From Aquabacter sp. L1I39 (GTDB lineage: Bacteria; Pseudomonadota; Alphaproteobacteria; Rhizobiales; Xanthobacteraceae), in the NCBI RefSeq assembly GCF_017742835.1, contig NZ_CP072392.1, positions 2,402,385 to 2,466,384 on the forward strand: DNA of 64,000 nucleotides, in the 5' to 3' direction. Position numbers and translations under genes: made by a program. Positions 1-64,000 of the stretch are shown here, piece after piece. Each line of letters opens with the position of its first letter. Within the stretch, counting starts at the first letter, position 1. The notes under the pieces are model-generated. The model ran no database searches and had not been told where the DNA came from. It saw only the letters and a program-made list of their open reading frames with translations.

Positions 1-3
1 GCC

Positions 4-798
4 TTATGTGTCGGGGACCTCAAGGGTGGTGTTGAACACCACCAGGTCGCCGCGATACTGGCCAATGCCGAGATAAAGCACGTGGCCGGCCTTGTCCGTG
101 ATGACACGCCGCACCTCGCCCACGGGTGCCCCCACGGGCAAGTCGAGCAGGCGGGCAACCGTGAGGTCCGCCGCCAGGATGCGGAAGGACTGGGTCATCT
201 TCTTCACCTTGGGCTGGCCAAGGCGACCGAGCACGGCGATGACCATGGCCTGGTCGAACGCCTCCGGTGCCAGCGCATAGCAGGCATTGTCGAGATAGAG
301 GTCGATTACGCAATAAGGCTGGTTTCCCACCCGGTGGACGCGGCGCATATAGCGATAGGAGGGGGCTGCTTCCCCCTCCTCCGGGCGCAGCGCGGGTAAG
401 GATACATCCGCCTCCACCGTCAGCGCCTGGGGCAGGTTGCCGTCCAGCATCTGAAGGAAATTGTCCCAGCTGGAATCCAGGTGAATGGTCTTGCGGGGTG
501 TCACCACGTCGGCGACGAAGGTGCCCTTCCCCTGCACCCGATCGATCAGCCCGTCATCCGCCAAAACGCCCAGCGCCTGGCGGACCGTGACGCGGGCCAT
601 GCCATACATTTCGGACAATTGTTCAAGGGTTGGCAATTGTGTGCCGGGCGGCCAGCGGCCCTCCTCGATCTCGGCGCGCAGCAGATTGGAGAGGGCCACA
701 TAGAGCGGCAGGGCAGACGTGCGCAGGCGCCGGCGCGCCTCCTCACCATCATGCACGTCCCCGTTCAGGCCCATCGCCGCGCTGTCCACCAGACCCAT
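4..798 (-). CDS. GntR-family (HutC/UTRA) transcriptional regulator
   Basis: This 264-residue protein has an N-terminal winged helix of the GntR type at about residues 30-97, including the RVTVRQALGVLADDGLI recognition region and the GKGTFV wing. A UTRA ligand-binding domain follows at about residues 110-255. HutC-type regulators bind a pathway metabolite in UTRA and usually repress an adjacent operon. The gene is divergent from the binding-protein gene at 1049, so the six-gene operon there is the likely target. The open frame extends upstream to about 1152, but ATG 798 is preceded by a GAAGCGGAG-like ribosome site and starts just before the HTH; the extra N-terminus looks non-coding. A second ATG at 774 is possible. 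Family confidence is high; ligand unknown. Confidence 0.9.
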   Translation of the reverse strand: MGLVDSAAMGLNGDVHDGEEARRRLRTSALPLYVALSNLLRAEIEEGRWPPGTQLPTLEQLSEMYGMARVTVRQALGVLADDGLIDRVQGKGTFVADVVTPRKTIHLDSSWDNFLQMLDGNLPQALTVEADVSLPALRPEEGEAAPSYRYMRRVHRVGNQPYCVIDLYLDNACYALAPEAFDQAMVIAVLGRLGQPKVKKMTQSFRILAADLTVARLLDLPVGAPVGEVRRVITDKAGHVLYLGIGQYRGDLVVFNTTLEVPDT

Positions 799-1048
799 CT
801 CCGCTTCACTCGATCTCGCCGCATGTGGAGCCGATCTGTCTAGTCCTTCCGGGGACGCAGACGAAGCCCATTTGCTGGGCGCATCTGCGCGCTGACGGCG
901 ACCGAAGAAAAGGCACCTTGCCCATGAATTAATCTTGTCTGCTGGTTGACCATACCATAGCATCTTTCCCAGACACAGAGGGAAGACGACCGCAACCGGC
1001 GCTCCCCCCGGCCGTCCCAGGCCGGGCCCAGCCAGAGGGATATGGTCC
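799..1048. promoter_or_regulatory. Divergent control region of the GntR gene and the sulfonate-type operon
   Basis: These 250 bases separate two divergent genes and hold no convincing gene. A TGGTTGACCA imperfect palindrome lies at 943-952 and is a weak candidate for the GntR operator or a -35 region. The sequence around 928-970 is less GC-rich than the rest, as expected of promoter DNA. No -10/-35 pair could be fixed. Confidence 0.4.
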
Positions 1049-2059
1049 ATGCAAAAATCACGACATTTGCGCCTTGCTGCCATCGCGGCGGCCGCCGTCT
1101 TCAGCTTCGCCGCGCCAGTGCGGGCGGAGATGAGCAATGTGCGCGTCGCCACCCAGATCGGCCTGCCCTACCTGCCGCTGATCGTCATGCAGAGCGACAA
1201 GCTGTGGGAAGAAGAGGCCAAGAAGCGTGGCGTCGACGTGACCGTCGAATATGCCCGCCTTGGCGGCGGCGGACCGCTCAATGATGCGCTGCTGTCCGAT
1301 TCCGTGCAGATCGCCTCGGCCGGCCTCGCCCCCATGCTGACCTTGTGGGACAAGACCTCGAAGAATTACGGGGTGAAGGGCCTCTCGGCCATCAACGCCT
1401 CGCCCATGTACCTGCTCACGAACAATCCGAACATCAAGTCCATCAAGGATTTCGGCCCCAACGACCGGATCGCCTTGCCGAGCATCAAGGTGTCCATCCA
1501 GGCCATCGTGCTGGCAATGGGCGTGGAGCAGGCGTTCGGGCCGGGCAAATCGGGGGAATTGGACAATATCCAGGTGGCCATGGCCCATCCGGAAGCCTAT
1601 GCGGCGCTCACCTCCAAGGCGGGCGGCATCACCGGCTATATGGCCTCCTCCCCGTTCCAGGAGCGGGCGCTGAAGGTGCCGGGCATCACCAAGGTGGCGG
1701 ATTCCTTCCAGATCCAGGGCGGCCCCGCCACCCTCTCCGTCATCTATGCCAAGTCGGACTTTGTGAAGAACAATCCCAAGCTCGTGGAAGCCTTCATGGC
1801 CGCCCAGCGGCGCGCGGTGGACCTCATCAAGACCGACCTGAAGGGCTCCATCGACAAATATTACGCCGTCACCGGCGACAAGACCGACCGGGCCATCGTC
1901 GAACAGATCCTGTCCTCCCCCGAATACGACTTTGACATCTACCCGAAGGAAAGCATGAAGATCGCTGACTTCATGTATCGCACCGGCGCGCTGAAGCAGA
2001 AGCCGACGTCCTGGAAGGACTATTTCTTCGAGACCGTGCATTCCGAAAAGGGCAACTGA
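1049..2059 (+). CDS. ABC transporter periplasmic substrate-binding protein, NitT/TauT (SsuA/TauA-like) type
   Basis: A Sec signal peptide runs to about residue 26 (cleavage near PVRA). The 336-residue precursor then has the NMT1/SsuA-like fold pattern, with VRVATQIGLPYLPLIVM near the mature N-terminus and a PAYALT-like hinge region. Proteins of this class capture taurine, alkanesulfonates, nitrate, aromatic sulfonates or thiamine precursors in the periplasm and pass them to a SsuBC-type transporter. The matching ATPase (4279) and permease (5082) lie downstream, separated by a phosphoesterase gene. It is the first gene of the operon divergent from the GntR regulator. The exact ligand cannot be read from sequence; the ComA-like enzyme at the end of the operon favours a sulfonate. 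Confidence 0.88.
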   Translation: MQKSRHLRLAAIAAAAVFSFAAPVRAEMSNVRVATQIGLPYLPLIVMQSDKLWEEEAKKRGVDVTVEYARLGGGGPLNDALLSDSVQIASAGLAPMLTLWDKTSKNYGVKGLSAINASPMYLLTNNPNIKSIKDFGPNDRIALPSIKVSIQAIVLAMGVEQAFGPGKSGELDNIQVAMAHPEAYAALTSKAGGITGYMASSPFQERALKVPGITKVADSFQIQGGPATLSVIYAKSDFVKNNPKLVEAFMAAQRRAVDLIKTDLKGSIDKYYAVTGDKTDRAIVEQILSSPEYDFDIYPKESMKIADFMYRTGALKQKPTSWKDYFFETVHSEKGN

Positions 2060-2195
2060 CCTTTCGGATCGCTCGACCGGCGCGGGCCGCCCGCCCGCGC
2101 CTCTTCACCTTGTCACGCTCCTCATCGCGGTGCCCTCGCCGCGGACGGCCCCTTGCGTCCGCCCGCAGCCCCGTCCCCAACCTGCCGAGTGACCG

Positions 2196-4265
2196 ATGCC
2201 GTCTCCCGAAACCCTGCTCTTCTCCTTCGCCCTCGTGGGCGATACCCATGTGAAGCCCGAGAGCGGCGACCAGTCCGCGCCCTGGAAGGTGAACGAGAAG
2301 GCCACCCGCCGCGCGCGCTTCATCGCCCGCGAGATCGCCCGCTACGAGCCCAAGTTCGTCATCCATCTGGGCGATCTGGTGCACCCGGTGCCCGAACTGC
2401 CCACCTTCGATGCGGCGGTGGCGCTGATGCAGGACGTGTTCCGTCAGCACCACAACCGCATGCATGTGCTGCCGGGCAATCACGACATCGGCGACAAGCC
2501 CAACCGCGCCATGCCGGCCAAGGGGGTGCGGGAAAGCTGGATCGACATCCATGAGAAGAATTTCGGCCCCGGCTGGCGGGCCTTCGACCAGGACGGCATC
2601 CGCTTCATCCTGCTCAACACGCCCATCCTGAATTCCGGCCTGCCACGCGAGGCGGAGCAGCGCGCATGGCTGGAAGGGGCGCTCGCAGAGGCCAAAGGCC
2701 GGCGCATCTTCGTCTTCCTCCACTATCCCCTGTTCCTGCTCGGGCCCAATGAGCCCAGCACCTATGACAATATAGACGAGCCCGCCCGCTCGGATCTTCT
2801 TTCCCTCTTCCGCGCCAATCAGGTGGAAGCGGTCTTCGCCGGCCACGTACACAACATCTTCTATCATCGGCTGGACGACACCGAATTCTACGTCATGCCC
2901 GCCACGTCCTTCGTGCGGCAGGACTATTCGGAAATGTTCCGCATCGAGGCGGCGGCCGAGAATGGCCGCGACGATGCCGAGAAGCTCGGCTTCGCCATGA
3001 TCGACGTCCATTCCGACGGCCATGTGGTGCACTATCTGCGCAGCTATGGCGCGGAGATCGCGGAAGCCGAGCAGCAGGCGCCCATCGCCGTGCGCTCCAC
3101 CGCCCCCCTGCCCCACCCCAAGAAAAGCGGCGGCGCGCCCATCGGCGTCTTCCTGCGCCACCCCTGGGCCGAGACCGTCACCCTGCCGCAGAACGGCCCC
3201 ATGGATGAGTTCGTGCGCAAGCAGGCACGCAACGATTATCCCATCGCCGCGCTCTGGCGCCTGGGCGTCAACCATGCCCGCGTGCCGCTGGACGATCTGA
3301 TGGACCCCGTCTCCCGCGCCCGCATGGCGGACCTCGTCGCCATCGGCCATCGCTTCACCGTCTCCGGCTTCGGCGTGCCCGCGGGCGCGGCCCGTGCCGC
3401 CCTCATCGAACATGCGGGGCTGGTGGACCGCTTCGAGTGCGTGCTGCCCTTTGAGGCGATCCTGCCTTCCGCCCCCGCGCTCTCTGCCTTCCGCTCCGAC
3501 TTCGCCCGGCCCGTGACGCTCGCCCGCGTCGCCACCTCGGCGGATGAGGCGAAGGTTGGGTCGAAGATCGAATTGTTCGTCTCCCACGGCTTCCGGCCGG
3601 ACCAGTTGCCGGAGATCGAGGAGCTTGTAGCGGGTGGCCTCACTGGCATTGACGGCGTGGTGGTGCGGGCGGGCCTTGGCGCCGATTTCGTCACCCTCGC
3701 CGCAATGCTGGACACCTGGTCGAAGGCCAACGGCCTGTCGGTGGACCTCAACCTTCGCGTGGCCGCCAACAACCCCGCCACCAATGTCACCGATGACGGT
3801 GCGATCCTGGCGGCGGCGGCGGAGGCCTATGCCTGCGCCCTCGCTTTTCCCGCCCTCACCGTCATGTTCGATCCCTTCATGGATCTGGACCGGGGCTATT
3901 TCGTGCGCCATGGCCTTGTGGACCGCCGCTGCAACCTGCGCCCCGCCGGCCTTGCGGTGGAAGCGCTGGCGGCTTTCCTGCCCTGCGATGGAGTCTCGTC
4001 TCCTGCCCTGACGGCGAGCACCCCAGCCGGCGGCCGTGTCCTGATGCTGGACAGCACGGGCATGGTCGCCGCCATCCTCCTGCCGTCACCGGGGACATCG
4101 CTGGAGATCCCGGCCGAGTTCGCCGTGCGCCTGCCGGAGGCCCTTCACATCGTGCCCCTCGACGCCCCCTGGACCCTCTCCCCCATCCTCGGCAGCCTCC
4201 CCACGGGGCGCTTGCCGGCGCGCGTGGACGGGCCGACCCTGCTGGTCGGTTCTCACGCCAAATAG
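2196..4265 (+). CDS. Calcineurin-like metallophosphoesterase with long C-terminal extension
   Basis: Residues 9-225 carry the complete metallophosphoesterase signature: GDTH with D16 and H18, HLGD with D60, GNHD with N95 and H96, H176 in FLHYP, and the GHVH motif at 216-219. These residues bind a dinuclear metal centre and hydrolyse phosphomono- or diesters. About 430 further residues follow. Part of this (roughly 330-640) alternates hydrophobic strands with acidic and basic loops in a way that could be a TIM-barrel-like domain, but I recognise no family. At 689 residues it is much longer than a simple phosphoesterase. There is no signal peptide, so it is cytoplasmic. It sits between the binding protein and ATPase of one operon, so its substrate is probably the imported compound or a phosphorylated derivative. 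Confidence 0.85.
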   Translation: MPSPETLLFSFALVGDTHVKPESGDQSAPWKVNEKATRRARFIAREIARYEPKFVIHLGDLVHPVPELPTFDAAVALMQDVFRQHHNRMHVLPGNHDIGDKPNRAMPAKGVRESWIDIHEKNFGPGWRAFDQDGIRFILLNTPILNSGLPREAEQRAWLEGALAEAKGRRIFVFLHYPLFLLGPNEPSTYDNIDEPARSDLLSLFRANQVEAVFAGHVHNIFYHRLDDTEFYVMPATSFVRQDYSEMFRIEAAAENGRDDAEKLGFAMIDVHSDGHVVHYLRSYGAEIAEAEQQAPIAVRSTAPLPHPKKSGGAPIGVFLRHPWAETVTLPQNGPMDEFVRKQARNDYPIAALWRLGVNHARVPLDDLMDPVSRARMADLVAIGHRFTVSGFGVPAGAARAALIEHAGLVDRFECVLPFEAILPSAPALSAFRSDFARPVTLARVATSADEAKVGSKIELFVSHGFRPDQLPEIEELVAGGLTGIDGVVVRAGLGADFVTLAAMLDTWSKANGLSVDLNLRVAANNPATNVTDDGAILAAAAEAYACALAFPALTVMFDPFMDLDRGYFVRHGLVDRRCNLRPAGLAVEALAAFLPCDGVSSPALTASTPAGGRVLMLDSTGMVAAILLPSPGTSLEIPAEFAVRLPEALHIVPLDAPWTLSPILGSLPTGRLPARVDGPTLLVGSHAK

Positions 4266-4278
4266 GGATAAGCGCCCC

Positions 4279-5082
4279 ATGAGCCTTGCCCCCGCCCGCG
4301 ACCCCGCACAGCCGGTCCTGACCGCTGACGATGTGTCGCTCCAATATCGCACCCGCGATCATCTGGTGACCGCCACCTGGCGGGTCTCCTTCAAGGTCCA
4401 TCCCGGCGACCGCTTCGTGCTGCTCGGCCCGTCGGGATGCGGCAAGTCCTCGCTGTTGAAATCGGTGGCCGGCTTCCTGCCGCCGGTGGAAGGGCGCATC
4501 CGCCTCAATGGGCGGGAGATCAAGGGCCCCGGCCCCGACCGCATGATGGTGTTCCAGGAGTTCGACCAGCTGCTGCCCTGGAAAAGCGTGTTCGAGAACG
4601 TGGCCTATCCGCTCAAATGCACCGGCCGCTTTCCCGCCGCCGACATAGAGCGCCGGGTGCGCGGCTATCTGGACAAGATCGGCCTCACGCGCTTTGCCGA
4701 TGCCCATCCCCACATGCTCTCCGGCGGCATGAAGCAGCGCGTGGCCATCGCCCGGGCCATGGCCATGGAGCCCGACGTTCTGCTCATGGACGAGCCGTTC
4801 GCGGCGCTCGATGCCCTTACCCGCCGCACCATGCAGGCGGAATTGCTTCGCCTGTGGGACGAGACGCGATTCACTCTCCTGTTCGTCACCCATTCCATTG
4901 AGGAGGCCCTGATCGTGGGCACCCGCATCCTCGTCCTCTCCCCCCATCCCGGACAGGTACGCGCCGAGCTGGACGCCACTGGCCTTGGCTTCGAGGAGAT
5001 GGGCTCGCCCCGCTTCGTGGCCCTGCAGAACCGGATCGAAGCCATGCTGTTCGGCCATGCCGCTGCTGAGGAGGCCCACTGA
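4279..5082 (+). CDS. ABC transporter ATP-binding protein, NitT/TauT (SsuB/TauB-like) type
   Basis: This 267-residue ATPase has Walker A GPSGCGKSS at 50-58, signature LSGGMKQR at 147-154, Walker B LLMDEP at 168-173 and the H-loop in FVTHS. The VFQEFDQLLPWKSV Q-loop is typical of nitrate/sulfonate/taurine ATPases. It energises import with the permease that follows; the permease ATG overlaps this stop by one base (TGATG). The binding protein is at 1049. The spacing of 13 bases after the phosphoesterase supports one transcript. Confidence 0.93.
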   Translation: MSLAPARDPAQPVLTADDVSLQYRTRDHLVTATWRVSFKVHPGDRFVLLGPSGCGKSSLLKSVAGFLPPVEGRIRLNGREIKGPGPDRMMVFQEFDQLLPWKSVFENVAYPLKCTGRFPAADIERRVRGYLDKIGLTRFADAHPHMLSGGMKQRVAIARAMAMEPDVLLMDEPFAALDALTRRTMQAELLRLWDETRFTLLFVTHSIEEALIVGTRILVLSPHPGQVRAELDATGLGFEEMGSPRFVALQNRIEAMLFGHAAAEEAH

Positions 5083-5969
5083 TGAGCGAGGTCCTTCCCC
5101 TGCGCGGCGATCCGCCCGCCCGGCCCGAATATGAGCGCACGCCGGAGACGCTGGGCACCATCGGTGAGATCCAGCGCCAGCTCACATTGGCGGAGCGGCT
5201 GGGACAGAACGCCTTCTTCCGGCGCCTCCTGCTCCTGGTTGCGCTGGGCGCCGCCTGGCAGATCTATGCGGTCATGCTCAACAACGAGCTGATGTTCCCC
5301 ACCTTCAGCGCCACGGTTGCCGCGCTGTGGGATGCACTGGTGCACGGCACGCTCCTGGAGCGCACGCTCTATTCGCTGAAAGTGCTGGTGATTGGCTATG
5401 TGATCGGCGTCGGCCTCGCCGGCCTGCTGGTGTCGCTCTCCGCCTCCACGCGGTTCGGCAACGACCTGCTCTCCACGCTCACCGCCATGTTCAACCCGTT
5501 GCCGGCCATCGCGCTTCTGCCGTTGGCGCTGTTGTGGTTCGGGCTCGGCATGCCCTCCATCGTCTTCGTCATCGTGCATTCGGTGCTGTGGGCGGTGGCG
5601 CTCAACACCCATTCCGGTTTCCAGTCGGTGAGCGAAACCATGCGCATGGCCGGCCAGACCTTCGGCCTGAAGGGGCTGCGCTACATTTTCGGCATCCTCA
5701 TCCCGGCGGCGCTGCCCTCCATCGTGTCGGGCCTCAAGATCGGCTGGGCCTTTGCCTGGCGCACGCTGATCGCCGCCGAACTGGTGTTCGGCGCCTCCTC
5801 CCGCTCGGGCGGCCTTGGCTGGTTCATCTTCGAGAACCGCAACTCGCTTGAGACACCTTACGTATTTGCCGGCCTGCTCATGGTGATCCTGATCGGTCTC
5901 GCCATCGAGGGGCTCGTCTTCCGCACGCTGGAAATCCACACCGTGCGCAAATGGGGAATGCAGAGATGA
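5082..5969 (+). CDS. ABC transporter permease, NitT/TauT (SsuC/TauC-like) type
   Basis: The 295-residue protein has a polar N-terminus of about 45 residues, then about six transmembrane segments. The cytoplasmic EAA-type coupling loop is visible as GQTFGLKGLRYIFGILIPAA near residues 190-215, where the ATPase docks. Permeases of this class act as homodimers in the inner membrane. The start overlaps the ATPase stop and its own stop overlaps the next ATG by four bases, so translational coupling is likely. Confidence 0.92.
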   Translation: MSEVLPLRGDPPARPEYERTPETLGTIGEIQRQLTLAERLGQNAFFRRLLLLVALGAAWQIYAVMLNNELMFPTFSATVAALWDALVHGTLLERTLYSLKVLVIGYVIGVGLAGLLVSLSASTRFGNDLLSTLTAMFNPLPAIALLPLALLWFGLGMPSIVFVIVHSVLWAVALNTHSGFQSVSETMRMAGQTFGLKGLRYIFGILIPAALPSIVSGLKIGWAFAWRTLIAAELVFGASSRSGGLGWFIFENRNSLETPYVFAGLLMVILIGLAIEGLVFRTLEIHTVRKWGMQR

Positions 5970-8284
5970 TCCTCTCCAACCCGTCGGACACCGGCACAGC
6001 CCCGGTCCGCGCCCGCCCCAATTGGGTGCCCGAGCCGCCCTCCATCGCCCCCGAGCGGGCCGGCCGCGTGACGCTCTCCCCCGCCGGCCCCTTCCCGGCC
6101 GGCTCCTATCAGCACATCACGCTCACCTATACCGCCGGCCATTACGGCATCGACGATACGGGCACGCTGCGCGTGTGCTTCCGCTTCGCCACCGACCAGG
6201 GCCAGCCGCAATTTACCGATCCGGCGGGCGCCAATTACGTCTCCATCAGCGCCAGCAATGGCGCGGTGCTGGATGCGCGCTTCGACTACAAGCTGAATGT
6301 GCGCCCCTTCGACCGGACACTCGTGATCCGGGTGGTGAAGGGATATCTGAAGGAAGGCGACACCATCACGGTAAGCTTCGGCGATCCGGCCGGCGGCTCG
6401 CCCGGCTTCCGCCTCCAGACCTTCGCGGACCCCTTCCACGAGTTCCAGGTGCTGGTGGACCCCATCGCCTGCGGCCATTATGTGCGCGTGCCCGACCAGC
6501 CCACCTTCGCCATCGTGGCGGGGCCGGTGGAAACCTACGCCCTCGTGCTGCCCACCCGCGTCGCGCCGGGCGCGCCCTTCGCGCTGGGCATCCGGGCCGA
6601 GGACCGCTGGGGCAATCCGGCGGATCTCTCCGGCCGCCGCCTCCTGCTGGAGGCGGACGGTGCGGTGGAGGGCCTGCCGGCTGACATCGGCCTCGCGCAG
6701 GCGACCCCCTCTTTGCGCGTCGAGCCCCTCACCGCCGGTGAAGGCGTGGTGCGCATTCGCCTGAAGGACGAGGCGGGCGCGGTGCTCGCCACCTCCAACC
6801 CCGCCGTGGTGGCGCCCGCAGACGGCCTCCTGCGCCTGTGGGCGGACCTCCACGCCCAGAGCGGGGAAACCATCGGCTCCTCCTCCGCGCACGATTACAT
6901 GTGCTTTGCCCGCGACGTGGCCTTCCTGGACGCGGTGGGCCACCAGGGCAACGACTTCCAGATCACGCTGGACTTCTGGGCCGAGCTGAACCGGCTGATG
7001 GGCACCTTCAACGCGCCCGGCCGCTTCATCACCGTTCCCGGCTATGAATGGTCCGGCAATACGGGCCTCGGCGGGGACCGTAACGTCTTCTTCCCTCGCG
7101 AGGACGGCACCATCCGCCGCTCCTCCCACGCGCTGGTGCCGGACCGCTCGGATGAGACCACCGACGCCATCGACGCCCGGGCTTTGTTCCGCGACCTCGG
7201 CGCCTCGGGCGATGACCCGGTCTGCTGGGCCCATTGCGGCGGGCGCTATGCGGACATCCATTACGCGCACGACGTGCGGATCGAGCGCGCGGTGGAGGTG
7301 CATTCCTCCTGGGGGACGTTCGAATGGCTGCTGGCGGATGCCTTCGAGCGCGGCTATCGGGTGGGTGTGGTCTGCAATTCCGACGGCCATAAGGGCCGCC
7401 CCGGTGCCGAGGCCCCCGGCGCCTCCATGTTCGGCGCATTGGGGGGCCTCACCTGCTTCCTCGCGCCGCGCTTCGACCGGCCGGCCCTGTTCGAGGCCAT
7501 GAAGGCCCGCCATCATTACGGCACCACCGGATCGCGGCTTGATCTCGACATGCGCATCCAGTTGCCGGAGGGCAGCCTTGTCTATGGCGACGACCCGTCC
7601 TTGCCCGAAGCCGAGGGCGAGCCGGCGACCAGCGCCCTCATGGGCGACATCGTCGCCACCCGGGCGGGTACCGCGCGCCTCAGTCTGCGCCTGGAAGCCC
7701 CGAGCCCGCTCGTCGCCCTGGAAATCCGGGACGGCACGCAGGTGATCGAGACCATCCGGCCCTATGGCGATGCCAAAGGCGGCCGGCGGATCGTGGTGAT
7801 CTGGTCGGGCGCCGAATATCGCGGCCGCTTCCGCCAGAGCGTGTGGGACGGTGCCCTGGAGGTTTCGGGCAACATGATCGTCTCCGCCAAGCCCATCAAT
7901 TTCTACAACCCCGACAAGCCGTTGAAGATCGAAGGCCACAGCGTCGCCTGGCAGTCGGTGACCACGGGCAATTTCGCCGGCGTCGAGCTGGAGCTGGCCG
8001 ATGCCGAGTCCGGCCGGCTCACCGTCACCACGCCCAACGGCACGCTGGACCTGGCGATCGCGGACATTGCCGCCGAGCCCACCACGATGGATTGCGGCAA
8101 GCTGGAGCGCGCCCTCGCCGTCTATCGCCTGCCGGATGAAAATCCCCATCTGTCGCTGGTGCTGGAGCGCGACATTGCCCTCGAAGCCGGCACGGAGCGG
8201 CGCATCCTGGTGGCCGCCACGTTCGAGGACGGGCATCGGGCCTGGTCGAGCCCCATCTATCTCATTCCGGAGACGGAGCGGTGA
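5966..8284 (+). CDS. PHP-like metal-dependent hydrolase, DUF3604 family
   Basis: The 772-residue protein has a beta-rich N-terminal part of about 280 residues, then a PHP-like metal-binding segment. Visible elements are ADLHAQSGE near 293-301, VGHQGND near 325-331, WAHCGGRY near 420-428 and NSDGHKGR near 469-477, a spacing of His/Asp typical of DUF3604. PHP folds bind two or three metals and usually cleave phosphate esters; DUF3604 members are mostly uncharacterised. I chose ATG 5966, which overlaps the permease stop as ATGA and follows a GGGGAA ribosome site, rather than ATG 5951. There is no signal peptide. It is the operon's second putative metal hydrolase. Substrate unknown. Confidence 0.75.
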   Translation: MILSNPSDTGTAPVRARPNWVPEPPSIAPERAGRVTLSPAGPFPAGSYQHITLTYTAGHYGIDDTGTLRVCFRFATDQGQPQFTDPAGANYVSISASNGAVLDARFDYKLNVRPFDRTLVIRVVKGYLKEGDTITVSFGDPAGGSPGFRLQTFADPFHEFQVLVDPIACGHYVRVPDQPTFAIVAGPVETYALVLPTRVAPGAPFALGIRAEDRWGNPADLSGRRLLLEADGAVEGLPADIGLAQATPSLRVEPLTAGEGVVRIRLKDEAGAVLATSNPAVVAPADGLLRLWADLHAQSGETIGSSSAHDYMCFARDVAFLDAVGHQGNDFQITLDFWAELNRLMGTFNAPGRFITVPGYEWSGNTGLGGDRNVFFPREDGTIRRSSHALVPDRSDETTDAIDARALFRDLGASGDDPVCWAHCGGRYADIHYAHDVRIERAVEVHSSWGTFEWLLADAFERGYRVGVVCNSDGHKGRPGAEAPGASMFGALGGLTCFLAPRFDRPALFEAMKARHHYGTTGSRLDLDMRIQLPEGSLVYGDDPSLPEAEGEPATSALMGDIVATRAGTARLSLRLEAPSPLVALEIRDGTQVIETIRPYGDAKGGRRIVVIWSGAEYRGRFRQSVWDGALEVSGNMIVSAKPINFYNPDKPLKIEGHSVAWQSVTTGNFAGVELELADAESGRLTVTTPNGTLDLAIADIAAEPTTMDCGKLERALAVYRLPDENPHLSLVLERDIALEAGTERRILVAATFEDGHRAWSSPIYLIPETER

Positions 8285-9078
8285 GCGCGCCCTTCGCCTT
8301 CGTCCCCCTCGCCCCCGGCCGGAGCCTTGAAAAGCCCCGGCGCACGGGGCTGACCATGATGATCGACCAGGGACTCGGCCTTGGCGCGGTGCGCGACATC
8401 CTGGCGACGTCCGGGGCTTATATGGACCTCGCCAAGATCAAGACCGGCACCGCCCGGCTCTATGGCGAGGCTGTCCTTAAGGAAAAGCTCGCCACCTACA
8501 GGGACGCCGGCGTGCGCCCCTTCATCGGCGGCCAGTTCCACGAATATGTCTTCGCCACCCTGGGCGCGGACGCGCTGCCCGGCTTCTATGCGGAAGCCTT
8601 GCGGCTGGGCTTTGCCACCATCGAAATCTCCGACAATGTGGTCCCCCTCACCGATGCCGAGCGGGCCGGCCAGATCCGTGCGGCGCGGGCGGCGGGGCTG
8701 TCCGTCTTCGCGGAAGTGGGCGCCAAGGATCGCCGCACCACGGCGGCCGAGATGGTGAGCCAGGCCCAGATCTGCCTCGCCGAGGGCGCCGAGCTGGTGC
8801 TGGTGGAGGCGGCCGAGCTGGTGGTGGACGGCGTCGCCGACGAGGACATGCTGGCCGCCCTCCATGCGGGCATCGATCCAGCAAAGCTGATGTTCGAATT
8901 GCCCGGCCCCTGGATTGCCGGCGTGCGCGCCTGCGACATCGAGAGCCTGAAGAAGCTGCTGGTGCGCAGCTTCGGGCCGGATGTGAATGTGGCCAACGTG
9001 CCGCCGGACACGGTGCTGGATTTCGAGGCCACCCGCACCGGCCTCGGCGTCGCCGGCCCGCCCAGCTTCTGGCACTAA
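8281..9078 (+). CDS. Phosphosulfolactate synthase (ComA)-family protein
   Basis: The 265-residue protein opens with KPRRTGLTMMIDQGLGL and continues with GAYMDLAKIKTGT, GGQFHEYV, FATIEISDN and EVGAKD, the arrangement of the ComA family (PF02679). ComA is a TIM-barrel enzyme that adds sulfite to phosphoenolpyruvate to give (2R)-phospho-3-sulfolactate, the first step of coenzyme M synthesis in methanogens. Bacterial homologues outside coenzyme M makers are poorly understood. Here the gene has a GTG start overlapping the DUF3604 stop (GTGA) and closes an operon with a sulfonate-type importer, so a catabolic or C-S bond-cleaving role is a reasonable inference. One position usually basic in the EVGKK segment reads Ala (EVGAKD). 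No other coenzyme M gene is nearby. Confidence 0.8.
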   Translation: MSAPFAFVPLAPGRSLEKPRRTGLTMMIDQGLGLGAVRDILATSGAYMDLAKIKTGTARLYGEAVLKEKLATYRDAGVRPFIGGQFHEYVFATLGADALPGFYAEALRLGFATIEISDNVVPLTDAERAGQIRAARAAGLSVFAEVGAKDRRTTAAEMVSQAQICLAEGAELVLVEAAELVVDGVADEDMLAALHAGIDPAKLMFELPGPWIAGVRACDIESLKKLLVRSFGPDVNVANVPPDTVLDFEATRTGLGVAGPPSFWH

Positions 9079-9099
9079 GGTCAGGCGTAGGGCACGCCC

Positions 9100-10158
9100 T
9101 CAGCCGCCCTTTCGCCGCACGCTCTTGGGCGGCATGCCGAAGGCCCGGCGGAAGGCGGTGGCGAAATTGGCGGAGGAATTGTAGCCCGCCAGAAAGGCTG
9201 CCTGCGCCACGGTGAGGCCGTCCTCCTCCAGGGCATGGCGGGCGCGCTCCAGCTTCCGACGGCGCACATATTCGAACACGGTCATGCCGAAGACCGAGCG
9301 GAACAGGCGCTGAAGCGAATTGGCGCTCATGCCGGCGGCGCGCGCCACATCCTCAAGGGTGAGGTCGCCATCGAGCCGTGACTCCAGGAAGTCGTGCACC
9401 TCCCACATGCGGCGCTGGTCGCGGGGCAGCACGGTGCCCTCGGCCGGCCGCGTCTCAACCGCCGCGATCTCGGCCAGCGCCTCTGCGGCCATGTCCAGCG
9501 CACGGCTTTCCAACTGCAGGGCATGAAGCAGGGGCCCGTGGACTGTGGGGCGCAGCACCTGCTCGGCCAGCGACACCAGCCGCGCGGAGGGGCGGAAGCG
9601 GACATGGGCCAGGTGATCGCGGCTGAACGTGCGCACCTTCTTCTGGCCCCCCAACCCGTCGAGGCCATCCCCCTCCACCCAATCCAGCGGCAGGGAGACA
9701 TTCACCTTGCGGACACGGGTGCCGCGCCGGCCCTGGCGGCGGAAGAGATGCGGCTCGGCCCGTGCAATCACCGCCCCTTCGAGGGTTCCTCCCGTAGCCC
9801 CCGGCCCCAGCAGGAAGCGTCGGCCGCCCAGTTCCACGTCGGCCATGCCGTCGAGAAACAGGGAGATGGTCAGACCCTCCTTATGCTCGAGCTGGGTGGT
9901 CAGATCGTGCATGTCGAAGGCGTCGGTGGAATGGAGGGTCAGGCCGGATCGCAGCCGCAGCATCTGATAGCGGCCCCGCAAGGCCGCCGCTCCCTCATCG
10001 CACAGGTCCGGTGCGAGGACGGCAAAGCGCGTACCGCACAAGGCAGATGCGCGGGCAATGTCGCCCTGGCTGACGAAAGGCATACGCGGCCGCGCTGGCC
10101 CCTCGCCCGTCTCGCCACGCCGGGAAGCCGGATTTGCCTCGTCTCGCCCATGGGTCAT
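9100..10158 (-). CDS. AraC-family transcriptional regulator, PchR-like
   Basis: The C-terminal third carries two helix-turn-helix motifs of the AraC/XylS family (LTLEDVARAAGMSANSLQRL and LTVAQAAFLAGYNSSANF), ending in GMPPKSVRRKGG. The N-terminal region has the GLTISLFLDGMADVELGG pattern seen in PchR-type siderophore-sensing activators. Such regulators bind an internalised ferri-siderophore and activate the receptor operon. It is divergent from the TonB receptor at 10429. The start is uncertain: GTG 10209, ATG 10158 and ATG 10083 are all in frame and none has a strong ribosome site. It is convergent with the ComA-like gene, with about 20 bases between stops. Confidence 0.88.
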   Translation of the reverse strand: MTHGRDEANPASRRGETGEGPARPRMPFVSQGDIARASALCGTRFAVLAPDLCDEGAAALRGRYQMLRLRSGLTLHSTDAFDMHDLTTQLEHKEGLTISLFLDGMADVELGGRRFLLGPGATGGTLEGAVIARAEPHLFRRQGRRGTRVRKVNVSLPLDWVEGDGLDGLGGQKKVRTFSRDHLAHVRFRPSARLVSLAEQVLRPTVHGPLLHALQLESRALDMAAEALAEIAAVETRPAEGTVLPRDQRRMWEVHDFLESRLDGDLTLEDVARAAGMSANSLQRLFRSVFGMTVFEYVRRRKLERARHALEEDGLTVAQAAFLAGYNSSANFATAFRRAFGMPPKSVRRKGG

Positions 10159-10213
10159 GGGATGAGAGAGCGTCACTGCGGTGCGCTTGTCAATATAACG
10201 CGCACGCACTCAA

Positions 10214-10230
10214 ATTAGTATTATTCCAAA
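10214..10230. promoter_or_regulatory. Candidate iron-responsive (Irr-type) operator
   Basis: The sequence ATTAGTA-TTA-TTCCAAA agrees at 11 of 14 defined positions with the rhizobial Irr-type motif as I remember it (TTTAGAA-N3-TTCTAAA). It lies in the AT-rich divergent region between the AraC regulator and the TonB receptor, where iron control is expected. This is a by-eye match and needs a scored motif search. Confidence 0.3.
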
Positions 10231-10428
10231 TAAGCCACCCCACAGCTTGCAGCAACAGATGGAAACCGTATGATCGGCTCTGTTGATGTGTCTGTTCTAA
10301 TGAAATTGCGATTTCTCAAACGTAATATACGATAGCGCAAACGGATTCATTCTGGTGGTGGCGCAAGTGCCTCCCGTAAAAACGAGTCCAGTCCCCACAG
10401 CCGGGGAAAACGGATTCGGACCATTGCC

Positions 10429-12687
10429 ATGACCCCTTTCATGCTCCCCCGCGATGTCTTCTGCGCGCGCCTCGCCTTCGCGCCGAAAGCGCGCCGCGCT
10501 CTGCTCCTGGCGGGAACCATGTCGGTGGCCACGCTCACGCCTTTGGCAGCGGTCCGGGCGCAGGAGGCAAACGCGCAGGCCGGTGCCATCGCACTCGACA
10601 CCATCTCGGTTCAGGCGGAGACCCAATCGGTGCTCACCGAGGGCAAGGACACCTATACGGCGGCGATGACCAGCACCGGCGTCGGCGCCCCGACCCTTTG
10701 GAAGGACATTCCCCAGTCGGTGAGCACGGTGACCAGCCAGCGCATCGCCGACCAGAACTTCACCCAGCTGGAAGAGGCCATGCAGCGGACCACCGGCATG
10801 GTGATCCTTCAGAACGATGTTGGCCGCTCCTCCATCTTCTCGCGCGGCTACGAGATCGACCAGATGCTGGTGAACGGCCTCTCCGCCCCGCTCTCCAGCA
10901 TCTATGGCACGCAGCCCGACCTTGCCATCTTCGACCGGCTCGACGTGCTGAAGGGCCCCGCCGGCCTGTTCTATGGCGGCACCGGCGCGGGCGGCAATTC
11001 CGGCCCCTCCGGCATCATCAACGGCATCCTGAAGCCGGCCACCGCCAACTATTTCATCAACGGGGAAGTGACGGGCGGGTCTTGGGACTATGGCCGGGCG
11101 CAGGTGGATGCAGGCGGCAAGCTGAATGAGGCGGGAACGGTGCGCGGGCGCGTGGTGGCCGCCTATCAGAATGCCGACAGCTTCGTCGACTATAACGAGA
11201 ACAAGGTCTGGGTCGGCTACGGCACGCTCTCCTTTGACCTGACGGAGAACACCACCCTCTCGCTCTATGCCTGGCACCAGGAGCGGGACATGCTGCCCTT
11301 CAACGGCCTGCCCGCCATCAATGCGGGGGGCGGCGTCGGCCAATTGCTGAACGTGCCGCGCAGCACCTTCGTGGGCGCCTATTGGAACACGTTCCACAAC
11401 GACACCACCGACTATGTGGCCGAGCTGACGCACGCGTTCGACAATGGCGGCGAGGCCAAGGCCTCGGTGCGCTATTCGGACCGCTACGTGGATTATCGCT
11501 ACGCCTATGGTGGCAGCGCAGTCTCCACGGCCGCCAAGACCTACGGCAATTTCTCCATGCAATACACGGCGGCGAAATACTGGGAGACGTCGCTCTCCGC
11601 CGACACCCATGTGACCATGCCGTTCCAGGCCTTGGGCCAGACCCAGCAGATCACCGCGGGCCTTGCCTTTCAGAGCGTGGACACCAACCTGCTGGCACCC
11701 ACCTCCACCTCCCTGTCGGGCACCTACAACATCTACGCCTTCAATCCCTATGCGGTGCCCAACCCCACTACCCTCTACAATCGCCAGACGCTGACAGACC
11801 CCACCCAGTACGGCGTCTATGGCCAGGCCAATCTGAAGCCGCTGGAGCAGGTGACGGTGCTGCTCGGCGGGCGCTTCGCCTGGTATGACAACACCTCGAC
11901 CGTCACCACGGTGAACACCTCCACCGGAGGCATCACGACCACGAACGCGCCCATCAATATCGATGCGGAGTTTGTGCCCTATGCCGGCCTCGTGGTGGAG
12001 CTGACCAAGAACATCTCCGCCTATGTGAGCTACACCGACACCTTCACCCCCCAATTCGAGGTGGATGCCAGCGGCAACGCGCTGCCGCCGCGCCAGGGCT
12101 TTCAGTATGAGGGGGGCCTGAAGGGCTCCTTCTTTGACGGCGCGCTCAATGCCTCCGCCGCCATGTTCCTGATCCGTGACAATAATCGCGCCCTGGCCAC
12201 CTCCACCGCGAACGTCTATGTGGCCGCCGGCGAGACGCAGGTGTCCGGCTATGAGCTGGAGGTCAGCGGCCGCCTCGCGCCGGGCTGGGAGGTCTATGCC
12301 GGCTATACCTACACCGAGACCGAATATCTCACCGCCACCGCCGCCCAATTGGCCAGCGGCTTCAGCACCTATACGCCGCGCAACAATTTCAACCTGTGGA
12401 CCAAGTACGAATTCCAGGATCCCAGGCTCAAGGGCCTGAGCGTCGGCGCGGGCGTCAAGCATTTGTCGAGTTTCTACACCACGTCCGGAGGCGTGACATT
12501 GACCGCGCCGGCCTACACCACCGTGGACGCGCAGATCGGCTACAAGTTCAACGAGCACTTCCAGGCGACGCTGACCGCCACCAACATCTTCGACGAGGTC
12601 TATTATACCCGCGTGGGCTCCACCTCGCTCTTCAACTTCTACGGCGAGCCCCGCGCCTATTGGCTGAAGGTGAGCGCGACCTATTGA
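10429..12687 (+). CDS. TonB-dependent siderophore receptor
   Basis: The 752-residue precursor has a signal peptide ending near residue 44 (VRAQ). A TonB-box-like stretch follows, then a plug domain with PQSVSTVTSQRIADQNFTQLEEAM and a VLKGPAGLFYGG element, then a long 22-strand barrel with alternating aromatic residues. The protein ends in an aromatic residue (SATY), as outer-membrane barrels do. The form matches siderophore receptors of the FhuE/FepA class (TIGR01783-like). It imports a ferric siderophore into the periplasm using TonB energy. The next genes encode an esterase and a full inner-membrane importer, so this is the locus's outer gate. Ligand not predictable by eye. Confidence 0.95.
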   Translation: MTPFMLPRDVFCARLAFAPKARRALLLAGTMSVATLTPLAAVRAQEANAQAGAIALDTISVQAETQSVLTEGKDTYTAAMTSTGVGAPTLWKDIPQSVSTVTSQRIADQNFTQLEEAMQRTTGMVILQNDVGRSSIFSRGYEIDQMLVNGLSAPLSSIYGTQPDLAIFDRLDVLKGPAGLFYGGTGAGGNSGPSGIINGILKPATANYFINGEVTGGSWDYGRAQVDAGGKLNEAGTVRGRVVAAYQNADSFVDYNENKVWVGYGTLSFDLTENTTLSLYAWHQERDMLPFNGLPAINAGGGVGQLLNVPRSTFVGAYWNTFHNDTTDYVAELTHAFDNGGEAKASVRYSDRYVDYRYAYGGSAVSTAAKTYGNFSMQYTAAKYWETSLSADTHVTMPFQALGQTQQITAGLAFQSVDTNLLAPTSTSLSGTYNIYAFNPYAVPNPTTLYNRQTLTDPTQYGVYGQANLKPLEQVTVLLGGRFAWYDNTSTVTTVNTSTGGITTTNAPINIDAEFVPYAGLVVELTKNISAYVSYTDTFTPQFEVDASGNALPPRQGFQYEGGLKGSFFDGALNASAAMFLIRDNNRALATSTANVYVAAGETQVSGYELEVSGRLAPGWEVYAGYTYTETEYLTATAAQLASGFSTYTPRNNFNLWTKYEFQDPRLKGLSVGAGVKHLSSFYTTSGGVTLTAPAYTTVDAQIGYKFNEHFQATLTATNIFDEVYYTRVGSTSLFNFYGEPRAYWLKVSATY

Positions 12688-13565
12688 GCCAGAGCCTCAC
12701 CACAGCCCCCCGCGTGGGGGCCACACGACCCCCCGATGTGCGCGACCTCGCCTTGGGTGGCGCGGTCGAGCCCTGCCACCTGCCGCGCACCTTGCGCTGG
12801 CGGCAGGAGCGGGGCGGCCGCATGCTGCGCTTCGACCTGGCCTGGCCGGAGCGCATGAATGAGGAGGGGCATCCCCTCGTGGTCGTCACCGATGCCAATG
12901 CCATGTTCGCCACCCTGGTCGAAACGACACGGCTACAGTGCGTAAGACCGGACCCGCCGGACGTGCGCGAGCCCGTTGTGCTGGGCATTGGCCATGACAC
13001 GGACGCCCTGTTCGACCCCGCAGCGCGCGCCATCGACTATGCCTCGCCCGGCGTTGCTTTGGTGCTGGATGTCCTCGCCGAGTTGATGGCCGCCCTCGCC
13101 GCCCGCCTGCCGCTTTCGCCGACGCGGCGCACCCTCATCGGCCATTCCCTGGGTGGCCTGTTCACGCTCACTACTCTGTTCGAGCGGCCCGAACTGTTCG
13201 CGCGCTATGTGGCCGCCTCACCCTCCCTCTGGTGGGCACCGGCGGCGGTGGAGATCGGCGCGGCGGGATTACCGGCGCGCCTCGGGCCCCTCCCGAGCCG
13301 GCATCTCCTCCTCGCCGCCGGTGGCCTTGAGCGGGGATGGCCCCGTCCGGAGGATGCTGCGCGCCTGACGCCCGAGCGCCGCGCCATCCTGGCAGAGCGG
13401 CAGGTGGTGGAGGCGGCGCAGACCCTTGCTGAACGCCTCGCCGCCGAGAACCCAGACCATCTGTCTGTGCATTTTCATCTGTTCGAGGGGGAAGGCCACG
13501 CCTCCATGGTGCCGCGGGCGCTGTCCCGCGCGGTGCCGTTTGCCCTCGCGGAGGCCCCGGTATGA
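12684..13565 (+). CDS. Siderophore esterase (IroE/Fes-like alpha/beta hydrolase)
   Basis: The protein carries the nucleophile motif GHSLGG near residue 154, an ASPSLWW segment and a C-terminal GEGHASM with the catalytic His, all characteristic of the esterase-D/IroE group (PF00756). These enzymes hydrolyse tri-lactone catechol siderophores so that iron can be released. I set the start at TTG 12684, which overlaps the receptor stop (TTGA) and follows GAAGGTGAG; GTG 12714 and GTG 12738 are alternatives, giving about 275-293 residues. No obvious signal peptide, so likely cytoplasmic. Its presence suggests the imported siderophore contains ester bonds. Confidence 0.8.
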   Translation: MSQSLTTAPRVGATRPPDVRDLALGGAVEPCHLPRTLRWRQERGGRMLRFDLAWPERMNEEGHPLVVVTDANAMFATLVETTRLQCVRPDPPDVREPVVLGIGHDTDALFDPAARAIDYASPGVALVLDVLAELMAALAARLPLSPTRRTLIGHSLGGLFTLTTLFERPELFARYVAASPSLWWAPAAVEIGAAGLPARLGPLPSRHLLLAAGGLERGWPRPEDAARLTPERRAILAERQVVEAAQTLAERLAAENPDHLSVHFHLFEGEGHASMVPRALSRAVPFALAEAPV

Positions 13566-14680
13566 CCCGCTTGCCGCATCTCATCCTCTTCTCCGCCCTC
13601 ACCCTTCTGGCGCTCCTTGCCCCCGAAGGCGCGCGGGCGACCCCCGTGACGCTGACCGACATTGTCGGCCGGCAGGTGACCTTGCCCGCGCCGGCGCGGC
13701 GCATCGTGCTGGCCGAGGGACGGCAGATCGTGGCGCTGGCCCTCATCAGCCCCGATCCCGTGAGCCTCGTCGCCGGCTGGTCGGCGGACCTGCGTCGGCG
13801 GGACCCCTCCACCTATCGCTTGGTGCGCGCCAAGTTTCCGAAGGCGGACGACATCGCGATCGTCGGCGAGGGTTCGGACGAGAGCTTCTCGGTGGAGAAG
13901 ACCCTGGCGCTCGGCCCGGACCTGGTGGTGCTGAGCGGCCGGCTCGGAGCCGGGCGGCCCGCCGAGATGGTCCGACAGTTCGAGGCCGCCGGCGTGCCGG
14001 TGATCTTCGTCGACTTCTTCGCGCATCCCTTCGAGAACACCGTGCCCAGCCTGAAAATCCTGGGACAGGCGCTGGGCCGGGAAGAGGCAGCGCAGGCCTA
14101 TGCCGACTTCTACGCGGGACGGATGAAGCGCATCTCCGATCGGCTCGCGCGGCCCGGCCTTGTGCATCCGAAGGTGCTCATGGAGACCCATGCCGGCGGA
14201 TCGGGCGAGTGCTGCAACAGTCCGGGACGCGGCAGCATCGGTGATTTCATCACTTTTGCCGGCGGTGCCAATATCGCGGCCGACGTGATTGCCGGCACCC
14301 ATGGCCGCCTCAGCCTCGAATATGTGCTGCAGCAGGACCCATCCGTCTATGTGGCCACCGGAGGGCCGCACCTGAAGGGCACCGGCGGCCTCGTCCTCGG
14401 CCCCGGCTTCACGGCTGAAGAGGCCCGCGCGAGCCTCGCGGCCATCCTGACGCGACCGGGTATTGCCGAACTCCAGGCGGTGAAGACGGGGAATGTCCAC
14501 GGCCTCTTCCACAATCTGGTGAACCTGCCGCTCAATGTCCTGGTGGCAGAGGCGCTGGCGAAGTGGATCCATCCCGACCTGTTCCCCGACCTCGACCCCA
14601 ATGCCACGCTCGCCGAAATCAATGCCCGTTTCCTCGCCGTGCCGTTCACCGGCACCTATTGGGTTGACCTGAAGCCATGA
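13562..14680 (+). CDS. Iron-siderophore ABC transporter substrate-binding protein (FecB/FepB-like)
   Basis: A signal peptide ends near residue 26 (GARA). The mature protein begins with TPVTLTDIVGRQVTLPAPARRIV, the standard opening of the class III periplasmic binding proteins for siderophores, haem and cobalamin. It has two lobes linked by a long helix (FEAAGVPVIFVDFFAHPFEN region). It overlaps the esterase stop (ATGA) and is followed by its permease with a four-base overlap. The 372-residue length is slightly above average. It carries the ferri-siderophore from the outer-membrane receptor to the permease. Confidence 0.92.
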   Translation: MTRLPHLILFSALTLLALLAPEGARATPVTLTDIVGRQVTLPAPARRIVLAEGRQIVALALISPDPVSLVAGWSADLRRRDPSTYRLVRAKFPKADDIAIVGEGSDESFSVEKTLALGPDLVVLSGRLGAGRPAEMVRQFEAAGVPVIFVDFFAHPFENTVPSLKILGQALGREEAAQAYADFYAGRMKRISDRLARPGLVHPKVLMETHAGGSGECCNSPGRGSIGDFITFAGGANIAADVIAGTHGRLSLEYVLQQDPSVYVATGGPHLKGTGGLVLGPGFTAEEARASLAAILTRPGIAELQAVKTGNVHGLFHNLVNLPLNVLVAEALAKWIHPDLFPDLDPNATLAEINARFLAVPFTGTYWVDLKP

Positions 14681-15753
14681 CCCCCACGGCCGAAGCACCC
14701 GCCCTCTCCGCCCGCGCCGAGGTCGCGCTCGCCGGCTATCGGCGCCTCATGCGGCGCCGTGTGCTGCTGCTCGGCCTCCTGGCCTGTGCCGCGCTCGCCG
14801 CCTTCGCGCTCGATCTGGCCAGCGGCCCCTCGGGCCTTGGACTGCAGGATGCCACCCGTGCGCTTTTCCAGCCCGAGGCGACGCCGCGCGCCACCCTCGT
14901 CATCGTCCGCGACCTGCGCCTGCCGCAGGCGCTGATGGCGGTGATGGTGGGCATGGCCCTGGCGCTGGCCGGGGCGGAAATGCAGACCGTGCTCAACAAT
15001 CCGCTGGCCAGCCCGCTGACGCTCGGCACCTCGTCGGCAGCCGTGTTCGGCGCCGCGCTCGCCATCGTTGCCGGCATTGGCCTGCCCGGCGTTCCCGCCG
15101 CCTGGATCATTTCGGCCAATGCCTTCGTGTTCGCCTTCGCCTCGGTGCTGCTGATCCAGGCCCTCGCGCGCCTGCGGGGTGCGGGGAGCGAGAGCGTGGT
15201 GCTGTTCGGCATCGCGCTCTTCTTCTCCTTCAATGCGCTGGTGGGCCTGCTGCAATTTATCGCCAGCGAGCAGGCGCTTCAGCAATTGGTGTTCTGGACC
15301 TTGGGAAGCCTGGGGCGCGCGCGGCTGGACACGGTCGCCCTCGTCGCCGCTGTCGTCGCGGCGACCGCGCCCTTCTCGCTGCGCGCCGCTTGGCGGCTCA
15401 CGGCCCTTCGCCTCGGGGCGGAGCGTGCAGAGAGCTTCGGGATCCCCGTGGCACGGCTGCGCCTGTGGTCTTTGGTGCGCATCAGCCTGCTGACGGCAGC
15501 GGCGGTGGCCTTCGTCGGAATCATCGGCTTCGTGGGGCTGGTCGCGCCCCACATGGCGCGGCTGATGGTGGGGGAAGATCATCGCCTCTTCCTGCCGGCC
15601 AGCGCCCTCACCGGCGCCCTCGTCCTTTCGCTGGCCGCCGCCGCGAGCAAGCTGGCGGTGCCCGGCGCCGTGCTGCCCGTGGGCATCGTCACGGCGCTGA
15701 TCGGTGTGCCGGTGTTTCTCATCCTTGTGCTGGGTGTCAGGGGGCGGTCATGA
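14677..15753 (+). CDS. FecCD-family iron-siderophore ABC permease
   Basis: The 358-residue protein has about nine or ten membrane segments and the family landmarks LPQALMAVMVGMALALAGAEMQ, NPLASPLTLG and GFVGLVAPHMARL. It is a single permease gene, so it should form a homodimer, as BtuC does. Both its start and stop overlap neighbours by four bases. It moves the ferri-siderophore across the inner membrane. Confidence 0.95.
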   Translation: MTPTAEAPALSARAEVALAGYRRLMRRRVLLLGLLACAALAAFALDLASGPSGLGLQDATRALFQPEATPRATLVIVRDLRLPQALMAVMVGMALALAGAEMQTVLNNPLASPLTLGTSSAAVFGAALAIVAGIGLPGVPAAWIISANAFVFAFASVLLIQALARLRGAGSESVVLFGIALFFSFNALVGLLQFIASEQALQQLVFWTLGSLGRARLDTVALVAAVVAATAPFSLRAAWRLTALRLGAERAESFGIPVARLRLWSLVRISLLTAAAVAFVGIIGFVGLVAPHMARLMVGEDHRLFLPASALTGALVLSLAAAASKLAVPGAVLPVGIVTALIGVPVFLILVLGVRGRS

Positions 15754-16583
15754 GTGGACCGGCTCTGCGTCTTTCGGGCGCGAATGCCGGCTATGGCCGG
15801 CGGCCCGTCATCCGTGATCTCTCCCTCGCGCCCCTTGAAGCCGGCACGCTGACAGCCCTCGTGGGGCCGAACGCGGCGGGCAAGTCGACGCTTCTCAAGG
15901 CGCTGGCGGGTCTGCTGCCCATGAAGGGATCCCTGCAACTCGGACCGCTCGACCTGACCGCTCTGCCGCGCGAAGAGCGGGCCGCTCATCTCGGCTTCAT
16001 GCCACAGGCGCTGCCGCCCGGCGTCGCCCTCACCGTGATCGAGACCGTCATCGGCGCATTGCGCGCCGCGCCGCTGCGCGCCCCGCTTGACGGCAAGGCC
16101 GCGCGGGCGCGCGCTGTCGGCATGCTGGACCGGCTCGGCATCACGCCTCTGGCCCTGGAGCCGCTGGACCGGCTCTCCGGAGGCCAGCGCCAGTTGGCGA
16201 GCCTCGCACAGGCCGTGGTGCGCGAACCCCGCGTGCTGCTGCTGGACGAACCCACCAGCGCCCTCGACCTGCGCCATCAGGCCGTGGTGATGGGCTTCCT
16301 GAAGCAGCTGGCGGAAGAAGGACGGGTGGTGGTGGCGGTGCTCCATGACCTGACCCTGGCGGCCCGTTATGCCGATCAGGTGGTGGTGCTCCAGCAGGGC
16401 GCCCTGGCCGCGCAGGGCACTCCGGCCGAGGCCATCACGTCTGACGTTCTGGCGCGTGTCTATGGGGTGAGCGGCCGGGTGGAGGCCTGTTCTCGGGGCA
16501 CGGTTCAAGTGGTGGTGGATGGCCCGCTCGCGGAAGAGGCCACTTCAGATACGGCAGGGAGGATTGGCCATGGAGGCCGCTGA
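15750..16583 (+). CDS. FhuC/FecE-type siderophore ABC ATP-binding protein
   Basis: Walker A is GPNAAGKST at 39-47, the signature is LSGGQRQLASLAQA, and Walker B is LLLDEPTSALD, with H-loop VLHDLTLAARY. The 277-residue protein energises the FecCD permease. The start ATG 15750 overlaps the permease stop; open sequence upstream is only antisense-style frame inside the permease gene. The C-terminal 30 residues are not conserved in the family. Confidence 0.94.
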   Translation: MSGPALRLSGANAGYGRRPVIRDLSLAPLEAGTLTALVGPNAAGKSTLLKALAGLLPMKGSLQLGPLDLTALPREERAAHLGFMPQALPPGVALTVIETVIGALRAAPLRAPLDGKAARARAVGMLDRLGITPLALEPLDRLSGGQRQLASLAQAVVREPRVLLLDEPTSALDLRHQAVVMGFLKQLAEEGRVVVAVLHDLTLAARYADQVVVLQQGALAAQGTPAEAITSDVLARVYGVSGRVEACSRGTVQVVVDGPLAEEATSDTAGRIGHGGR

Positions 16584-17466
16584 AATGACGCAGGCCGGGC
16601 CACGGCGCCACCGGGGCATGCGGGTGCTGCGGGTCTTGCGCACCGCGCGCATCACGCCGCGCATGCAGCGCCTGGTGCTGGGCGGTCCGGAAATCGAGGG
16701 GATCGGCGAGGGACCGAACCTCAAGCTGCTGCTGCCCCCGTCCCGCACCCGCCCACCGTGTTGGCCCACGGAAGGCGCCGACGGCCGCCCGATCTGGCCG
16801 GCGGATCCCGACCGACCCATCGTGCGCACCTATTCCGTGCGGGCGCTCGACCGGGCGCGCGGGGAACTCCATGTGGATTTCGTGCTGCATGGGGCGGGCG
16901 GCGTCGCCTCCGCCTTCGCACAGACCGCCGAGCCCGGCGACCTCCTGGGCATTGGCGGACCGGGTGGCCGTGGGCTCCCCGCCGCCGGGTTTCATCTGTT
17001 CGCGGGCGACCACAGCGCCCTGCCTTCCATCGCCGCCCATCTGGGGCGGCTGCCGGACGAGGCCCGCGGCGCGGCCTTTATCGAGCTTCCGGGTCCCGAA
17101 GAGGAACAGGACCTGCCCCGCCCGCCCGGCGTCGCGCTGACCTTCCTCCACCGCAACGGCGCAGCGGCGGGCACCACCCGTCTCTTGCAGGAGGCCGTCT
17201 TCGCCCTCGACTGGCCCACAGACCGATCCGTCGCCGCCTGGATCGCAGCGGAATCGGATGCCGCACGCGAGATCCGCGCCCATCTGAAAGGCCCGCGCGG
17301 AATGAAGCCGCGCGACCTTGTAGCCGTGGGCTACTGGCGACGTGGCATGAGCGAGACGGCCTATGGCGCCGCCTATGATCATGACCGGGATGCCGACTAT
17401 CACCGCGCCGCGCGGGAAGAGGACAGCCACGGGCATCATGAAGGGAACGACGACCATCAGCATTAG
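16570..17466 (+). CDS. Siderophore-interacting protein, FAD-dependent ferric-siderophore reductase
   Basis: The 298-residue protein has an N-terminal FAD-binding barrel with VRTYSVRALD (the R-x-Y-S flavin motif) and a C-terminal NAD(P)H-type domain with FAGDHSALPSIAAHL, WIAAESDAAREIRAHL and VGYWRRGMSE, as in ViuB/YqjH. It reduces Fe(III)-siderophore to release iron in the cytoplasm, completing the path begun by the receptor. ATG 16570 follows AGGGAGG at ideal spacing and overlaps the ATPase stop by 14 bases; ATG 16585 is an alternative. The last 30 residues are very rich in His, Asp and Glu, unusual for this family and possibly metal-binding. Confidence 0.92.
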   Translation: MEAAEMTQAGPRRHRGMRVLRVLRTARITPRMQRLVLGGPEIEGIGEGPNLKLLLPPSRTRPPCWPTEGADGRPIWPADPDRPIVRTYSVRALDRARGELHVDFVLHGAGGVASAFAQTAEPGDLLGIGGPGGRGLPAAGFHLFAGDHSALPSIAAHLGRLPDEARGAAFIELPGPEEEQDLPRPPGVALTFLHRNGAAAGTTRLLQEAVFALDWPTDRSVAAWIAAESDAAREIRAHLKGPRGMKPRDLVAVGYWRRGMSETAYGAAYDHDRDADYHRAAREEDSHGHHEGNDDHQH

Positions 17467-17833
17467 GGTCTAAACCCAACGAATGACCTGTAGTTCAATC
17501 GGCTCATGGATGGAGTAGAGGCCATGAGCCGCTTGTTTTGTTCCACTGATGGTCAGCGGTAGAAGATCGAACCACCTTTACCTCATTCCGGCAGTCCGCC
17601 GCGTGTTGAAGACCGGCGCATCCTGTCCGGGATCCTTCATGTGCTGCGCTGCGGCTGCCGCGCATCTGCGCCCCCCCTGGCCGGCGATCAGCGCACGCCG
17701 CCCCGGCTTCTCGCCGACCAGGCCTATGACAGCGACAAGGTTCGCGCCAACCTCGCGCGCCGAGGCACGCGCGCGGTCATCTTGCCCCTGTCTCGGCAGG
17801 CCGCGCCGCGCGCCTGCACGGTCGGGGCCATGG
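17467..17833 (+). mobile_element. Decayed IS5-family insertion sequence remnant
   Basis: The left part resembles an IS end and leader (17467-17523, beginning GGGTCTAAACCC), followed by a broken transposase. The right end is not recognisable and probably has been lost next to the channel gene that ends at 17844. Boundaries are approximate. Confidence 0.6.
17524..17833 (+). pseudogene. IS5-family (IS427/IS1031-like) transposase, broken
   Basis: Translation from ATG 17524 gives MSRLFCSTDGQR, then a TAG at 17560-17562. In the same frame it continues with KIEPPLPHSGSPPRVEDRR and ILSGILHVLRCGCR, matching the N-terminus of IS5-type transposases. It then jumps to LLADQAYDSDKVRANLARRG, which belongs well downstream in intact proteins; about 70 codons including a catalytic Asp region are missing. 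The C-terminal half with the rest of the DDE triad is absent. The single nonsense codon and the in-frame deletion show it is inactive. Confidence 0.75.
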
Positions 17834-17843
17834 AGGCACCCGC

Positions 17844-19094
17844 TCACTCCCGGCTGCGCGGCGGTGCCCCGGGTGAAGGATGGAAGGGCGTGCCCGTTCC
17901 TTCCTCGGTGATTTCCTCCGTGGCCAGGTCCCCTGTGGGGCGAAGCGCGTGCGGCACCTCGCGTTTGCGGGCCAATTCTTCCATGCGGGCGCGCATGGCC
18001 GGGCGGCGGGAGAGAAGATCGTCAAGGTCACGCGCATCCAGGATCAGAAGCTGAGTCCGTCGCGTGGCGCGCACGTTCGCGCTGCGGCGGCGCTTGGAGA
18101 GCAGTGCCATCTCGCCGAAAAAGTGTCCCTCGCCGAGAAAGAGCGGCTCGCCCTGCAGCTCGATCCGGACCTCGCCGGAGAGGATGAAGAACATGGACCG
18201 GGCCTCCTCCCCCCGGCGTGCCAGCAACTCGCCGGGATAGGCCGTATGGGCGGAGAGCAGCTTCAAAATCTCGCCGATCGCCGCCGCGTCCAGCTCGCAG
18301 AAGAGCGGCACCCGCGCCACCATGCCCCAGGTGACCACAAAGTCCCGCCGCCGGATGACCGCCGCGAAGGACGACGCGACGATGCCCACCGGCAGCGCGA
18401 GCAGAATCATGCCCGAGACCATGGTGAGCGCGGCGATCATCCGCCCCGCCAGGGTGGCCGGCACCGCATCCCCGTAGCCCACTGTCGTGACGCTCACCAC
18501 CGCCCACCATGCCGCCAGCGGGATGGAACCGAACTTGTCCGGCTGTACGTCGCCCTCGACGAGATACATGAGCGAAGCCGCAAATAGCACCACCACGCCG
18601 ATGATCCCGACGCACGCCAGCAAAGCGTGACGCTCCGCGAAAATGGCCTCGCCCAGGGAGGCGAGCCCGGGCGAATAGCGGGCCAGCTTCAGGAAGCGCA
18701 CGAGGCGCAGCAGGGCAAGCGTGCGCAGGTCCGCATGGACGAACAAGGCGAGCCCGAAGGGCAACACAGACAGCAGGTCGACGATGGCGAACGGCGTCAC
18801 CGCATAGCGCAGGCGCGCCTCACGATGGGATAGGCCCCTGTAGCGCGGATCGAATGGCGCTACCCACAGCCGCAGCAGGTACTCCGTCAGGAAAACGCCG
18901 AAGGAGAACGCCTCGAACAGATGCAGCGGCAGGCGATACGCCGCATCGAAGGACGGCACGGTTTCCATCACTGCGGCGGCAGAATTGGCCAGGATGAGGA
19001 CCACCAGCCCCACATGGACCATCCGCGCCACCCCATCGTGCGGGTTCTCGCGCTCCAGGATCTCGTAAATGCGCCGGCGCACGCTTCCTTCCAC
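17844..19094 (-). CDS. Cyclic nucleotide-gated potassium channel (MlotiK1-like)
   Basis: The 416-residue protein has six membrane segments. S4 near 123-140 carries spaced basic residues (R124, R130, R133, K136, R139). The pore loop holds the K+ selectivity filter TVGYGD at 204-209. A cyclic-nucleotide-binding domain spans about 262-360 with the phosphate-binding cassette GEMALLSKRRRSANVRA at 327-343. MlotiK1 from Mesorhizobium opens on cAMP binding. Start is GTG 19094, with GGGAG upstream at good spacing. The C-terminal 45 residues after the binding domain are low-complexity, and the stop lies just beyond the decayed IS element, so the tail may have been altered by the insertion. No obvious operon partner. 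Confidence 0.9.
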   Translation of the reverse strand: MEGSVRRRIYEILERENPHDGVARMVHVGLVVLILANSAAAVMETVPSFDAAYRLPLHLFEAFSFGVFLTEYLLRLWVAPFDPRYRGLSHREARLRYAVTPFAIVDLLSVLPFGLALFVHADLRTLALLRLVRFLKLARYSPGLASLGEAIFAERHALLACVGIIGVVVLFAASLMYLVEGDVQPDKFGSIPLAAWWAVVSVTTVGYGDAVPATLAGRMIAALTMVSGMILLALPVGIVASSFAAVIRRRDFVVTWGMVARVPLFCELDAAAIGEILKLLSAHTAYPGELLARRGEEARSMFFILSGEVRIELQGEPLFLGEGHFFGEMALLSKRRRSANVRATRRTQLLILDARDLDDLLSRRPAMRARMEELARKREVPHALRPTGDLATEEITEEGTGTPFHPSPGAPPRSRE

Positions 19095-20063
19095 CTGACG
19101 CTCCCTGAGGTCCCGTCTGCCCGCGGCCTCTTCACCGCCCTCATGCCATGCCGGTTGGTCCTTCCAACAGGCTGCTTTTTACTATGTCCCGGCATCCGCA
19201 GGTTTCAAGACGGGCCATTCTGGTCATCACGCCAAGACTGCAGTTGCCCATCATAGAACAAAGTGTGCTTCAGCCGCCTTCGCCGGACATGGAAAGGCTC
19301 ATTCCGGGAGACCGCCGTGGACTTGTGCCCGCAAAACAGGGGCCTTCTCTGCAAGGCGGTCCCGAGCGCGACGGTGCGCCATGTGGCGGGAGGCCGCGAG
19401 AGGGAAGAGCCCAAAGGGCGCTCGCTCGCCGCGCGACATCTCTGATCCCAAAGAATGGTGCTGCGAGCCCCAGATTCTCGAGCTCCGCATTCAAAGGAAG
19501 CCCACCGACGGTCTGAGCCACCTCTCGCGCCGGGCGCCCGGCTGCACCAAGCGCCTCTCGCCGGTGGTGCCGTCGGTGAGAAAAGCAGGGTGTCCGCGTG
19601 TCGGATGCCGGCCCGTTCGCCCGGTGCGCCCCCTGGAGAACAGACGACCAGCCGACGGCAGACCAGGTGCGCCGGCGCCGTTGGCAAATGCCAACGGGCG
19701 ATGTAGCGCGAACAGGACGCAGTTCGCCCCGATCCAAGGATCAATAACGGGACGGACGTCGCAAAGCCCGTCGGATCCCGACAAAGCTCGGCCCGCGTCC
19801 AGAGAGATCGCCGCGCGGCTGATAACCCTGCCCCCCCCTGGGCGCCAGCCTGCTGGGTCAACCCGCCGTTTGTGCCGCGCGGATGGCGGTGGCCATCGCG
19901 ACCGCCGCCGCGGGGTTCAAGTGCCTTATATGACGGTCCGGACGCGCATATCCCAGCGTCCGGCGACTGGCCCGCCATGCGCGGCACGCAAAATCGGGAC
20001 GGCACCCCTGCCCCGCCACGCCCCAGAGGCCTGCCCCCACCCGGCCCCCAGCGCGACACGGCC
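19095..20063. other. About 970 bases without a recognisable gene
   Basis: Both strands contain open frames here (for example antisense 19205-20128), but their composition is rich in Arg, Pro, Gly and Cys and shows no family pattern, so I reject them. A perfect inverted repeat CGTTGGCA-AA-TGCCAACG lies at 19679-19696 and could be a protein-binding site. The region follows the start of the channel gene and the 3' end of alaS. It may be a graveyard of older insertions. Confidence 0.5.
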
Positions 20064-22712
20064 TCAGGAGGCGAGCGCCGCCTCCACCGCCGCCAGTGCA
20101 TCGGTCGCCTTGCTGCCATCCGGGCCACCGGCCTGCGCCATGTCGGGACGGCCGCCGCCGCCCTTGCCGCCCAGCGCCTCGGCGCCGCGGCGCACCAGGC
20201 TTACGGCATCGAAACGGCCGGTCAGGTCCGCGGTCACGCCCACGACGATGCCGGCTTTTCCGTCATCGGTCACTCCGACGATGGCCACCACACCCGAGCC
20301 CAGCTGCTTCTTGCCCTCGTCCACGAGGCTCTTGAGATCCTTCAGCTCAATGCCTGAGACATGCTTGGCCAGCAGCTTCACGTCGCCCACCTGCCGGGCG
20401 GTGTCCTGACCACCAGCGCCGCCACCCATGGCAAGCTTCTTGCGCGCTTCGGCAAGGTCGCGCTCCAGCTTGCGGCGCTCCTCCACCAGGGTGGCGATCC
20501 GGGCTTCCACCTCGGACACCGGCGCCTTCAGAAGCGCGGCGGCGCCCTGCAGGGCGGAATTGGCGGTGTTGAGATGATGGCGCGCCGCGTTCGCGGTCAG
20601 CGCCTCAATGCGCCGAACACCCGCCGCCACGGCCCCCTCCGATACCAGCGAGACGAGCCCGATGTCACCGGTGCGTGCCACATGGGTACCGCCGCACAAT
20701 TCCACCGAATAGGGCGCGCCATTGCCAGCGTCTGTTCCCATGGTGACCACGCGCACTTCGTCGCCATATTTCTCGCCGAACAGGGCCCGAGCGCCCGAGG
20801 CGATGGCGTCATCAACGCCCATGAGACGGGTCTCGACCGGCTCGTTACGCAGCACGTAGGTGTTGACGATCTCTTCCACCTCGGCGACCTCATTGGAGGT
20901 CATGGGCTTGGGGTGGCTGAAATCGAAGCGCAGCCGGTCCGGCGCGACCAGCGAACCCTTTTGCGCCACATGGTCACCCAGCACGCGCCGGAGGGCTTCG
21001 TGCAGAAGGTGGGTGGCGGAATGGTTGGCCCGCACGGCGGCGCGACGGGCGTGATCCACTTCGAGGGTCAGGGCGCTGCCGAGCGCGAGCGTGCCCTCGT
21101 TGACGCGGACTTCATGGACGAACAGGTCGCCCAGCTTCTTCTGCGTCCCGATCACGGTCGCGCGCACGCCCTCGCCCACCATCACGCCGGTGTCGCCGAC
21201 CTGACCGCCCGATTCGCCATAGAACGGCGTCTGGTTGAGGACCACCAGACCCTGTTCGCCGGCGGCCAGGGTCTCCACTTCCGCTCCCTCGCGCACCAGC
21301 GCGCGGACAACGCCCTCGGCGCTCTCCGTGTCGTAGCCCAGAAACTCGGTGGCGCCTTCGCGCTCCCGTACCCCGAACCACACCGTGTCGGTGGCGGCCT
21401 CGCCCGATCCGGCCCAGGCGGCGCGCGCATCGGCGCGCTGGCGCGCCATGGCCGCGTTGAAGGCTTCCGTGTCCACATGGATGCCGCGACCGCGCAAGGC
21501 GTCCTCGGTCAGGTCAAGCGGGAAGCCGTACGTGTCGTAGAGCTTGAACGCCACGTCACCGGGGAAGCGGGCGCCGGACACGAGACCCGCGCTCTCCTCC
21601 TCCAGAATGGAGAGGCCACGCTCCAGGGTTCGGCGGAAGCGCTTCTCCTCCAGAAGAAGCGTCTCGGCCGCAAGCGGCTCGGCCCGCGCGATCTCCGGAT
21701 AGGCCCGGCCCATTTCGCGCACCAGGATGGGCACGAGACGATGCATCAGCGGATCGCGGGCACCCAGCAGCTGGGCATGACGCATGGCGCGGCGCATGAT
21801 TCGACGCAGCACATAGCCACGGCCCTCGTTAGAGGGCAGCACGCCATCGGCGGTCAGGAAGACGGACGCGCGCAAATGATCGGCGATGACCCGATGGCTC
21901 GCCTTCTGCGGGCCCTGCGGGGAAACGCCCGTCAGTTCGGCGACCTCGGCGATGATCGCCCGCATGAGGTCGGTCTCGTAATTGTCATGCGTGCCCTGCA
22001 GGAGCGCCGAAATGCGCTCGAGGCCCATGCCTGTGTCGATGGACGGACGCGGAAGCCGCACCCGCTCACCAGCGGGCAACTGCTCATACTGCATGAACAC
22101 GAGATTCCAGATCTCGATGAAGCGGTCGCCGTCCGCATCCTCGGAACCCGGCGGCCCGCCGGGAATGTGGTCGCCGTGATCGAAGAAAATCTCCGAGCAG
22201 GGACCACACGGCCCCGTATCGCCCATGGCCCAGAAATTGTCGGAGGTCGGGATGCGGATGATGCGATCGTCGGACAGGCCGGCAATCTTCTTCCACAAAG
22301 CATGGGCCTCATCGTCCTCCGAATAGACGGTGACGATGAGCCGGTCCTTCGGCAGCTCGAACTCGCGGGTGACAAGCCCCCAGGCGAGCTCAATGGCGCG
22401 ATCCTTGAAGTAGTCGCCGAAAGAGAAATTGCCCAGCATCTCGAAGAAGGTGTGATGCCGAGCCGTATAACCCACATTGTCCAGATCGTTGTGCTTGCCG
22501 CCAGCGCGAACGCACTTCTGGGCCGTTACCGCACGGGAATAGGGACGCTTCTCGACGCCAGTGAAGACGTTTTTGAACTGCACCATCCCCGCATTGGTGA
22601 ACATCAGCGTGGGATCATTGCGCGGCACGAGCGGCGATGAGGCAACCGCCTCGTGACCGTTCTTGACGAAGTAGTCGACAAATGTCGACCGGATCTCGTT
22701 CACGCCGCTCAT
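20064..22712 (-). CDS. alaS: Alanyl-tRNA synthetase
   Basis: The 882-residue protein starts [20 protein letters not shown]. It carries class II motifs ([19 protein letters not shown] for motif 2 and [17 protein letters not shown] nearby), the editing-domain zinc motif [13 protein letters not shown] with HxxxH and [13 protein letters not shown] with Cys and His, and a C-terminal DHHA1/C-Ala domain ending around VEAALAS. It charges tRNA-Ala and clears mischarged Ser and Gly. The open frame extends 22 codons further upstream, but ATG 22712 matches the conserved N-terminus. It follows recA on the same strand after 275 bases, a common order in Rhizobiales. Confidence 0.98.
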
Positions 22713-22914
22713 GTCCCGGCCACCATACCCTTCGTTTCGCTCGCCGGCCGCGCTCCGCTGTCCGGCGCCCATCCACATGCCTCCGAGGGAGGCAGGCGGA
22801 ATGGACCCGTTCGTTTAGCGGGCACCTGTCCCCTTGTCCAGAAAGGGCACCCCTCGAAGAGCCAATTCACACCCGGCCTGTCCTGCCGGGCATACAGGCC
22901 AAAGGAGACCAGCC

Positions 22915-22942
22915 AGGACGGTGTGGCTTCCCGCACCGTCCT
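22915..22942. terminator. Hairpin between recA and alaS, possible recA terminator
   Basis: AGGACGGTG at 22915-22923 pairs perfectly with CACCGTCCT at 22934-22942 around a 10-base loop. On the minus strand it lies about 45 bases after the recA stop and is followed by a moderately T-rich stretch. A second stem, GGCCTGT/ACAGGCC at 22875-22881 and 22894-22900, follows. These may end recA transcription or form part of the alaS leader. Confidence 0.45.
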
Positions 22943-22987
22943 TCGTGATGTTTTCAGCGGCCGATGCCACCCACATGTAGACCGCAA

Positions 22988-24070
22988 TCAGTCCGGGCTC
23001 GCCGCGTCGCCATCTTCCTCGGGAGAGCCGGTGAGGATCTGCTCGGCGATGAGGCCAGCATTCTGCCGGATAGCCGCTTCGATGCGCCCGGCGATTTCGG
23101 GATTCTGGCGCAAGAACGTCTTGGCATTCTCACGGCCCTGGCCCAGGCGCTGGCTGTCATGGGAGAACCATGCGCCCGACTTCTCCACCACGCCCGCACG
23201 CACGCCGAGATCCAGCAACTCGCCCAGCTTGGAGACCCCCTCGCCATACATGATGTCGAATTCGACCTGCTTGAAGGGCGGCGCCAGCTTGTTCTTGACC
23301 ACCTTCACGCGGGTCTGGTTGCCCACCACTTCGTCCCGCTCCTTGATCATGCCGATGCGGCGGATATCGAGGCGGATCGAGGCGTAGAACTTCAGGGCGT
23401 TGCCACCGGTGGTGGTCTCCGGCGAGCCGTACATCACGCCGATCTTCATCCGGATCTGATTGATGAAGATAACCATGGTGTTGGATTTGGAGATGGAACC
23501 GGTGAGCTTGCGCAGCGCCTGGCTCATGAGGCGAGCCTGCATGCCGGGCTGATTCTCGCCCATCTCGCCGTCAAGTTCGGCGCGCGGCGTGAGGGCCGCC
23601 ACCGAATCCACCACCAGCACGTCGATGGCGCCGGACCGCACCAGCGTGTCGGCGATCTCCAGCGCCTGCTCGCCCGCATCCGGCTGGGAGATCAGCAATT
23701 CATCGAGATTGACGCCGAGCTTGCGGGCATAAATGGGGTCGAGCGCATGCTCGGCATCAATGAAGGCGCATACACCGCCCTTCTTTTGTGCTTCCGCCAC
23801 CACATGCAGGGCCAGCGTGGTCTTGCCGGACGATTCCGGGCCGAAGATTTCCACGATGCGCCCCTTGGGCAGGCCGCCGATGCCGAGCGCGATGTCGAGG
23901 CCGAGGGATCCCGACGGGATGCTCTCGACCTCCATCACCTTGCCGCTCTTGCCGAGCCGCATGATCGAGCCTTTGCCGAAATGCCGCTCGATTTGCGACA
24001 GCGCGGCGTCGAGTGCCTTCGTTTTATCCATGGAAGAACCTTCGACGAGTCTGAGTGTCGACTGAGTCAT
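22988..24070 (-). CDS. recA: Recombinase RecA
   Basis: The 360-residue protein has Walker [10 protein letters not shown], the conserved [20 protein letters not shown] opening region, [18 protein letters not shown], the L1/L2 loop regions ([20 protein letters not shown]) and a C-terminal acidic tail. RecA forms filaments on single-stranded DNA for recombination and triggers LexA self-cleavage. The start at ATG 24070 is the first of two plausible starts; an internal ATG near MDKTKA is the other. A LexA box lies 64-78 bases upstream, so the gene is SOS-induced. Confidence 0.99.
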
Positions 24071-26804
<2,734 letters not shown>

Positions 26805-26817
26805 GCCAAACCCACGC

Positions 26818-26856
26818 CGCCGCCGGAGCCTCGGGTTCCGGCGGCGTTGCATTTTC
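26818..26856 (+). terminator. Rho-independent terminator of katG
   Basis: CGCCGCCGGA at 26818-26827 pairs perfectly with TCCGGCGGCG at 26837-26846 across a nine-base loop, followed by TTGCATTTT. It begins 14 bases after the katG stop. Confidence 0.82.
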
Positions 26857-27078
26857 CGCGGTCTTGGGGCGGCGCCGGCCGATCGCGCATCAGGCCGTGA
26901 CTTGATGCCCGCTTTTCCAACAGGTCTGCCCCCTTCAAGGCGAGAAGTATCGTCTGAGACTTGGCCCCGTCCGGATAAGTCCACTCGTATCCCTGGGGGT
27001 CGCCCGGCGAATTGACATGGTCAGCTGAGGCGTGAGAGCCCCTTGCGAGGGGGAGGAAAAAGGCGGGCGAGCGGCCGG

Positions 27079-27606
27079 TCAGGACCGCTCGGTGTCCGAG
27101 GCATGAACAACGCTCGCCACCGACCGCTTCAGGGCCTCGAGGTCGTCGAGCAGGGCCGCAACCTGTCGCTTGGACAGGTCGCCAAGCAATTCGTGGATCC
27201 ATCCCTCATGCGTGCTGGCCATGATGCGGAACATGGTGGCCCCGGCGCGACTCAGCCGCACGGTTGCGGCGCGGCGGTCATTGGGGTCGACCTTGCGCAC
27301 CACCAGGCCCTCTTCCACCAGGCGATCAATGAGCCCGGTGATGTTGCCATTGGAGACCATCATCCGGCGGGAGAGGTCGCCGAGCCGCAGGCCTTCGGGC
27401 TCCCGATTGAGCTGTGCTAGGACGTCGAAGCGCGGCAAGGTGACATCGAACTCGGTGCGCAGACGGCGGCGGATCTCGGCGCTGATGAGGTTCGACACCG
27501 ACAGAAGGCGAAGCCAGAGGCGCAACTCCATCTTCGAGCCGGCGGGCTCGTCTCGCACCAGAGCCTCGACGTCTTCCGGGATGGGATCACTCATATCGGC
27601 TGCCAT
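27079..27606 (-). CDS. MarR-family transcriptional regulator of the aminobenzoate cluster
   Basis: The 175-residue protein has the MarR winged helix: LRLGDLSRRMMVSNGNITGLIDRLVEEGLV for the recognition helices and DPNDRRAATVRLSRAG for the wing. MarR proteins bind inverted repeats and dissociate when aromatic acids or their CoA esters bind. It is divergent from the CoA ligase at 27935 with a 320-base gap that has repeated GCTTNAAGC sites. An ATG four codons later (27594) is also possible. Regulation of the aminobenzoyl-CoA pathway by a MarR protein sensing a CoA ester is a reasonable inference. Confidence 0.88.
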   Translation of the reverse strand: MAADMSDPIPEDVEALVRDEPAGSKMELRLWLRLLSVSNLISAEIRRRLRTEFDVTLPRFDVLAQLNREPEGLRLGDLSRRMMVSNGNITGLIDRLVEEGLVVRKVDPNDRRAATVRLSRAGATMFRIMASTHEGWIHELLGDLSKRQVAALLDDLEALKRSVASVVHASDTERS

Positions 27607-27928
27607 ACCACCGTTCCGGACTTTTCAAGCATGAAATTCAGGGCACGGGTCACCCAACATCCCGCCACCACGCCGACGCAGATCGCGGGAACCGCATCCT
27701 AACGTCTCTAAACGGGCAGGATGCACTAGGGAACCACCGCAGCGCAACATTTCGACCGCACCGCCATGCGCCCAAATATGATGCTTTAAGCGGATATATT
27801 TTAGGCTTGAAGCAAATTTAGGCCTGTGCAAACGTGACGGCAATTGCGGCGTTGCGCAGATCCTGTCGGCCCCTCAGCCAGACCGTGTACTCCGCGCAGA
27901 AGACCGCGGTGATGCCTCGCAGGGGAGC
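27607..27928. promoter_or_regulatory. Divergent control region of marR and the aryl-CoA ligase gene
   Basis: The region holds no gene. Near 27770-27830 it becomes AT-rich and contains two palindromes with the form GCTTNAAGC, at 27783-27791 and 27805-27813, with centres 22 bases apart, about two helical turns. They are candidate MarR operators. A related GCTTTAAAG lies upstream of the monooxygenase gene at 35869-35877. Confidence 0.5.
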
Positions 27929-27934
27929 ATGGGA

Positions 27935-29560
27935 ATGTTGGGTCCGTCGGTTCACGTCGATACGTTCACCCGCGATCGTCTCCCCCCGGTCGAAGCATGG
28001 CCGGTGATGAACGAAGCGGGGCTGGACTATCCCGAACACTTGAATGCCGCCGTGGAGCTCACCGACCGCATGGTCGAGCGGGGGTTCGGCGACCATATTG
28101 CGCTCATCGGCAATGGCCGCCGGCGCACCTACAAGGAATTGTCCGACTGGACCAACCGCATTGCGCGGACCCTGGTGGAGAATTACGGTCTCGAGCCCGG
28201 CAACCGGGTGCTGATCCGGTCGGCCAATACGCCGGCCATGGTGGCCTGCTGGCTCGCCGCCACCAAGGCCGGCGCCGTGGTGGTCAACACCATGCCCATG
28301 CTGCGGGCCGGCGAACTGGCCAAGACCGTGGACAAGGCCGAAATCTCAATGGCGCTCTGCGATACGCGACTGCTGGAAGACCTCGTCGCCTGCGCCAAGG
28401 AAAGCCGCTTTCTGAAGACCGTCATCGGTTTCGACGGCACCGCGAACCATGATGCGGAACTGGACCGGGCGTCCCTCAACAAGCCCGTGCATTTCGCGGC
28501 GGTGAAGACCGGGCGGGACGATGTGGCGCTGCTGGGCTTCACCTCGGGGACCACGGGTATCCCCAAGGCCACCATGCATTTCCACCGCGACATCCTCGCC
28601 ATTGCGGACACTTATGCCAAGACGGTGCTTCAGGTGACGCCGCAGGACATTTTTGTCGGCACGCCGCCGCTGGCCTTCACGTTCGGCCTCGGGGGCCTGG
28701 CGGTGTTCCCGCTTCGCTTTGGCGCCACGGCGGCGCTGCTGGAGACGGCCTCGCCGCCCAACCTGATCAGCCTGATCGAAGATCTGCGCGCCACCATCTG
28801 CTTCACCGCGCCCACCGCCTACCGCGCCATGCTGGCGGCCATGGCGGAGGGGGCCGACCTGTCCTCGCTGCGCATCGCGGTGTCCGCTGGCGAGACGCTG
28901 CCAGCGCCCGTCTACGAGGCCTGGACGCGCAAGACCGGCAAGCCCATGCTGGATGGCATCGGCTCCACCGAGATGCTGCACGTCTTCATTTCCAACACAC
29001 TGGACGACCACGGCCCCGGCCGCACGGGGCGTCCCGTGCCGGGCTTCGAGGCCAAGGTGGTGGACGAGGCCATGAACGAGGTGCCGCGCGGCACGGTGGG
29101 TCGCCTCGCCGTGCGTGGCCCCACCGGCTGCCGCTATCTCGATGACCCCCGACAGGGCGAATATGTGAAGGAGGGCTGGAACGTCACCGGCGACGCCTTC
29201 ATCCAAGACGAGGACGGCTATTTCCACTTCGCCGCCCGCAGCGACGACATGATCGTCTCCGCCGGCTACAATATTGCCGGCCCCGAGGTGGAGGCGGCCC
29301 TCCTCTCCCACGATGCGGTGGCCGAATGCGCGGTTGTCGGCACAGTTGACGAGGAGCGGGGCCAGATCGTGCAGGCCTTCGTGGTGCTCGCTCCCGGCGT
29401 GCGGGAAGACGAGAGCCTGGTGCGCACCCTGCAGAACCACGTGAAGGCAACCATCGCGCCCTACAAGTATCCGCGCGCCATCTCCTTCGTGGATGCCCTG
29501 CCGAAGACGGCCACCGGCAAGATCCAGCGCTTCGCCCTGCGCGCCCGTCCGGCAGCCTGA
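27935..29560 (+). CDS. abmG: 2-aminobenzoate-CoA ligase (benzoate-CoA ligase family)
   Basis: The 541-residue AMP-forming ligase has the P-loop GFTSGTTGIPKA, the GIGSTEMLHVF A5-type motif, the adenylate site GWNVTGDAFIQDEDGYFHF and the catalytic lysine in KTATGKIQRF near the C-terminus. It activates an aromatic acid to its CoA thioester. The assignment to 2-aminobenzoate rests on family resemblance and on the aminobenzoyl-CoA monooxygenase/reductase gene in the same cluster; salicylate or another benzoate is possible. ATG 27935 is better placed than ATG 27929 relative to AGGGGAG. A strong terminator follows, so it is transcribed apart from the leftward genes. Confidence 0.83.
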   Translation: MLGPSVHVDTFTRDRLPPVEAWPVMNEAGLDYPEHLNAAVELTDRMVERGFGDHIALIGNGRRRTYKELSDWTNRIARTLVENYGLEPGNRVLIRSANTPAMVACWLAATKAGAVVVNTMPMLRAGELAKTVDKAEISMALCDTRLLEDLVACAKESRFLKTVIGFDGTANHDAELDRASLNKPVHFAAVKTGRDDVALLGFTSGTTGIPKATMHFHRDILAIADTYAKTVLQVTPQDIFVGTPPLAFTFGLGGLAVFPLRFGATAALLETASPPNLISLIEDLRATICFTAPTAYRAMLAAMAEGADLSSLRIAVSAGETLPAPVYEAWTRKTGKPMLDGIGSTEMLHVFISNTLDDHGPGRTGRPVPGFEAKVVDEAMNEVPRGTVGRLAVRGPTGCRYLDDPRQGEYVKEGWNVTGDAFIQDEDGYFHFAARSDDMIVSAGYNIAGPEVEAALLSHDAVAECAVVGTVDEERGQIVQAFVVLAPGVREDESLVRTLQNHVKATIAPYKYPRAISFVDALPKTATGKIQRFALRARPAA

Positions 29561-29576
29561 ACACGGATTGGTTTCG

Positions 29577-29619
29577 AGGATGGCGGCCATCCCGACCAAG
29601 GATGACCGCCATCCTTTTT
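29577..29619 (+). terminator. Rho-independent terminator after the aryl-CoA ligase
   Basis: AGGATGGCGG at 29577-29586 pairs perfectly with CCGCCATCCT at 29606-29615, followed by a run of five T (29615-29619). It starts 16 bases after the stop. Confidence 0.87.
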
Positions 29620-29815
29620 GTGCCGGAGCGGGCGTGGAGCCCTATTGCCGCTGCCGCCTTCGCACGCAATGCAGGAAGACCCATCAGGGCTGCCGGCGGG
29701 CAGCAGCGATGGGCCTCATGATCCCTGCAAAGCGCGCAGTCCCGCCGCCGTGTCTTTCCACCGGCGGCAGCGCATCCGGCAAGGCGCCTCGCTCCGCCCT
29801 CACCCGCGTAAGCGG

Positions 29816-30211
29816 CTATTCCGGAACGACCGCAGTGGCCTGGATCTCCACCTTGGCGCGGTCCTCCATCAGCGCCAGCACCTGCACGGCGGCCATGGCG
29901 GGGAAATGCCGGCCGATCACCTCGCGATAGACCGCGCCGATCTCCTTGAGCCGGGCCAGATATTCCTGCTTGTCCACCATGTACCAGGTCATGGACACGA
30001 TGTGGTGCGGCTCGGCCCCGCCCTCCTCCAGAACAGCAACAATGTTCAGCAAGGTCTGGCGGACCTGTTCCACGAGATCGTCGGTCTCGAAGGTCTGGTG
30101 GGCGGACCAGCCGATCTGGCCGCCAACCCAGATCTGGCGGCCTCGGGCGAGAATGCCGTTGGCATAGCCGATCGGCTTCGCCCACCCTTCAGGCTGCAGG
30201 ATCTCGTGCAT
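29816..30211 (-). CDS. RidA/YjgF-family protein (putative imine/enamine deaminase)
   Basis: The 131-residue protein has the RidA pattern GYANGILARGRQIWVGGQIGW, an internal QVRQTLLNIVAVLEEGGA helix and the C-terminal PAMAAVQVLALMEDRAKVEIQATA with the conserved Glu. RidA trimers hydrolyse reactive enamines and imines to ketone and ammonia. Reduction of aminobenzoyl-CoA gives 2-amino-5-oxocyclohex-1-ene-carbonyl-CoA, which is an enamine, so this protein may release ammonium in the pathway. This role is an inference. The canonical substrate-carboxylate Arg of RidA is not obvious. Its start lies inside the end of the thioesterase gene, so they are co-expressed. Confidence 0.85.
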   Translation of the reverse strand: MHEILQPEGWAKPIGYANGILARGRQIWVGGQIGWSAHQTFETDDLVEQVRQTLLNIVAVLEEGGAEPHHIVSMTWYMVDKQEYLARLKEIGAVYREVIGRHFPAMAAVQVLALMEDRAKVEIQATAVVPE

Positions 30212-30620
30212 CATTCATCTCCAGGTGCGCCGCGAGACCGGCGCGAATATCGTCGGGCCAATGCACGGCCCGATGGCTGTCGAGGGAAGTGGCCACCAGC
30301 ACCTGCCGGGCTGACCACAGAAGGCGATCGCCGGTGGCGACGCGGTGCCTCAGGTCCGCGGAACTGCCGCCGAGCTTCGAGAGGGAGACCTGGAAGGTCA
30401 GTTCATCGCCATGGAAGCCGGGCGCGGCGAAATCCAGGTCGAGTTTCACGGTGGGCACGCCGATGCGTCGCTCGCGCATCATGGCGGGCCAGGGGGCGCC
30501 GAAGGCGGCGAACATCTCCTCGGTCACGCTCACCAGCAGGCGCATATATCCGGGAAAAAAGGCGATGCCGGCGGGATCGCAATCGCCGAAGCCCAGTAGG
30601 CGTTTGGTTTCAAAAGCCAT
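30189..30620 (-). CDS. Acyl-CoA thioesterase, 4-hydroxybenzoyl-CoA thioesterase-like
   Basis: The 143-residue hotdog-fold protein has GFGDCDPAGIAFFPGYMRLL, where the Asp and following residues match the active site of the Pseudomonas-type 4-hydroxybenzoyl-CoA thioesterases. It probably hydrolyses an aryl- or cyclic acyl-CoA, either to rescue CoA from stalled intermediates or as a pathway step. ATG 30620 follows GAGG at good spacing; a longer start at 30632 is less likely. It overlaps the RidA gene by 23 bases. Confidence 0.82.
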   Translation of the reverse strand: MAFETKRLLGFGDCDPAGIAFFPGYMRLLVSVTEEMFAAFGAPWPAMMRERRIGVPTVKLDLDFAAPGFHGDELTFQVSLSKLGGSSADLRHRVATGDRLLWSARQVLVATSLDSHRAVHWPDDIRAGLAAHLEMNDARDPAA

Positions 30621-30663
30621 GGGTCGCCTCACCAGGTGGCCGCGCGGGTCGGCCAGGCACCAT

Positions 30664-31863
30664 TCATGCCTGACCTCCTGCCGCGCTCGCCTTCAGCAGG
30701 TCGCGAGCGATGATGAGCTTCTGTACTTCGGTCGCGCCCTCATAGATGCGCAAGGCACGGATCTCGCGATAGAGCGACTCCACGATCTCGCCGGAGCGTA
30801 CCCCCCGCCCGCCATGGAGCTGGACCGCGCGATCGATGACGCGCTGGGCCATTTCGGTGGCGGTCATCTTGGCCATGGCCGCCTCGCGGGTGGTGGGCAG
30901 ACCCTGCACATCCCGCCGCCAGGCGGCGCGCCAGGTCAGGAGCGCGGCGCCGTCGATCTCGGCTGCCATCTCGCCCAACGCCGCCTGCGTCAATTGCAGG
31001 TCGGCCAGGGTGCCGGCCAGCATGCGCCGGCTGCGCACATGGATCAGGGCCTCGTCAAGGGCGCGCCGGGCAAAGCCAAGCCCCGCAGCCGCCACCGACG
31101 CGCGGAAAATGTCCAGCGTCCGCATGGCGATCTTAAACCCCTCGCCCGGCGCGCCGAGGCGGCGGGCGGCAGGGATGCGGCAGTTCTCGAACCGGATGGT
31201 GGCAAGCGGATGGGGCGCGATCACATGGATGCGCTCGGCAATGGAAAAGCCGGGATCGTCGGCAAACACCACGAAGGCCGAGATGCCGCGCGTGCCCGGC
31301 GCCTCGCCGGTGCGCACGAACACCGTATAGACGTCGGCAATGCCGCCATTGGAGATCCAGGTCTTCTCGCCATCGAGCACATAATGGTCGCCGTCAGCCA
31401 GCGCGGCACAGCTCATGGCGGCGACATCCGAGCCGGCATCGGCCTCCGATAGGGCGAAGGCCGCGAGCCACTCGCCCCGACGCACCTTGGGCAGCACCGC
31501 CTGCTTCAGTTCCTCAGTTCCGGCGAGCGCGATGGCGCCCGTTCCGAGGCCCTGCATGGCAAAGGCAAAGTCGGCGAGGCCGTCATGAAAGGCCAGCGTC
31601 TCGCGGGCGAGGCACAGTTCAAGCGACTGGATGGAGGCGCCGCCGGCCCCCGGCAGCGGCACCGCCGCCTCCAGAAGGCCCGCCGCCCCCAGCCGCGCCA
31701 CCAGGGTGCGGCAGGTGCCATCCACGTCCCCATGGTTGAGCCCCTCAAGACCGCCTTCGGCGACGAAGCCGTCGAGCCGCGCCGCATAGGCGCGATGCTG
31801 CGAGCCAAAGAAGGGCCAGTCGAGGGGCTCCCGGGTGGGGCCGGTGGCAAAGCGGGGGCTCAT
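30664..31863 (-). CDS. Acyl-CoA dehydrogenase
   Basis: The 399-residue flavoprotein has [15 protein letters not shown] and [17 protein letters not shown] flavin contacts, the C-terminal helices with [20 protein letters not shown], and the active-site Glu in IYEGATEVQ. It oxidises an acyl-CoA to the 2,3-enoyl-CoA and passes electrons to ETF. In this cluster it may act on the alicyclic or ring-opened CoA ester. The open frame extends further upstream through the hydratase gene, but ATG 31863 is right for the family and lies three bases after the hydratase stop. Confidence 0.92.
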
Positions 31864-31865
31864 GG

Positions 31866-32717
31866 TCAATTCCCCTCGAAGGCGGGCTTCGCCTTGGCGG
31901 CGAAGGCCTCGAAGGCACGGCGGAAGTCTTGCGTCGCCATGCAGATGGCCTGCGCCTGGGCTTCCGATTCGATCAATTCCTCCAGCCCCATGGCCCATTC
32001 CTGGTTGAGCATGGTCTTGGTGATGCCATGGGCGAAGGAGGGGCCGTCCGCCAAGGTGCGGGCGAGGTCCTGGGCCTTCGCCTCCACTTCCGCCGCTGGA
32101 TGAAGGGCATTGTAGAAACCCCAGGCGGCGCCTTCCGCCGCCGTCATGGCGCGGCCGGTATAGAGCAGTTCCGCCGCGCGGCCCTGTCCGATGATCCGGG
32201 GCAGGATCCCGCAGGCGCCCATGTCGGCCCCGGCGAGCCCCACGCGGACGAACAAGAAGGCCGTCTTCGCCTCTGGCGTCGCCAGCCGCAGGTCGGAGGC
32301 CATGGCGAGGATGGCGCCGGCCCCCGCGCACACGCCGTCCACGGCGGCGATGATGGGCTGCGGGCAGCGCCGCATGGCCTTCACCAGATCGCCGGTCATG
32401 CGCGTAAAGGCGAGGAGATCGGGCATGGCCATGTGAGTGAGTGGCTCGATGATCTCGAACACGTCGCCACCGGAGGAGAAATTGCCGCCGGAGCCCGCCA
32501 GCACCACTGCCCGCACATCGGAGGCATAGACGAGATCGCGGAACAGGTCGCGCAGCTCCGCATAGCTCTCGAATGTCAGCGGATTTTTGCGCTCCGGCCG
32601 GTTGAGGTGGATGGTCGCCACGCGGCCATCCGCGCTCGCCTCGAAACGGAAATGGGTGGCGCGGTGGTCCTTGAAGGGGCGTTTCATGGCCGCCATCGTG
32701 AAACGGGTCTCAGTCAT
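31866..32717 (-). CDS. Enoyl-CoA hydratase/isomerase family protein
   Basis: The 283-residue crotonase-fold protein has the oxyanion-hole pairs [15 protein letters not shown] and [20 protein letters not shown]. It probably hydrates or cleaves the enoyl-CoA from the dehydrogenase step. A ring-cleaving or hydrolase activity is also possible in this family. The start ATG 32717 overlaps the SDR stop as ATGA. The region between residues 110 and 150 should be compared with known ring hydrolases. Confidence 0.9.
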
Positions 32718-33505
32718 CCCACCATCACCTCGCCGCCGGCGATCGCGATCGCCTGTCCATTGATCGATGCCGCCCCGGGCGACACCACGAAGGCCACGGT
32801 TTCCGCCACCTCGTCCGGGTCCACCAGCCGACGTTGCGGATTGGCGGCGGTCATTTCCGCCAGCACCTCGGCCTCGGTCCGCCCGGTTTTGGCGACGATG
32901 GCCGCGATGGCCGCGCGAATGAGGGGCGTGTCCGTATAGCCGGGGCAGATGGCGTTCACCGTGATGCCGGTACGCGCCAGTTCCAGCGCCAACGCGCGCG
33001 TGAGGCCGATCACCCCATGCTTGGCGGCGCAATAGGCCGAGACATAGCGATAGCCCACGAGCCCCGCCGTCGAGGCGATGTTGACGATCCGCCCGCCCGC
33101 CCCGCCCGCCTCAAGATCCGGCAGCACCGCCTGGGTGACCAGGAAGACCGAGGTCAGGTCCACCGCGATGACGCTGTTCCATTGCGCCAGGGAGGTCCGG
33201 GCGAAGGGGGTGCTCTCGGCGGCACCGGCATTGTTGACGAGGATCGAGACGGGTCCGAACGCTTCCCGCGCGGTGGCAAGGCCCTCCGCAATGGCCTGCG
33301 GATCAGTCACGTCGAAGTCGGGCACCACCTGCGCAAAGCCCTCCGGCAGTTCGGCGGCCACCGCGCGCAGCGGGGCCGCGCGGCGGCCGGCCAGCGTCAG
33401 CCGCGCACCCGCCCGGCCAAGGCGCCGCGCGACGGCGGCGCCGATCCCAGAGCCCGCTCCGGTGACAAGAACGTGCCGGGCCGCAATGACGTCGAGATCG
33501 CCCAT
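32714..33505 (-). CDS. Short-chain dehydrogenase/reductase
   Basis: The 263-residue protein has TGAGSGIG at 15-22, NNAG, the catalytic Ser in IVNIAST and YCAAK for Tyr and Lys. It fits a classical NAD(P)-dependent SDR, probably a 3-hydroxyacyl-CoA or alicyclic alcohol dehydrogenase in the pathway. ATG 33505 has GAGG at six bases; a GTG at 33517 that overlaps the monooxygenase stop (GTGA) is an alternative. Confidence 0.9.
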
Positions 33506-33513
33506 GCCGTCCC

Positions 33514-35823
33514 TCACTGCGCCGCAGCGCGTTCGAGATTGGCCTCATACTGGCCCTTGGCGGAGGCATATTGCTTGGGCCAGGGAATGGTCTTCAGGCC
33601 GATCCGGGCCGCCTCATGGAGCGACCAGGCCGCATCGGCCAGATGCGGGCGGGCGATGGCGCACAGGTCCGCACGGCCCGCCGCGATGATGGAATTGGCG
33701 TGATCGGCCTCGGAGATGGCGCCCACCGCGATGGTGGGGATGCCCACTTCATTGCGGATCTTGTCGGAGAAGGGCGTCTGGAAGAGACGACCATAGACCG
33801 GCCGTTCCTCCTTCCACACCTGCCCCGACGAGCAGTCGATGAGATCGGCGCCGGCCTCCTTGAACAGGGCGGCGAAGATGGCGGCGTCTTCCGGGGTGTT
33901 ACCGCCCTCCGTCCAGTCATGGCAGGACAGGCGCACAGAGATAGGCCGCTCCGCCGGCCAGGCGGCGCGGATGGCGCGGAAAACCTCCAGCGGGAAGCGT
34001 GCCCGGGCCGCATGGGACCCGCCATAGTCGTCCGTGCGCCGATTGGTGAGCGGCGACAGGAAGCTCGACAACAGGTAGCCGTGCGCGGCGTGCAGTTCCA
34101 GCCAATCCACGCCCGCCGTGGCGGCGCGCCGGGAGGCGGCGACAAAATCGGCGATGATGCGGTCCATGTCGGCGCGGTCCATCGCCTTGGGCACCTGGCT
34201 GTGCTTCAGGTAAGGCAGGGCCGACGCGGACAGGAGCGGCCACCCCCCCTCTTCCAAAGGCTGGTCGATGCCCTCCCAGGCCCGCTTGGTCGCGCCCTTC
34301 CGGCCCGCATGACCGAGCTGGCAGGCGACCTTGGCCGACGTGTTGGCGTGGACGAAATCTACGAACCGCTTCCAGCCCTCGATCTGGCTGTCATCCCACA
34401 AGCCGAGGCAACCGGGCGTGATGCGCGCATCAGGGGAGATGCAGGTCATCTCGGCGAAGACGAGGCCGGCGCCGCCCATGGCGCGGGCGCCCAGATGCAC
34501 CAGATGGAAGTCCCCCAGCACGCCCTCCGTGGCCGAATACATGGCCATGGGCGAGACCACGATGCGGTTGGGCAGCGTCACGTCGCGCAGGCGGTAGGGC
34601 GTGAACATGGGCGGCGTGACCCGGCCATTGGTCTCCACGGGCAGGCCCGCGCGGCGGGCAAACCAGCGCTCATAGCCCTCCACCCATGCCCGGTCGCGCA
34701 GGCGCAGGTTTTCGTGGCTGATGCGCTGCGAGCGCGTCAGCATGGAATACATGAACTGCTCCGGCTCCAGGCTGTCGGCATAGCGCCGGCCCACCACCTC
34801 GAACCATTCCATGGCGTTGCGGGCCGCATTCTGGATGCGGGCCACGTCCACGCGCCGCACCTCCTCATAGGCGCAGAGCACGGCGGGGATGGTCTCCACC
34901 TCATGGCCGATGGCCTCGAACTGTCGCGCAAGCTCGATGGCATCGTCGATGGCGAGCTTGGTGCCGGAGCCGATGGCGAAATGGGCGGTGTGCGCGGCAT
35001 CCCCCATGAGCACCACATGCGAGCGACCGTTGAAGTGGCTCCACGTGCCACAGATCAGCCGATTGAAGTTCAGCCAGGCCGAGCCGCGCAGATGGCGCGC
35101 ATTGGTCATCAGCGGGGCCCCGTCGAGCACCTCGGAAAACAGGCTTTCACAGAAGGCGATGGAGCCGTTCTGGTCGAGATCGCCGAGGCCGTGAGCCTCG
35201 TAGGCCTCTTCGGTGGTCTCCACGATGAAGGTCGAGGTCTGCGCATCGAACTTGTAGATGTGGGCCTGGAACCAGCCGTGCTCGGTCTTGCGGAAGTCGA
35301 AGGTGAAGGCGTCGTAGAGCTTGCTGGTGCCCAGCCAGATATAGCGGTTCGGGCGCACCAGGAGGTCTGGCTGAAACGCCTCGGCATAGCGGTTGCGGAT
35401 CTTGGAATTGATGCCATCGGAAGCGATGATGAGGTCGGCGTCCGGAAATTCCAGGTCGCTGTCCACGTCGCGCTCGAACACCAGTTCTACCCCCAGCGCC
35501 TCGCAGCGCCGTTGCAGAATGTTCAGCAGCGCCTTGCGGCCGATGCCGACGAAACCGTGGCCGGAGGTGCGCTGGCGGGTGCCCTTGAACCAGACCTCGA
35601 TATCGTCCCAGTGGTTGAACGCATCTTCGATCTCGGCGGCGGTCTCCGGGTCCCACACGCGCATGGCGGCCATGGTGGCGTCTGAGAACACCACGCCCCA
35701 GCCAAACGTGTCATAGGGCTTGTTGCGCTCCACGACGCGGATGTGATGCGCGGGGTGCAGCTTCTTCATCAGGAGACCGAAATAAAGCCCCGCCGGGCCG
35801 CCGCCGATGCAGACGATGCGCAT
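33514..35823 (-). CDS. abmA: Bifunctional 2-aminobenzoyl-CoA monooxygenase/reductase (salicylyl-CoA 5-hydroxylase type)
   Basis: The 769-residue protein fuses two enzymes. Residues 1-380 are a flavoprotein monooxygenase with [16 protein letters not shown] and [18 protein letters not shown]. Residues 395-769 are an old-yellow-enzyme domain starting [19 protein letters not shown] with [22 protein letters not shown] and DDYGGS. This architecture is that of Azoarcus 2-aminobenzoyl-CoA monooxygenase/reductase, which hydroxylates and then reduces the ring in an aerobic CoA-based route. Database names often say salicylyl-CoA 5-hydroxylase. Start ATG 35823 opens with the FAD motif and has GGGGGAG upstream. 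It begins the leftward operon of six genes ending with RidA. Confidence 0.92.
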
Positions 35824-36219
35824 GGAGATACTCCCCCTGGTCGGACACGCGACGGGCCGCCGCAAAATGCTTTAAAGTTAAAGTAATAGACCTCTTGCGC
35901 GCCTGTCAACCGGATCGGGAGGCTGCAAGAGCGCCATTCGACGGCACGGGCGGAAATGCGCACCCTCGCGCGCTTCTGGCTTATTTTCAAGCGTTTCCCC
36001 CCAAAGGGGGACCCGCTACCGCCCAGACATTAAGCACGGATCGCCCATTCGATTTGCTTGACACTTAAATTTTCTATGTATGAATTGATCTGAAGAATAT
36101 GGATCTGCAGCACCACGGTCCGTGGGAAGCGTCAGACGGTAAAGGCCACGGATTTCTGGCCGGCTCGTTCGCACAAGCATCAGTGACCCAAGCGTCAGTG
36201 ACCGAGGAGGGGAATTGTC
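35824..36219. promoter_or_regulatory. Divergent region between abmA and the Liv-type importer
   Basis: This 396-base gap holds no gene. On the abmA side is GCTTTAAAG at 35869-35877, resembling the candidate MarR sites near 27790. On the importer side is TTGACA at 36058-36063 with an AT-rich stretch and TATGAA at 36079-36084 (spacer 15 bases), a possible promoter. A tandem 15-base repeat lies just before the importer start. Confidence 0.45.
36175..36204 (+). repeat. Tandem 15-base repeat before the livK-like gene
   Basis: AAGCATCAGTGACCC at 36175-36189 and AAGCGTCAGTGACCG at 36190-36204 are 13/15 identical and adjacent. A partial third copy, AAGCGTCAG, lies at 36127-36135. They fall in the leader just before the ribosome site of the binding-protein gene. 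Confidence 0.7.
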
Positions 36220-37407
36220 ATGCCGTCGCTCCACACATCGCTCCGCCCTGCCAAGCTCATGGCACTGGCCGCCGCCGGCGTGCTGGCGCCCACCCTCGCT
36301 TGCGCGGACCCCATCAAGATCGGATTCGTCTCCACCCTGTCCGGCCCCTCCGCCGCCCTCGGCGTGCACATGCGGGACGGCTTCCAGCTGGCGGTGAAGG
36401 AGCTGGGCGGAAAGCTGGGCGGGCAGCCCACCGACATCATCGTGGTGGACGACGAATTGAAGCCGGATGTGGCCGTCAGCAAGGTCAAGGCGCTGCTCGA
36501 CCGCGACAAAGTGGATGTGATCGCCGGCGTCGTCTTCTCGAACGTGATGATGGCCATCTCCAAGCCGGTGCTGGAGAACGACACCTTCATCGTCTCCGGC
36601 AATGCCGGCCCCTCGCCGCTGGCGGGCAAGAGCTGCTCACCATATTTTTTCTCGGCCTCGTACCAGAATGACCAGAACCACGAAGTCATGGGCAAGTATG
36701 CCCAAGACAAGGGCTATAAACGCGTGGTTCTGATGACGCCCAATTACCAGGCCGGCAAGGATGCCATGGCCGGCTTCAAGCGCTATTTCAAAGGCGAGGT
36801 GGTAGAGGAGATCTTCGTCCCGCTGGGCCAGATCGACTTTTCGGCGGAACTGGCCAAGATCGCCGCCGCCAATCCCGAGGCCTTGTTCACCTTCATGCCC
36901 GGCGGCATGGGCGTGAACCTGGTCAAACAATTCAAGCAGGCGGGCCTGGACGGCAAGATCCCCTTCCTCTCCGCCTTCACGGTGGACGAGACCACCCTGC
37001 CCGCGACCCAGGACGCCGCCGTCGGCCTCCTCTCCGGCGCCGAGTGGGCCCCGGACCTGGACACGCCCCAGAACAAGGCCTTCGTGGCGGCCTATGAAAA
37101 GGAATATGGCGTCGTGCCCTCGCTCTACGCGGCCCAGGGCTATGACGCTGCCAAGCTGATCGACGGCGCGCTGAAAGCCACCGGCGGCAAGGTGTCGGAC
37201 AAGACGGCGCTGCGCAAGGCGCTCGCCGCCGCGCCCTTCCAGTCGGTGCGGGGCAGCTTTGCCTTCAACACCAACGGCTTCCCCATCCAGGACTTCTATG
37301 TGGTCAAGGCGATCAAGCGCGACGATGGCAAGTATGCCACGCAGACCGTCGCTAAGGTCTTCACCGCCGCCCGCGACAATTACGCGGCCGATTGCCCTTT
37401 GAAGTAA
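36220..37407 (+). CDS. Branched-chain amino acid/aromatic-type ABC substrate-binding protein (LivK-like)
   Basis: A signal peptide ends near residue 29 (ACAD). The mature protein opens with PIKIGFVSTLSGPSAALGVHMRDGF, the standard type I periplasmic-binding fold of HAAT-family receptors. It is the first of five importer genes. Such receptors next to aminobenzoyl-CoA genes often carry benzoates rather than amino acids, so anthranilate is the likely ligand. ATG 36220 has GAGGAGGGG upstream. A strong hairpin follows its stop. Confidence 0.9.
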   Translation: MPSLHTSLRPAKLMALAAAGVLAPTLACADPIKIGFVSTLSGPSAALGVHMRDGFQLAVKELGGKLGGQPTDIIVVDDELKPDVAVSKVKALLDRDKVDVIAGVVFSNVMMAISKPVLENDTFIVSGNAGPSPLAGKSCSPYFFSASYQNDQNHEVMGKYAQDKGYKRVVLMTPNYQAGKDAMAGFKRYFKGEVVEEIFVPLGQIDFSAELAKIAAANPEALFTFMPGGMGVNLVKQFKQAGLDGKIPFLSAFTVDETTLPATQDAAVGLLSGAEWAPDLDTPQNKAFVAAYEKEYGVVPSLYAAQGYDAAKLIDGALKATGGKVSDKTALRKALAAAPFQSVRGSFAFNTNGFPIQDFYVVKAIKRDDGKYATQTVAKVFTAARDNYAADCPLK

Positions 37408-37419
37408 TCCGCCGCGCAT

Positions 37420-37451
37420 GACGAGGGACAGCGCCTGCGCCATCCCTCGTC
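37420..37451 (+). terminator. Hairpin between livK-like and livH-like genes (attenuator)
   Basis: GACGAGGGA at 37420-37428 pairs perfectly with TCCCTCGTC at 37443-37451. There is no T-run. It probably stabilises or attenuates the transcript so that the binding protein outnumbers the membrane components. Confidence 0.6.
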
Positions 37452-37488
37452 CGCCTGCCTTCCGCATGTTCCGACGCCGAGAGGGGCC

Positions 37489-38412
37489 ATGACCACGGCA
37501 CTGTTCGTTTCCCAGTTACTGAACGGGCTTCAGTTCGGCGTCATCCTGTTCCTCGTCGCCGCAGGGCTGACACTGGTGTTCGGGGTGATGGACTTCATCA
37601 ACCTTGCCCATGGCGTCCAATACATGATCGGTGCCTATCTGGTGGCGGTGGCCACCGCCTCCACCGGCAATTTCGCCTTGGGGCTGGTGATTGGCCTCCT
37701 TGGCGCGCTGGCGCTGGGCATCGTCCTGGAAACGCTGGTGTTCCGGCATCTCACCCGGAAGGATCACCTGGACCAGGTGCTGGCCACCTTCGGCGTCATC
37801 CTGGTGGTGACCGAACTGGCCCGCATGGTGTTCGGCGCCGCGCCCATCGCCTTCCCCTTGCCCGCCGCGCTCAGCGGGGCGGTGACGCTGATGCCGGGGC
37901 TCATCTATCCGGTCTGGCGTCTCGTCATTCTCGGCGTCGGCGGGGCCGTGGCGCTTCTGCTCTGGTATCTCGTCACGCGCACGCGGCTCGGCATGCTGGT
38001 GCGGGCGGGGTCCACCCACCCTCAGACGGTGGCGGCGCTGGGCGTCGATGTGGACCGCCTGTTCCGCGCCGTCTTCGCATTCGGCGCCGTGCTGGCCGGC
38101 CTTGCCGGCGCCATGGCGGGCCCCCTCGTCTCGGTGGAGCCCACCATGGGCGACCGCATCCTCATCGTCGCCTTCGTGGTGATCGTCATCGGCGGCATCG
38201 GCTCCGTCAAAGGAGCCTTCGTCGCAGCACTGGTGGTGGGTCTGGTGGATACGCTGGGCCGCGCATTTGCGCCGGATCTGCTGAAACTGCTCATCGGCAA
38301 GTCTGCGGCCGCAGCCGCAGGGCCGGCATTGTCATCCATGACCATCTATCTCCTCATGGCCATCGTGCTGTCCTTCCGGCCCACCGGCCTGTTCGGCGGG
38401 AGGTCCGCATGA
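37489..38412 (+). CDS. HAAT-type ABC permease, LivH-like
   Basis: The 307-residue membrane protein has LNGLQFGVILFLVAAGLTLVFGVMDFINLAHG, the LivH N-terminal signature, and several further membrane segments. It pairs with the LivM-like permease, whose ATG overlaps its stop by four bases. Part of the aromatic-acid or amino-acid importer. Confidence 0.94.
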   Translation: MTTALFVSQLLNGLQFGVILFLVAAGLTLVFGVMDFINLAHGVQYMIGAYLVAVATASTGNFALGLVIGLLGALALGIVLETLVFRHLTRKDHLDQVLATFGVILVVTELARMVFGAAPIAFPLPAALSGAVTLMPGLIYPVWRLVILGVGGAVALLLWYLVTRTRLGMLVRAGSTHPQTVAALGVDVDRLFRAVFAFGAVLAGLAGAMAGPLVSVEPTMGDRILIVAFVVIVIGGIGSVKGAFVAALVVGLVDTLGRAFAPDLLKLLIGKSAAAAAGPALSSMTIYLLMAIVLSFRPTGLFGGRSA

Positions 38413-39350
38413 CCTTGCGGTCCTTAGGTCGCGATGAGGCACTCGTCACAGTCTGCGCGCTCCTGCTGCTGCTTGGCCTTGCCCAAGGGCTCGGCTTCAC
38501 ACACGGGGCGACATTGATGACCCGCACGATTGCCTATGCGCTGGCGGCAGTGTCTCTCTCCTTCCTCATCGGCCAGTGCGGCCTCGTCAGCTTCGGCCAC
38601 GCCGCACCCTTCGGCATCGGCGCCTATGCGGTGCTGATCGCCGGCGAGGCTGGCATTCGGGAGATCCTCGTGGTGCTGCCACTGGCTGCCGGGGCAGCGG
38701 CGCTCTTCTGCGGGCTCACGGGCGCCATCGCCCTGCGCACGCGGGGGGTCTATTTCATCATGATCACGCTCGCCTTCGCGCAGATGGCCTTCTATGTGGC
38801 TGCCAGCCTCTCCGATTATGGCGGAGATGACGGCATGGCGATCAACGGGCGCTCCACCTTCCTCGGCATCAAGGTCCTGCGATCTGAAACGTCTTTGACG
38901 CTCCTGTGCATCGCGATGCTGGGGCTCGCCCTGTTCATGTTCCAGCGCCTTTCGGCCTCCCGCTTCGGCCTTATGCTGCGGGCAGCACGGGCGAATGAGA
39001 GCAAGGTCGTCGCCCTCGGCCTGGCACCCTATCGCCACCGGCTGATCGCGCTTTCCGTTGCCGGCGCAGTGGCAGGCCTTGCCGGGGCGCTGCTCGCCAA
39101 CCAAGTGGAATATGTCTCCCCTGCCCTCATGGGCTGGCACATTTCGGGCGAGTTGATCGTGATGGTGGTGCTGGGCGGCATCGGCAGGCCGGTGGGGGCC
39201 GTCATCGGCGCCCTGGTGGTGACGCTGCTGGACGAGAGCCTTGGCCATCTCACGGAGCATTGGCGGCTGGGACTGGGGCTCGTCATCATCCTGGTGGCCT
39301 TGATGCGGGATGCAAACGTGCGGTCCCTCTTGCGCGGAGCCGTCCGATGA
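38409..39350 (+). CDS. HAAT-type ABC permease, LivM-like
   Basis: The 313-residue membrane protein carries LSFLIGQCGLVSFGHAAPFGIGAYA and GVYFIMITLAFAQM, LivM hallmarks. Start and stop overlap the neighbouring genes by four bases, supporting one transcript. Confidence 0.94.
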   Translation: MTLRSLGRDEALVTVCALLLLLGLAQGLGFTHGATLMTRTIAYALAAVSLSFLIGQCGLVSFGHAAPFGIGAYAVLIAGEAGIREILVVLPLAAGAAALFCGLTGAIALRTRGVYFIMITLAFAQMAFYVAASLSDYGGDDGMAINGRSTFLGIKVLRSETSLTLLCIAMLGLALFMFQRLSASRFGLMLRAARANESKVVALGLAPYRHRLIALSVAGAVAGLAGALLANQVEYVSPALMGWHISGELIVMVVLGGIGRPVGAVIGALVVTLLDESLGHLTEHWRLGLGLVIILVALMRDANVRSLLRGAVR

Positions 39351-40102
39351 GCGCGCCGATCCTCGCCCTCGAAAACCTGGTGAAGTCCTACGGCGCCATG
39401 CCGGTGACACGGGACGTGTCGCTGGATGTGCAGCCCGGCGAGGTGCATGCCCTCATCGGCCCCAATGGCGCCGGCAAGACCACGCTCATCGCCCAGATCG
39501 CCGGCGCCATCACGCCCAATTCCGGCACCATCCGCTTCAATGGCGCCGATGTCACCGAGGTAGGCATCGCCACGCGCGCCCGACTTGGGCTCGGGCGGGT
39601 GTTCCAGATCTCCAACGTGGTCGGATCATTCACGGCGCTGGAGAATGTGGCCGTGGCGGCGGTGGCGGCGGGCGACGGGCCGTTCCGCTTCTGGCGCCCG
39701 GCGCTATCGGATCCCAAGCTGGCCGCCCGCGCGGGCGACGCCCTCGATCGGGTCGGCCTCGGCGACAGGTGCCTGACGCTCGCCCGCGATATGTCGCACG
39801 GGGAGCGCCGCGCGCTGGAACTGGCCATGAGCCTGGTGCAAGAGCCCAAGCTCCTGCTTCTGGACGAGCCCATGGCCGGCACCGGCCGAGCGGAGGGCGA
39901 GCGGCTGACCGAACTGCTCCTGTCCTTGAAGGGCCGCATCCCCATGCTGCTGGTGGAGCACGACATGGCGACGGTCTTCCGTCTCGCCGACCGCATCTCC
40001 GTCCTCATCTACGGGGCAGTGGCGATCACCGGAGATCCCGCCACGGTGCGAACGGACCCCGTGGTGCGACAGGCCTATCTCGGCGAAGAGGAGGCGGTCT
40101 GA
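39347..40102 (+). CDS. HAAT-type ABC ATP-binding protein, LivG-like
   Basis: The 251-residue ATPase has Walker A GPNGAGKTT, signature MSHGERRALELAMSL (a variant of LSGGE) and Walker B LLLLDEPMAG. The LivG-specific long insert near residues 90-130 is present. ATG 39347 overlaps the LivM stop. The LSHGE variant is common in this subfamily. Confidence 0.93.
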   Translation: MSAPILALENLVKSYGAMPVTRDVSLDVQPGEVHALIGPNGAGKTTLIAQIAGAITPNSGTIRFNGADVTEVGIATRARLGLGRVFQISNVVGSFTALENVAVAAVAAGDGPFRFWRPALSDPKLAARAGDALDRVGLGDRCLTLARDMSHGERRALELAMSLVQEPKLLLLDEPMAGTGRAEGERLTELLLSLKGRIPMLLVEHDMATVFRLADRISVLIYGAVAITGDPATVRTDPVVRQAYLGEEEAV

Positions 40103-40821
40103 TGGCACGGGCGCTGATCGCACTGGAAGGCATCGAGGCCGGCTATGGCGGCGCACAGGTTCTCTTTGGCATCGACCTGGAGGTCCGCGCCGGCGAGGTG
40201 GTGACCCTCATGGGTCGCAACGGCATGGGCAAGACCACCATTATCCGAACCCTGTTCGGCCTTCTGGCCCCGAGCCGAGGCCGGCGGATGGTTGCCGAGC
40301 GAGAGATGACGCAGGCCCCGCCCCACAAGATTGCCGCCTGCGGCCTCGGCTATGTACCGGAGGGCCGCCAGATCTTCCCCCGCCTCGACGTGGAGGAAAA
40401 TCTCCTGGCCACGGCCCGCCAGCGGGGCGCAGGCACAGGGCGCCCCGCCTGGTCGCTCGATCGGGTCTATACGCTTTTCCCACGCCTGAAGGAAAGGCGG
40501 GCCAATATGGGAACCCAGCTCTCCGGCGGCGAGCAGCAGATGCTGGCCATCGGACGGGCCCTCATGACCAATCCGGACCTGCTGGTGCTGGACGAGGCCA
40601 CCGAGGGCCTGGCACCGGTGATGCGCGGCGAGATCTGGAGCGCCATCGGCGTGCTGCGGTCGGATGGGCTCGCCATCCTGGTTGTGGACAAGAATTTGGA
40701 GGCGCTCATGCGCATCGCCGACCGCCATGTGGTGGTGGAAGGCGGTCGCGTGGTGTGGACCGGCACCAATGGGGAGCTTGCCGCCGACCGGACCCGCGCC
40801 ACCCGCCACCTGGAAATCTGA
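40102..40821 (+). CDS. HAAT-type ABC ATP-binding protein, LivF-like
   Basis: The 239-residue ATPase has Walker A GRNGMGKTT, signature LSGGEQQMLAIGRAL and Walker B LLVLDEATEG. YVPEGRQIFPRLDVEENL is typical of LivF. The Walker B Pro is replaced (LDEAT), a common LivF variation. ATG 40102 overlaps the LivG stop by one base. It ends the importer operon; a palindromic repeat follows. Confidence 0.93.
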   Translation: MARALIALEGIEAGYGGAQVLFGIDLEVRAGEVVTLMGRNGMGKTTIIRTLFGLLAPSRGRRMVAEREMTQAPPHKIAACGLGYVPEGRQIFPRLDVEENLLATARQRGAGTGRPAWSLDRVYTLFPRLKERRANMGTQLSGGEQQMLAIGRALMTNPDLLVLDEATEGLAPVMRGEIWSAIGVLRSDGLAILVVDKNLEALMRIADRHVVVEGGRVVWTGTNGELAADRTRATRHLEI

Positions 40822-40928
40822 GGCCGCCAAGGTCCTGCGGCGCGGGCGGGTTCCGGCTGCACAACGCCAATTCGCAGGTGTGACGCATCGCCAAGCGCTG
40901 GAGTGGCGCGCATCGCCTCTGCACGGCC

Positions 40929-41046
40929 TTAGAGCATGCGCCGATCAGATGGCATCGCCATCTGATCGGATCACGCATTCTCTATCAATGGGTTAGAGGG
41001 AGATTCACCCATCAGATTGATTCAATCTGATGGGATCGCGCTCTAG
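40929..41046. repeat. Intergenic palindromic repeat element (REP-like)
   Basis: Two perfect hairpins lie in tandem. CCGATCAGATGGC at 40941-40953 pairs with GCCATCTGATCGG at 40957-40969, and CCCATCAGATTGA at 41008-41020 pairs with TCAATCTGATGGG at 41022-41034. The outer ends TTAGAGC and GCTCTAG are also inverted. It resembles the palindromic intergenic elements seen in Rhizobiales and sits between two convergent operons. It may act as a bidirectional terminator. Confidence 0.75.
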
Positions 41047-41711
41047 GAGGCCGCGCGGAGGGTGGTCACGGCGACGCAATTGTCGCCGACCGGCACAAGC
41101 AGGGTCTGCTCCCCACTCGGCAGCAGGTAGAAAGCCAGATCGGCCAAGGGCGACATCGGCTTGGAGCCGGGCGGGAGGAGCGCGGTTGCCTCGGTGCAGC
41201 GCTGCTTGAGGGGGATGACCCGCACGGAATTGCCTTCGCAGGATGACCCATTGGGTGCCACAAGGATGACACCCGCCGCCTGCTCCAGCCCGCGCGGGCT
41301 GGCCCCGAAGCGCATGCCCACTGTCCCCTGCACGGAATGGGCATTGGGCGCGCCTTCAGCCACCTGCGTCTGGAAGGCGAAGGTCGCGCCATTGGTCAGT
41401 GCCTTGCCGAGTGCTGCATAGGTGGCGGCACAGGTCTTTACCCCCCGGGCGAGGGCATGGGTGGTGAACAGGTCCTTGCCTTCGTCCGCGGCGGGCGCCG
41501 GCTGAGCAGCGGGCCGCTGCAAGGCGGTGAGCCCCTTGGCCTGGGACATCACCCATCCAAGGCCGAAGCCAAGGAGAAGCACACCCGCCAGGCCCGCAGC
41601 GAACATCAGGGGGCGCCGTTTGGCGGGCGGGCGTTCCGAGGGAACATCCGGCGCGCGAGGCTGCCCGGCTGTCCCCATGATGCGTTCATAGACGCTTTGT
41701 TTCTCATCCAT
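41043..41711 (-). CDS. Single-pass membrane protein of unknown function, adhesin operon
   Basis: This 222-residue protein has a charged cytoplasmic N-terminus, one membrane segment at about 35-56 (PLMFAAGLAGVLLLGFGLGW), a Pro/Ala-rich linker and an extracytoplasmic domain with four Cys, including KTCAATYAAL, SSCEGN and GDNCVAV. I do not recognise the family. It is the last gene of the leftward operon with the autotransporter and the IalB-family protein, so it may help the adhesin pass the periplasm or be part of the envelope assembly. The stop overlaps the end of the palindromic repeat. Confidence 0.75.
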   Translation of the reverse strand: MDEKQSVYERIMGTAGQPRAPDVPSERPPAKRRPLMFAAGLAGVLLLGFGLGWVMSQAKGLTALQRPAAQPAPAADEGKDLFTTHALARGVKTCAATYAALGKALTNGATFAFQTQVAEGAPNAHSVQGTVGMRFGASPRGLEQAAGVILVAPNGSSCEGNSVRVIPLKQRCTEATALLPPGSKPMSPLADLAFYLLPSGEQTLLVPVGDNCVAVTTLRAAS

Positions 41712-41769
41712 GACCCAGATTCCAGAAAGACTGCGGACGGACCGCGGGCGCGCGCGCCCAAAATGCGGA

Positions 41770-42390
41770 TCAGATCGCTGAAAGCGCCTGCTTCACACCG
41801 GCGAGCGGTGCGCGGAAAGCCACGGTGCGCACCGCACCATTTTCCTTGAGGTCATAGGAGATCCCCACGACTCGCTCCGTCTCGATCGCCGCGCGCAGAC
41901 GCGGGTCGACGGGCTGATAGGCGATGCAAAGCCGCGCATCGCACCCATAGACCTGCACCTCGACCGAAGGCTGGCCGTCATGAAGATCGACCAGGATCTT
42001 GCCGGCGGCGCTCCCCGCCGGTGTCCGCAGGATCATGATCGGTCGGCCATCGGCCATGGCGGCCAGCGACCAACTGAAAACAAGGGTGCCCGCCGGCCCC
42101 AGGATTTCCTGGGATATGTTGCAGATCCTCTGCTTCTTCGCCCGGTTCTCATCACAGATGAGGGTCCAGTTCGGGAAGGGGCGGATGGAGCGCACATATT
42201 GGCCGGGCGCAACGCCCGGTGGGAGCACCACCTCCGACGGCTTCACCTGGTAACCGGGCGAGAGCGCGTTGGAGGCCGCAGGAGCGGGGGGCCCCTTTTT
42301 CTCTTTCTCCGCCGCCGGGGCTTGGCCGCCGAGAAGGAGAAGCAAGAGCAAAAAGGCGAAGGCGCGACAGGCACCTGAGCTTTTTGTCAT
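41770..42390 (-). CDS. Invasion-associated locus B (IalB)-family periplasmic protein
   Basis: The 206-residue precursor has a signal peptide ending near residue 26 and a Pro/Lys-rich linker. The IalB domain (PF06776) follows: PFPNWTLICDENRAKKQRICNIS and VYGCDARLCIAYQ, with four Cys that usually form two disulfides. In Bartonella, IalB helps invasion of erythrocytes; many Rhizobiales have copies of unknown role. ATG 42390 is chosen over an upstream start because it begins the signal peptide. It lies 14 bases after the autotransporter stop. Confidence 0.85.
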   Translation of the reverse strand: MTKSSGACRAFAFLLLLLLLGGQAPAAEKEKKGPPAPAASNALSPGYQVKPSEVVLPPGVAPGQYVRSIRPFPNWTLICDENRAKKQRICNISQEILGPAGTLVFSWSLAAMADGRPIMILRTPAGSAAGKILVDLHDGQPSVEVQVYGCDARLCIAYQPVDPRLRAAIETERVVGISYDLKENGAVRTVAFRAPLAGVKQALSAI

Positions 42391-42404
42391 GAGCCTCGCC
42401 CCTC

Positions 42405-45158
42405 TCAATTGAGGGTCAGGCTCAGCCCGCCGCCAAAGCCCCAATCCCCGCCCGCAGTGCTGCCGGAGAGATTCATGCGCACCCGCTGGTCCTGTGTGGT
42501 GTAGCCAACGCCCATGGCGAAGGCCGCTTCCCCTCCCCAGGTCCCGGCGCCGGCGGCGGCGCTGAGTTTTCCGGGCCGGTCGTCATAGCGCAGGGATCCG
42601 GCGGCCAGGCCCACCGCCGCCGCCTGGTTCGCCTGGCTACGGACGCCTTCGAGCGAGCTGTTGAGCATGGCAAACTTCTGGTCCGTATAGGCATTCGCCT
42701 GGGCCAAGGTCTGCCGCGACTTGGTGTCGGTGTAGGTGTTGGCGGTGCTGATGGCGGCGGACGTCCGGGTATCCGTATAGGAAGTGGCGGACGCCAGGGC
42801 CTGACTCAGGCCCGCATCCATCTGCGCCACGTTGACGGCATCGGTGGCGGCCACACCGGTCGCGACATTCCGGATGACCACGGGGGCATTGGGGTCCCCG
42901 CCCGCGAGGGTTATGGAATTCAGCTTCTGGTCGCCGGAGTCCGTATCATAGCGCACCGCGTTCTGGTTGAGGGTGTTGACGCTGCCCATGGCGGCGCTCA
43001 GCGCCTGGTTGGTGGCATAGAGCTGCGAGCCGTTGACGGCATCCGTGGAACTGGCATTCACCTGCCCCGCCGCCACATTGGTGATGGTGCGCTCCGCCCC
43101 CGCCGCCCCCACCGACACCGTGCTGGTGGCCAGACCCGCCACCGCGTAGGTGGTGCCGTTCACCACCATGGAAGAGGTCTGGACCGCCGCACCGGTGGAC
43201 GAACCGGCCCCCAACGCCACGTCTCCCGCGTTGTTGGCCACCGCGCCCTGACCAATGGCCGTGGCATTTGCGGCGACGGCCTGTGCGGCCGACCCGATGG
43301 CGATGCTTTCGGCCCCCGTGGCCTGCGCGCCCGGGCCGGCAGAATTGATCTGCACATAGGCCGAGCCGGTGTCGGCGTTGAGGTTCGCGATGGAGCCCTT
43401 CAGGGTGGACAATTGCGTATCGACCGCGCCGAAGGCGTCCCCCACGCTGTTGTAGGCCGCATTGTTGATGAGGTAACTTGGGGCCAGGATCGTGCCGTTG
43501 GCTGCCACCGACGCGCCGCCCCCGAAAATGTTCGCGATGCTGGCGGACACGGCATAAAGCTGGGATCCGTTCAAGGCATCGGTCGAGGACGCGGAGACCG
43601 CGCCCGCCTGCACATTGGTCAACAAGGTTCCGCCGGTCCCGGCAAGGGTTATGGTCTGCTTGGGATCGCCGGAGGCGCCGTCATAAAGCACAGCGCGGTC
43701 GGACAGACTGTTCACCCCGCTGGCGAGTGAATTCAGCTGGGCCAGATTGACCGCATCGCTGGCAGCCGTACCTGCGGCGACGTTGGATATCTTCTGCGGC
43801 GCACCGCTGCGGCTGGCATCATAGGCGCCGAGCGAGGAACTCCATTGCAGGGCATTGGCCTGCAACAAGGCCACGTTCTCATTGGTTGCGAACAATTGCG
43901 ATCCATTCACCGCGTCGGAGGAGGCGGACGACAGGGTGCCTGCCCTCACATTGGTGAGCGTCGTTCCCGATGCTCCCCCGAAGGTGACCGTATCCTTCGA
44001 GCTTCCCACCGCCCCGTCATAGACGACGGCCCGGTCGGAAAGGTCGGACAGGCTTGCCGATACCGCATTCACCTGGCCCAGATTCGCGGCGTCCGTGGCG
44101 GCGGTGCCGGCTGCAACGTTTGAGATCTTCTGCGCGGTCCCGCCGTAGCCGGCATCATAGGCACCAAGCGTTGAACTCCACTGCAAGGCATTGGTCTGAA
44201 GCCCGGCAACGTTCTGGTTGGTGGCGAACAATTGCGCGCCGTTCACCGCATCGGAGGAGGTGGACGAGAGGGCTCCGCTCTTCACATTGGTCAGGGACGT
44301 GCCGCTGGCGCCGCCCAGGGTAATGGCATCTTTGCTGGTGCTGTCATAGGTCACCGCCACGTCCCGGAGGGTGGTGACGGCAGAATTGAGGGCCTTCAGT
44401 TGCGCCACGTTTACGGCATCGGAATCCGCCGTGCCTGCGGCCACGCCGGAGATCTGGCGGAATTGCCCGGTGGCAGCGTTGCCGATCGAGGCGGACGCCA
44501 GGGTGCTCTTCGTGGCGGCGAGCGCGGTGCTGCTCCCAGGGGTGGCGTTGTCGGGGGTATAGCCGGCGATCCCAGCCGCCGTGTTCGCAACCGATCCGCT
44601 GCCGAGCGCCACGCCGCCTGCGGCGCCCACGCTCGCCCCAGCGCCCATCGCAACGCCGTTCGCGACATTGGCGGTTGCGCCAGCCCCTATGGCCACAGCG
44701 CTGGCGCCCGTCGCAGAGGTGGCCTGGGTGCCGATTGCGACCGACTGGGATCCGATGAATGGAGCAAGGTCCGCCCCCTGAACGGTCAGGGACGTCCCGA
44801 CCAAGCCCGACACCCAAACCAGCCCTCCGCTGGCGGAATTGGACTGGCAGCTCCAGGTTGCGCTGGAGGAGGTGGGATCATTGGGGGTAAGGCACATATT
44901 GCTGAGCCCGGTGTCCGTGCCCGTTCCCGAGGTGCCGCCAATCACATAGCCACCGGCATGGGCAAGGGATGTCGCACCCAATGACCCCGCTGCGGCGACC
45001 CCCATATGCAAGCTGAACGCCAGCGCCCTGCGCCGTGCGTCCGCGAAATTCTGCCCGACTTTCAAATTCAATATGAATGAGTGACGCCGCGCCGAATAAA
45101 TGGGCAGAGACGCGCCTCCAAAACTCCGATATCTTTGGCGATATGGTAAATAATACAT
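42405..45158 (-). CDS. Trimeric autotransporter adhesin (YadA/SadA-like)
   Basis: This 917-residue protein has an extended signal region (MYYLPYRQRYRSF up to SLAHA near residue 70). A head domain has YadA repeats such as ASAVAIGAGATANVANG and a ring of neck motifs. A stalk with Ylhead/FGG-type modules of about 110 residues follows, repeated about three times (ISNVAAGTAxxDAVNLAQL, SSDAVNGSQLFATNENV). A coiled-coil and the C-terminal membrane anchor (GLAAGSLRYDDRPGKLSAA, ending GGGLSLTLN) complete it. Three chains form one surface adhesin that exports its own passenger. The start is ATG 45158, with GAAGGGGG upstream; the frame extends further to 45224. Confidence 0.93.
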   Translation of the reverse strand: MYYLPYRQRYRSFGGASLPIYSARRHSFILNLKVGQNFADARRRALAFSLHMGVAAAGSLGATSLAHAGGYVIGGTSGTGTDTGLSNMCLTPNDPTSSSATWSCQSNSASGGLVWVSGLVGTSLTVQGADLAPFIGSQSVAIGTQATSATGASAVAIGAGATANVANGVAMGAGASVGAAGGVALGSGSVANTAAGIAGYTPDNATPGSSTALAATKSTLASASIGNAATGQFRQISGVAAGTADSDAVNVAQLKALNSAVTTLRDVAVTYDSTSKDAITLGGASGTSLTNVKSGALSSTSSDAVNGAQLFATNQNVAGLQTNALQWSSTLGAYDAGYGGTAQKISNVAAGTAATDAANLGQVNAVSASLSDLSDRAVVYDGAVGSSKDTVTFGGASGTTLTNVRAGTLSSASSDAVNGSQLFATNENVALLQANALQWSSSLGAYDASRSGAPQKISNVAAGTAASDAVNLAQLNSLASGVNSLSDRAVLYDGASGDPKQTITLAGTGGTLLTNVQAGAVSASSTDALNGSQLYAVSASIANIFGGGASVAANGTILAPSYLINNAAYNSVGDAFGAVDTQLSTLKGSIANLNADTGSAYVQINSAGPGAQATGAESIAIGSAAQAVAANATAIGQGAVANNAGDVALGAGSSTGAAVQTSSMVVNGTTYAVAGLATSTVSVGAAGAERTITNVAAGQVNASSTDAVNGSQLYATNQALSAAMGSVNTLNQNAVRYDTDSGDQKLNSITLAGGDPNAPVVIRNVATGVAATDAVNVAQMDAGLSQALASATSYTDTRTSAAISTANTYTDTKSRQTLAQANAYTDQKFAMLNSSLEGVRSQANQAAAVGLAAGSLRYDDRPGKLSAAAGAGTWGGEAAFAMGVGYTTQDQRVRMNLSGSTAGGDWGFGGGLSLTLN
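43560..44460 (-). repeat. Tandem stalk modules inside the autotransporter gene
   Basis: Modules of about 109-112 codons (327-336 bases) recur, beginning near 44456, 44130 and 43795, each with ISNVAAGTA, NVAQL and DAVNGSQL segments. They are similar but not identical, so unequal recombination could change stalk length. Confidence 0.65.
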
Positions 45159-45230
45159 CGCTGCCCCCTTCGAATATTCTACGTCTTCACTCAACAACTC
45201 CCCGCATAAATCCAACCACTTCAAGTTGCG

Positions 45231-45620
45231 TCAAGGCGCTATTTTTGACCACGTCATCTCTTTGGCGTCATAGAGCCCCGCTTGCTCCGCAGCTTCGATC
45301 GCGCTCGCCAAAGATCCGCGACCGGGAGGCGGGGGCCTATGAAGCGCAAGACTTGCCTCTTCTGATGGAAGCTCATGTTCTGTTATGTGAGAGATGAGTT
45401 CGAATTTCTCCGCCGCGCTCAAAGTCGCAGAAGACGAAACGACCAGTCCCATGACATAATGGACAAAGATGAGATTGAGGTTTTCCTCGCTCCAAATATC
45501 GCGACACTCGGCCAGGAGCGTTGCGCGAAATGCGCTGGCAAGCCCCTGAAGGGCACCAGGCTTATCCTCTCTCCCGATATGATGTACCGCCGCGGATGGC
45601 GCACCTCGGCCCTTTCCCAT
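45231..45620 (-). CDS. Small hypothetical protein upstream of the adhesin gene
   Basis: This 129-residue frame starts at ATG 45620 with GAGGGGG six bases upstream. It encodes a largely helical protein (AECRDIWSEENLNLIFVHY, EKFELISHITEHELP) with a Pro-rich segment. No family is recognised and there is no signal peptide. It lies directly upstream of the adhesin on the same strand, about 70 bases away, in DNA that is visibly less GC-rich than the surroundings. It could be a regulator or a transferred gene; the coding call is moderate. Confidence 0.5.
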   Translation of the reverse strand: MGKGRGAPSAAVHHIGREDKPGALQGLASAFRATLLAECRDIWSEENLNLIFVHYVMGLVVSSSATLSAAEKFELISHITEHELPSEEASLALHRPPPPGRGSLASAIEAAEQAGLYDAKEMTWSKIAP

Positions 45621-45837
45621 ACGCACCCCCTCAACGAGGTAGGTTGGTACGTTTCAAACTTTTACCAAATCCCTAAGGAGAGACAACCCAAGCGCGCATT
45701 TTTGCTCAACTACCGGCACCATATAACCACCAACAGATCTATGCCTTTGAAAGCCCTAGGTATAACTTTATTTCAGAATCAACCTCATGCACTTCATCGA
45801 CCGGGCGATGAACGCCATCCACGCCTGTGCGGGATGC

Positions 45838-46449
45838 TCATGGGCTGACCAGGGCGTAGCGCCCCGGCTGGTGGTTGATGGCGATGATGGCGTTCAGCAC
45901 CAGCGCCCCGGCGATGGACAAGAGAACCTGCGCCAAAGGCAGGATGAAGAGAGATGCCAGGAGAATGGCCACGTCCACACACAGTTGGAACCAGCCTGCC
46001 CGGATGCCAAACGCCTCCTGGAACCACAGCGCCAGGATGTTGACACCTCCAAGCCCGGTCCGGTGGCGGAACAGCACGAGCATGCCGGCGCCCATCAGCG
46101 CGCCGCCAACGAGCGCGGCATAGGTCGCATCGATGGCCTCGATCCTGAGCCAGACAGGCGTGAAGCGAGAGAAGAGGGAGACGAGACCCACCGCGATAAA
46201 GGTCCGCAATGCGAACCGCCAGCCGAGCCGATGCCACCCGAGCACATAGAAAGGCAGGTTGAGCAGGAAGAAGACGGTGCCGAATTGGGCGCCGGTCGCA
46301 TAATGGATCAGGAGGGCGAGGCCCGCCATGCTGGAAATGGCCAGCATGGCCTTGGTGTAGAAGGCGATCCCCAGAGCCACCAGCGCCGTCCCAATCAGGA
46401 GGGCCATGCCGTCTTCCCAAAGGCGGTGGCGAGAGGCTTGTGCGTCCAT
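45838..46449 (-). CDS. YitT-family membrane protein
   Basis: This 203-residue protein has about five or six membrane segments with GTALVALGIAFYTKAMLAISSMAGLALL, FRHRTGLGGVNILALWFQEAFG and SIAGALVLNAIIAIN. This is the DUF161/YitT domain alone, without the C-terminal DUF2179. The family has no established function. ATG 46449 is preferred; longer starts at 46488 and 46611 would add a low-complexity leader. Confidence 0.8.
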   Translation of the reverse strand: MDAQASRHRLWEDGMALLIGTALVALGIAFYTKAMLAISSMAGLALLIHYATGAQFGTVFFLLNLPFYVLGWHRLGWRFALRTFIAVGLVSLFSRFTPVWLRIEAIDATYAALVGGALMGAGMLVLFRHRTGLGGVNILALWFQEAFGIRAGWFQLCVDVAILLASLFILPLAQVLLSIAGALVLNAIIAINHQPGRYALVSP

Positions 46450-46910
46450 CGGCTGGCTCCAGGTATCCGGGTCAAGCACCGCTCCCATGGAGCGCCGTGC
46501 GAAGGCGGCTCGAAGACCTGGGGCCTCCAAGGAGGACACCGGCTCTCCCCATTCCCGCGGCGCCTTTGGGCCAAGCGGTAACATGGCCGCAGGGAAAGGG
46601 CACGTTTCCATCCTTGGCCGCGGGTCGCGGCTCCCCCGCCCGCCTCCCCTGCCCCGCAGAACCCTCGGCCGCGAAAGATTTTCCGAGACGTTGCACGCAC
46701 GTTTTCGCAGCCAATACGTGAGATTGCAGCTTATCCATAGGCGTTACCTTTCCATCGAAAGATGTTGCAAAGCACAAGAAGGTGCGCGCACCGCACAATG
46801 AAAACAGTCTTGACCGATCCGAGGACGCGCCGTACCGTCAAAATAACAAAATGATGTTTCATTATTCAAAACGAAACATCTTTCGGAAACGCCCTTAAGA
46901 GGATCGGAAC
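46450..46910. promoter_or_regulatory. Region between the YitT-like gene and the IclR operon
   Basis: About 460 bases without a gene. Its right end is AT-rich and contains an inverted repeat, GATGTTTC at 46853-46860 and GAAACATC at 46873-46880, separated by 12 bases, just before the GTG start of the IclR gene. This is a candidate autoregulatory operator. Confidence 0.5.
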
Positions 46911-47780
46911 GTGCCACCACGTTCGACGACGCGCGGCGCGCGCGGCGCTACCCCTTTGCCATCCGCGCCCACGTCCGGCGACAACCCCGCGACGGCTCGC
47001 GGGGCGGCGCCCGCGCCGCATTCCGCCACCGGCACCAGCACGCTCGACCTTGCGTTGCGCATGGTGGAGTTCCTGGCCATGCAGAGCCGGCCGCTGGCGC
47101 TCGCGCAGATCACCGCCCATTTCTCGGCCTCCAAGGCCACCGTCTATCGGCACCTTGTCACCCTCCAGCGGCACGGCTTCGTGCGTCAGGATCCGGAGAC
47201 CGGGCGCTATGATGCGGGCGTCAAGCTCATGGTGCTGGGCGAGGCGCTGCGTGCCCGCTTCGACGTGCTCTCCGCCGCCCGCGCCGAGCTCATGGAATTG
47301 CGCGACCGCACCGGCCAGGCGGTCACCATCTGCGCCCTCGTCGACGGCGAGGTGGTGGTGCTGGAGCTGGTGCAAGGACGCACCCTGATTGAATTTGCCA
47401 CCCGTCCCGGCACGCGGCTCGACTTTCACGCCAGCGCCCACGGCAAGGTGTGGCTGGCCTTCGGCGCCGACGAATTGCTGGCACGGGCGCTCGCGGCTCC
47501 CCTCAAGAACTGGACCGCGCACACCATTACCGACCCGGACGCCCTTCGTCGCGAAGTCGGCCTTGTGCGCCAGCGGGGCTGGTCCACTGCTCCCGACGAG
47601 GTGCTGACCGGCGTCAACACGCTCGCCGCCCCCATCTTCGACCATCGCGGCGCCCTCGTCGGCTCACTCGCCATTGTCGGCGCCACCCAATTCATCCCCC
47701 CCGATCCCCCCGATACTCAGGTTGCAGAGGTCACCGGCACCGCCGCGCGCATCTCCCGCAGCCTGGGATGGAGAAGCTGA
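46911..47780 (+). CDS. IclR-family transcriptional regulator
   Basis: The 289-residue protein has a low-complexity N-terminus, a winged helix near 50-100 (PLALAQITAHFSASKATVYRHLVTLQRHGFV) and an IclR effector domain with GKVWLAF, RGWSTAPDEVLTGVNTLAAPIFDHRGALVGSLAI. IclR proteins sense small acids. Start is GTG 46911. It is unusual in lying upstream and on the same strand, only three bases before hyuA, so it is the first gene of the operon it probably regulates. Confidence 0.9.
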   Translation: MPPRSTTRGARGATPLPSAPTSGDNPATARGAAPAPHSATGTSTLDLALRMVEFLAMQSRPLALAQITAHFSASKATVYRHLVTLQRHGFVRQDPETGRYDAGVKLMVLGEALRARFDVLSAARAELMELRDRTGQAVTICALVDGEVVVLELVQGRTLIEFATRPGTRLDFHASAHGKVWLAFGADELLARALAAPLKNWTAHTITDPDALRREVGLVRQRGWSTAPDEVLTGVNTLAAPIFDHRGALVGSLAIVGATQFIPPDPPDTQVAEVTGTAARISRSLGWRS

Positions 47781-47783
47781 GCC

Positions 47784-49847
47784 ATGACATATTCGCTGGC
47801 CGTCGATATTGGCGGCACCTTCACCGACATCGTGCTGCGCCATTCCGACGGCCGCCTGCAGGTGGACAAGACTCTGACCACCCACCACGACCTGCTGGAA
47901 GGCTTCTTCCGCGGCGTCGACCAGGTGCTCGCCAAAGCCGGTGTCTCCGCGGAGGCGGTGGATGGCGTGGTGGTGCATGCCACCACAGTGGTCACCAACG
48001 CGCTCATTGAGCGCAAGGGCTTTCCCACGGCGCTCGTGGTGACGGACGGCTTCCGCGACGTGCTCGCCATTCGCAATGAGCACCGCTACGACATGTATGA
48101 CCCGCAGATCGAGTTTCCCGAGCCGTTGGTCCCCGAGGACCTGACTTTCGGCATCAAGGAGCGGGTGCTTGCCGACGGCACCGTGCTCGCCGAGCCCACA
48201 GACGCCGACATCGCAGCGCTCGCCGACGCCATCCGGGCTTCTGGCGCAAAGGCCGTGGCGCTCTGCTTCCTCAATTCTTTCGCCAACGGCGCCAATGAGG
48301 CGAAAGTGGCGGGGCAATTGCAGCGTCTGCTCAACGACACCTTCTTCTGTACGTCGTCCGACGTGGCCCCCCAGATCCGCGAATACCAGCGCGCCTCAAC
48401 GGCGACGGTGAACGCCTACACCATGCCCATCTCCCAGCCTTATCTGCGCCGCCTCTCCGAGCGGCTGCGGGACGAGGGCTTCTCGAATACGCCGCTCATC
48501 ATGCTATCCTCCGGCGGCGTGGTTGGGGCTGAGACCGCCGGCCGCAATCCGGTGCGCATGATCGAGAGCGGGCCGGCCGCCGGGGCGCTCGCCGCCTGCC
48601 ATTATGCGGAAGTGCTGGGCATCGACCGGCTCATGAGCTTCGACATGGGCGGCACCACCGCCAAGGCCTGCCTGATCGAGAACCGCACCCCCCTCGTCAC
48701 TGGCCTGTTTGAGGTGGACCGCCGCTATCGCTTCAAGGAAGGCTCGGGGCTTCCCGTCACCGTGCCCTCCATCGACCTCATCGAGATCGGCGCGGGTGGC
48801 GGCTCCATCGCCCATGTGGATGATCTCGGCCTGCTGAAGGTCGGCCCCGAGAGCGCCGGCTCCAATCCGGGTCCGGCCTGCTATGGGCGCGGCGGGCGCA
48901 ATGCCACCGTCACCGATGCGGACCTGGTGCTGGGTCTCATTGATGCGGAGAACTTCCTCGGCGGCGACATGCCCCTCGACACCGCCGCCGCCGATGCCGC
49001 CATGGGCCGGCTGGGCGCGGACCTGAAGGTGCCCGCCGTGCAGGCCGCGCGGGGCATCTATCGCATCGTCACCGAGGCCATGGCCTCCGCCGCCCGCACC
49101 CATGCCACCGACCGCGGCGTGGACTATCGCGGCCTGCCGCTCTTCGCCTTCGGTGGTGCCGGCCCGCTCCATGCCTGCGGCGTGGCCGAGCTGCTCCAGA
49201 GCACGGCAGTGATCGTGCCGCCGCAGTCCAGCGTGCTGTCCGCCTTCGGCACGCTGGTGACGCCCGTGCGGCTCGATCTGGTGCGCTCGGACCTGACGCT
49301 CCTCGACGACATCGACTGGACCCGCGTCGACCGCATCCTGGGCGACCTGGAAGCGGAAGGCCGCGCCGCTTTGCGCGAGGCGGGTTGCCTGCCCGCCGAC
49401 GTCTCGCTCCTGATCGGCGCGGACATGCGCTATCTCGGCCAGCAGCACGAGGTCACCGTCACCTTCGAGGGCGACCCCCGCGAGACCCGCGACACCGCCG
49501 CCATCGCCAAGTTGTTCGCCGGCGCCTATCGCCACCTCTATGGCGTGAACCCCGACCATGTGCCCGTGGAGATCGTCACCTGGCGGATCACCGCGCGCGG
49601 TCCCGTGGTGCCTTTCCACCCGGCGGCGCGTGTGTCGGAGGGCCTCGGCAGCCCCAAGAGCCACCGCAAGGTGCATGCCTGGACCGACAACCAGGATGCC
49701 GCCGTCTATGAGCGCTCCACCCTCGCCGTCGGCCAGAGCGTCAGCGGCCCCGCCATCATTGAGGAGCGGGAGACCACCACCGCCCTCCCGCCCGGCTGGA
49801 CAGCCACCATCGACCGCTTTGGCTGCATCGTCGCCACCAAGAATTGA
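47784..49847 (+). CDS. Hydantoinase/oxoprolinase subunit A (HyuA-like)
   Basis: The 687-residue protein starts YSLAVDIGGTFTDIVL, followed by hydantoinase-A core motifs including VHATTVVTNALIERKG, SFDMGGTTAKACLIE and FGGAGPLHACGVAELL. This family acts with subunit B as ATP-dependent hydrolase of hydantoins or 5-oxoproline, or as an acetone/acetophenone carboxylase relative. The exact substrate is not set by sequence. It is 11 bases before hyuB. Confidence 0.92.
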   Translation: MTYSLAVDIGGTFTDIVLRHSDGRLQVDKTLTTHHDLLEGFFRGVDQVLAKAGVSAEAVDGVVVHATTVVTNALIERKGFPTALVVTDGFRDVLAIRNEHRYDMYDPQIEFPEPLVPEDLTFGIKERVLADGTVLAEPTDADIAALADAIRASGAKAVALCFLNSFANGANEAKVAGQLQRLLNDTFFCTSSDVAPQIREYQRASTATVNAYTMPISQPYLRRLSERLRDEGFSNTPLIMLSSGGVVGAETAGRNPVRMIESGPAAGALAACHYAEVLGIDRLMSFDMGGTTAKACLIENRTPLVTGLFEVDRRYRFKEGSGLPVTVPSIDLIEIGAGGGSIAHVDDLGLLKVGPESAGSNPGPACYGRGGRNATVTDADLVLGLIDAENFLGGDMPLDTAAADAAMGRLGADLKVPAVQAARGIYRIVTEAMASAARTHATDRGVDYRGLPLFAFGGAGPLHACGVAELLQSTAVIVPPQSSVLSAFGTLVTPVRLDLVRSDLTLLDDIDWTRVDRILGDLEAEGRAALREAGCLPADVSLLIGADMRYLGQQHEVTVTFEGDPRETRDTAAIAKLFAGAYRHLYGVNPDHVPVEIVTWRITARGPVVPFHPAARVSEGLGSPKSHRKVHAWTDNQDAAVYERSTLAVGQSVSGPAIIEERETTTALPPGWTATIDRFGCIVATKN

Positions 49848-49858
49848 GGACAGGTCCC

Positions 49859-51421
49859 ATGGCAAACGTAAAGATGGACGGCGTCGAGCTGGAAATCCTG
49901 TGGTCCAACCTCATCGGGGTGGTGACCGAGCGGGCCAAGGCGCTGCAGCGCATCGCCTTCAGCCCCATCGTGCGCGAGGCCGGCGACCTCGCCTGCGCCC
50001 TGTTCGACCAGCGCGGGCGCATGGTGGCGCAGGCCAATACGGGCACGCCTGGCCACATCAATTCGCTGGCCTTTGCCGGCGCCCATCTGGTGCGCCTCTT
50101 CGCCGGCAAGTGCGCGCCGGGCGACGTGCTCATCACCAATGACCCCTGGCTGTCGGCGGGGCACTTCTTCGACATCACGGTGCTGACCCCCATCTTCAAC
50201 GGGGAGAAGCTGATCGCCTATATCGGCTCCACCATCCACCACACGGACATTGGCGGCTACGGCATCGGCGCCGGCGCCCGGGACGTGCACGAGGAGGGTC
50301 TCTGGATCCCGCCGCTCAAGCTCTATGAGAAGGGCGAGCCGGTGGAGGTGCTCCACACCATGATCCGGCGCAATGTCCGCACGCCGGACGCGGTGTTCGG
50401 CGATCTCTCCGCCCAGGTCTCCAGCGGGCAGGCGGCGGCCGAGCATCTCATCGCCCTGTGCGAGCGCGCCGGCCTTGAGGATATCGAGACGTTGTCCGAC
50501 GAGATCATCCAGCGCTCCGAGGAGGCCACGCGCAACGCCATCCGCAAGCTGAAGGCCGGCACCTATCACGGCGAGAGCCTGTTCGACGTTCCCGGCGGCG
50601 AAATCATCACGCTCAAGACCGCCGTGACGGTGGACACCGACACCGGGACCATCATCGTGGACTTCACCGGCACCTCGCCGCAGACGGCCACCGGCATCAA
50701 TGTGGTGCTGAACTACACCCACGCTTATTCCACATTCGCCATCCGCTCCTGTCTCAATCCGGACCTGCCGAACAATACCGGCTCGCTCGCCCCCATCGAG
50801 ATCCGGGCCCCGGAAGGCTCCATCGTCAATTGCGCTTATCCGGCGCCGGTGAATGCGCGCCATGTGGTGGGCATGTATGTGCCCATGCCCATCCTCAAGG
50901 CACTCCACCAGGTGATGCCGGACCGGGTTCTGGCGGAAGGCTCGGGCGCGGTGTGGACCATCCAGGTGCAGGGCAAGCGTGCCGACGGGCGGCCCTTCAC
51001 CTCCTCCATGTTCAACTATTCCGGCGGCATGGGCGCCCGAGCCGAAAAGCACGGGCCGAGCGCCACCTGCTACCCGACCGGCGTTGCCGCCGTGCCCATC
51101 GAGATCCTGGAAGCGGCCATGCCCATCGTGTTCGACCGCAAGGAATTGCGGCGCGGCTCGGGGGGCACCGGTCGCACCCGGGGCGGCGACGGCCAGTTCA
51201 TCCAGTTCCACCTGCGCACCGAATATCCCTGGCTGCTCAATGCGGTGCCGAGCCGGCTGGAAAGCGGGCCGGACGGCATTGGCGGCGGCGGACCGGGCGC
51301 AGCGGGGCGCTTCCTCGTCAATGGCAAGCCAGTGAGCGAAGCCCGCAAGCTCACCATGAATGCCGGCGACGTGGTGGTCCTGGAAACCCCGGGCGGCGGC
51401 GGCTTCGGCCCGGCAGCCTGA
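49859..51421 (+). CDS. Hydantoinase/oxoprolinase subunit B (HyuB-like)
   Basis: The 520-residue protein has ANTGTPGHINSLAF, LITNDPWLSAGHFFDITVLTP, GSGAVWTIQVQGKR and the Gly-rich C-terminus typical of hydantoinase B. It pairs with subunit A in the ATP-dependent reaction. ATG 49859 is preferred over the upstream start at 49844. A strong hairpin follows the stop before the importer's binding-protein gene. Confidence 0.92.
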   Translation: MANVKMDGVELEILWSNLIGVVTERAKALQRIAFSPIVREAGDLACALFDQRGRMVAQANTGTPGHINSLAFAGAHLVRLFAGKCAPGDVLITNDPWLSAGHFFDITVLTPIFNGEKLIAYIGSTIHHTDIGGYGIGAGARDVHEEGLWIPPLKLYEKGEPVEVLHTMIRRNVRTPDAVFGDLSAQVSSGQAAAEHLIALCERAGLEDIETLSDEIIQRSEEATRNAIRKLKAGTYHGESLFDVPGGEIITLKTAVTVDTDTGTIIVDFTGTSPQTATGINVVLNYTHAYSTFAIRSCLNPDLPNNTGSLAPIEIRAPEGSIVNCAYPAPVNARHVVGMYVPMPILKALHQVMPDRVLAEGSGAVWTIQVQGKRADGRPFTSSMFNYSGGMGARAEKHGPSATCYPTGVAAVPIEILEAAMPIVFDRKELRRGSGGTGRTRGGDGQFIQFHLRTEYPWLLNAVPSRLESGPDGIGGGGPGAAGRFLVNGKPVSEARKLTMNAGDVVVLETPGGGGFGPAA

Positions 51422-51439
51422 ACGATTAGCTCGACCAGC

Positions 51440-51463
51440 GGCCCGGCCAGCAGAAGCCGGGCC
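51440..51463 (+). terminator. Hairpin between hyuB and the binding-protein gene
   Basis: GGCCCGGC at 51440-51447 pairs with GCCGGGCC at 51456-51463 across eight bases. No T-run follows, so it is more likely an mRNA-stability or attenuation element than a full terminator. Confidence 0.5.
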
Positions 51464-51498
51464 ATCTAAAAGAACAAACTTGTTTCGGGAGGAACATC

Positions 51499-52638
51499 GT
51501 GACGCTACGCACCCTCGCGGCCACAGCGCTGGTGGCCGCTTCCACACTGCTGGCCGTCCCGGTCGGCGCGCAGGAGACCTATAAGGTCGGCATCTCGGCC
51601 GGCCTCACCGGCTATGCCGCCACCGTCGACCGCGCCTGGCGCGACGGCGTGGAACTGGCCGCCGCCACCGTCAATGCCCGCGGCGGCGTGATGGGCCGCA
51701 AGATCCAGGTGATCGTGGAGGACAACCGCTCCGAGCCCCAGGAGGCGGTCACCGTCTATCGCAAGATGCTGTCCTCCGACGGCGCCCAGGTCTTCGTCTC
51801 CGGCTGCGTCTCCGCGGGCAATTTCGCCGCTGCTGGCCTGCTGGTGCGGGCCAAGGTGCCGATGATGCTGTGCTCCATCCTGCCGCAGCAGCCGGACCAG
51901 CTGAAATGGGCTTTCTCAACCCTGCCGCCGGCCGGCTTCGAGGTTGAAAAGCGCCTGGAATATCTGCGCGACAAGACGCAAATCCGGAAGGTGGGTGTGC
52001 TTCACGATCCCACCCCCTACGCCAATCTTCAGAAGAACGTGGCTGAGAAGGTCGCCGCGAAGTACGGCATCGAAATCGTGGCGGTGGAGCCGTACAAGCA
52101 GGATGACGCGGATCTGTCCGTGCAGATCTCCAAGATGCGCTCGGCCGGCGCTGGCGCCATCATCAAGATCGGCCTCGGCGGCACCACGCTGACCGCCGCC
52201 AAGAACATCAAGCAGCTGGGCGCGGACATGCTGCTGCTCACCAGCCTGGAAGACATCGCTGTGTTCCGTCCGGTGGCGGAAGTGCTGGGCGACAAGTTCT
52301 TCTTCGTCGCCTCGCCCTCGCAAGTCTATGACGCCCTCCCCGAAGGCGCGCTGAAGGCCGAGATCACCAAGTTCCTCAACCCCTGGAAGGAAAAGTATGG
52401 GGATCGCGACCCCAACTGGGCCTCGCGCGGCTGGGACGGGCTGATGCTGACCGTGGCAGCGGTCGAGAAGGCCAAGTCCTTCGAGGGTGCGGCGGTGCGC
52501 GATGCCTATGAGGCTATTACCGGCTACCAGGGCACGACGGGCGTCTACAATTTCTCGCCGGAGGTCCACCAGGGCATCACCGAGAACCCGTTCGTCATCG
52601 CCACCATCGTCGACGGCAAGGTGAAGGTGGTGCAATGA
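51499..52638 (+). CDS. HAAT-type ABC substrate-binding protein, hydantoinase-linked importer
   Basis: A signal peptide ends near residue 25 (VGAQ). The mature protein begins ETYKVGISAGLTGYAATVDRAWRDG and has the type I periplasmic-binding fold. GTG 51499 follows CGGGAGGAA. It overlaps the next ATPase by four bases. It is presumed to bind the compound that HyuAB hydrolyses; ligand unknown. Confidence 0.9.
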   Translation: MTLRTLAATALVAASTLLAVPVGAQETYKVGISAGLTGYAATVDRAWRDGVELAAATVNARGGVMGRKIQVIVEDNRSEPQEAVTVYRKMLSSDGAQVFVSGCVSAGNFAAAGLLVRAKVPMMLCSILPQQPDQLKWAFSTLPPAGFEVEKRLEYLRDKTQIRKVGVLHDPTPYANLQKNVAEKVAAKYGIEIVAVEPYKQDDADLSVQISKMRSAGAGAIIKIGLGGTTLTAAKNIKQLGADMLLLTSLEDIAVFRPVAEVLGDKFFFVASPSQVYDALPEGALKAEITKFLNPWKEKYGDRDPNWASRGWDGLMLTVAAVEKAKSFEGAAVRDAYEAITGYQGTTGVYNFSPEVHQGITENPFVIATIVDGKVKVVQ

Positions 52639-53381
52639 GCACCGCCCTCGCCACGCCCGCCAGCGCGCAGAGCGCGCTGGCGATGCTGGAGACGCGCGGC
52701 CTTGGCGCCCGCTACGGCCATGTGGAGGCGCTGCACCCCACCGACCTCCAGGTGGGCGAAGGCGAGCTCGTGGCCGTGCTCGGGCCCAACGGGGCGGGCA
52801 AGTCCACCTTGCTGCGCGCCATCCTGGGCCTCGTCACCAATTTCGGCAGCGTGCACCTGCGCGGCCAGCCCTTGCCCCGGCTCGATCCGGTGGCGGTGGC
52901 GGCGCGCGGCGTGGTGCTCGTGCCGGAAGGGCGCGGCATTTTTGGCCCCATGAGCGTGGCTGAGAACCTGGAGCTGGGCGCCTATCGCCTGCGCGACCGG
53001 CTCGAATTCCAGCGGCGGTGGGAAAGGGTGCTGGAACTCTTCCCGCGCCTCAAGGAGCGGCTGTCCCAAGTGGCCGGCTCCATGTCCGGCGGCGAGCAGC
53101 AGATGCTGGCTATCGGGCGCGCGCTCATGGCCGGCCCGACCGTCCTGTTGCTGGACGAGCCCTCCCTCGGCCTCGCGCCGCGGGTCACGGAGGAGATTCT
53201 GGCCACCCTCGGCCGGCTCAATGCCGAGGGGCTCTCCATCATCCTCGTGGAGCAGAAGGCGCCTTTGGCGCTGGAGCTCGCCAACCGCGCCTACCTGCTT
53301 TCGGTGGGCCGGATCGTCGCCACTCTCGATCCCCGCGAGATCACATCCTATGACGAGCTCGCTCAGCATTACTTCACCTGA
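52635..53381 (+). CDS. HAAT-type ABC ATP-binding protein, LivF-like
   Basis: The 248-residue ATPase has Walker A GPNGAGKST, LVPEGRGIFGPMSVAENL, signature MSGGEQQMLAIGRAL and Walker B VLLLDEPSLGLAP. Start overlaps the binding-protein stop. It is one of two ATPases of the importer. Confidence 0.93.
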   Translation: MSTALATPASAQSALAMLETRGLGARYGHVEALHPTDLQVGEGELVAVLGPNGAGKSTLLRAILGLVTNFGSVHLRGQPLPRLDPVAVAARGVVLVPEGRGIFGPMSVAENLELGAYRLRDRLEFQRRWERVLELFPRLKERLSQVAGSMSGGEQQMLAIGRALMAGPTVLLLDEPSLGLAPRVTEEILATLGRLNAEGLSIILVEQKAPLALELANRAYLLSVGRIVATLDPREITSYDELAQHYFT

Positions 53382-54324
53382 GGCCAGGCGCCGACCACGC
53401 CTGTCCTGGCGCGGGCTGCTGCCATACGTCCTCGTGGCGGCGGTGGTTGGCTATGCCATCGCGGTGGGCGGCTATCCCGCCACCGTGGTGTCCTTCGCGC
53501 TCATCTACGCGGTGTTCGTGATCGGCCTCAACCTGTTCATGGGCTTTGCCAACCAGGTATCGTTCGGCCAGAACGCCTTCGCGGCCATTGGCGGCTATAC
53601 GTCCGCCGTGCTCACCGCCACCTATGGCTGGGAGCCCTTGCCCGCCATGGCGGCGGGCATGGCCGGGGCGCTGGCCGCCGCCTGCGCCATCGGCTATCCG
53701 ACCTTGCGTCTCAAGGGCCATTATCTCGCCATGGGGACGCTCGCCATCGGCCTCATCGTCTATGAGATCACGGTGGAATGGTCGAGCGTCACCCAGGGCT
53801 ATATGGGACTGTCCGGCATTCCCCCGCTCGGCATAGGCAGCTATGAGATCAGCTCCGACCGCGGCCAGCTCATCGTGCTCACCTTGGTGGTCGCCGCCGC
53901 CACCTTCCTCTCCGCGCGCCTGCGCCGTTCCCGCATGGGCCGGGCGCTCTCGGCGGTGGCGGGCAGCGAGGAGGCGGCACGGGCGCTGGGCATTCCGGTG
54001 GCGCGCTACAAGCTGCTGGCCTTTCTCCTCTCCGCCGCCCTCGCCTCTCTTTCGGGTTCGCTGTTCGTGCATGTGGTCGGCTTCGTCAGCCCCGAAGTGT
54101 TCGGGCTGCACATGGTCATCCTCACCTTCACCATGCTCTATGTGGGCGGCATCGGCACCATTGCGGGGCCGGTGGTGGGTGCGCTCATCATCAGCCTGCT
54201 GCCCGAGACCTTCCGTGCCTTCAAGGACTATCAGGACCTCGCTTATGGCGCGGCGCTCATCCTGATGCTGATCTATGCCCCGAAGGGCCTCTCCGCCCTC
54301 TTCACCCTGCGGAGGCGCGCATGA
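53350..54324 (+). CDS. HAAT-type ABC permease, LivM-like
   Basis: The 324-residue membrane protein has IGLNLFMGFANQVSFGQNAFAAIGGYTSAV and LKGHYLAMGTLAIGLIVYEI. ATG 53350 lies within the end of the LivF gene (32-base overlap), and the stop overlaps LivG by four bases. Confidence 0.93.
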   Translation: MTSSLSITSPEARRRPRLSWRGLLPYVLVAAVVGYAIAVGGYPATVVSFALIYAVFVIGLNLFMGFANQVSFGQNAFAAIGGYTSAVLTATYGWEPLPAMAAGMAGALAAACAIGYPTLRLKGHYLAMGTLAIGLIVYEITVEWSSVTQGYMGLSGIPPLGIGSYEISSDRGQLIVLTLVVAAATFLSARLRRSRMGRALSAVAGSEEAARALGIPVARYKLLAFLLSAALASLSGSLFVHVVGFVSPEVFGLHMVILTFTMLYVGGIGTIAGPVVGALIISLLPETFRAFKDYQDLAYGAALILMLIYAPKGLSALFTLRRRA

Positions 54325-55115
54325 GCCGGCTGGTGCTGGAAAACGTCACCAAGCGCTTTGGCGGCCTCGTGGCGGTGGACGGCGTGAGCTTCGCGGTGCC
54401 GGAGGCGGGCGTCACCGCCGTCATCGGGCCGAACGGTGCTGGCAAGACCACCCTCTTCAGCCTCATCTCCGGCTTCCTGCCGCCCACGGAAGGGCGCGTG
54501 CTGTTCGATGGGCAGGACATTACCGGCCTTGCCCCGGAAAAGGTTGCCCGGCGCGGCCTCGTGCGCACCTTCCAATTGGTGAAGCTGTTCGAGGACCTGA
54601 CCACGCTTGAAAATGTGAAGGTGGGTCGTCACCTGCACACCAAGGCCGGCCTGTTCTCCGCCTTCCTGCGCCCACCCTCGGCGCGGCGCGAGGAAAGACA
54701 AGTGGAGGCCCGGGCCCGCGAACTGCTCGGCTTCGTGGGCCTCCAGCACAAAGCGGACGAGGATGCCTCCGGCCTCTCCTATGGCCAGCAGCGACTCCTG
54801 GAAATGGCCCGGGCGCTCGCCGCCGACCCGCGCCTCGTGCTGCTGGACGAGCCGGCGGCGGGGCTCAACGGAGAGGAATCCGCGGCCCTCTCCCGCATCA
54901 TCCGCCGCATCGCGGACGAGGGCACGACCGTGCTTCTCATCGAGCACGACATGACCCTCGTCATGAATACGGCGGACCGGGTGGTGGTGGTGGATTTCGG
55001 CCGCAAGATCGCCGAAGGCACGCCGGCTGAGGTGCGCACCGACCCGGCGGTGATCGCCGCCTATCTCGGCAGTTCCAAGGCCGCCACCGCCGGCAGGGAG
55101 GCCAAGCATGGCTGA
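54321..55115 (+). CDS. HAAT-type ABC ATP-binding protein, LivG-like
   Basis: The 264-residue ATPase has Walker A GPNGAGKTT, signature LSYGQQRLLEMARALA (variant of LSGGQ) and Walker B LVLLDEPAAGLN. Start overlaps the LivM stop, and the next permease begins eight bases before its stop. Confidence 0.93.
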   Translation: MSRLVLENVTKRFGGLVAVDGVSFAVPEAGVTAVIGPNGAGKTTLFSLISGFLPPTEGRVLFDGQDITGLAPEKVARRGLVRTFQLVKLFEDLTTLENVKVGRHLHTKAGLFSAFLRPPSARREERQVEARARELLGFVGLQHKADEDASGLSYGQQRLLEMARALAADPRLVLLDEPAAGLNGEESAALSRIIRRIADEGTTVLLIEHDMTLVMNTADRVVVVDFGRKIAEGTPAEVRTDPAVIAAYLGSSKAATAGREAKHG

Positions 55116-55986
55116 CTTTTCTTACATCCCCCAGGTGCTGGTGTCGGGGCTCGGCATTGGCTGCGTTTACGGCCTCATCGGCATCGGTTTCTGCGTCATC
55201 TACAATGCCTCTGGCATCGTGAACTTCGCCCAGGGTGCCTTCGTCATGCTGGGCGGCATGATCACGCAGAGCCTGATGCAGGCCCAGGGCCTGCCCCTCA
55301 TTCCGGCGGCGCTGGTGGCGGTGGCTCTGGTGGCGCTGCTGGGTGTCGGGCTGGAACGGCTGGTGGTTCGCCCGCTCTGGAACCGCAAGGCCACCATGTT
55401 CACCATGATCCTGGCGACGCTCGCCGCGCAGATCGTGATCGAGCGCGTCGCACTTCTCGTCTGGGGTGATCAGCCGCGTTCCATGACCGTCTTCACCGAT
55501 CTGCCGCCGCTTCAGTTCGGTGGGGTGGCGGTGAGCTACCAGTTGCTGTGGATCGTGGGCGCGTCCCTGATCGCGGTGGGCGGGCTCGCCGCCTTCTTCC
55601 GCCTGTCGCGCACCGGCAAGGCGATGCGCGCCTGCGCCATCAACCGGGAAGCGGCGGCGCTCCAGGGCATTCCGGTCTCGCGCATGCTGGCGGCCGCCTT
55701 TGCCATCAGCGCCGGCCTCGGCGCCATGGCCGGCATCCTCATCACGCCCACCCAATACACCGCCTTCAATGTGGGCGTGCCCTTCGCCATTTCCGGCTTC
55801 ATCGCGGCAATCGTCGGCGGCTTCGGGCGACCGTTCGGCGCCTTCCTGGGCGGGCTGATGCTCGGCCTTGTGCAGTCGCTGGCGATCCTGGGTTTCGGCG
55901 CGGGATTGAAGACGGTGGCCGCGCTCTCCGTCCTGCTGGTCTTCCTCTTCATCCGGCCCTCGGGCCTGCTCGGCGCGGCGAAATAG
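55108..55986 (+). CDS. HAAT-type ABC permease, LivH-like
   Basis: The 292-residue membrane protein has IGCVYGLIGIGFCVIYNASGIVNFAQGAFVMLGG, the LivH N-terminal pattern. It completes the five-part importer of the hydantoinase operon. The order K-F-M-G-H differs from the first importer. Confidence 0.94.
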   Translation: MADFSYIPQVLVSGLGIGCVYGLIGIGFCVIYNASGIVNFAQGAFVMLGGMITQSLMQAQGLPLIPAALVAVALVALLGVGLERLVVRPLWNRKATMFTMILATLAAQIVIERVALLVWGDQPRSMTVFTDLPPLQFGGVAVSYQLLWIVGASLIAVGGLAAFFRLSRTGKAMRACAINREAAALQGIPVSRMLAAAFAISAGLGAMAGILITPTQYTAFNVGVPFAISGFIAAIVGGFGRPFGAFLGGLMLGLVQSLAILGFGAGLKTVAALSVLLVFLFIRPSGLLGAAK

Positions 55987-56013
55987 CGCTCATCTTTTCA
56001 AGGAGTTGCTTCC

Positions 56014-56346
56014 ATGGACATCACCAAGATCAATTGGGACGCAATGGAATGGACCCCGGTGCGCGAGGGGGTCGAGCGCAAGGCCGTGTCCGGCGCGGGC
56101 GCGACCCTCGCCCTGCATCGCCTCATGCCCGGCCATGAGCCCAAGCCGCACAGCCATCCCCATGAGCAGATCGCCTATATCGTCTCGGGCACCATCCGCT
56201 TCTTCGTGGGCGAGGACGAGCACCTGATTGGCCCCGGCGGGGTCATCGTGATCCCGCCCAATGTACGCCATTGGGGCGAGGTGGTCGGCGACGAGCCGGT
56301 CATCAATCTCGACATCTTCACCCCCCGCCGGCCCGAATACGCCTGA
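56014..56346 (+). CDS. Cupin-domain protein
   Basis: The 110-residue protein has both cupin motifs: HSHPHEQIAYIVSGTIRFFVGE for motif 1 and PPNVRHWGE for motif 2, with His and Glu for metal binding. It could be a small dioxygenase, isomerase or ligand sensor. Its place between the importer and an aldolase suggests a catabolic step on the imported compound. The ribosome site AAGGAG is good. Confidence 0.85.
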   Translation: MDITKINWDAMEWTPVREGVERKAVSGAGATLALHRLMPGHEPKPHSHPHEQIAYIVSGTIRFFVGEDEHLIGPGGVIVIPPNVRHWGEVVGDEPVINLDIFTPRRPEYA

Positions 56347-56360
56347 GCAGGATCCGACCG

Positions 56361-57119
56361 ATGGCCCCCTTCCGCGACCGCCTCGCCCATCCGTTGCTCG
56401 GCACCTTCATCAAGTCGGCGTCCTATCAGATGGTGGAGATCCTGGCGCTGAGCGGGCTCGACTGTGCGATCCTCGATGCCGAGCACGCGCCCTTCTCGCC
56501 AGGCGATCTTGATCGCATGATCCTCGCCGCCCGCGCCGGCGGTCTGCCGGCCTTGGTGCGCGTGGCGGGGCTTGATCCTGCCCCCATCGCCGCCTGCCTG
56601 GACATGGGTGCCGCCGGCATCGTGGTGCCCCATGTGCGCACGCCGGACGAGGCACGCGCGGCGGTGGAAGCGGCCAAATATGCCGGACGGCGGGGCTTTT
56701 CTCCTTCCCCCCGCGCCGGTGGCTATGGCACGCGGGGCGCGGATGCCTATCTGGCGGCGGCGGACGGCGAGACCTCGGTCTGGTGCCAGATCGAGGATGC
56801 GGAAGCGCTCGACCGGCTGGACGAGATCGCGGCCGTGCCGGGCGTGAACTGCCTGTTCGTGGGCCGCGCTGACCTCTCCCTCTCGCTTGGCGCCTCGGGC
56901 ACGGGCGATCCCCGCGTGGGTGAGGCCGTGAAGGCGGTGGGCGTGGCCTGCCGGCGCGCCGGCACCGCGGCCGGTCTCTTCATTCCCGGCACGGCGGAAA
57001 TCGCCGCGCGGGCTGCCGAAGGCTACAGCGCGTTCATCTGCGGCTCGGACCAGAGCTGGCTCCTGGACAAGGCCCGCACCACCGTGCGCGCCTTCGCGGA
57101 AGCAACGGGGCCGACCTAG
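56361..57119 (+). CDS. HpcH/HpaI-family aldolase
   Basis: The 252-residue protein has the HpcH/HpaI pattern: CAILDAEHAPFSPGD, GAAGIVVPHVRTPDEA, CQIEDAEALDRLDE and FVGRADLSLSLG. These class II aldolases split 4-hydroxy-2-keto acids into pyruvate and an aldehyde. ATG 56361 lies 14 bases after the cupin. It ends the IclR-hyu operon and suggests that the pathway passes through a keto-hydroxy acid. Confidence 0.9.
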   Translation: MAPFRDRLAHPLLGTFIKSASYQMVEILALSGLDCAILDAEHAPFSPGDLDRMILAARAGGLPALVRVAGLDPAPIAACLDMGAAGIVVPHVRTPDEARAAVEAAKYAGRRGFSPSPRAGGYGTRGADAYLAAADGETSVWCQIEDAEALDRLDEIAAVPGVNCLFVGRADLSLSLGASGTGDPRVGEAVKAVGVACRRAGTAAGLFIPGTAEIAARAAEGYSAFICGSDQSWLLDKARTTVRAFAEATGPT

Positions 57120-57157
57120 AGTCCTTCCAGCCAATTTGTTGAAATCGCTGAGGCGTT

Positions 57158-58084
57158 CTAGACGGACGCCGGCGTATCCGTGCCGCGCGGATCGAGCCGC
57201 CGAAGCTCGTCCGCGAGGAAGGCGACGAAGATCCGCGTCGCCTCGGGTAGCACACGGCCCTGCATGGTTTGGATCTCATAGCGCCGCTCGGTGCTGGCAC
57301 GCGTCTTCAGCGGCAGCGAACGCATGCGGAAACGGGAAAGACGCGTTGCGGCGGTGATGCGGCCGGTCATGATGATGCCGCCACCAATCTCGGCGAAGCT
57401 CCAGAGGCCTGCCATGTAGTTGGTGGTCATCACGGGCTCGATGACCACGCCCTCTACGCCGCATAGGATGTCGAAGAGCTGCCGGGCCGTTGTGTCCTTC
57501 CCGGAAAGCCCCACCGGATACTCAGCCACCTCCGCAAGCGTTACGCCGTCCTTCTCGGCCAGGGGATGGTCCGGAGCCATGAGGGCGACCAGGGGCGCGC
57601 TGCCCGCCAGCTCGACCCTTATGCCGGCATCGGGCACGAAGCCGAAGGAGAGGCCCACATCCACGATGCCCTCGCTCACCATGCGCGTGGTCTCGCGTGG
57701 GGCCGCCACGTGCATCTCGAACGAGATGCCGGGATATAGGCCGCGAAACATGCCGATGGCGCGCGGAACGAAGTCCGTTCCGAAGCCCTCTGTGCAGCCG
57801 ACGCGCACGAGGCCACGTTCCAGCCCTTTCAGGCGGCGGATCTCCGCCACCACCTGCTCCTCGCCGAGGCGGGTGCGGCGGGCGTGCTGGGCCAGGAGTT
57901 CGCCGGCCGCATTCAGCACCAGCCGACGGGAGCGGCGCTCGAACAATTGCGTTCCAAGATCGGCCTCCAGCTTGGCGATCTGCCGGCTGATGGCCGAGGC
58001 GGCCACATTCAGGCGGGCGGAGGCCTCCGCGATGGAACCCACTTGAACCACTTCAAGAAAATAGCGCAGCGCTGCATCGTCCAA
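57158..58084 (-). CDS. LysR-family transcriptional regulator
   Basis: The protein has the LysR winged helix (LRYFLEVVQVGSIAEASARLNVAASAISRQIAKLEADLGTQLF) and a type 2 periplasmic-fold effector domain with RVGCTEGFGTDFVPRAIGMF. It is divergent from the peptide-importer operon and is its likely activator. The start is unsure: there is no ATG near the N-terminus, and TTG 58084 follows GGAG at seven bases. TTG 58102, 58117 and 58120 are alternatives. Confidence 0.88.
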   Translation of the reverse strand: MDDAALRYFLEVVQVGSIAEASARLNVAASAISRQIAKLEADLGTQLFERRSRRLVLNAAGELLAQHARRTRLGEEQVVAEIRRLKGLERGLVRVGCTEGFGTDFVPRAIGMFRGLYPGISFEMHVAAPRETTRMVSEGIVDVGLSFGFVPDAGIRVELAGSAPLVALMAPDHPLAEKDGVTLAEVAEYPVGLSGKDTTARQLFDILCGVEGVVIEPVMTTNYMAGLWSFAEIGGGIIMTGRITAATRLSRFRMRSLPLKTRASTERRYEIQTMQGRVLPEATRIFVAFLADELRRLDPRGTDTPASV

Positions 58085-58226
58085 GGGTGCACTCCGCCTC
58101 AATTGCCGTTTAGGCAACAAATCCGACTAAATATTCTAATTGCGATAGCTCAAAAGCTCAATAATCTATCTCGCCTAGAAGCTGAGCAAAAAGCGCGGCT
58201 CAATCAATAAAGTCCAGAGAGAGAAC
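58085..58226. promoter_or_regulatory. LysR/peptide-importer divergent promoter region
   Basis: An AT-rich gap of 142 bases with no gene. LysR sites normally lie here; ATTCTAATTGCGAT at 58133-58146 has a T-N-A dyad character but is weak. Confidence 0.4.
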
Positions 58227-59759
58227 ATGGCCAGCATTCCGTCCCGTCTCTCGTGTCTCCTCGCGTCGGCGCTCATTCTGGGCACGCTCCCCGGTGCAGC
58301 CTTGGCCGACAAGGCCAAGGACACGCTCGTCTATGCCTCGGATTCAGAGCCGGAGAACATCAGCCCGTACCACAACAACCTCCGTGAAGGCATCATTGTC
58401 GCCCGGCACGTCTTTGATAACCTGATCTTTCGCAATCCAGATACAGGCAAGTACGAACCGCAGCTCGCAACCGAATGGACCTGGGTCGACCCGCAGACGC
58501 TCGACCTGACCATCCGAAAGGGCGTCACCTTCCACAATGGCGATCCGCTGACCGCCGACGACGTGGTGTTCACCCTCAACATGGTGGTGTCACCCGATTC
58601 CAAGGTCGTCACCAAGCAGAACGTAAATTGGATCAAGAGCGCTGAGAAGATCGGCGACGACAAGGTGCGCATTCACCTGGTCGGCCCGTTCCCGGCCGCC
58701 ATCGAATATCTGGCCGGACCGGTGGTGATCTACCCCGAATCCTATTTCAAGAAGGTGGGCCTCGACGGCTTCGCCAAGGCGCCCATCGGCTCCGGACCCT
58801 ACAAAGTGACCTCGGTCACGCCCGGAAAGGGCGTGAAGATGGAGAAAAACACCGCCTATTGGAAGGACAGCCCCCTCGGCCAGCCCAAGATCGGCAAGCT
58901 GGAATTCCGCGTCATTCCGGACCCCGAAACCCAGGTGGCCGAGCTGATGACGGGCGGCCTCGACTGGATCTGGCGTGTGCAGGCCGACCAGGCCAAGCAA
59001 CTCGGCGCCGTGCCCAACATCACGGTGCTCGCCGCCGAGACCATGCGGGTGGGCTTCCTGCAGTTGGATTCCCAGGGGCGCGCGCCGGGCTCGGAGCCGC
59101 TGAAGGACCCGCGCGTGCGCCAGGCCATCGCCTATGCCATCGACCGCAAGGCCATGGTGGACAATCTGGTCCGCGGCGGCGCCCGCGTCATGAATTCGGC
59201 CTGCTTCATTGACCAGTTCGGCTGCACCGACAAGGGTGTGCCGCGCTATGATTACGATCCCGCCAAGGCCAAGGCGCTGCTGGCGGAGGCCGGCTATGCC
59301 AGCGGCTTCTCGGTCGACCTCTATGCCTATCGCGAGCGCGAATATGCGGAGGCCGTCGTGGGTTATCTCGGCGCGGTGGGGATCAAGGCCAAGCTGAATT
59401 ACATGAAGTATGCCGCGCTCCGCGAGCTCGCCCGCGCCGGCAAGGTGCCGATCTATTTCCAGACCTGGGGCTCCTTCTCGGTTGCCGATGCGTCCGCCTT
59501 CACCGGCGCCTGGTTCAAGGGCGACAGCGACGACATGGCCCACGATGCCCAAGTCTCCGCTCTGCTCAAGAAGGCCGACACCACGGTGGAGACGGACATT
59601 CGCCTCGCCACCTACCAGGAAGCGCTGACCCTGATTGCGCAAAAGGCCTATCTGGTGCCGCTCTTCTCCTATTCCGCGAACTATGCCTTCACCAGCGACC
59701 TGAAGTTCACGGCACAGCCGGACGAACTGCCGCGCTTCTACAAAGCCAGCTGGAAATAG
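58227..59759 (+). CDS. Peptide/nickel-type ABC substrate-binding protein (SBP family 5)
   Basis: A signal peptide ends near residue 27 (ALAD). The 510-residue protein has the family 5 pattern DTLVYASDSEPENISPYHNN, LTADDVVFTLNMVVSPDS, IGSGPYKVTSVTPGKG and DPRVRQAIAYAIDRKAMV. It collects peptides or related compounds for the Dpp-type permeases that follow. A strong hairpin follows its stop. Confidence 0.92.
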   Translation: MASIPSRLSCLLASALILGTLPGAALADKAKDTLVYASDSEPENISPYHNNLREGIIVARHVFDNLIFRNPDTGKYEPQLATEWTWVDPQTLDLTIRKGVTFHNGDPLTADDVVFTLNMVVSPDSKVVTKQNVNWIKSAEKIGDDKVRIHLVGPFPAAIEYLAGPVVIYPESYFKKVGLDGFAKAPIGSGPYKVTSVTPGKGVKMEKNTAYWKDSPLGQPKIGKLEFRVIPDPETQVAELMTGGLDWIWRVQADQAKQLGAVPNITVLAAETMRVGFLQLDSQGRAPGSEPLKDPRVRQAIAYAIDRKAMVDNLVRGGARVMNSACFIDQFGCTDKGVPRYDYDPAKAKALLAEAGYASGFSVDLYAYREREYAEAVVGYLGAVGIKAKLNYMKYAALRELARAGKVPIYFQTWGSFSVADASAFTGAWFKGDSDDMAHDAQVSALLKKADTTVETDIRLATYQEALTLIAQKAYLVPLFSYSANYAFTSDLKFTAQPDELPRFYKASWK

Positions 59760-59769
59760 GCTGTGGAGG

Positions 59770-59801
59770 CAAGGCGGGGCGGTCTCCGTCGCCCCGCCTT
59801 G
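59770..59801 (+). terminator. Strong hairpin between the peptide-binding protein and permease genes
   Basis: CAAGGCGGGGCG at 59770-59781 pairs perfectly with CGCCCCGCCTTG at 59790-59801 around eight bases, 10 bases after the stop. No T-run of length, so partial termination or stabilisation is likely. Confidence 0.6.
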
Positions 59802-59863
59802 GTTCAGTGTCAGTCCGGGACCACCCCGCCCCGGCCCTTTCGGATCCTTCCGAGGACGCCTCC

Positions 59864-60781
59864 ATGCTCGCATTCACCCTTCGCCGCCTGGTGGTGGCCA
59901 TTTCGGTGGCGTTCACCGTATCGGTCATCGCCTTCCTGCTGCTGCATCTGTCCGGCGATCTCGCCACCACCATTGCGGGGCCCGAGGCCTCCGCCGAACA
60001 GGTGGAGCAGATCCGGCAACAGTTCGGCTTGGACCGCCCGCTCTCGACGCAATATCTCGACTGGCTATGGGGCGCGCTGCACCTCGACTTCGGCACGTCC
60101 TTCTACTTCCGCAACTCCGTCGCCAGCCTGCTGGCGGAGCGCATGCCCGTTACCCTGACGCTGGGCGCCATCTCGCTGGTCATCTCGCTCGTCATCGCCG
60201 TGCCGCTCGGCGTGCTCGCCGCCGTCTATCGCGGCACGATCATCGACCGGCTGGCATTGACCTTCTGCGTGCTGGGTCAGGCGCTGCCGACCTTCTGCCT
60301 GGGCCTCGGCCTCATCATCGTGTTCGCGGTAAACCTGCGGTGGCTTCCGGTCTCCGGCAACGCCTCCTGGCAGAATTACGTTCTGCCTTCCATCGCGCTC
60401 GGCTGGTACGCGGTCCCCGCGGTGATGCGCCTGTCGCGCAATGGCATGCTGGAAGTGCTCTCGCAGGATTATATCCGGACGGCCCGCGCCAAGGGACTCC
60501 CGCCCGCCAAGGTCATTCTGAAGCACGCCCTGCGCAATGCCATCATCCCGGTGGTGGCGCTGGCGGCGGTGCAATTCGGCTTCATGCTGGGTGGCTCCAT
60601 CGTGGTGGAGGCGGTGTTCTCCATGCACGGCATTGGCCACCTGGCTTGGGAGGCCATCGCCCGCAACGACTTCCCGGTGGTGCAGGCGGTCGTGCTGGTA
60701 CTCGCCGCCATCTACATCACGCTGACCTTCCTCGCTGACGTCCTCAACGCCTTGCTCGATCCCCGGATGCGCGTCGCATGA
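59864..60781 (+). CDS. DppB/OppB-type ABC permease
   Basis: The 305-residue membrane protein has TLRRLVVAISVAFTVSVIAFLLLHL, a periplasmic loop, and the coupling loop DYIRTARAKGLPPAKVILKHALRNA. It is the first of two permeases of a peptide importer. ATG 59864 is chosen over an upstream start at 59807. Stop overlaps DppC start by four bases. Confidence 0.94.
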   Translation: MLAFTLRRLVVAISVAFTVSVIAFLLLHLSGDLATTIAGPEASAEQVEQIRQQFGLDRPLSTQYLDWLWGALHLDFGTSFYFRNSVASLLAERMPVTLTLGAISLVISLVIAVPLGVLAAVYRGTIIDRLALTFCVLGQALPTFCLGLGLIIVFAVNLRWLPVSGNASWQNYVLPSIALGWYAVPAVMRLSRNGMLEVLSQDYIRTARAKGLPPAKVILKHALRNAIIPVVALAAVQFGFMLGGSIVVEAVFSMHGIGHLAWEAIARNDFPVVQAVVLVLAAIYITLTFLADVLNALLDPRMRVA

Positions 60782-61698
60782 CCATGACCCTCACATCCGC
60801 CAAATCCGAGCCCGGCCCTCTGGACCAGCCCCCGGTCCGCCGCGCGCCGCTCCACACCTTCCTGCTCAAGAGCCTCAACCATGGCGGCTTCCTGGTGGGC
60901 GCGGGGCTGCTCGCCTTCATCGTGCTGGTCGCGCTCGCCGCGCCCCTCATCGCACCCCACGATCCCTATGCCCAGAACCTCGCCCAGCGCCTGATCCCGC
61001 CGGTCTGGGATGCCAAGGGCAGCTGGAACCACATTCTCGGCACCGACAAATTGGGGCGCGACTATCTGAGCCGCCTCCTTTACGGCGCGCAAATCTCGCT
61101 CTTGATTGGCACGCTCACCGTCATCATTTCCGGCGTCATCGGCACGGTGCTGGGGGTGTGCGCCGGCTATTTCGGCGGCCGGGTGGATGCGGTTCTGAGC
61201 TACATCGTCACGACCCGCCTCGCGCTCCCCGTGGTGCTGGTGGCGCTCGCATCGGCCGCCTTGGTGGGCAGCTCGCTCCAGGGCGTCATCATCGTGCTGG
61301 GCCTGTTGCTGTGGGACCGCTTTGCGGTGGTGACGCGCTCGGCGACGCAGCAGGTGGTGGGCTCGGATTATATCGCTGCCGCCAGCGCCATCGGCTGCTC
61401 GACGCCCCGCATCATCCTCTCCGAGGTGCTGCCCAACATCCTCAACCCGCTCATCGTGGTGGCGACGCTGGAAATGGCCCACGCCATCCTGCTGGAGGCC
61501 GCGCTCTCCTTCCTCGGCCTCGGCGTGCAGCCGCCGCTGCCGTCCTGGGGGCTGATGATCGCCGAGGGCAAGCAATACATGTTCTTCAGCCCCTGGGTGA
61601 TCGCCATTCCCGCGACGGCTCTCGTGGTGCTGGTGCTGGCCATCAATCTCATGGGCGACGGGCTGCGCGACATCACCGCGCCCGAGAACAGGAACTGA
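60778..61698 (+). CDS. DppC/OppC-type ABC permease
   Basis: The 306-residue membrane protein has APLIAPHDPYAQNLAQRLIPP, LGTDKLGRDYLSRLLYGAQISL and AASFLGLGVQPPLPSWGLMI-type C-terminal motif, typical of DppC. It pairs with DppB. The next gene begins three bases after its stop. Confidence 0.95.
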   Translation: MTMTLTSAKSEPGPLDQPPVRRAPLHTFLLKSLNHGGFLVGAGLLAFIVLVALAAPLIAPHDPYAQNLAQRLIPPVWDAKGSWNHILGTDKLGRDYLSRLLYGAQISLLIGTLTVIISGVIGTVLGVCAGYFGGRVDAVLSYIVTTRLALPVVLVALASAALVGSSLQGVIIVLGLLLWDRFAVVTRSATQQVVGSDYIAAASAIGCSTPRIILSEVLPNILNPLIVVATLEMAHAILLEAALSFLGLGVQPPLPSWGLMIAEGKQYMFFSPWVIAIPATALVVLVLAINLMGDGLRDITAPENRN

Positions 61699-61701
61699 GC
61701 C

Positions 61702-62682
61702 ATGGCCCTGCTGGAGGTGAAAGACCTCGTCATCGACATCCCCACCGGCGCCGGCGTGCTGCATGCGGTCAGCGGCGTTTCCTTCTCCCTGGAGCGGGGC
61801 GAAACGCTGGCCATCGTGGGGGAGAGCGGCTCGGGCAAGTCGCTGACCTCGCTCGCGCTCATGGACCTCTTGCCCAAGCGCGTCCAGCGCAAGGCCGAAA
61901 AGCTCTCCTTCGACGGCATCGACCTGATGACGCTCTCGGATTCCGGCATGCGCCGGTTGCGGGGCAACCGGATGGCGATGATTTTCCAGGAGCCCATGAC
62001 CTCGCTGAACCCGGCCTATACGATCGGCAACCAGCTCACTGAGGCGCTGACCTGCCACCGCAAGGTCTCCATGCGCGAGGCCACGGACCGGGCCGTATAT
62101 CTCTTGGAAAAGGTGGGCATCACCGCCGCCGCCCGGCGCCTGTCGCAATATCCCCACCAGCTCTCAGGGGGCCTGCGCCAGCGGGTGATGATCGCCATGG
62201 CCCTCATGTGCGGCCCCGAGCTCATCATCGCGGACGAGCCCACCACCGCCCTCGACGTGACCATCCAGGCACAGATCCTTCATCTCATCGCCGACCTGCA
62301 GAAGGAATTCGGCATGGCGGTGATCCTCATCACCCACGATCTCGGCGTGGTGGCGCGGGTCGCCGACAAGGTGGGGGTGATGTATGCTGGCCGCCTGGTG
62401 GAGACCGGCGCGGCGCGCACCCTCTTCCGCCATCCCGCCCATCCCTATACGCGCGGCCTCCTGGACTGCATCCCCGTGCCCGGACGCACCGTGCCCGGGG
62501 CGCCTTTGGGCGCCATACGCGGCCAGGTGCCGAACCTCATCGGCCGGCTGGAAGGTTGCGCCTTCCGCAATCGGTGCGATCTGGCCAGCCCCGAATGCGC
62601 CGGCGCCATCCCCCTTCTCCATCCCGAGCCCGCCCATGACGTGCGCTGCCTGCACGCCAGCATCCCGGAGGCCGCGGCATGA
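61702..62682 (+). CDS. DppD/OppD-type ABC ATP-binding protein
   Basis: The 326-residue ATPase has Walker A GESGSGKSLTS, signature LSGGLRQRVMIAMAL, Walker B IIADEPTTALDVT, and a C-terminal extension with four Cys-containing peptide-type motif (GCAFRNRCDLASPEC). Such Cys often bind an iron-sulfur cluster in the family. Start and stop are tightly coupled with neighbours. Confidence 0.94.
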   Translation: MALLEVKDLVIDIPTGAGVLHAVSGVSFSLERGETLAIVGESGSGKSLTSLALMDLLPKRVQRKAEKLSFDGIDLMTLSDSGMRRLRGNRMAMIFQEPMTSLNPAYTIGNQLTEALTCHRKVSMREATDRAVYLLEKVGITAAARRLSQYPHQLSGGLRQRVMIAMALMCGPELIIADEPTTALDVTIQAQILHLIADLQKEFGMAVILITHDLGVVARVADKVGVMYAGRLVETGAARTLFRHPAHPYTRGLLDCIPVPGRTVPGAPLGAIRGQVPNLIGRLEGCAFRNRCDLASPECAGAIPLLHPEPAHDVRCLHASIPEAAA

Positions 62683-63656
62683 GCGACATCGTCCTTGAAC
62701 TGAAAGACGTCACGCGCACCTTCCAGGTGTCGCAAGGGCTGTTCCGCCCCAAGGCCACCCTTACGGCGGTCGCTGGCGTCTCGCTCCAGGTGCGCCGGGG
62801 CGAGGTCTATGCCCTGGTCGGGGAAAGCGGCTCGGGCAAGTCGACGCTGGCCAAGATGCTGCTGGGCCTCCTGCCGCCTTCGTCCGGCGAGATCCGCATC
62901 GACGGCACGCCCATCGCCGACACCAACCGCATCGCGGTGGCGCGGCGCATCCAGCCCATTTTCCAGGACCCCTATTCCTCGCTCAATCCGCGCAAGTCCA
63001 TCGCCGACCTCATCGCCTTGCCGCTGGTGGTGCATGGCATCGGCAGCGCGGCCGAACGGCGCAAGAAGGTGCTGGAGATGCTGGACGTGGTGGGTCTGCC
63101 GCGCCGTCTCCTCGATGCCGGACCGAGCCAATTGTCCGGCGGCCAGCGCCAGCGGGTCGCCATCGCCCGTGCCCTCATCATGCGGCCGGAAGTGGTGATC
63201 TGCGACGAGCCCACCTCCGCGCTCGACGTCTCCGTGCAGGCGCAGATCCTCAATCTGCTGCTGGAATTGAAGCGCGAATTGGGGCTCACCTACTTCTTCA
63301 TCAGCCACAATCTGGCGGTGGTGGAGCATCTGGCTGACCGGGTGGCGGTCATGTATCTCGGCCGCTTCGTGGAGGAGCGCACGCGCGCCGGCCTCTTTTC
63401 CGGCCCGCAGCACCCCTATAGCCGCGCGCTGCTGGAGTCCGTGCTGACCCCCGATCCCGATCTCGGTGTGCCGGACACGCATCTGGGCGCCGTCTTTCCG
63501 AACCCGCTGACGCCCACGCCCGGCTGCGCCTTCCATCCGCGCTGCCCCTCCGCGCGCGATTTGTGCCAGCGCATCTCGCCCGAGGCCCAGTCGCTGCCGG
63601 ACGGCTATGCCGCCTGCCATTTCGCCACGCCGGCCGCCCTGCCGAGCGCCGCCTGA
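62679..63656 (+). CDS. DppF/OppF-type ABC ATP-binding protein
   Basis: The 325-residue ATPase has Walker A GESGSGKSTLAK, signature LSGGQRQRVAIARAL, Walker B VICDEPTSALDVS and the C-terminal Cys motif GCAFHPRCPSARDLC. It heterodimerises with the DppD-like ATPase. The stop lies 29 bases before the M20 peptidase start. Confidence 0.94.
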   Translation: MSDIVLELKDVTRTFQVSQGLFRPKATLTAVAGVSLQVRRGEVYALVGESGSGKSTLAKMLLGLLPPSSGEIRIDGTPIADTNRIAVARRIQPIFQDPYSSLNPRKSIADLIALPLVVHGIGSAAERRKKVLEMLDVVGLPRRLLDAGPSQLSGGQRQRVAIARALIMRPEVVICDEPTSALDVSVQAQILNLLLELKRELGLTYFFISHNLAVVEHLADRVAVMYLGRFVEERTRAGLFSGPQHPYSRALLESVLTPDPDLGVPDTHLGAVFPNPLTPTPGCAFHPRCPSARDLCQRISPEAQSLPDGYAACHFATPAALPSAA

Positions 63657-63685
63657 TCTTTTTCCAGCAAGGTCCCGTTGACATC

Positions 63686-64000
63686 ATGAGCCGACAAGAA
63701 GCCGTCGCCCGCGCGGCGACCTATTTCGATCGCGGAGATTTCCGCACCGATCTGGCCCGCCGCGTCGCCATGCCCACTGAGAGCCAGACGGGGCAGAGCC
63801 TGGACACGCTGCGCGCCTATCTTACCGACGAGATCATTCCCACCGTTGGCAAGCTCGGCTTCGCCTCGCGCGTGGTGGACAATCCAGCGCCTGGCCACGG
63901 CCCCTTCCTGATCGCCGAGCGCCATGAAGCAGACGGCCTGCCCACTGTGCTGCTCTATGGCCATGGCGATGTGGTGTTCGGCCAGGATGCGGGCTGGCGC
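63686..64000 (+). CDS. M20-family metallopeptidase, 5' part only (cut by window edge)
   Basis: Translation from ATG 63686 gives 105 residues: MSRQEAVARAATYFDRGDFR, then VAMPTESQTG and LLYGHGDVVFGQ. H93 and D95 match the first metal ligand and catalytic Asp of M20 peptidases and amidohydrolases. It continues beyond the window. As the last gene of the Dpp operon it probably hydrolyses the imported peptide or N-acyl compound. Confidence 0.85.
   Translation, partial: MSRQEAVARAATYFDRGDFRTDLARRVAMPTESQTGQSLDTLRAYLTDEIIPTVGKLGFASRVVDNPAPGHGPFLIAERHEADGLPTVLLYGHGDVVFGQDAGWR

Follow-up and report, generated by a model that had tools for sequence, protein, structure and literature searches.

Layout and Conservation of the Operon

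The genome of Aquabacter sp. L1I39 consists of one contig of 5.39 Mb, from which a stretch of 64 kb, hereafter the window, was analyzed. Open reading frames and Pfam matches delineate a GntR gene on its minus strand that diverges from six tightly packed genes on the plus strand, which encode, in this order, an SsuA-like substrate-binding protein (SBP), a metallophosphoesterase (MPE), an ABC ATPase, an ABC permease, a DUF3604 protein and a homologue of ComA (PF02679):

4..789, minus strand: GntR/UTRA-family regulator, divergent from the operon (Pfam GntR and UTRA on the open reading frame 4-1152)
935..960, strand not assigned: putative GntR operator, core TGGTTGACCA at 943-952
1049..2059, plus strand: periplasmic substrate-binding protein, NMT1/SsuA-like (Pfam NMT1_2, 31.2 bits, cut-off 24.7)
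2196..4265, plus strand: calcineurin-like metallophosphoesterase (Pfam Metallophos, 55.6 bits, cut-off 21.5, residues 10-219)
4279..5082, plus strand: ABC ATPase, taurine/nitrate type (Pfam ABC_tran, 114.7 bits, cut-off 25)
5082..5969, plus strand: ABC permease, SsuC/TauC type (Pfam BPD_transp_1, 63 bits, cut-off 26.4)
about 5966..8284, plus strand: DUF3604 protein, putative PHP/CehA-like metallohydrolase (Pfam DUF3604, 37.7 bits)
8281..9078, plus strand: non-canonical ComA-superfamily (PF02679) enzyme (Pfam ComA, 184.9 bits, cut-off 25.2)

The regulator matches Pfam GntR with 63.3 bits (cut-off 27) and UTRA with 38.4 bits (cut-off 23.8), its start at 789 being the call of a simple in-house gene caller. 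All families named for the operon lie above the curated Pfam cut-offs. The NCBIfam models for SsuA, SsuC, CehA/McbA and archaeal ComA were each matched below their cut-offs, and for this reason we regard the SBP, the permease, the DUF3604 protein and the ComA-like protein as relatives rather than established members of these families. An initial sequence-only reading had described this gene set as overlapping or closely spaced within 799..9078: All of the genes are indeed present, and the range holds the six plus-strand genes, while the GntR gene lies outside it. The ATPase and permease genes overlap by 1 base and the permease and DUF3604 genes by 4 bases; the DUF3604 and ComA-like genes overlap by 4 bases here and in two related genomes (L016, L017) and by 1 base in a third (L018).

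These three genomes, Aquabacter sp. P-9, A. spiritensis and Xanthobacter tagetidis (loci L016-L018), contain the entire set in the same gene order at 59-100% identity, so the six genes are kept together elsewhere, as the sequence-only reading required. Purifying selection acts on each of the six plus-strand genes, as judged from dN/dS values of 0.008-0.34 across the three genome comparisons (0.065-0.27 for the ComA-like gene). Moreover, the palindrome TGGTTRACCA lies between the GntR and SBP genes in six of six operon loci, and in one of them (L146) it extends to a perfect 24 bp. At the corresponding position of the window stands TGGTTNACCA, its sole occurrence in the 64 kb. Each operon locus has one copy, and the 1.90 Mb of retrieved loci, with short repeat retrievals of a place not counted, contain one further site, in L064; L157, the SuyAB-like locus of the Aquabacter sp. 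L1I39 genome, has none. We infer that GntR binds the TGCTGGTTGACCATACCA site as its putative operator. Synteny, low dN/dS and the common operator-like palindrome together argue that the gene set did not arise by chance.

The composition of the operon nevertheless varies: GntR and the first five genes also occur without ComA alongside in the genomes G138 (L142) and G947 (L146). For G138 this absence is genome-wide, as a PF02679 profile search of 198 genomes of the family matched 13, G138 not among them; for G947 it refers to the operon locus L146 only. Because the same operon exists without ComA in both, its core is an import-plus-hydrolysis operon of five genes plus GntR, to which ComA was added.

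Importer, Hydrolases and the ComA-Like Protein

The ABC genes are of the same subtype as the SsuABC and TauABC sulfonate importers, from which they differ in several respects. The best NCBIfam match of the SBP is SsuA_fam with 65.7 bits (cut-off 163.5), accompanied by weak PDB matches to TauA and SsuA; the permease reaches 85.6 with the SsuC model PRK11365 (cut-off 347), and the best NCBIfam matches of the ATPase likewise fall under cut-off. The curated SsuA and SsuC models that would together identify an SsuABC importer are thus both missed, the operon contains no SsuD/SsuE, and permease relatives at 57-64% identity are also found in non-sulfonate contexts. The permease family is broad: Among six annotated plasmid contexts, chosen from 30 of 850 permease-relative records, one holds a sulfite dehydrogenase and an alkanesulfonate binding protein and one an SDH/fumarase set, while two are of carboxylate type and two are uninformative. 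The notion that the ABC genes by themselves prove a sulfonate is weakened by these mixed contexts, to which L073 and L076 add.

The MPE combines its Pfam match with the dimetal motif residues D60, N95, H96, H176, H217 and H219 of calcineurin-like metallophosphoesterases, all of which are, together with H18, invariant in 38 aligned sequences. Its C-terminal region of about 400 residues has no Pfam match in the window protein, and in hmmscan the 38 sequences matched only the two phosphoesterase families, apart from a DUF7439 match in a single sequence. The DUF3604 protein belongs to PF12228 (cut-off 20.4 bits), and its residues D294, H296, D322, H326, E361, H423, E444, H446, D473 and H475 are invariant in 28 aligned sequences; all of them except D322 may form a PHP-like set of metal ligands. 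This possible His/Asp/Glu set and a weak match to NF038032 liken it to the CehA/McbA carbamate-type metallohydrolases; in contrast to these, it stays far under the model's cut-off (22.1 vs 80 bits, the match spanning residues 453-604 as numbered from the longest open reading frame), and a PDB sequence search retrieved no relative up to an E-value of 1. In the literature, the only mention of DUF3604 among the matches listed is a table on a Chlamydia transposon. Inspection by eye indicates an N-terminal signal peptide in the SBP and no evident one in the MPE and the DUF3604 protein.

The ComA-like protein is the single PF02679 match of the Aquabacter sp. L1I39 genome. It clearly belongs to this domain family and does not reach the archaeal ComA equivalog model TIGR03849 (155.2 bits, cut-off 280). 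At least 120 homologues exist, with 59-95% identity among the matches listed; some of them agree with MPE homologues in the length of their longest contig (for example ComA P0012 and MPE P0151, both 16459 bases), as would be expected of linked genes. The nearest relatives by this protein are Aquabacter and Xanthobacter of the family Xanthobacteraceae. In a tree of 50 sequences, the canonical clade, which comprises M. jannaschii, B. subtilis, plasmid XcbB-type copies and ComB-linked genes (nine canonical sequences), is split from the rest with a support of 96/93, and the window protein falls outside it; one long-branch sequence, L012, falls inside. The window protein and seven close relatives (the window group) are joined with a support of only 80/70 within a broader branch supported by 99/97, deeper placements being unsure owing to several long branches.

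An alignment with M. jannaschii ComA reveals both retention and loss. K43, E79, E103, E133, K137, E168 and E205 are kept in the window group, including Lys137, which is catalytic in M. jannaschii ComA and corresponds to Lys149 of the window protein. However, five of the positions common to at least eight of the nine canonical sequences are changed in all eight members: G107N, D157C and R170A (9/9 in canonical sequences) as well as K209P and Q211L (8/9). In addition, the window protein carries an 11-residue insert after the FEAP/FELP motif. Compared with the ComA/XcbB phosphosulfolactate synthases (1qwg, 1u83, Xanthobacter plasmid copies), the protein thus shares the PF02679 family and the acid and lysine residues, and differs in its separate clade, the five exchanges and the insert. 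These features suggest to us a related enolate reaction with a different substrate.

The sequence-only reading had pointed out that no other coenzyme M gene is present, and we arrive at the same view: Synthesis of coenzyme M by the ComA-like gene was discarded on the grounds of a single, non-canonical PF02679 match with no ComB in the operon or beside the gene. The accompanying proposal of phosphosulfolactate or PEP chemistry finds no support in a protein outside the canonical clade that has lost residues including R170, and we consider coenzyme M or phosphosulfolactate chemistry unlikely.

Gene Neighborhoods of the Operon Families

We surveyed the neighborhoods of ComA genes for the DUF3604 genes with which the sequence-only reading had linked them, whereby genes in unannotated loci were predicted with the in-house gene caller and named after their best BLAST hit in a small reference collection. 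Among the fetched loci, excluding the window, a DUF3604 gene lies within 10 kb of 9 of 31 ComA-family genes. These are all seven window-group loci (L016-L021, L046), a Chelativorans plasmid (8.8 kb) and a haloarchaeal Natrinema plasmid (7.6 kb). For the other 22, including the canonical L045, L053, L055 and L059, no DUF3604 gene was found within 10 kb, some of these loci being short. The two genes are near each other in further arrangements in L020, L021, L046, L042 and L071, and since the arrangements vary between overlapping, divergent and interrupted, a functional link between ComA and DUF3604 is suggested. At the level of genomes, 17 of 385 in the class have a ComA-family match and 32 have DUF3604; with the Aquabacter sp. 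L1I39 genome excluded, DUF3604 occurs in 9 of 16 ComA-positive and 22 of 368 ComA-negative genomes (Fisher p 3.5e-7, kinship ignored and three of the nine double-positives from one genus). Only in one of these nine (G471) do both families lie within 10 kb of each other in the fetched stretches, and beside gene linkage this co-occurrence is weak support for the tie.

Sulfur-related genes recur next to relatives of DUF3604 and of the ABC genes. In 7 of 38 loci, TauE and DUF3604 are at most 10 kb apart, whereas the overall density of TauE (222 matches in 137 Mb) would predict 1.07 such loci; six of the seven proteins behind the TauE profile stem from these same loci. The seven loci are distributed over four genera (L111, L113, L132; L112, L114; L069; L071), and as L113 and L132 belong to one genome, they amount to four or five separate cases (Poisson probability 1e-4 for seven cases, 0.005 for five). 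TauE directly adjoins DUF3604 in two genera, in at least 5 of the 32 genomes with DUF3604. L112 and L114 unite a window-type ATPase (70-71%) and permease (60-66%) with fumarase-like, SDH-like, TauE and DUF3604 genes. A Methylobacterium plasmid encodes a 42% SBP relative together with SDH-like, fumarase-like, TauE and SuyA/SuyB/SlcC/ComC-like genes, the best NCBIfam model of its ComC-like protein being L-sulfolactate dehydrogenase (160 bits, cut-off 500). In G138, ATPase, permease, binding protein, SDH-like, fumarase-like and SuyAB/SlcC/ComC-like genes form one run (L158), and in L164 a window-type ATPase/permease pair adjoins SuyAB-like genes. A stretch of about 14 kb on the Natrinema plasmid contains ComA, TauE, DUF3604 and, by annotation, a putative sulfate exporter; the two LLM oxidoreductases of this cluster are not taken as evidence for SsuD, as their best matches are F420-type models.

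Of 14 chosen genomes, 9 have a SuyB-like match of 67-88% identity, assigned by gene arrangement rather than by a curated model. The SuyB-like protein of Aquabacter sp. L1I39 is 88% identical to that of M. radiotolerans and has SuyA-, ComC-, SlcC- and GntR-like neighbors; the match drops to 38% in A. spiritensis, a carrier of the full operon, and to 34% in G947. PMC12421959 reports SlcC/ComC/SuyAB and, apart from these, fumarate/tartrate-annotated proteins that are clustered with a TauE homologue and rise on sulfofucose. A set matching this sulfolactate pathway adjoins window-type ABC genes in relatives and is also present elsewhere in the Aquabacter sp. L1I39 genome, where it differs from the window operon in lying outside it and in lacking its palindrome. 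PMC11489063 further mentions a thesis on the degradation of 3-sulfopropionate via sulfoacrylate and sulfolactate.

An organosulfonate substrate, as originally proposed, is plausible because some DUF3604 and ABC relatives adjoin TauE, SDH-like/fumarase-like, SuyAB/SlcC/ComC-like or sulfite-dehydrogenase genes. No sulfur gene was recognized in or directly beside the window operon, and TauE was not found in the fetched flanks of the seven window-group ComA loci, three of which (L019, L020, L046) run into a contig end on one side. TauE as a partner of ComA itself is a weakened candidate, as it is near ComA in 3 of 31 loci (0.86 expected), two of them from one genus. The low SuyB-like match of A. 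spiritensis and the mixed contexts of the six sampled permease relatives likewise speak against a sulfur reading.

A Candidate Uptake-and-Degradation Pathway and Its Rivals

Taken together, sequence comparisons indicate that the locus is a real, conserved, regulated-looking import-and-hydrolysis operon, to which one lineage has added a non-canonical enzyme of the ComA family. Our main reading, to which we assign a probability of roughly 0.45, is a substrate-induced uptake-and-degradation operon for a small anionic conjugate that is finished by the ComA-like enzyme. The substrate or a metabolite would release GntR, and the SsuA-like protein and the ABC pair would import the conjugate, whereupon the MPE and the DUF3604 metallohydrolase would hydrolyze its ester, amide or phosphodiester linkages inside the cytoplasm. 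This sequence of import followed by hydrolysis had already been envisaged and fits the gene set. The product would be a short carboxylic acid and may well be a C3/C4 sulfonate; the ComA-like enzyme of Aquabacter and Xanthobacter may then make or break a bond at the β-carbon of the freed acid via a metal-held enolate, with Lys149 as a possible acid/base by analogy with M. jannaschii Lys137. Elimination of sulfite, water or another group would be favored over sulfonation of PEP, given that the canonical Arg170 is replaced by alanine. Where ComA is lacking, other enzymes might take the freed acid; in G138, the cluster of SDH-like, fumarase-like, SuyAB/SlcC/ComC-like genes is a candidate. In a narrower version that we consider doubtful, the ComA fold would work in reverse in the DUF3604-linked clade, as a desulfonating C-S lyase that splits sulfite off a hydrolyzed C3/C4 sulfonate, for example 3-sulfopropionate, sulfolactate or sulfosuccinate; if true, this would open a way of desulfonation that needs neither SuyAB nor Xsc nor SsuD, fed by a dedicated ABC/MPE/DUF3604 import operon.

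The imported acid might also be free of sulfur, an explanation that we regard as quite possible: A di- or tricarboxylic ester or amide would be imported and hydrolyzed, the ComA-like enzyme would act as a hydratase or as a C-C, C-N or C-O lyase, and the resemblance to SsuABC would reflect family ancestry only. Such catabolism would accord with the neighbors of ComA-family genes within six genes, where best matches to the small reference set identify MmgE/PrpD in 5 of 31 loci, Bug proteins of tripartite transporters in 8, TcuA in 3 and PrpF in 2, as well as with permease relatives that adjoin RraA/hydroxyacid dehydrogenase (L165) and PrpD/aminotransferase (L169) genes and with the loss of the canonical R170, D157 and K209. 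It is at odds with the recurrence of TauE, SuyAB-like and sulfite-dehydrogenase genes by DUF3604 or ABC relatives and with the Natrinema plasmid arrangement; TauE is also near two ComA loci of the MmgE/PrpD-TcuA-PrpF type (L054, L056). On balance, the observations modestly favor a sulfonate over a sulfur-free acid, and sulfonate chemistry for the operon is plausible but circumstantial.

That the core import-and-hydrolysis operon functions alone, with the ComA-like gene as a downstream hitch-hiker, would explain the ComA-free cores of L142 and L146; we deem this improbable in view of the overlap of the ComA-like and DUF3604 genes in four genomes, their renewed proximity in five further loci and the low dN/dS of the ComA-like gene. 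Sulfolactate is made in Bacillus spores, and a biosynthetic operon, in which the ComA-like enzyme makes phosphosulfolactate and the MPE or the DUF3604 protein replaces ComB to yield sulfolactate, could invoke the strong PF02679 match, the conservation of Lys137 and six other acid or lysine positions and the two possible phosphatases. We nonetheless judge it very improbable: The protein lies outside the canonical clade with alanine for R170 in 8/8 sequences, an importer is unexpected for biosynthesis, and the same hydrolase operon is found in G138, a genome without any PF02679 match. This last observation also led us to reject the MPE as a substitute for ComB, and the occurrence of the operon without ComA in G138 and G947 shows that the two hydrolases are not tied to the ComA step they had been thought to serve.

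Returning to uptake and degradation, the operon probably represents an undescribed breakdown route rather than a synthesis of coenzyme M; in agreement with the earlier impression of an undescribed gene set, our searches of an open-licence library showed no description of it. All 17 plasmid PF02679 matches are labeled "phosphosulfolactate synthase" in public records, which looks wrong for the well-populated PF02679 branch of the window type as judged from its residues and neighbors. As this non-canonical branch sits in catabolic-looking operons, ComA annotations should not be equated with coenzyme M or sulfolactate synthesis unless residues and neighbors have been checked. With one operator, one importer and three enzymes, the operon offers a compact, testable system for the roles of DUF3604, MPE and ComA-like proteins, and if the ComA-like enzyme releases sulfite, it would be a new kind of enzyme in the sulfonate cycle.

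Conserved metallophosphoesterase motifs and the genes next to the operon

In the window protein, no Pfam family matches the C-terminal half of the metallophosphoesterase (window 3096-4262), yet this half carries strong motif conservation around residues 559-580, where D559, D563, D565, R566, G567, Y568, R571, D576 and R577 are invariant in all 38 aligned sequences. The operon is adjoined by the following block:

9100-16000, genes for an AraC regulator, a TonB receptor and uptake of the ferric-siderophore type

Since this block is kept in Aquabacter sp. P-9 (L016) and was not seen in the syntenic loci of A. spiritensis (L017) or Xanthobacter tagetidis (L018), we ruled it out as a member of the operon system.

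Other contexts of ComA-family genes

Non-canonical ComA genes at eight further loci (L044, L054, L056, L057, L060, L062, L063, L064) have MmgE/PrpD or TcuA-type neighbours and are additional ComA branches: some are accompanied by one to three MmgE/PrpD paralogues, and alternative neighbours are TcuA-type FAD enzymes, PrpF and, as judged by eye, isopropylmalate-dehydrogenase-like proteins. An Arthrobacter plasmid (L043:7440-16115) combines in one run SsuABC-type genes, a CocE hydrolase, a ComA-like gene, thioredoxin reductase, thioredoxin, an uncharacterised protein and a UGSC-family (seleno)protein. On a Legionella lytica plasmid (L045:5868-9496), the annotated phosphosulfolactate synthase gene measures 2.9 kb, its ComA match lies in the last third, and it is overlapped by a 3' neighbour annotated as 2-phosphosulfolactate phosphatase.

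Possible sulfite export and candidate genes for sulfonate degradation

At four loci (L111-L114) a TauE-family gene directly adjoins DUF3604 with a gap of 20-53 bases between the called genes, which suggests export of either sulfite or the DUF3604 product. In each of two clusters, binding-protein or ABC genes are found together with genes resembling SDH (SdhABCD), class I fumarase and SuyAB/SlcC/ComC:

L158:1988-13955, in G138, a genome with the operon lacking ComA
L147:577-16496, on a Methylobacterium radiotolerans plasmid

Both contain candidate genes for the conversion of 3-sulfopropionate via sulfoacrylate and sulfolactate to pyruvate and sulfite, a route from thesis work cited in PMC11489063.
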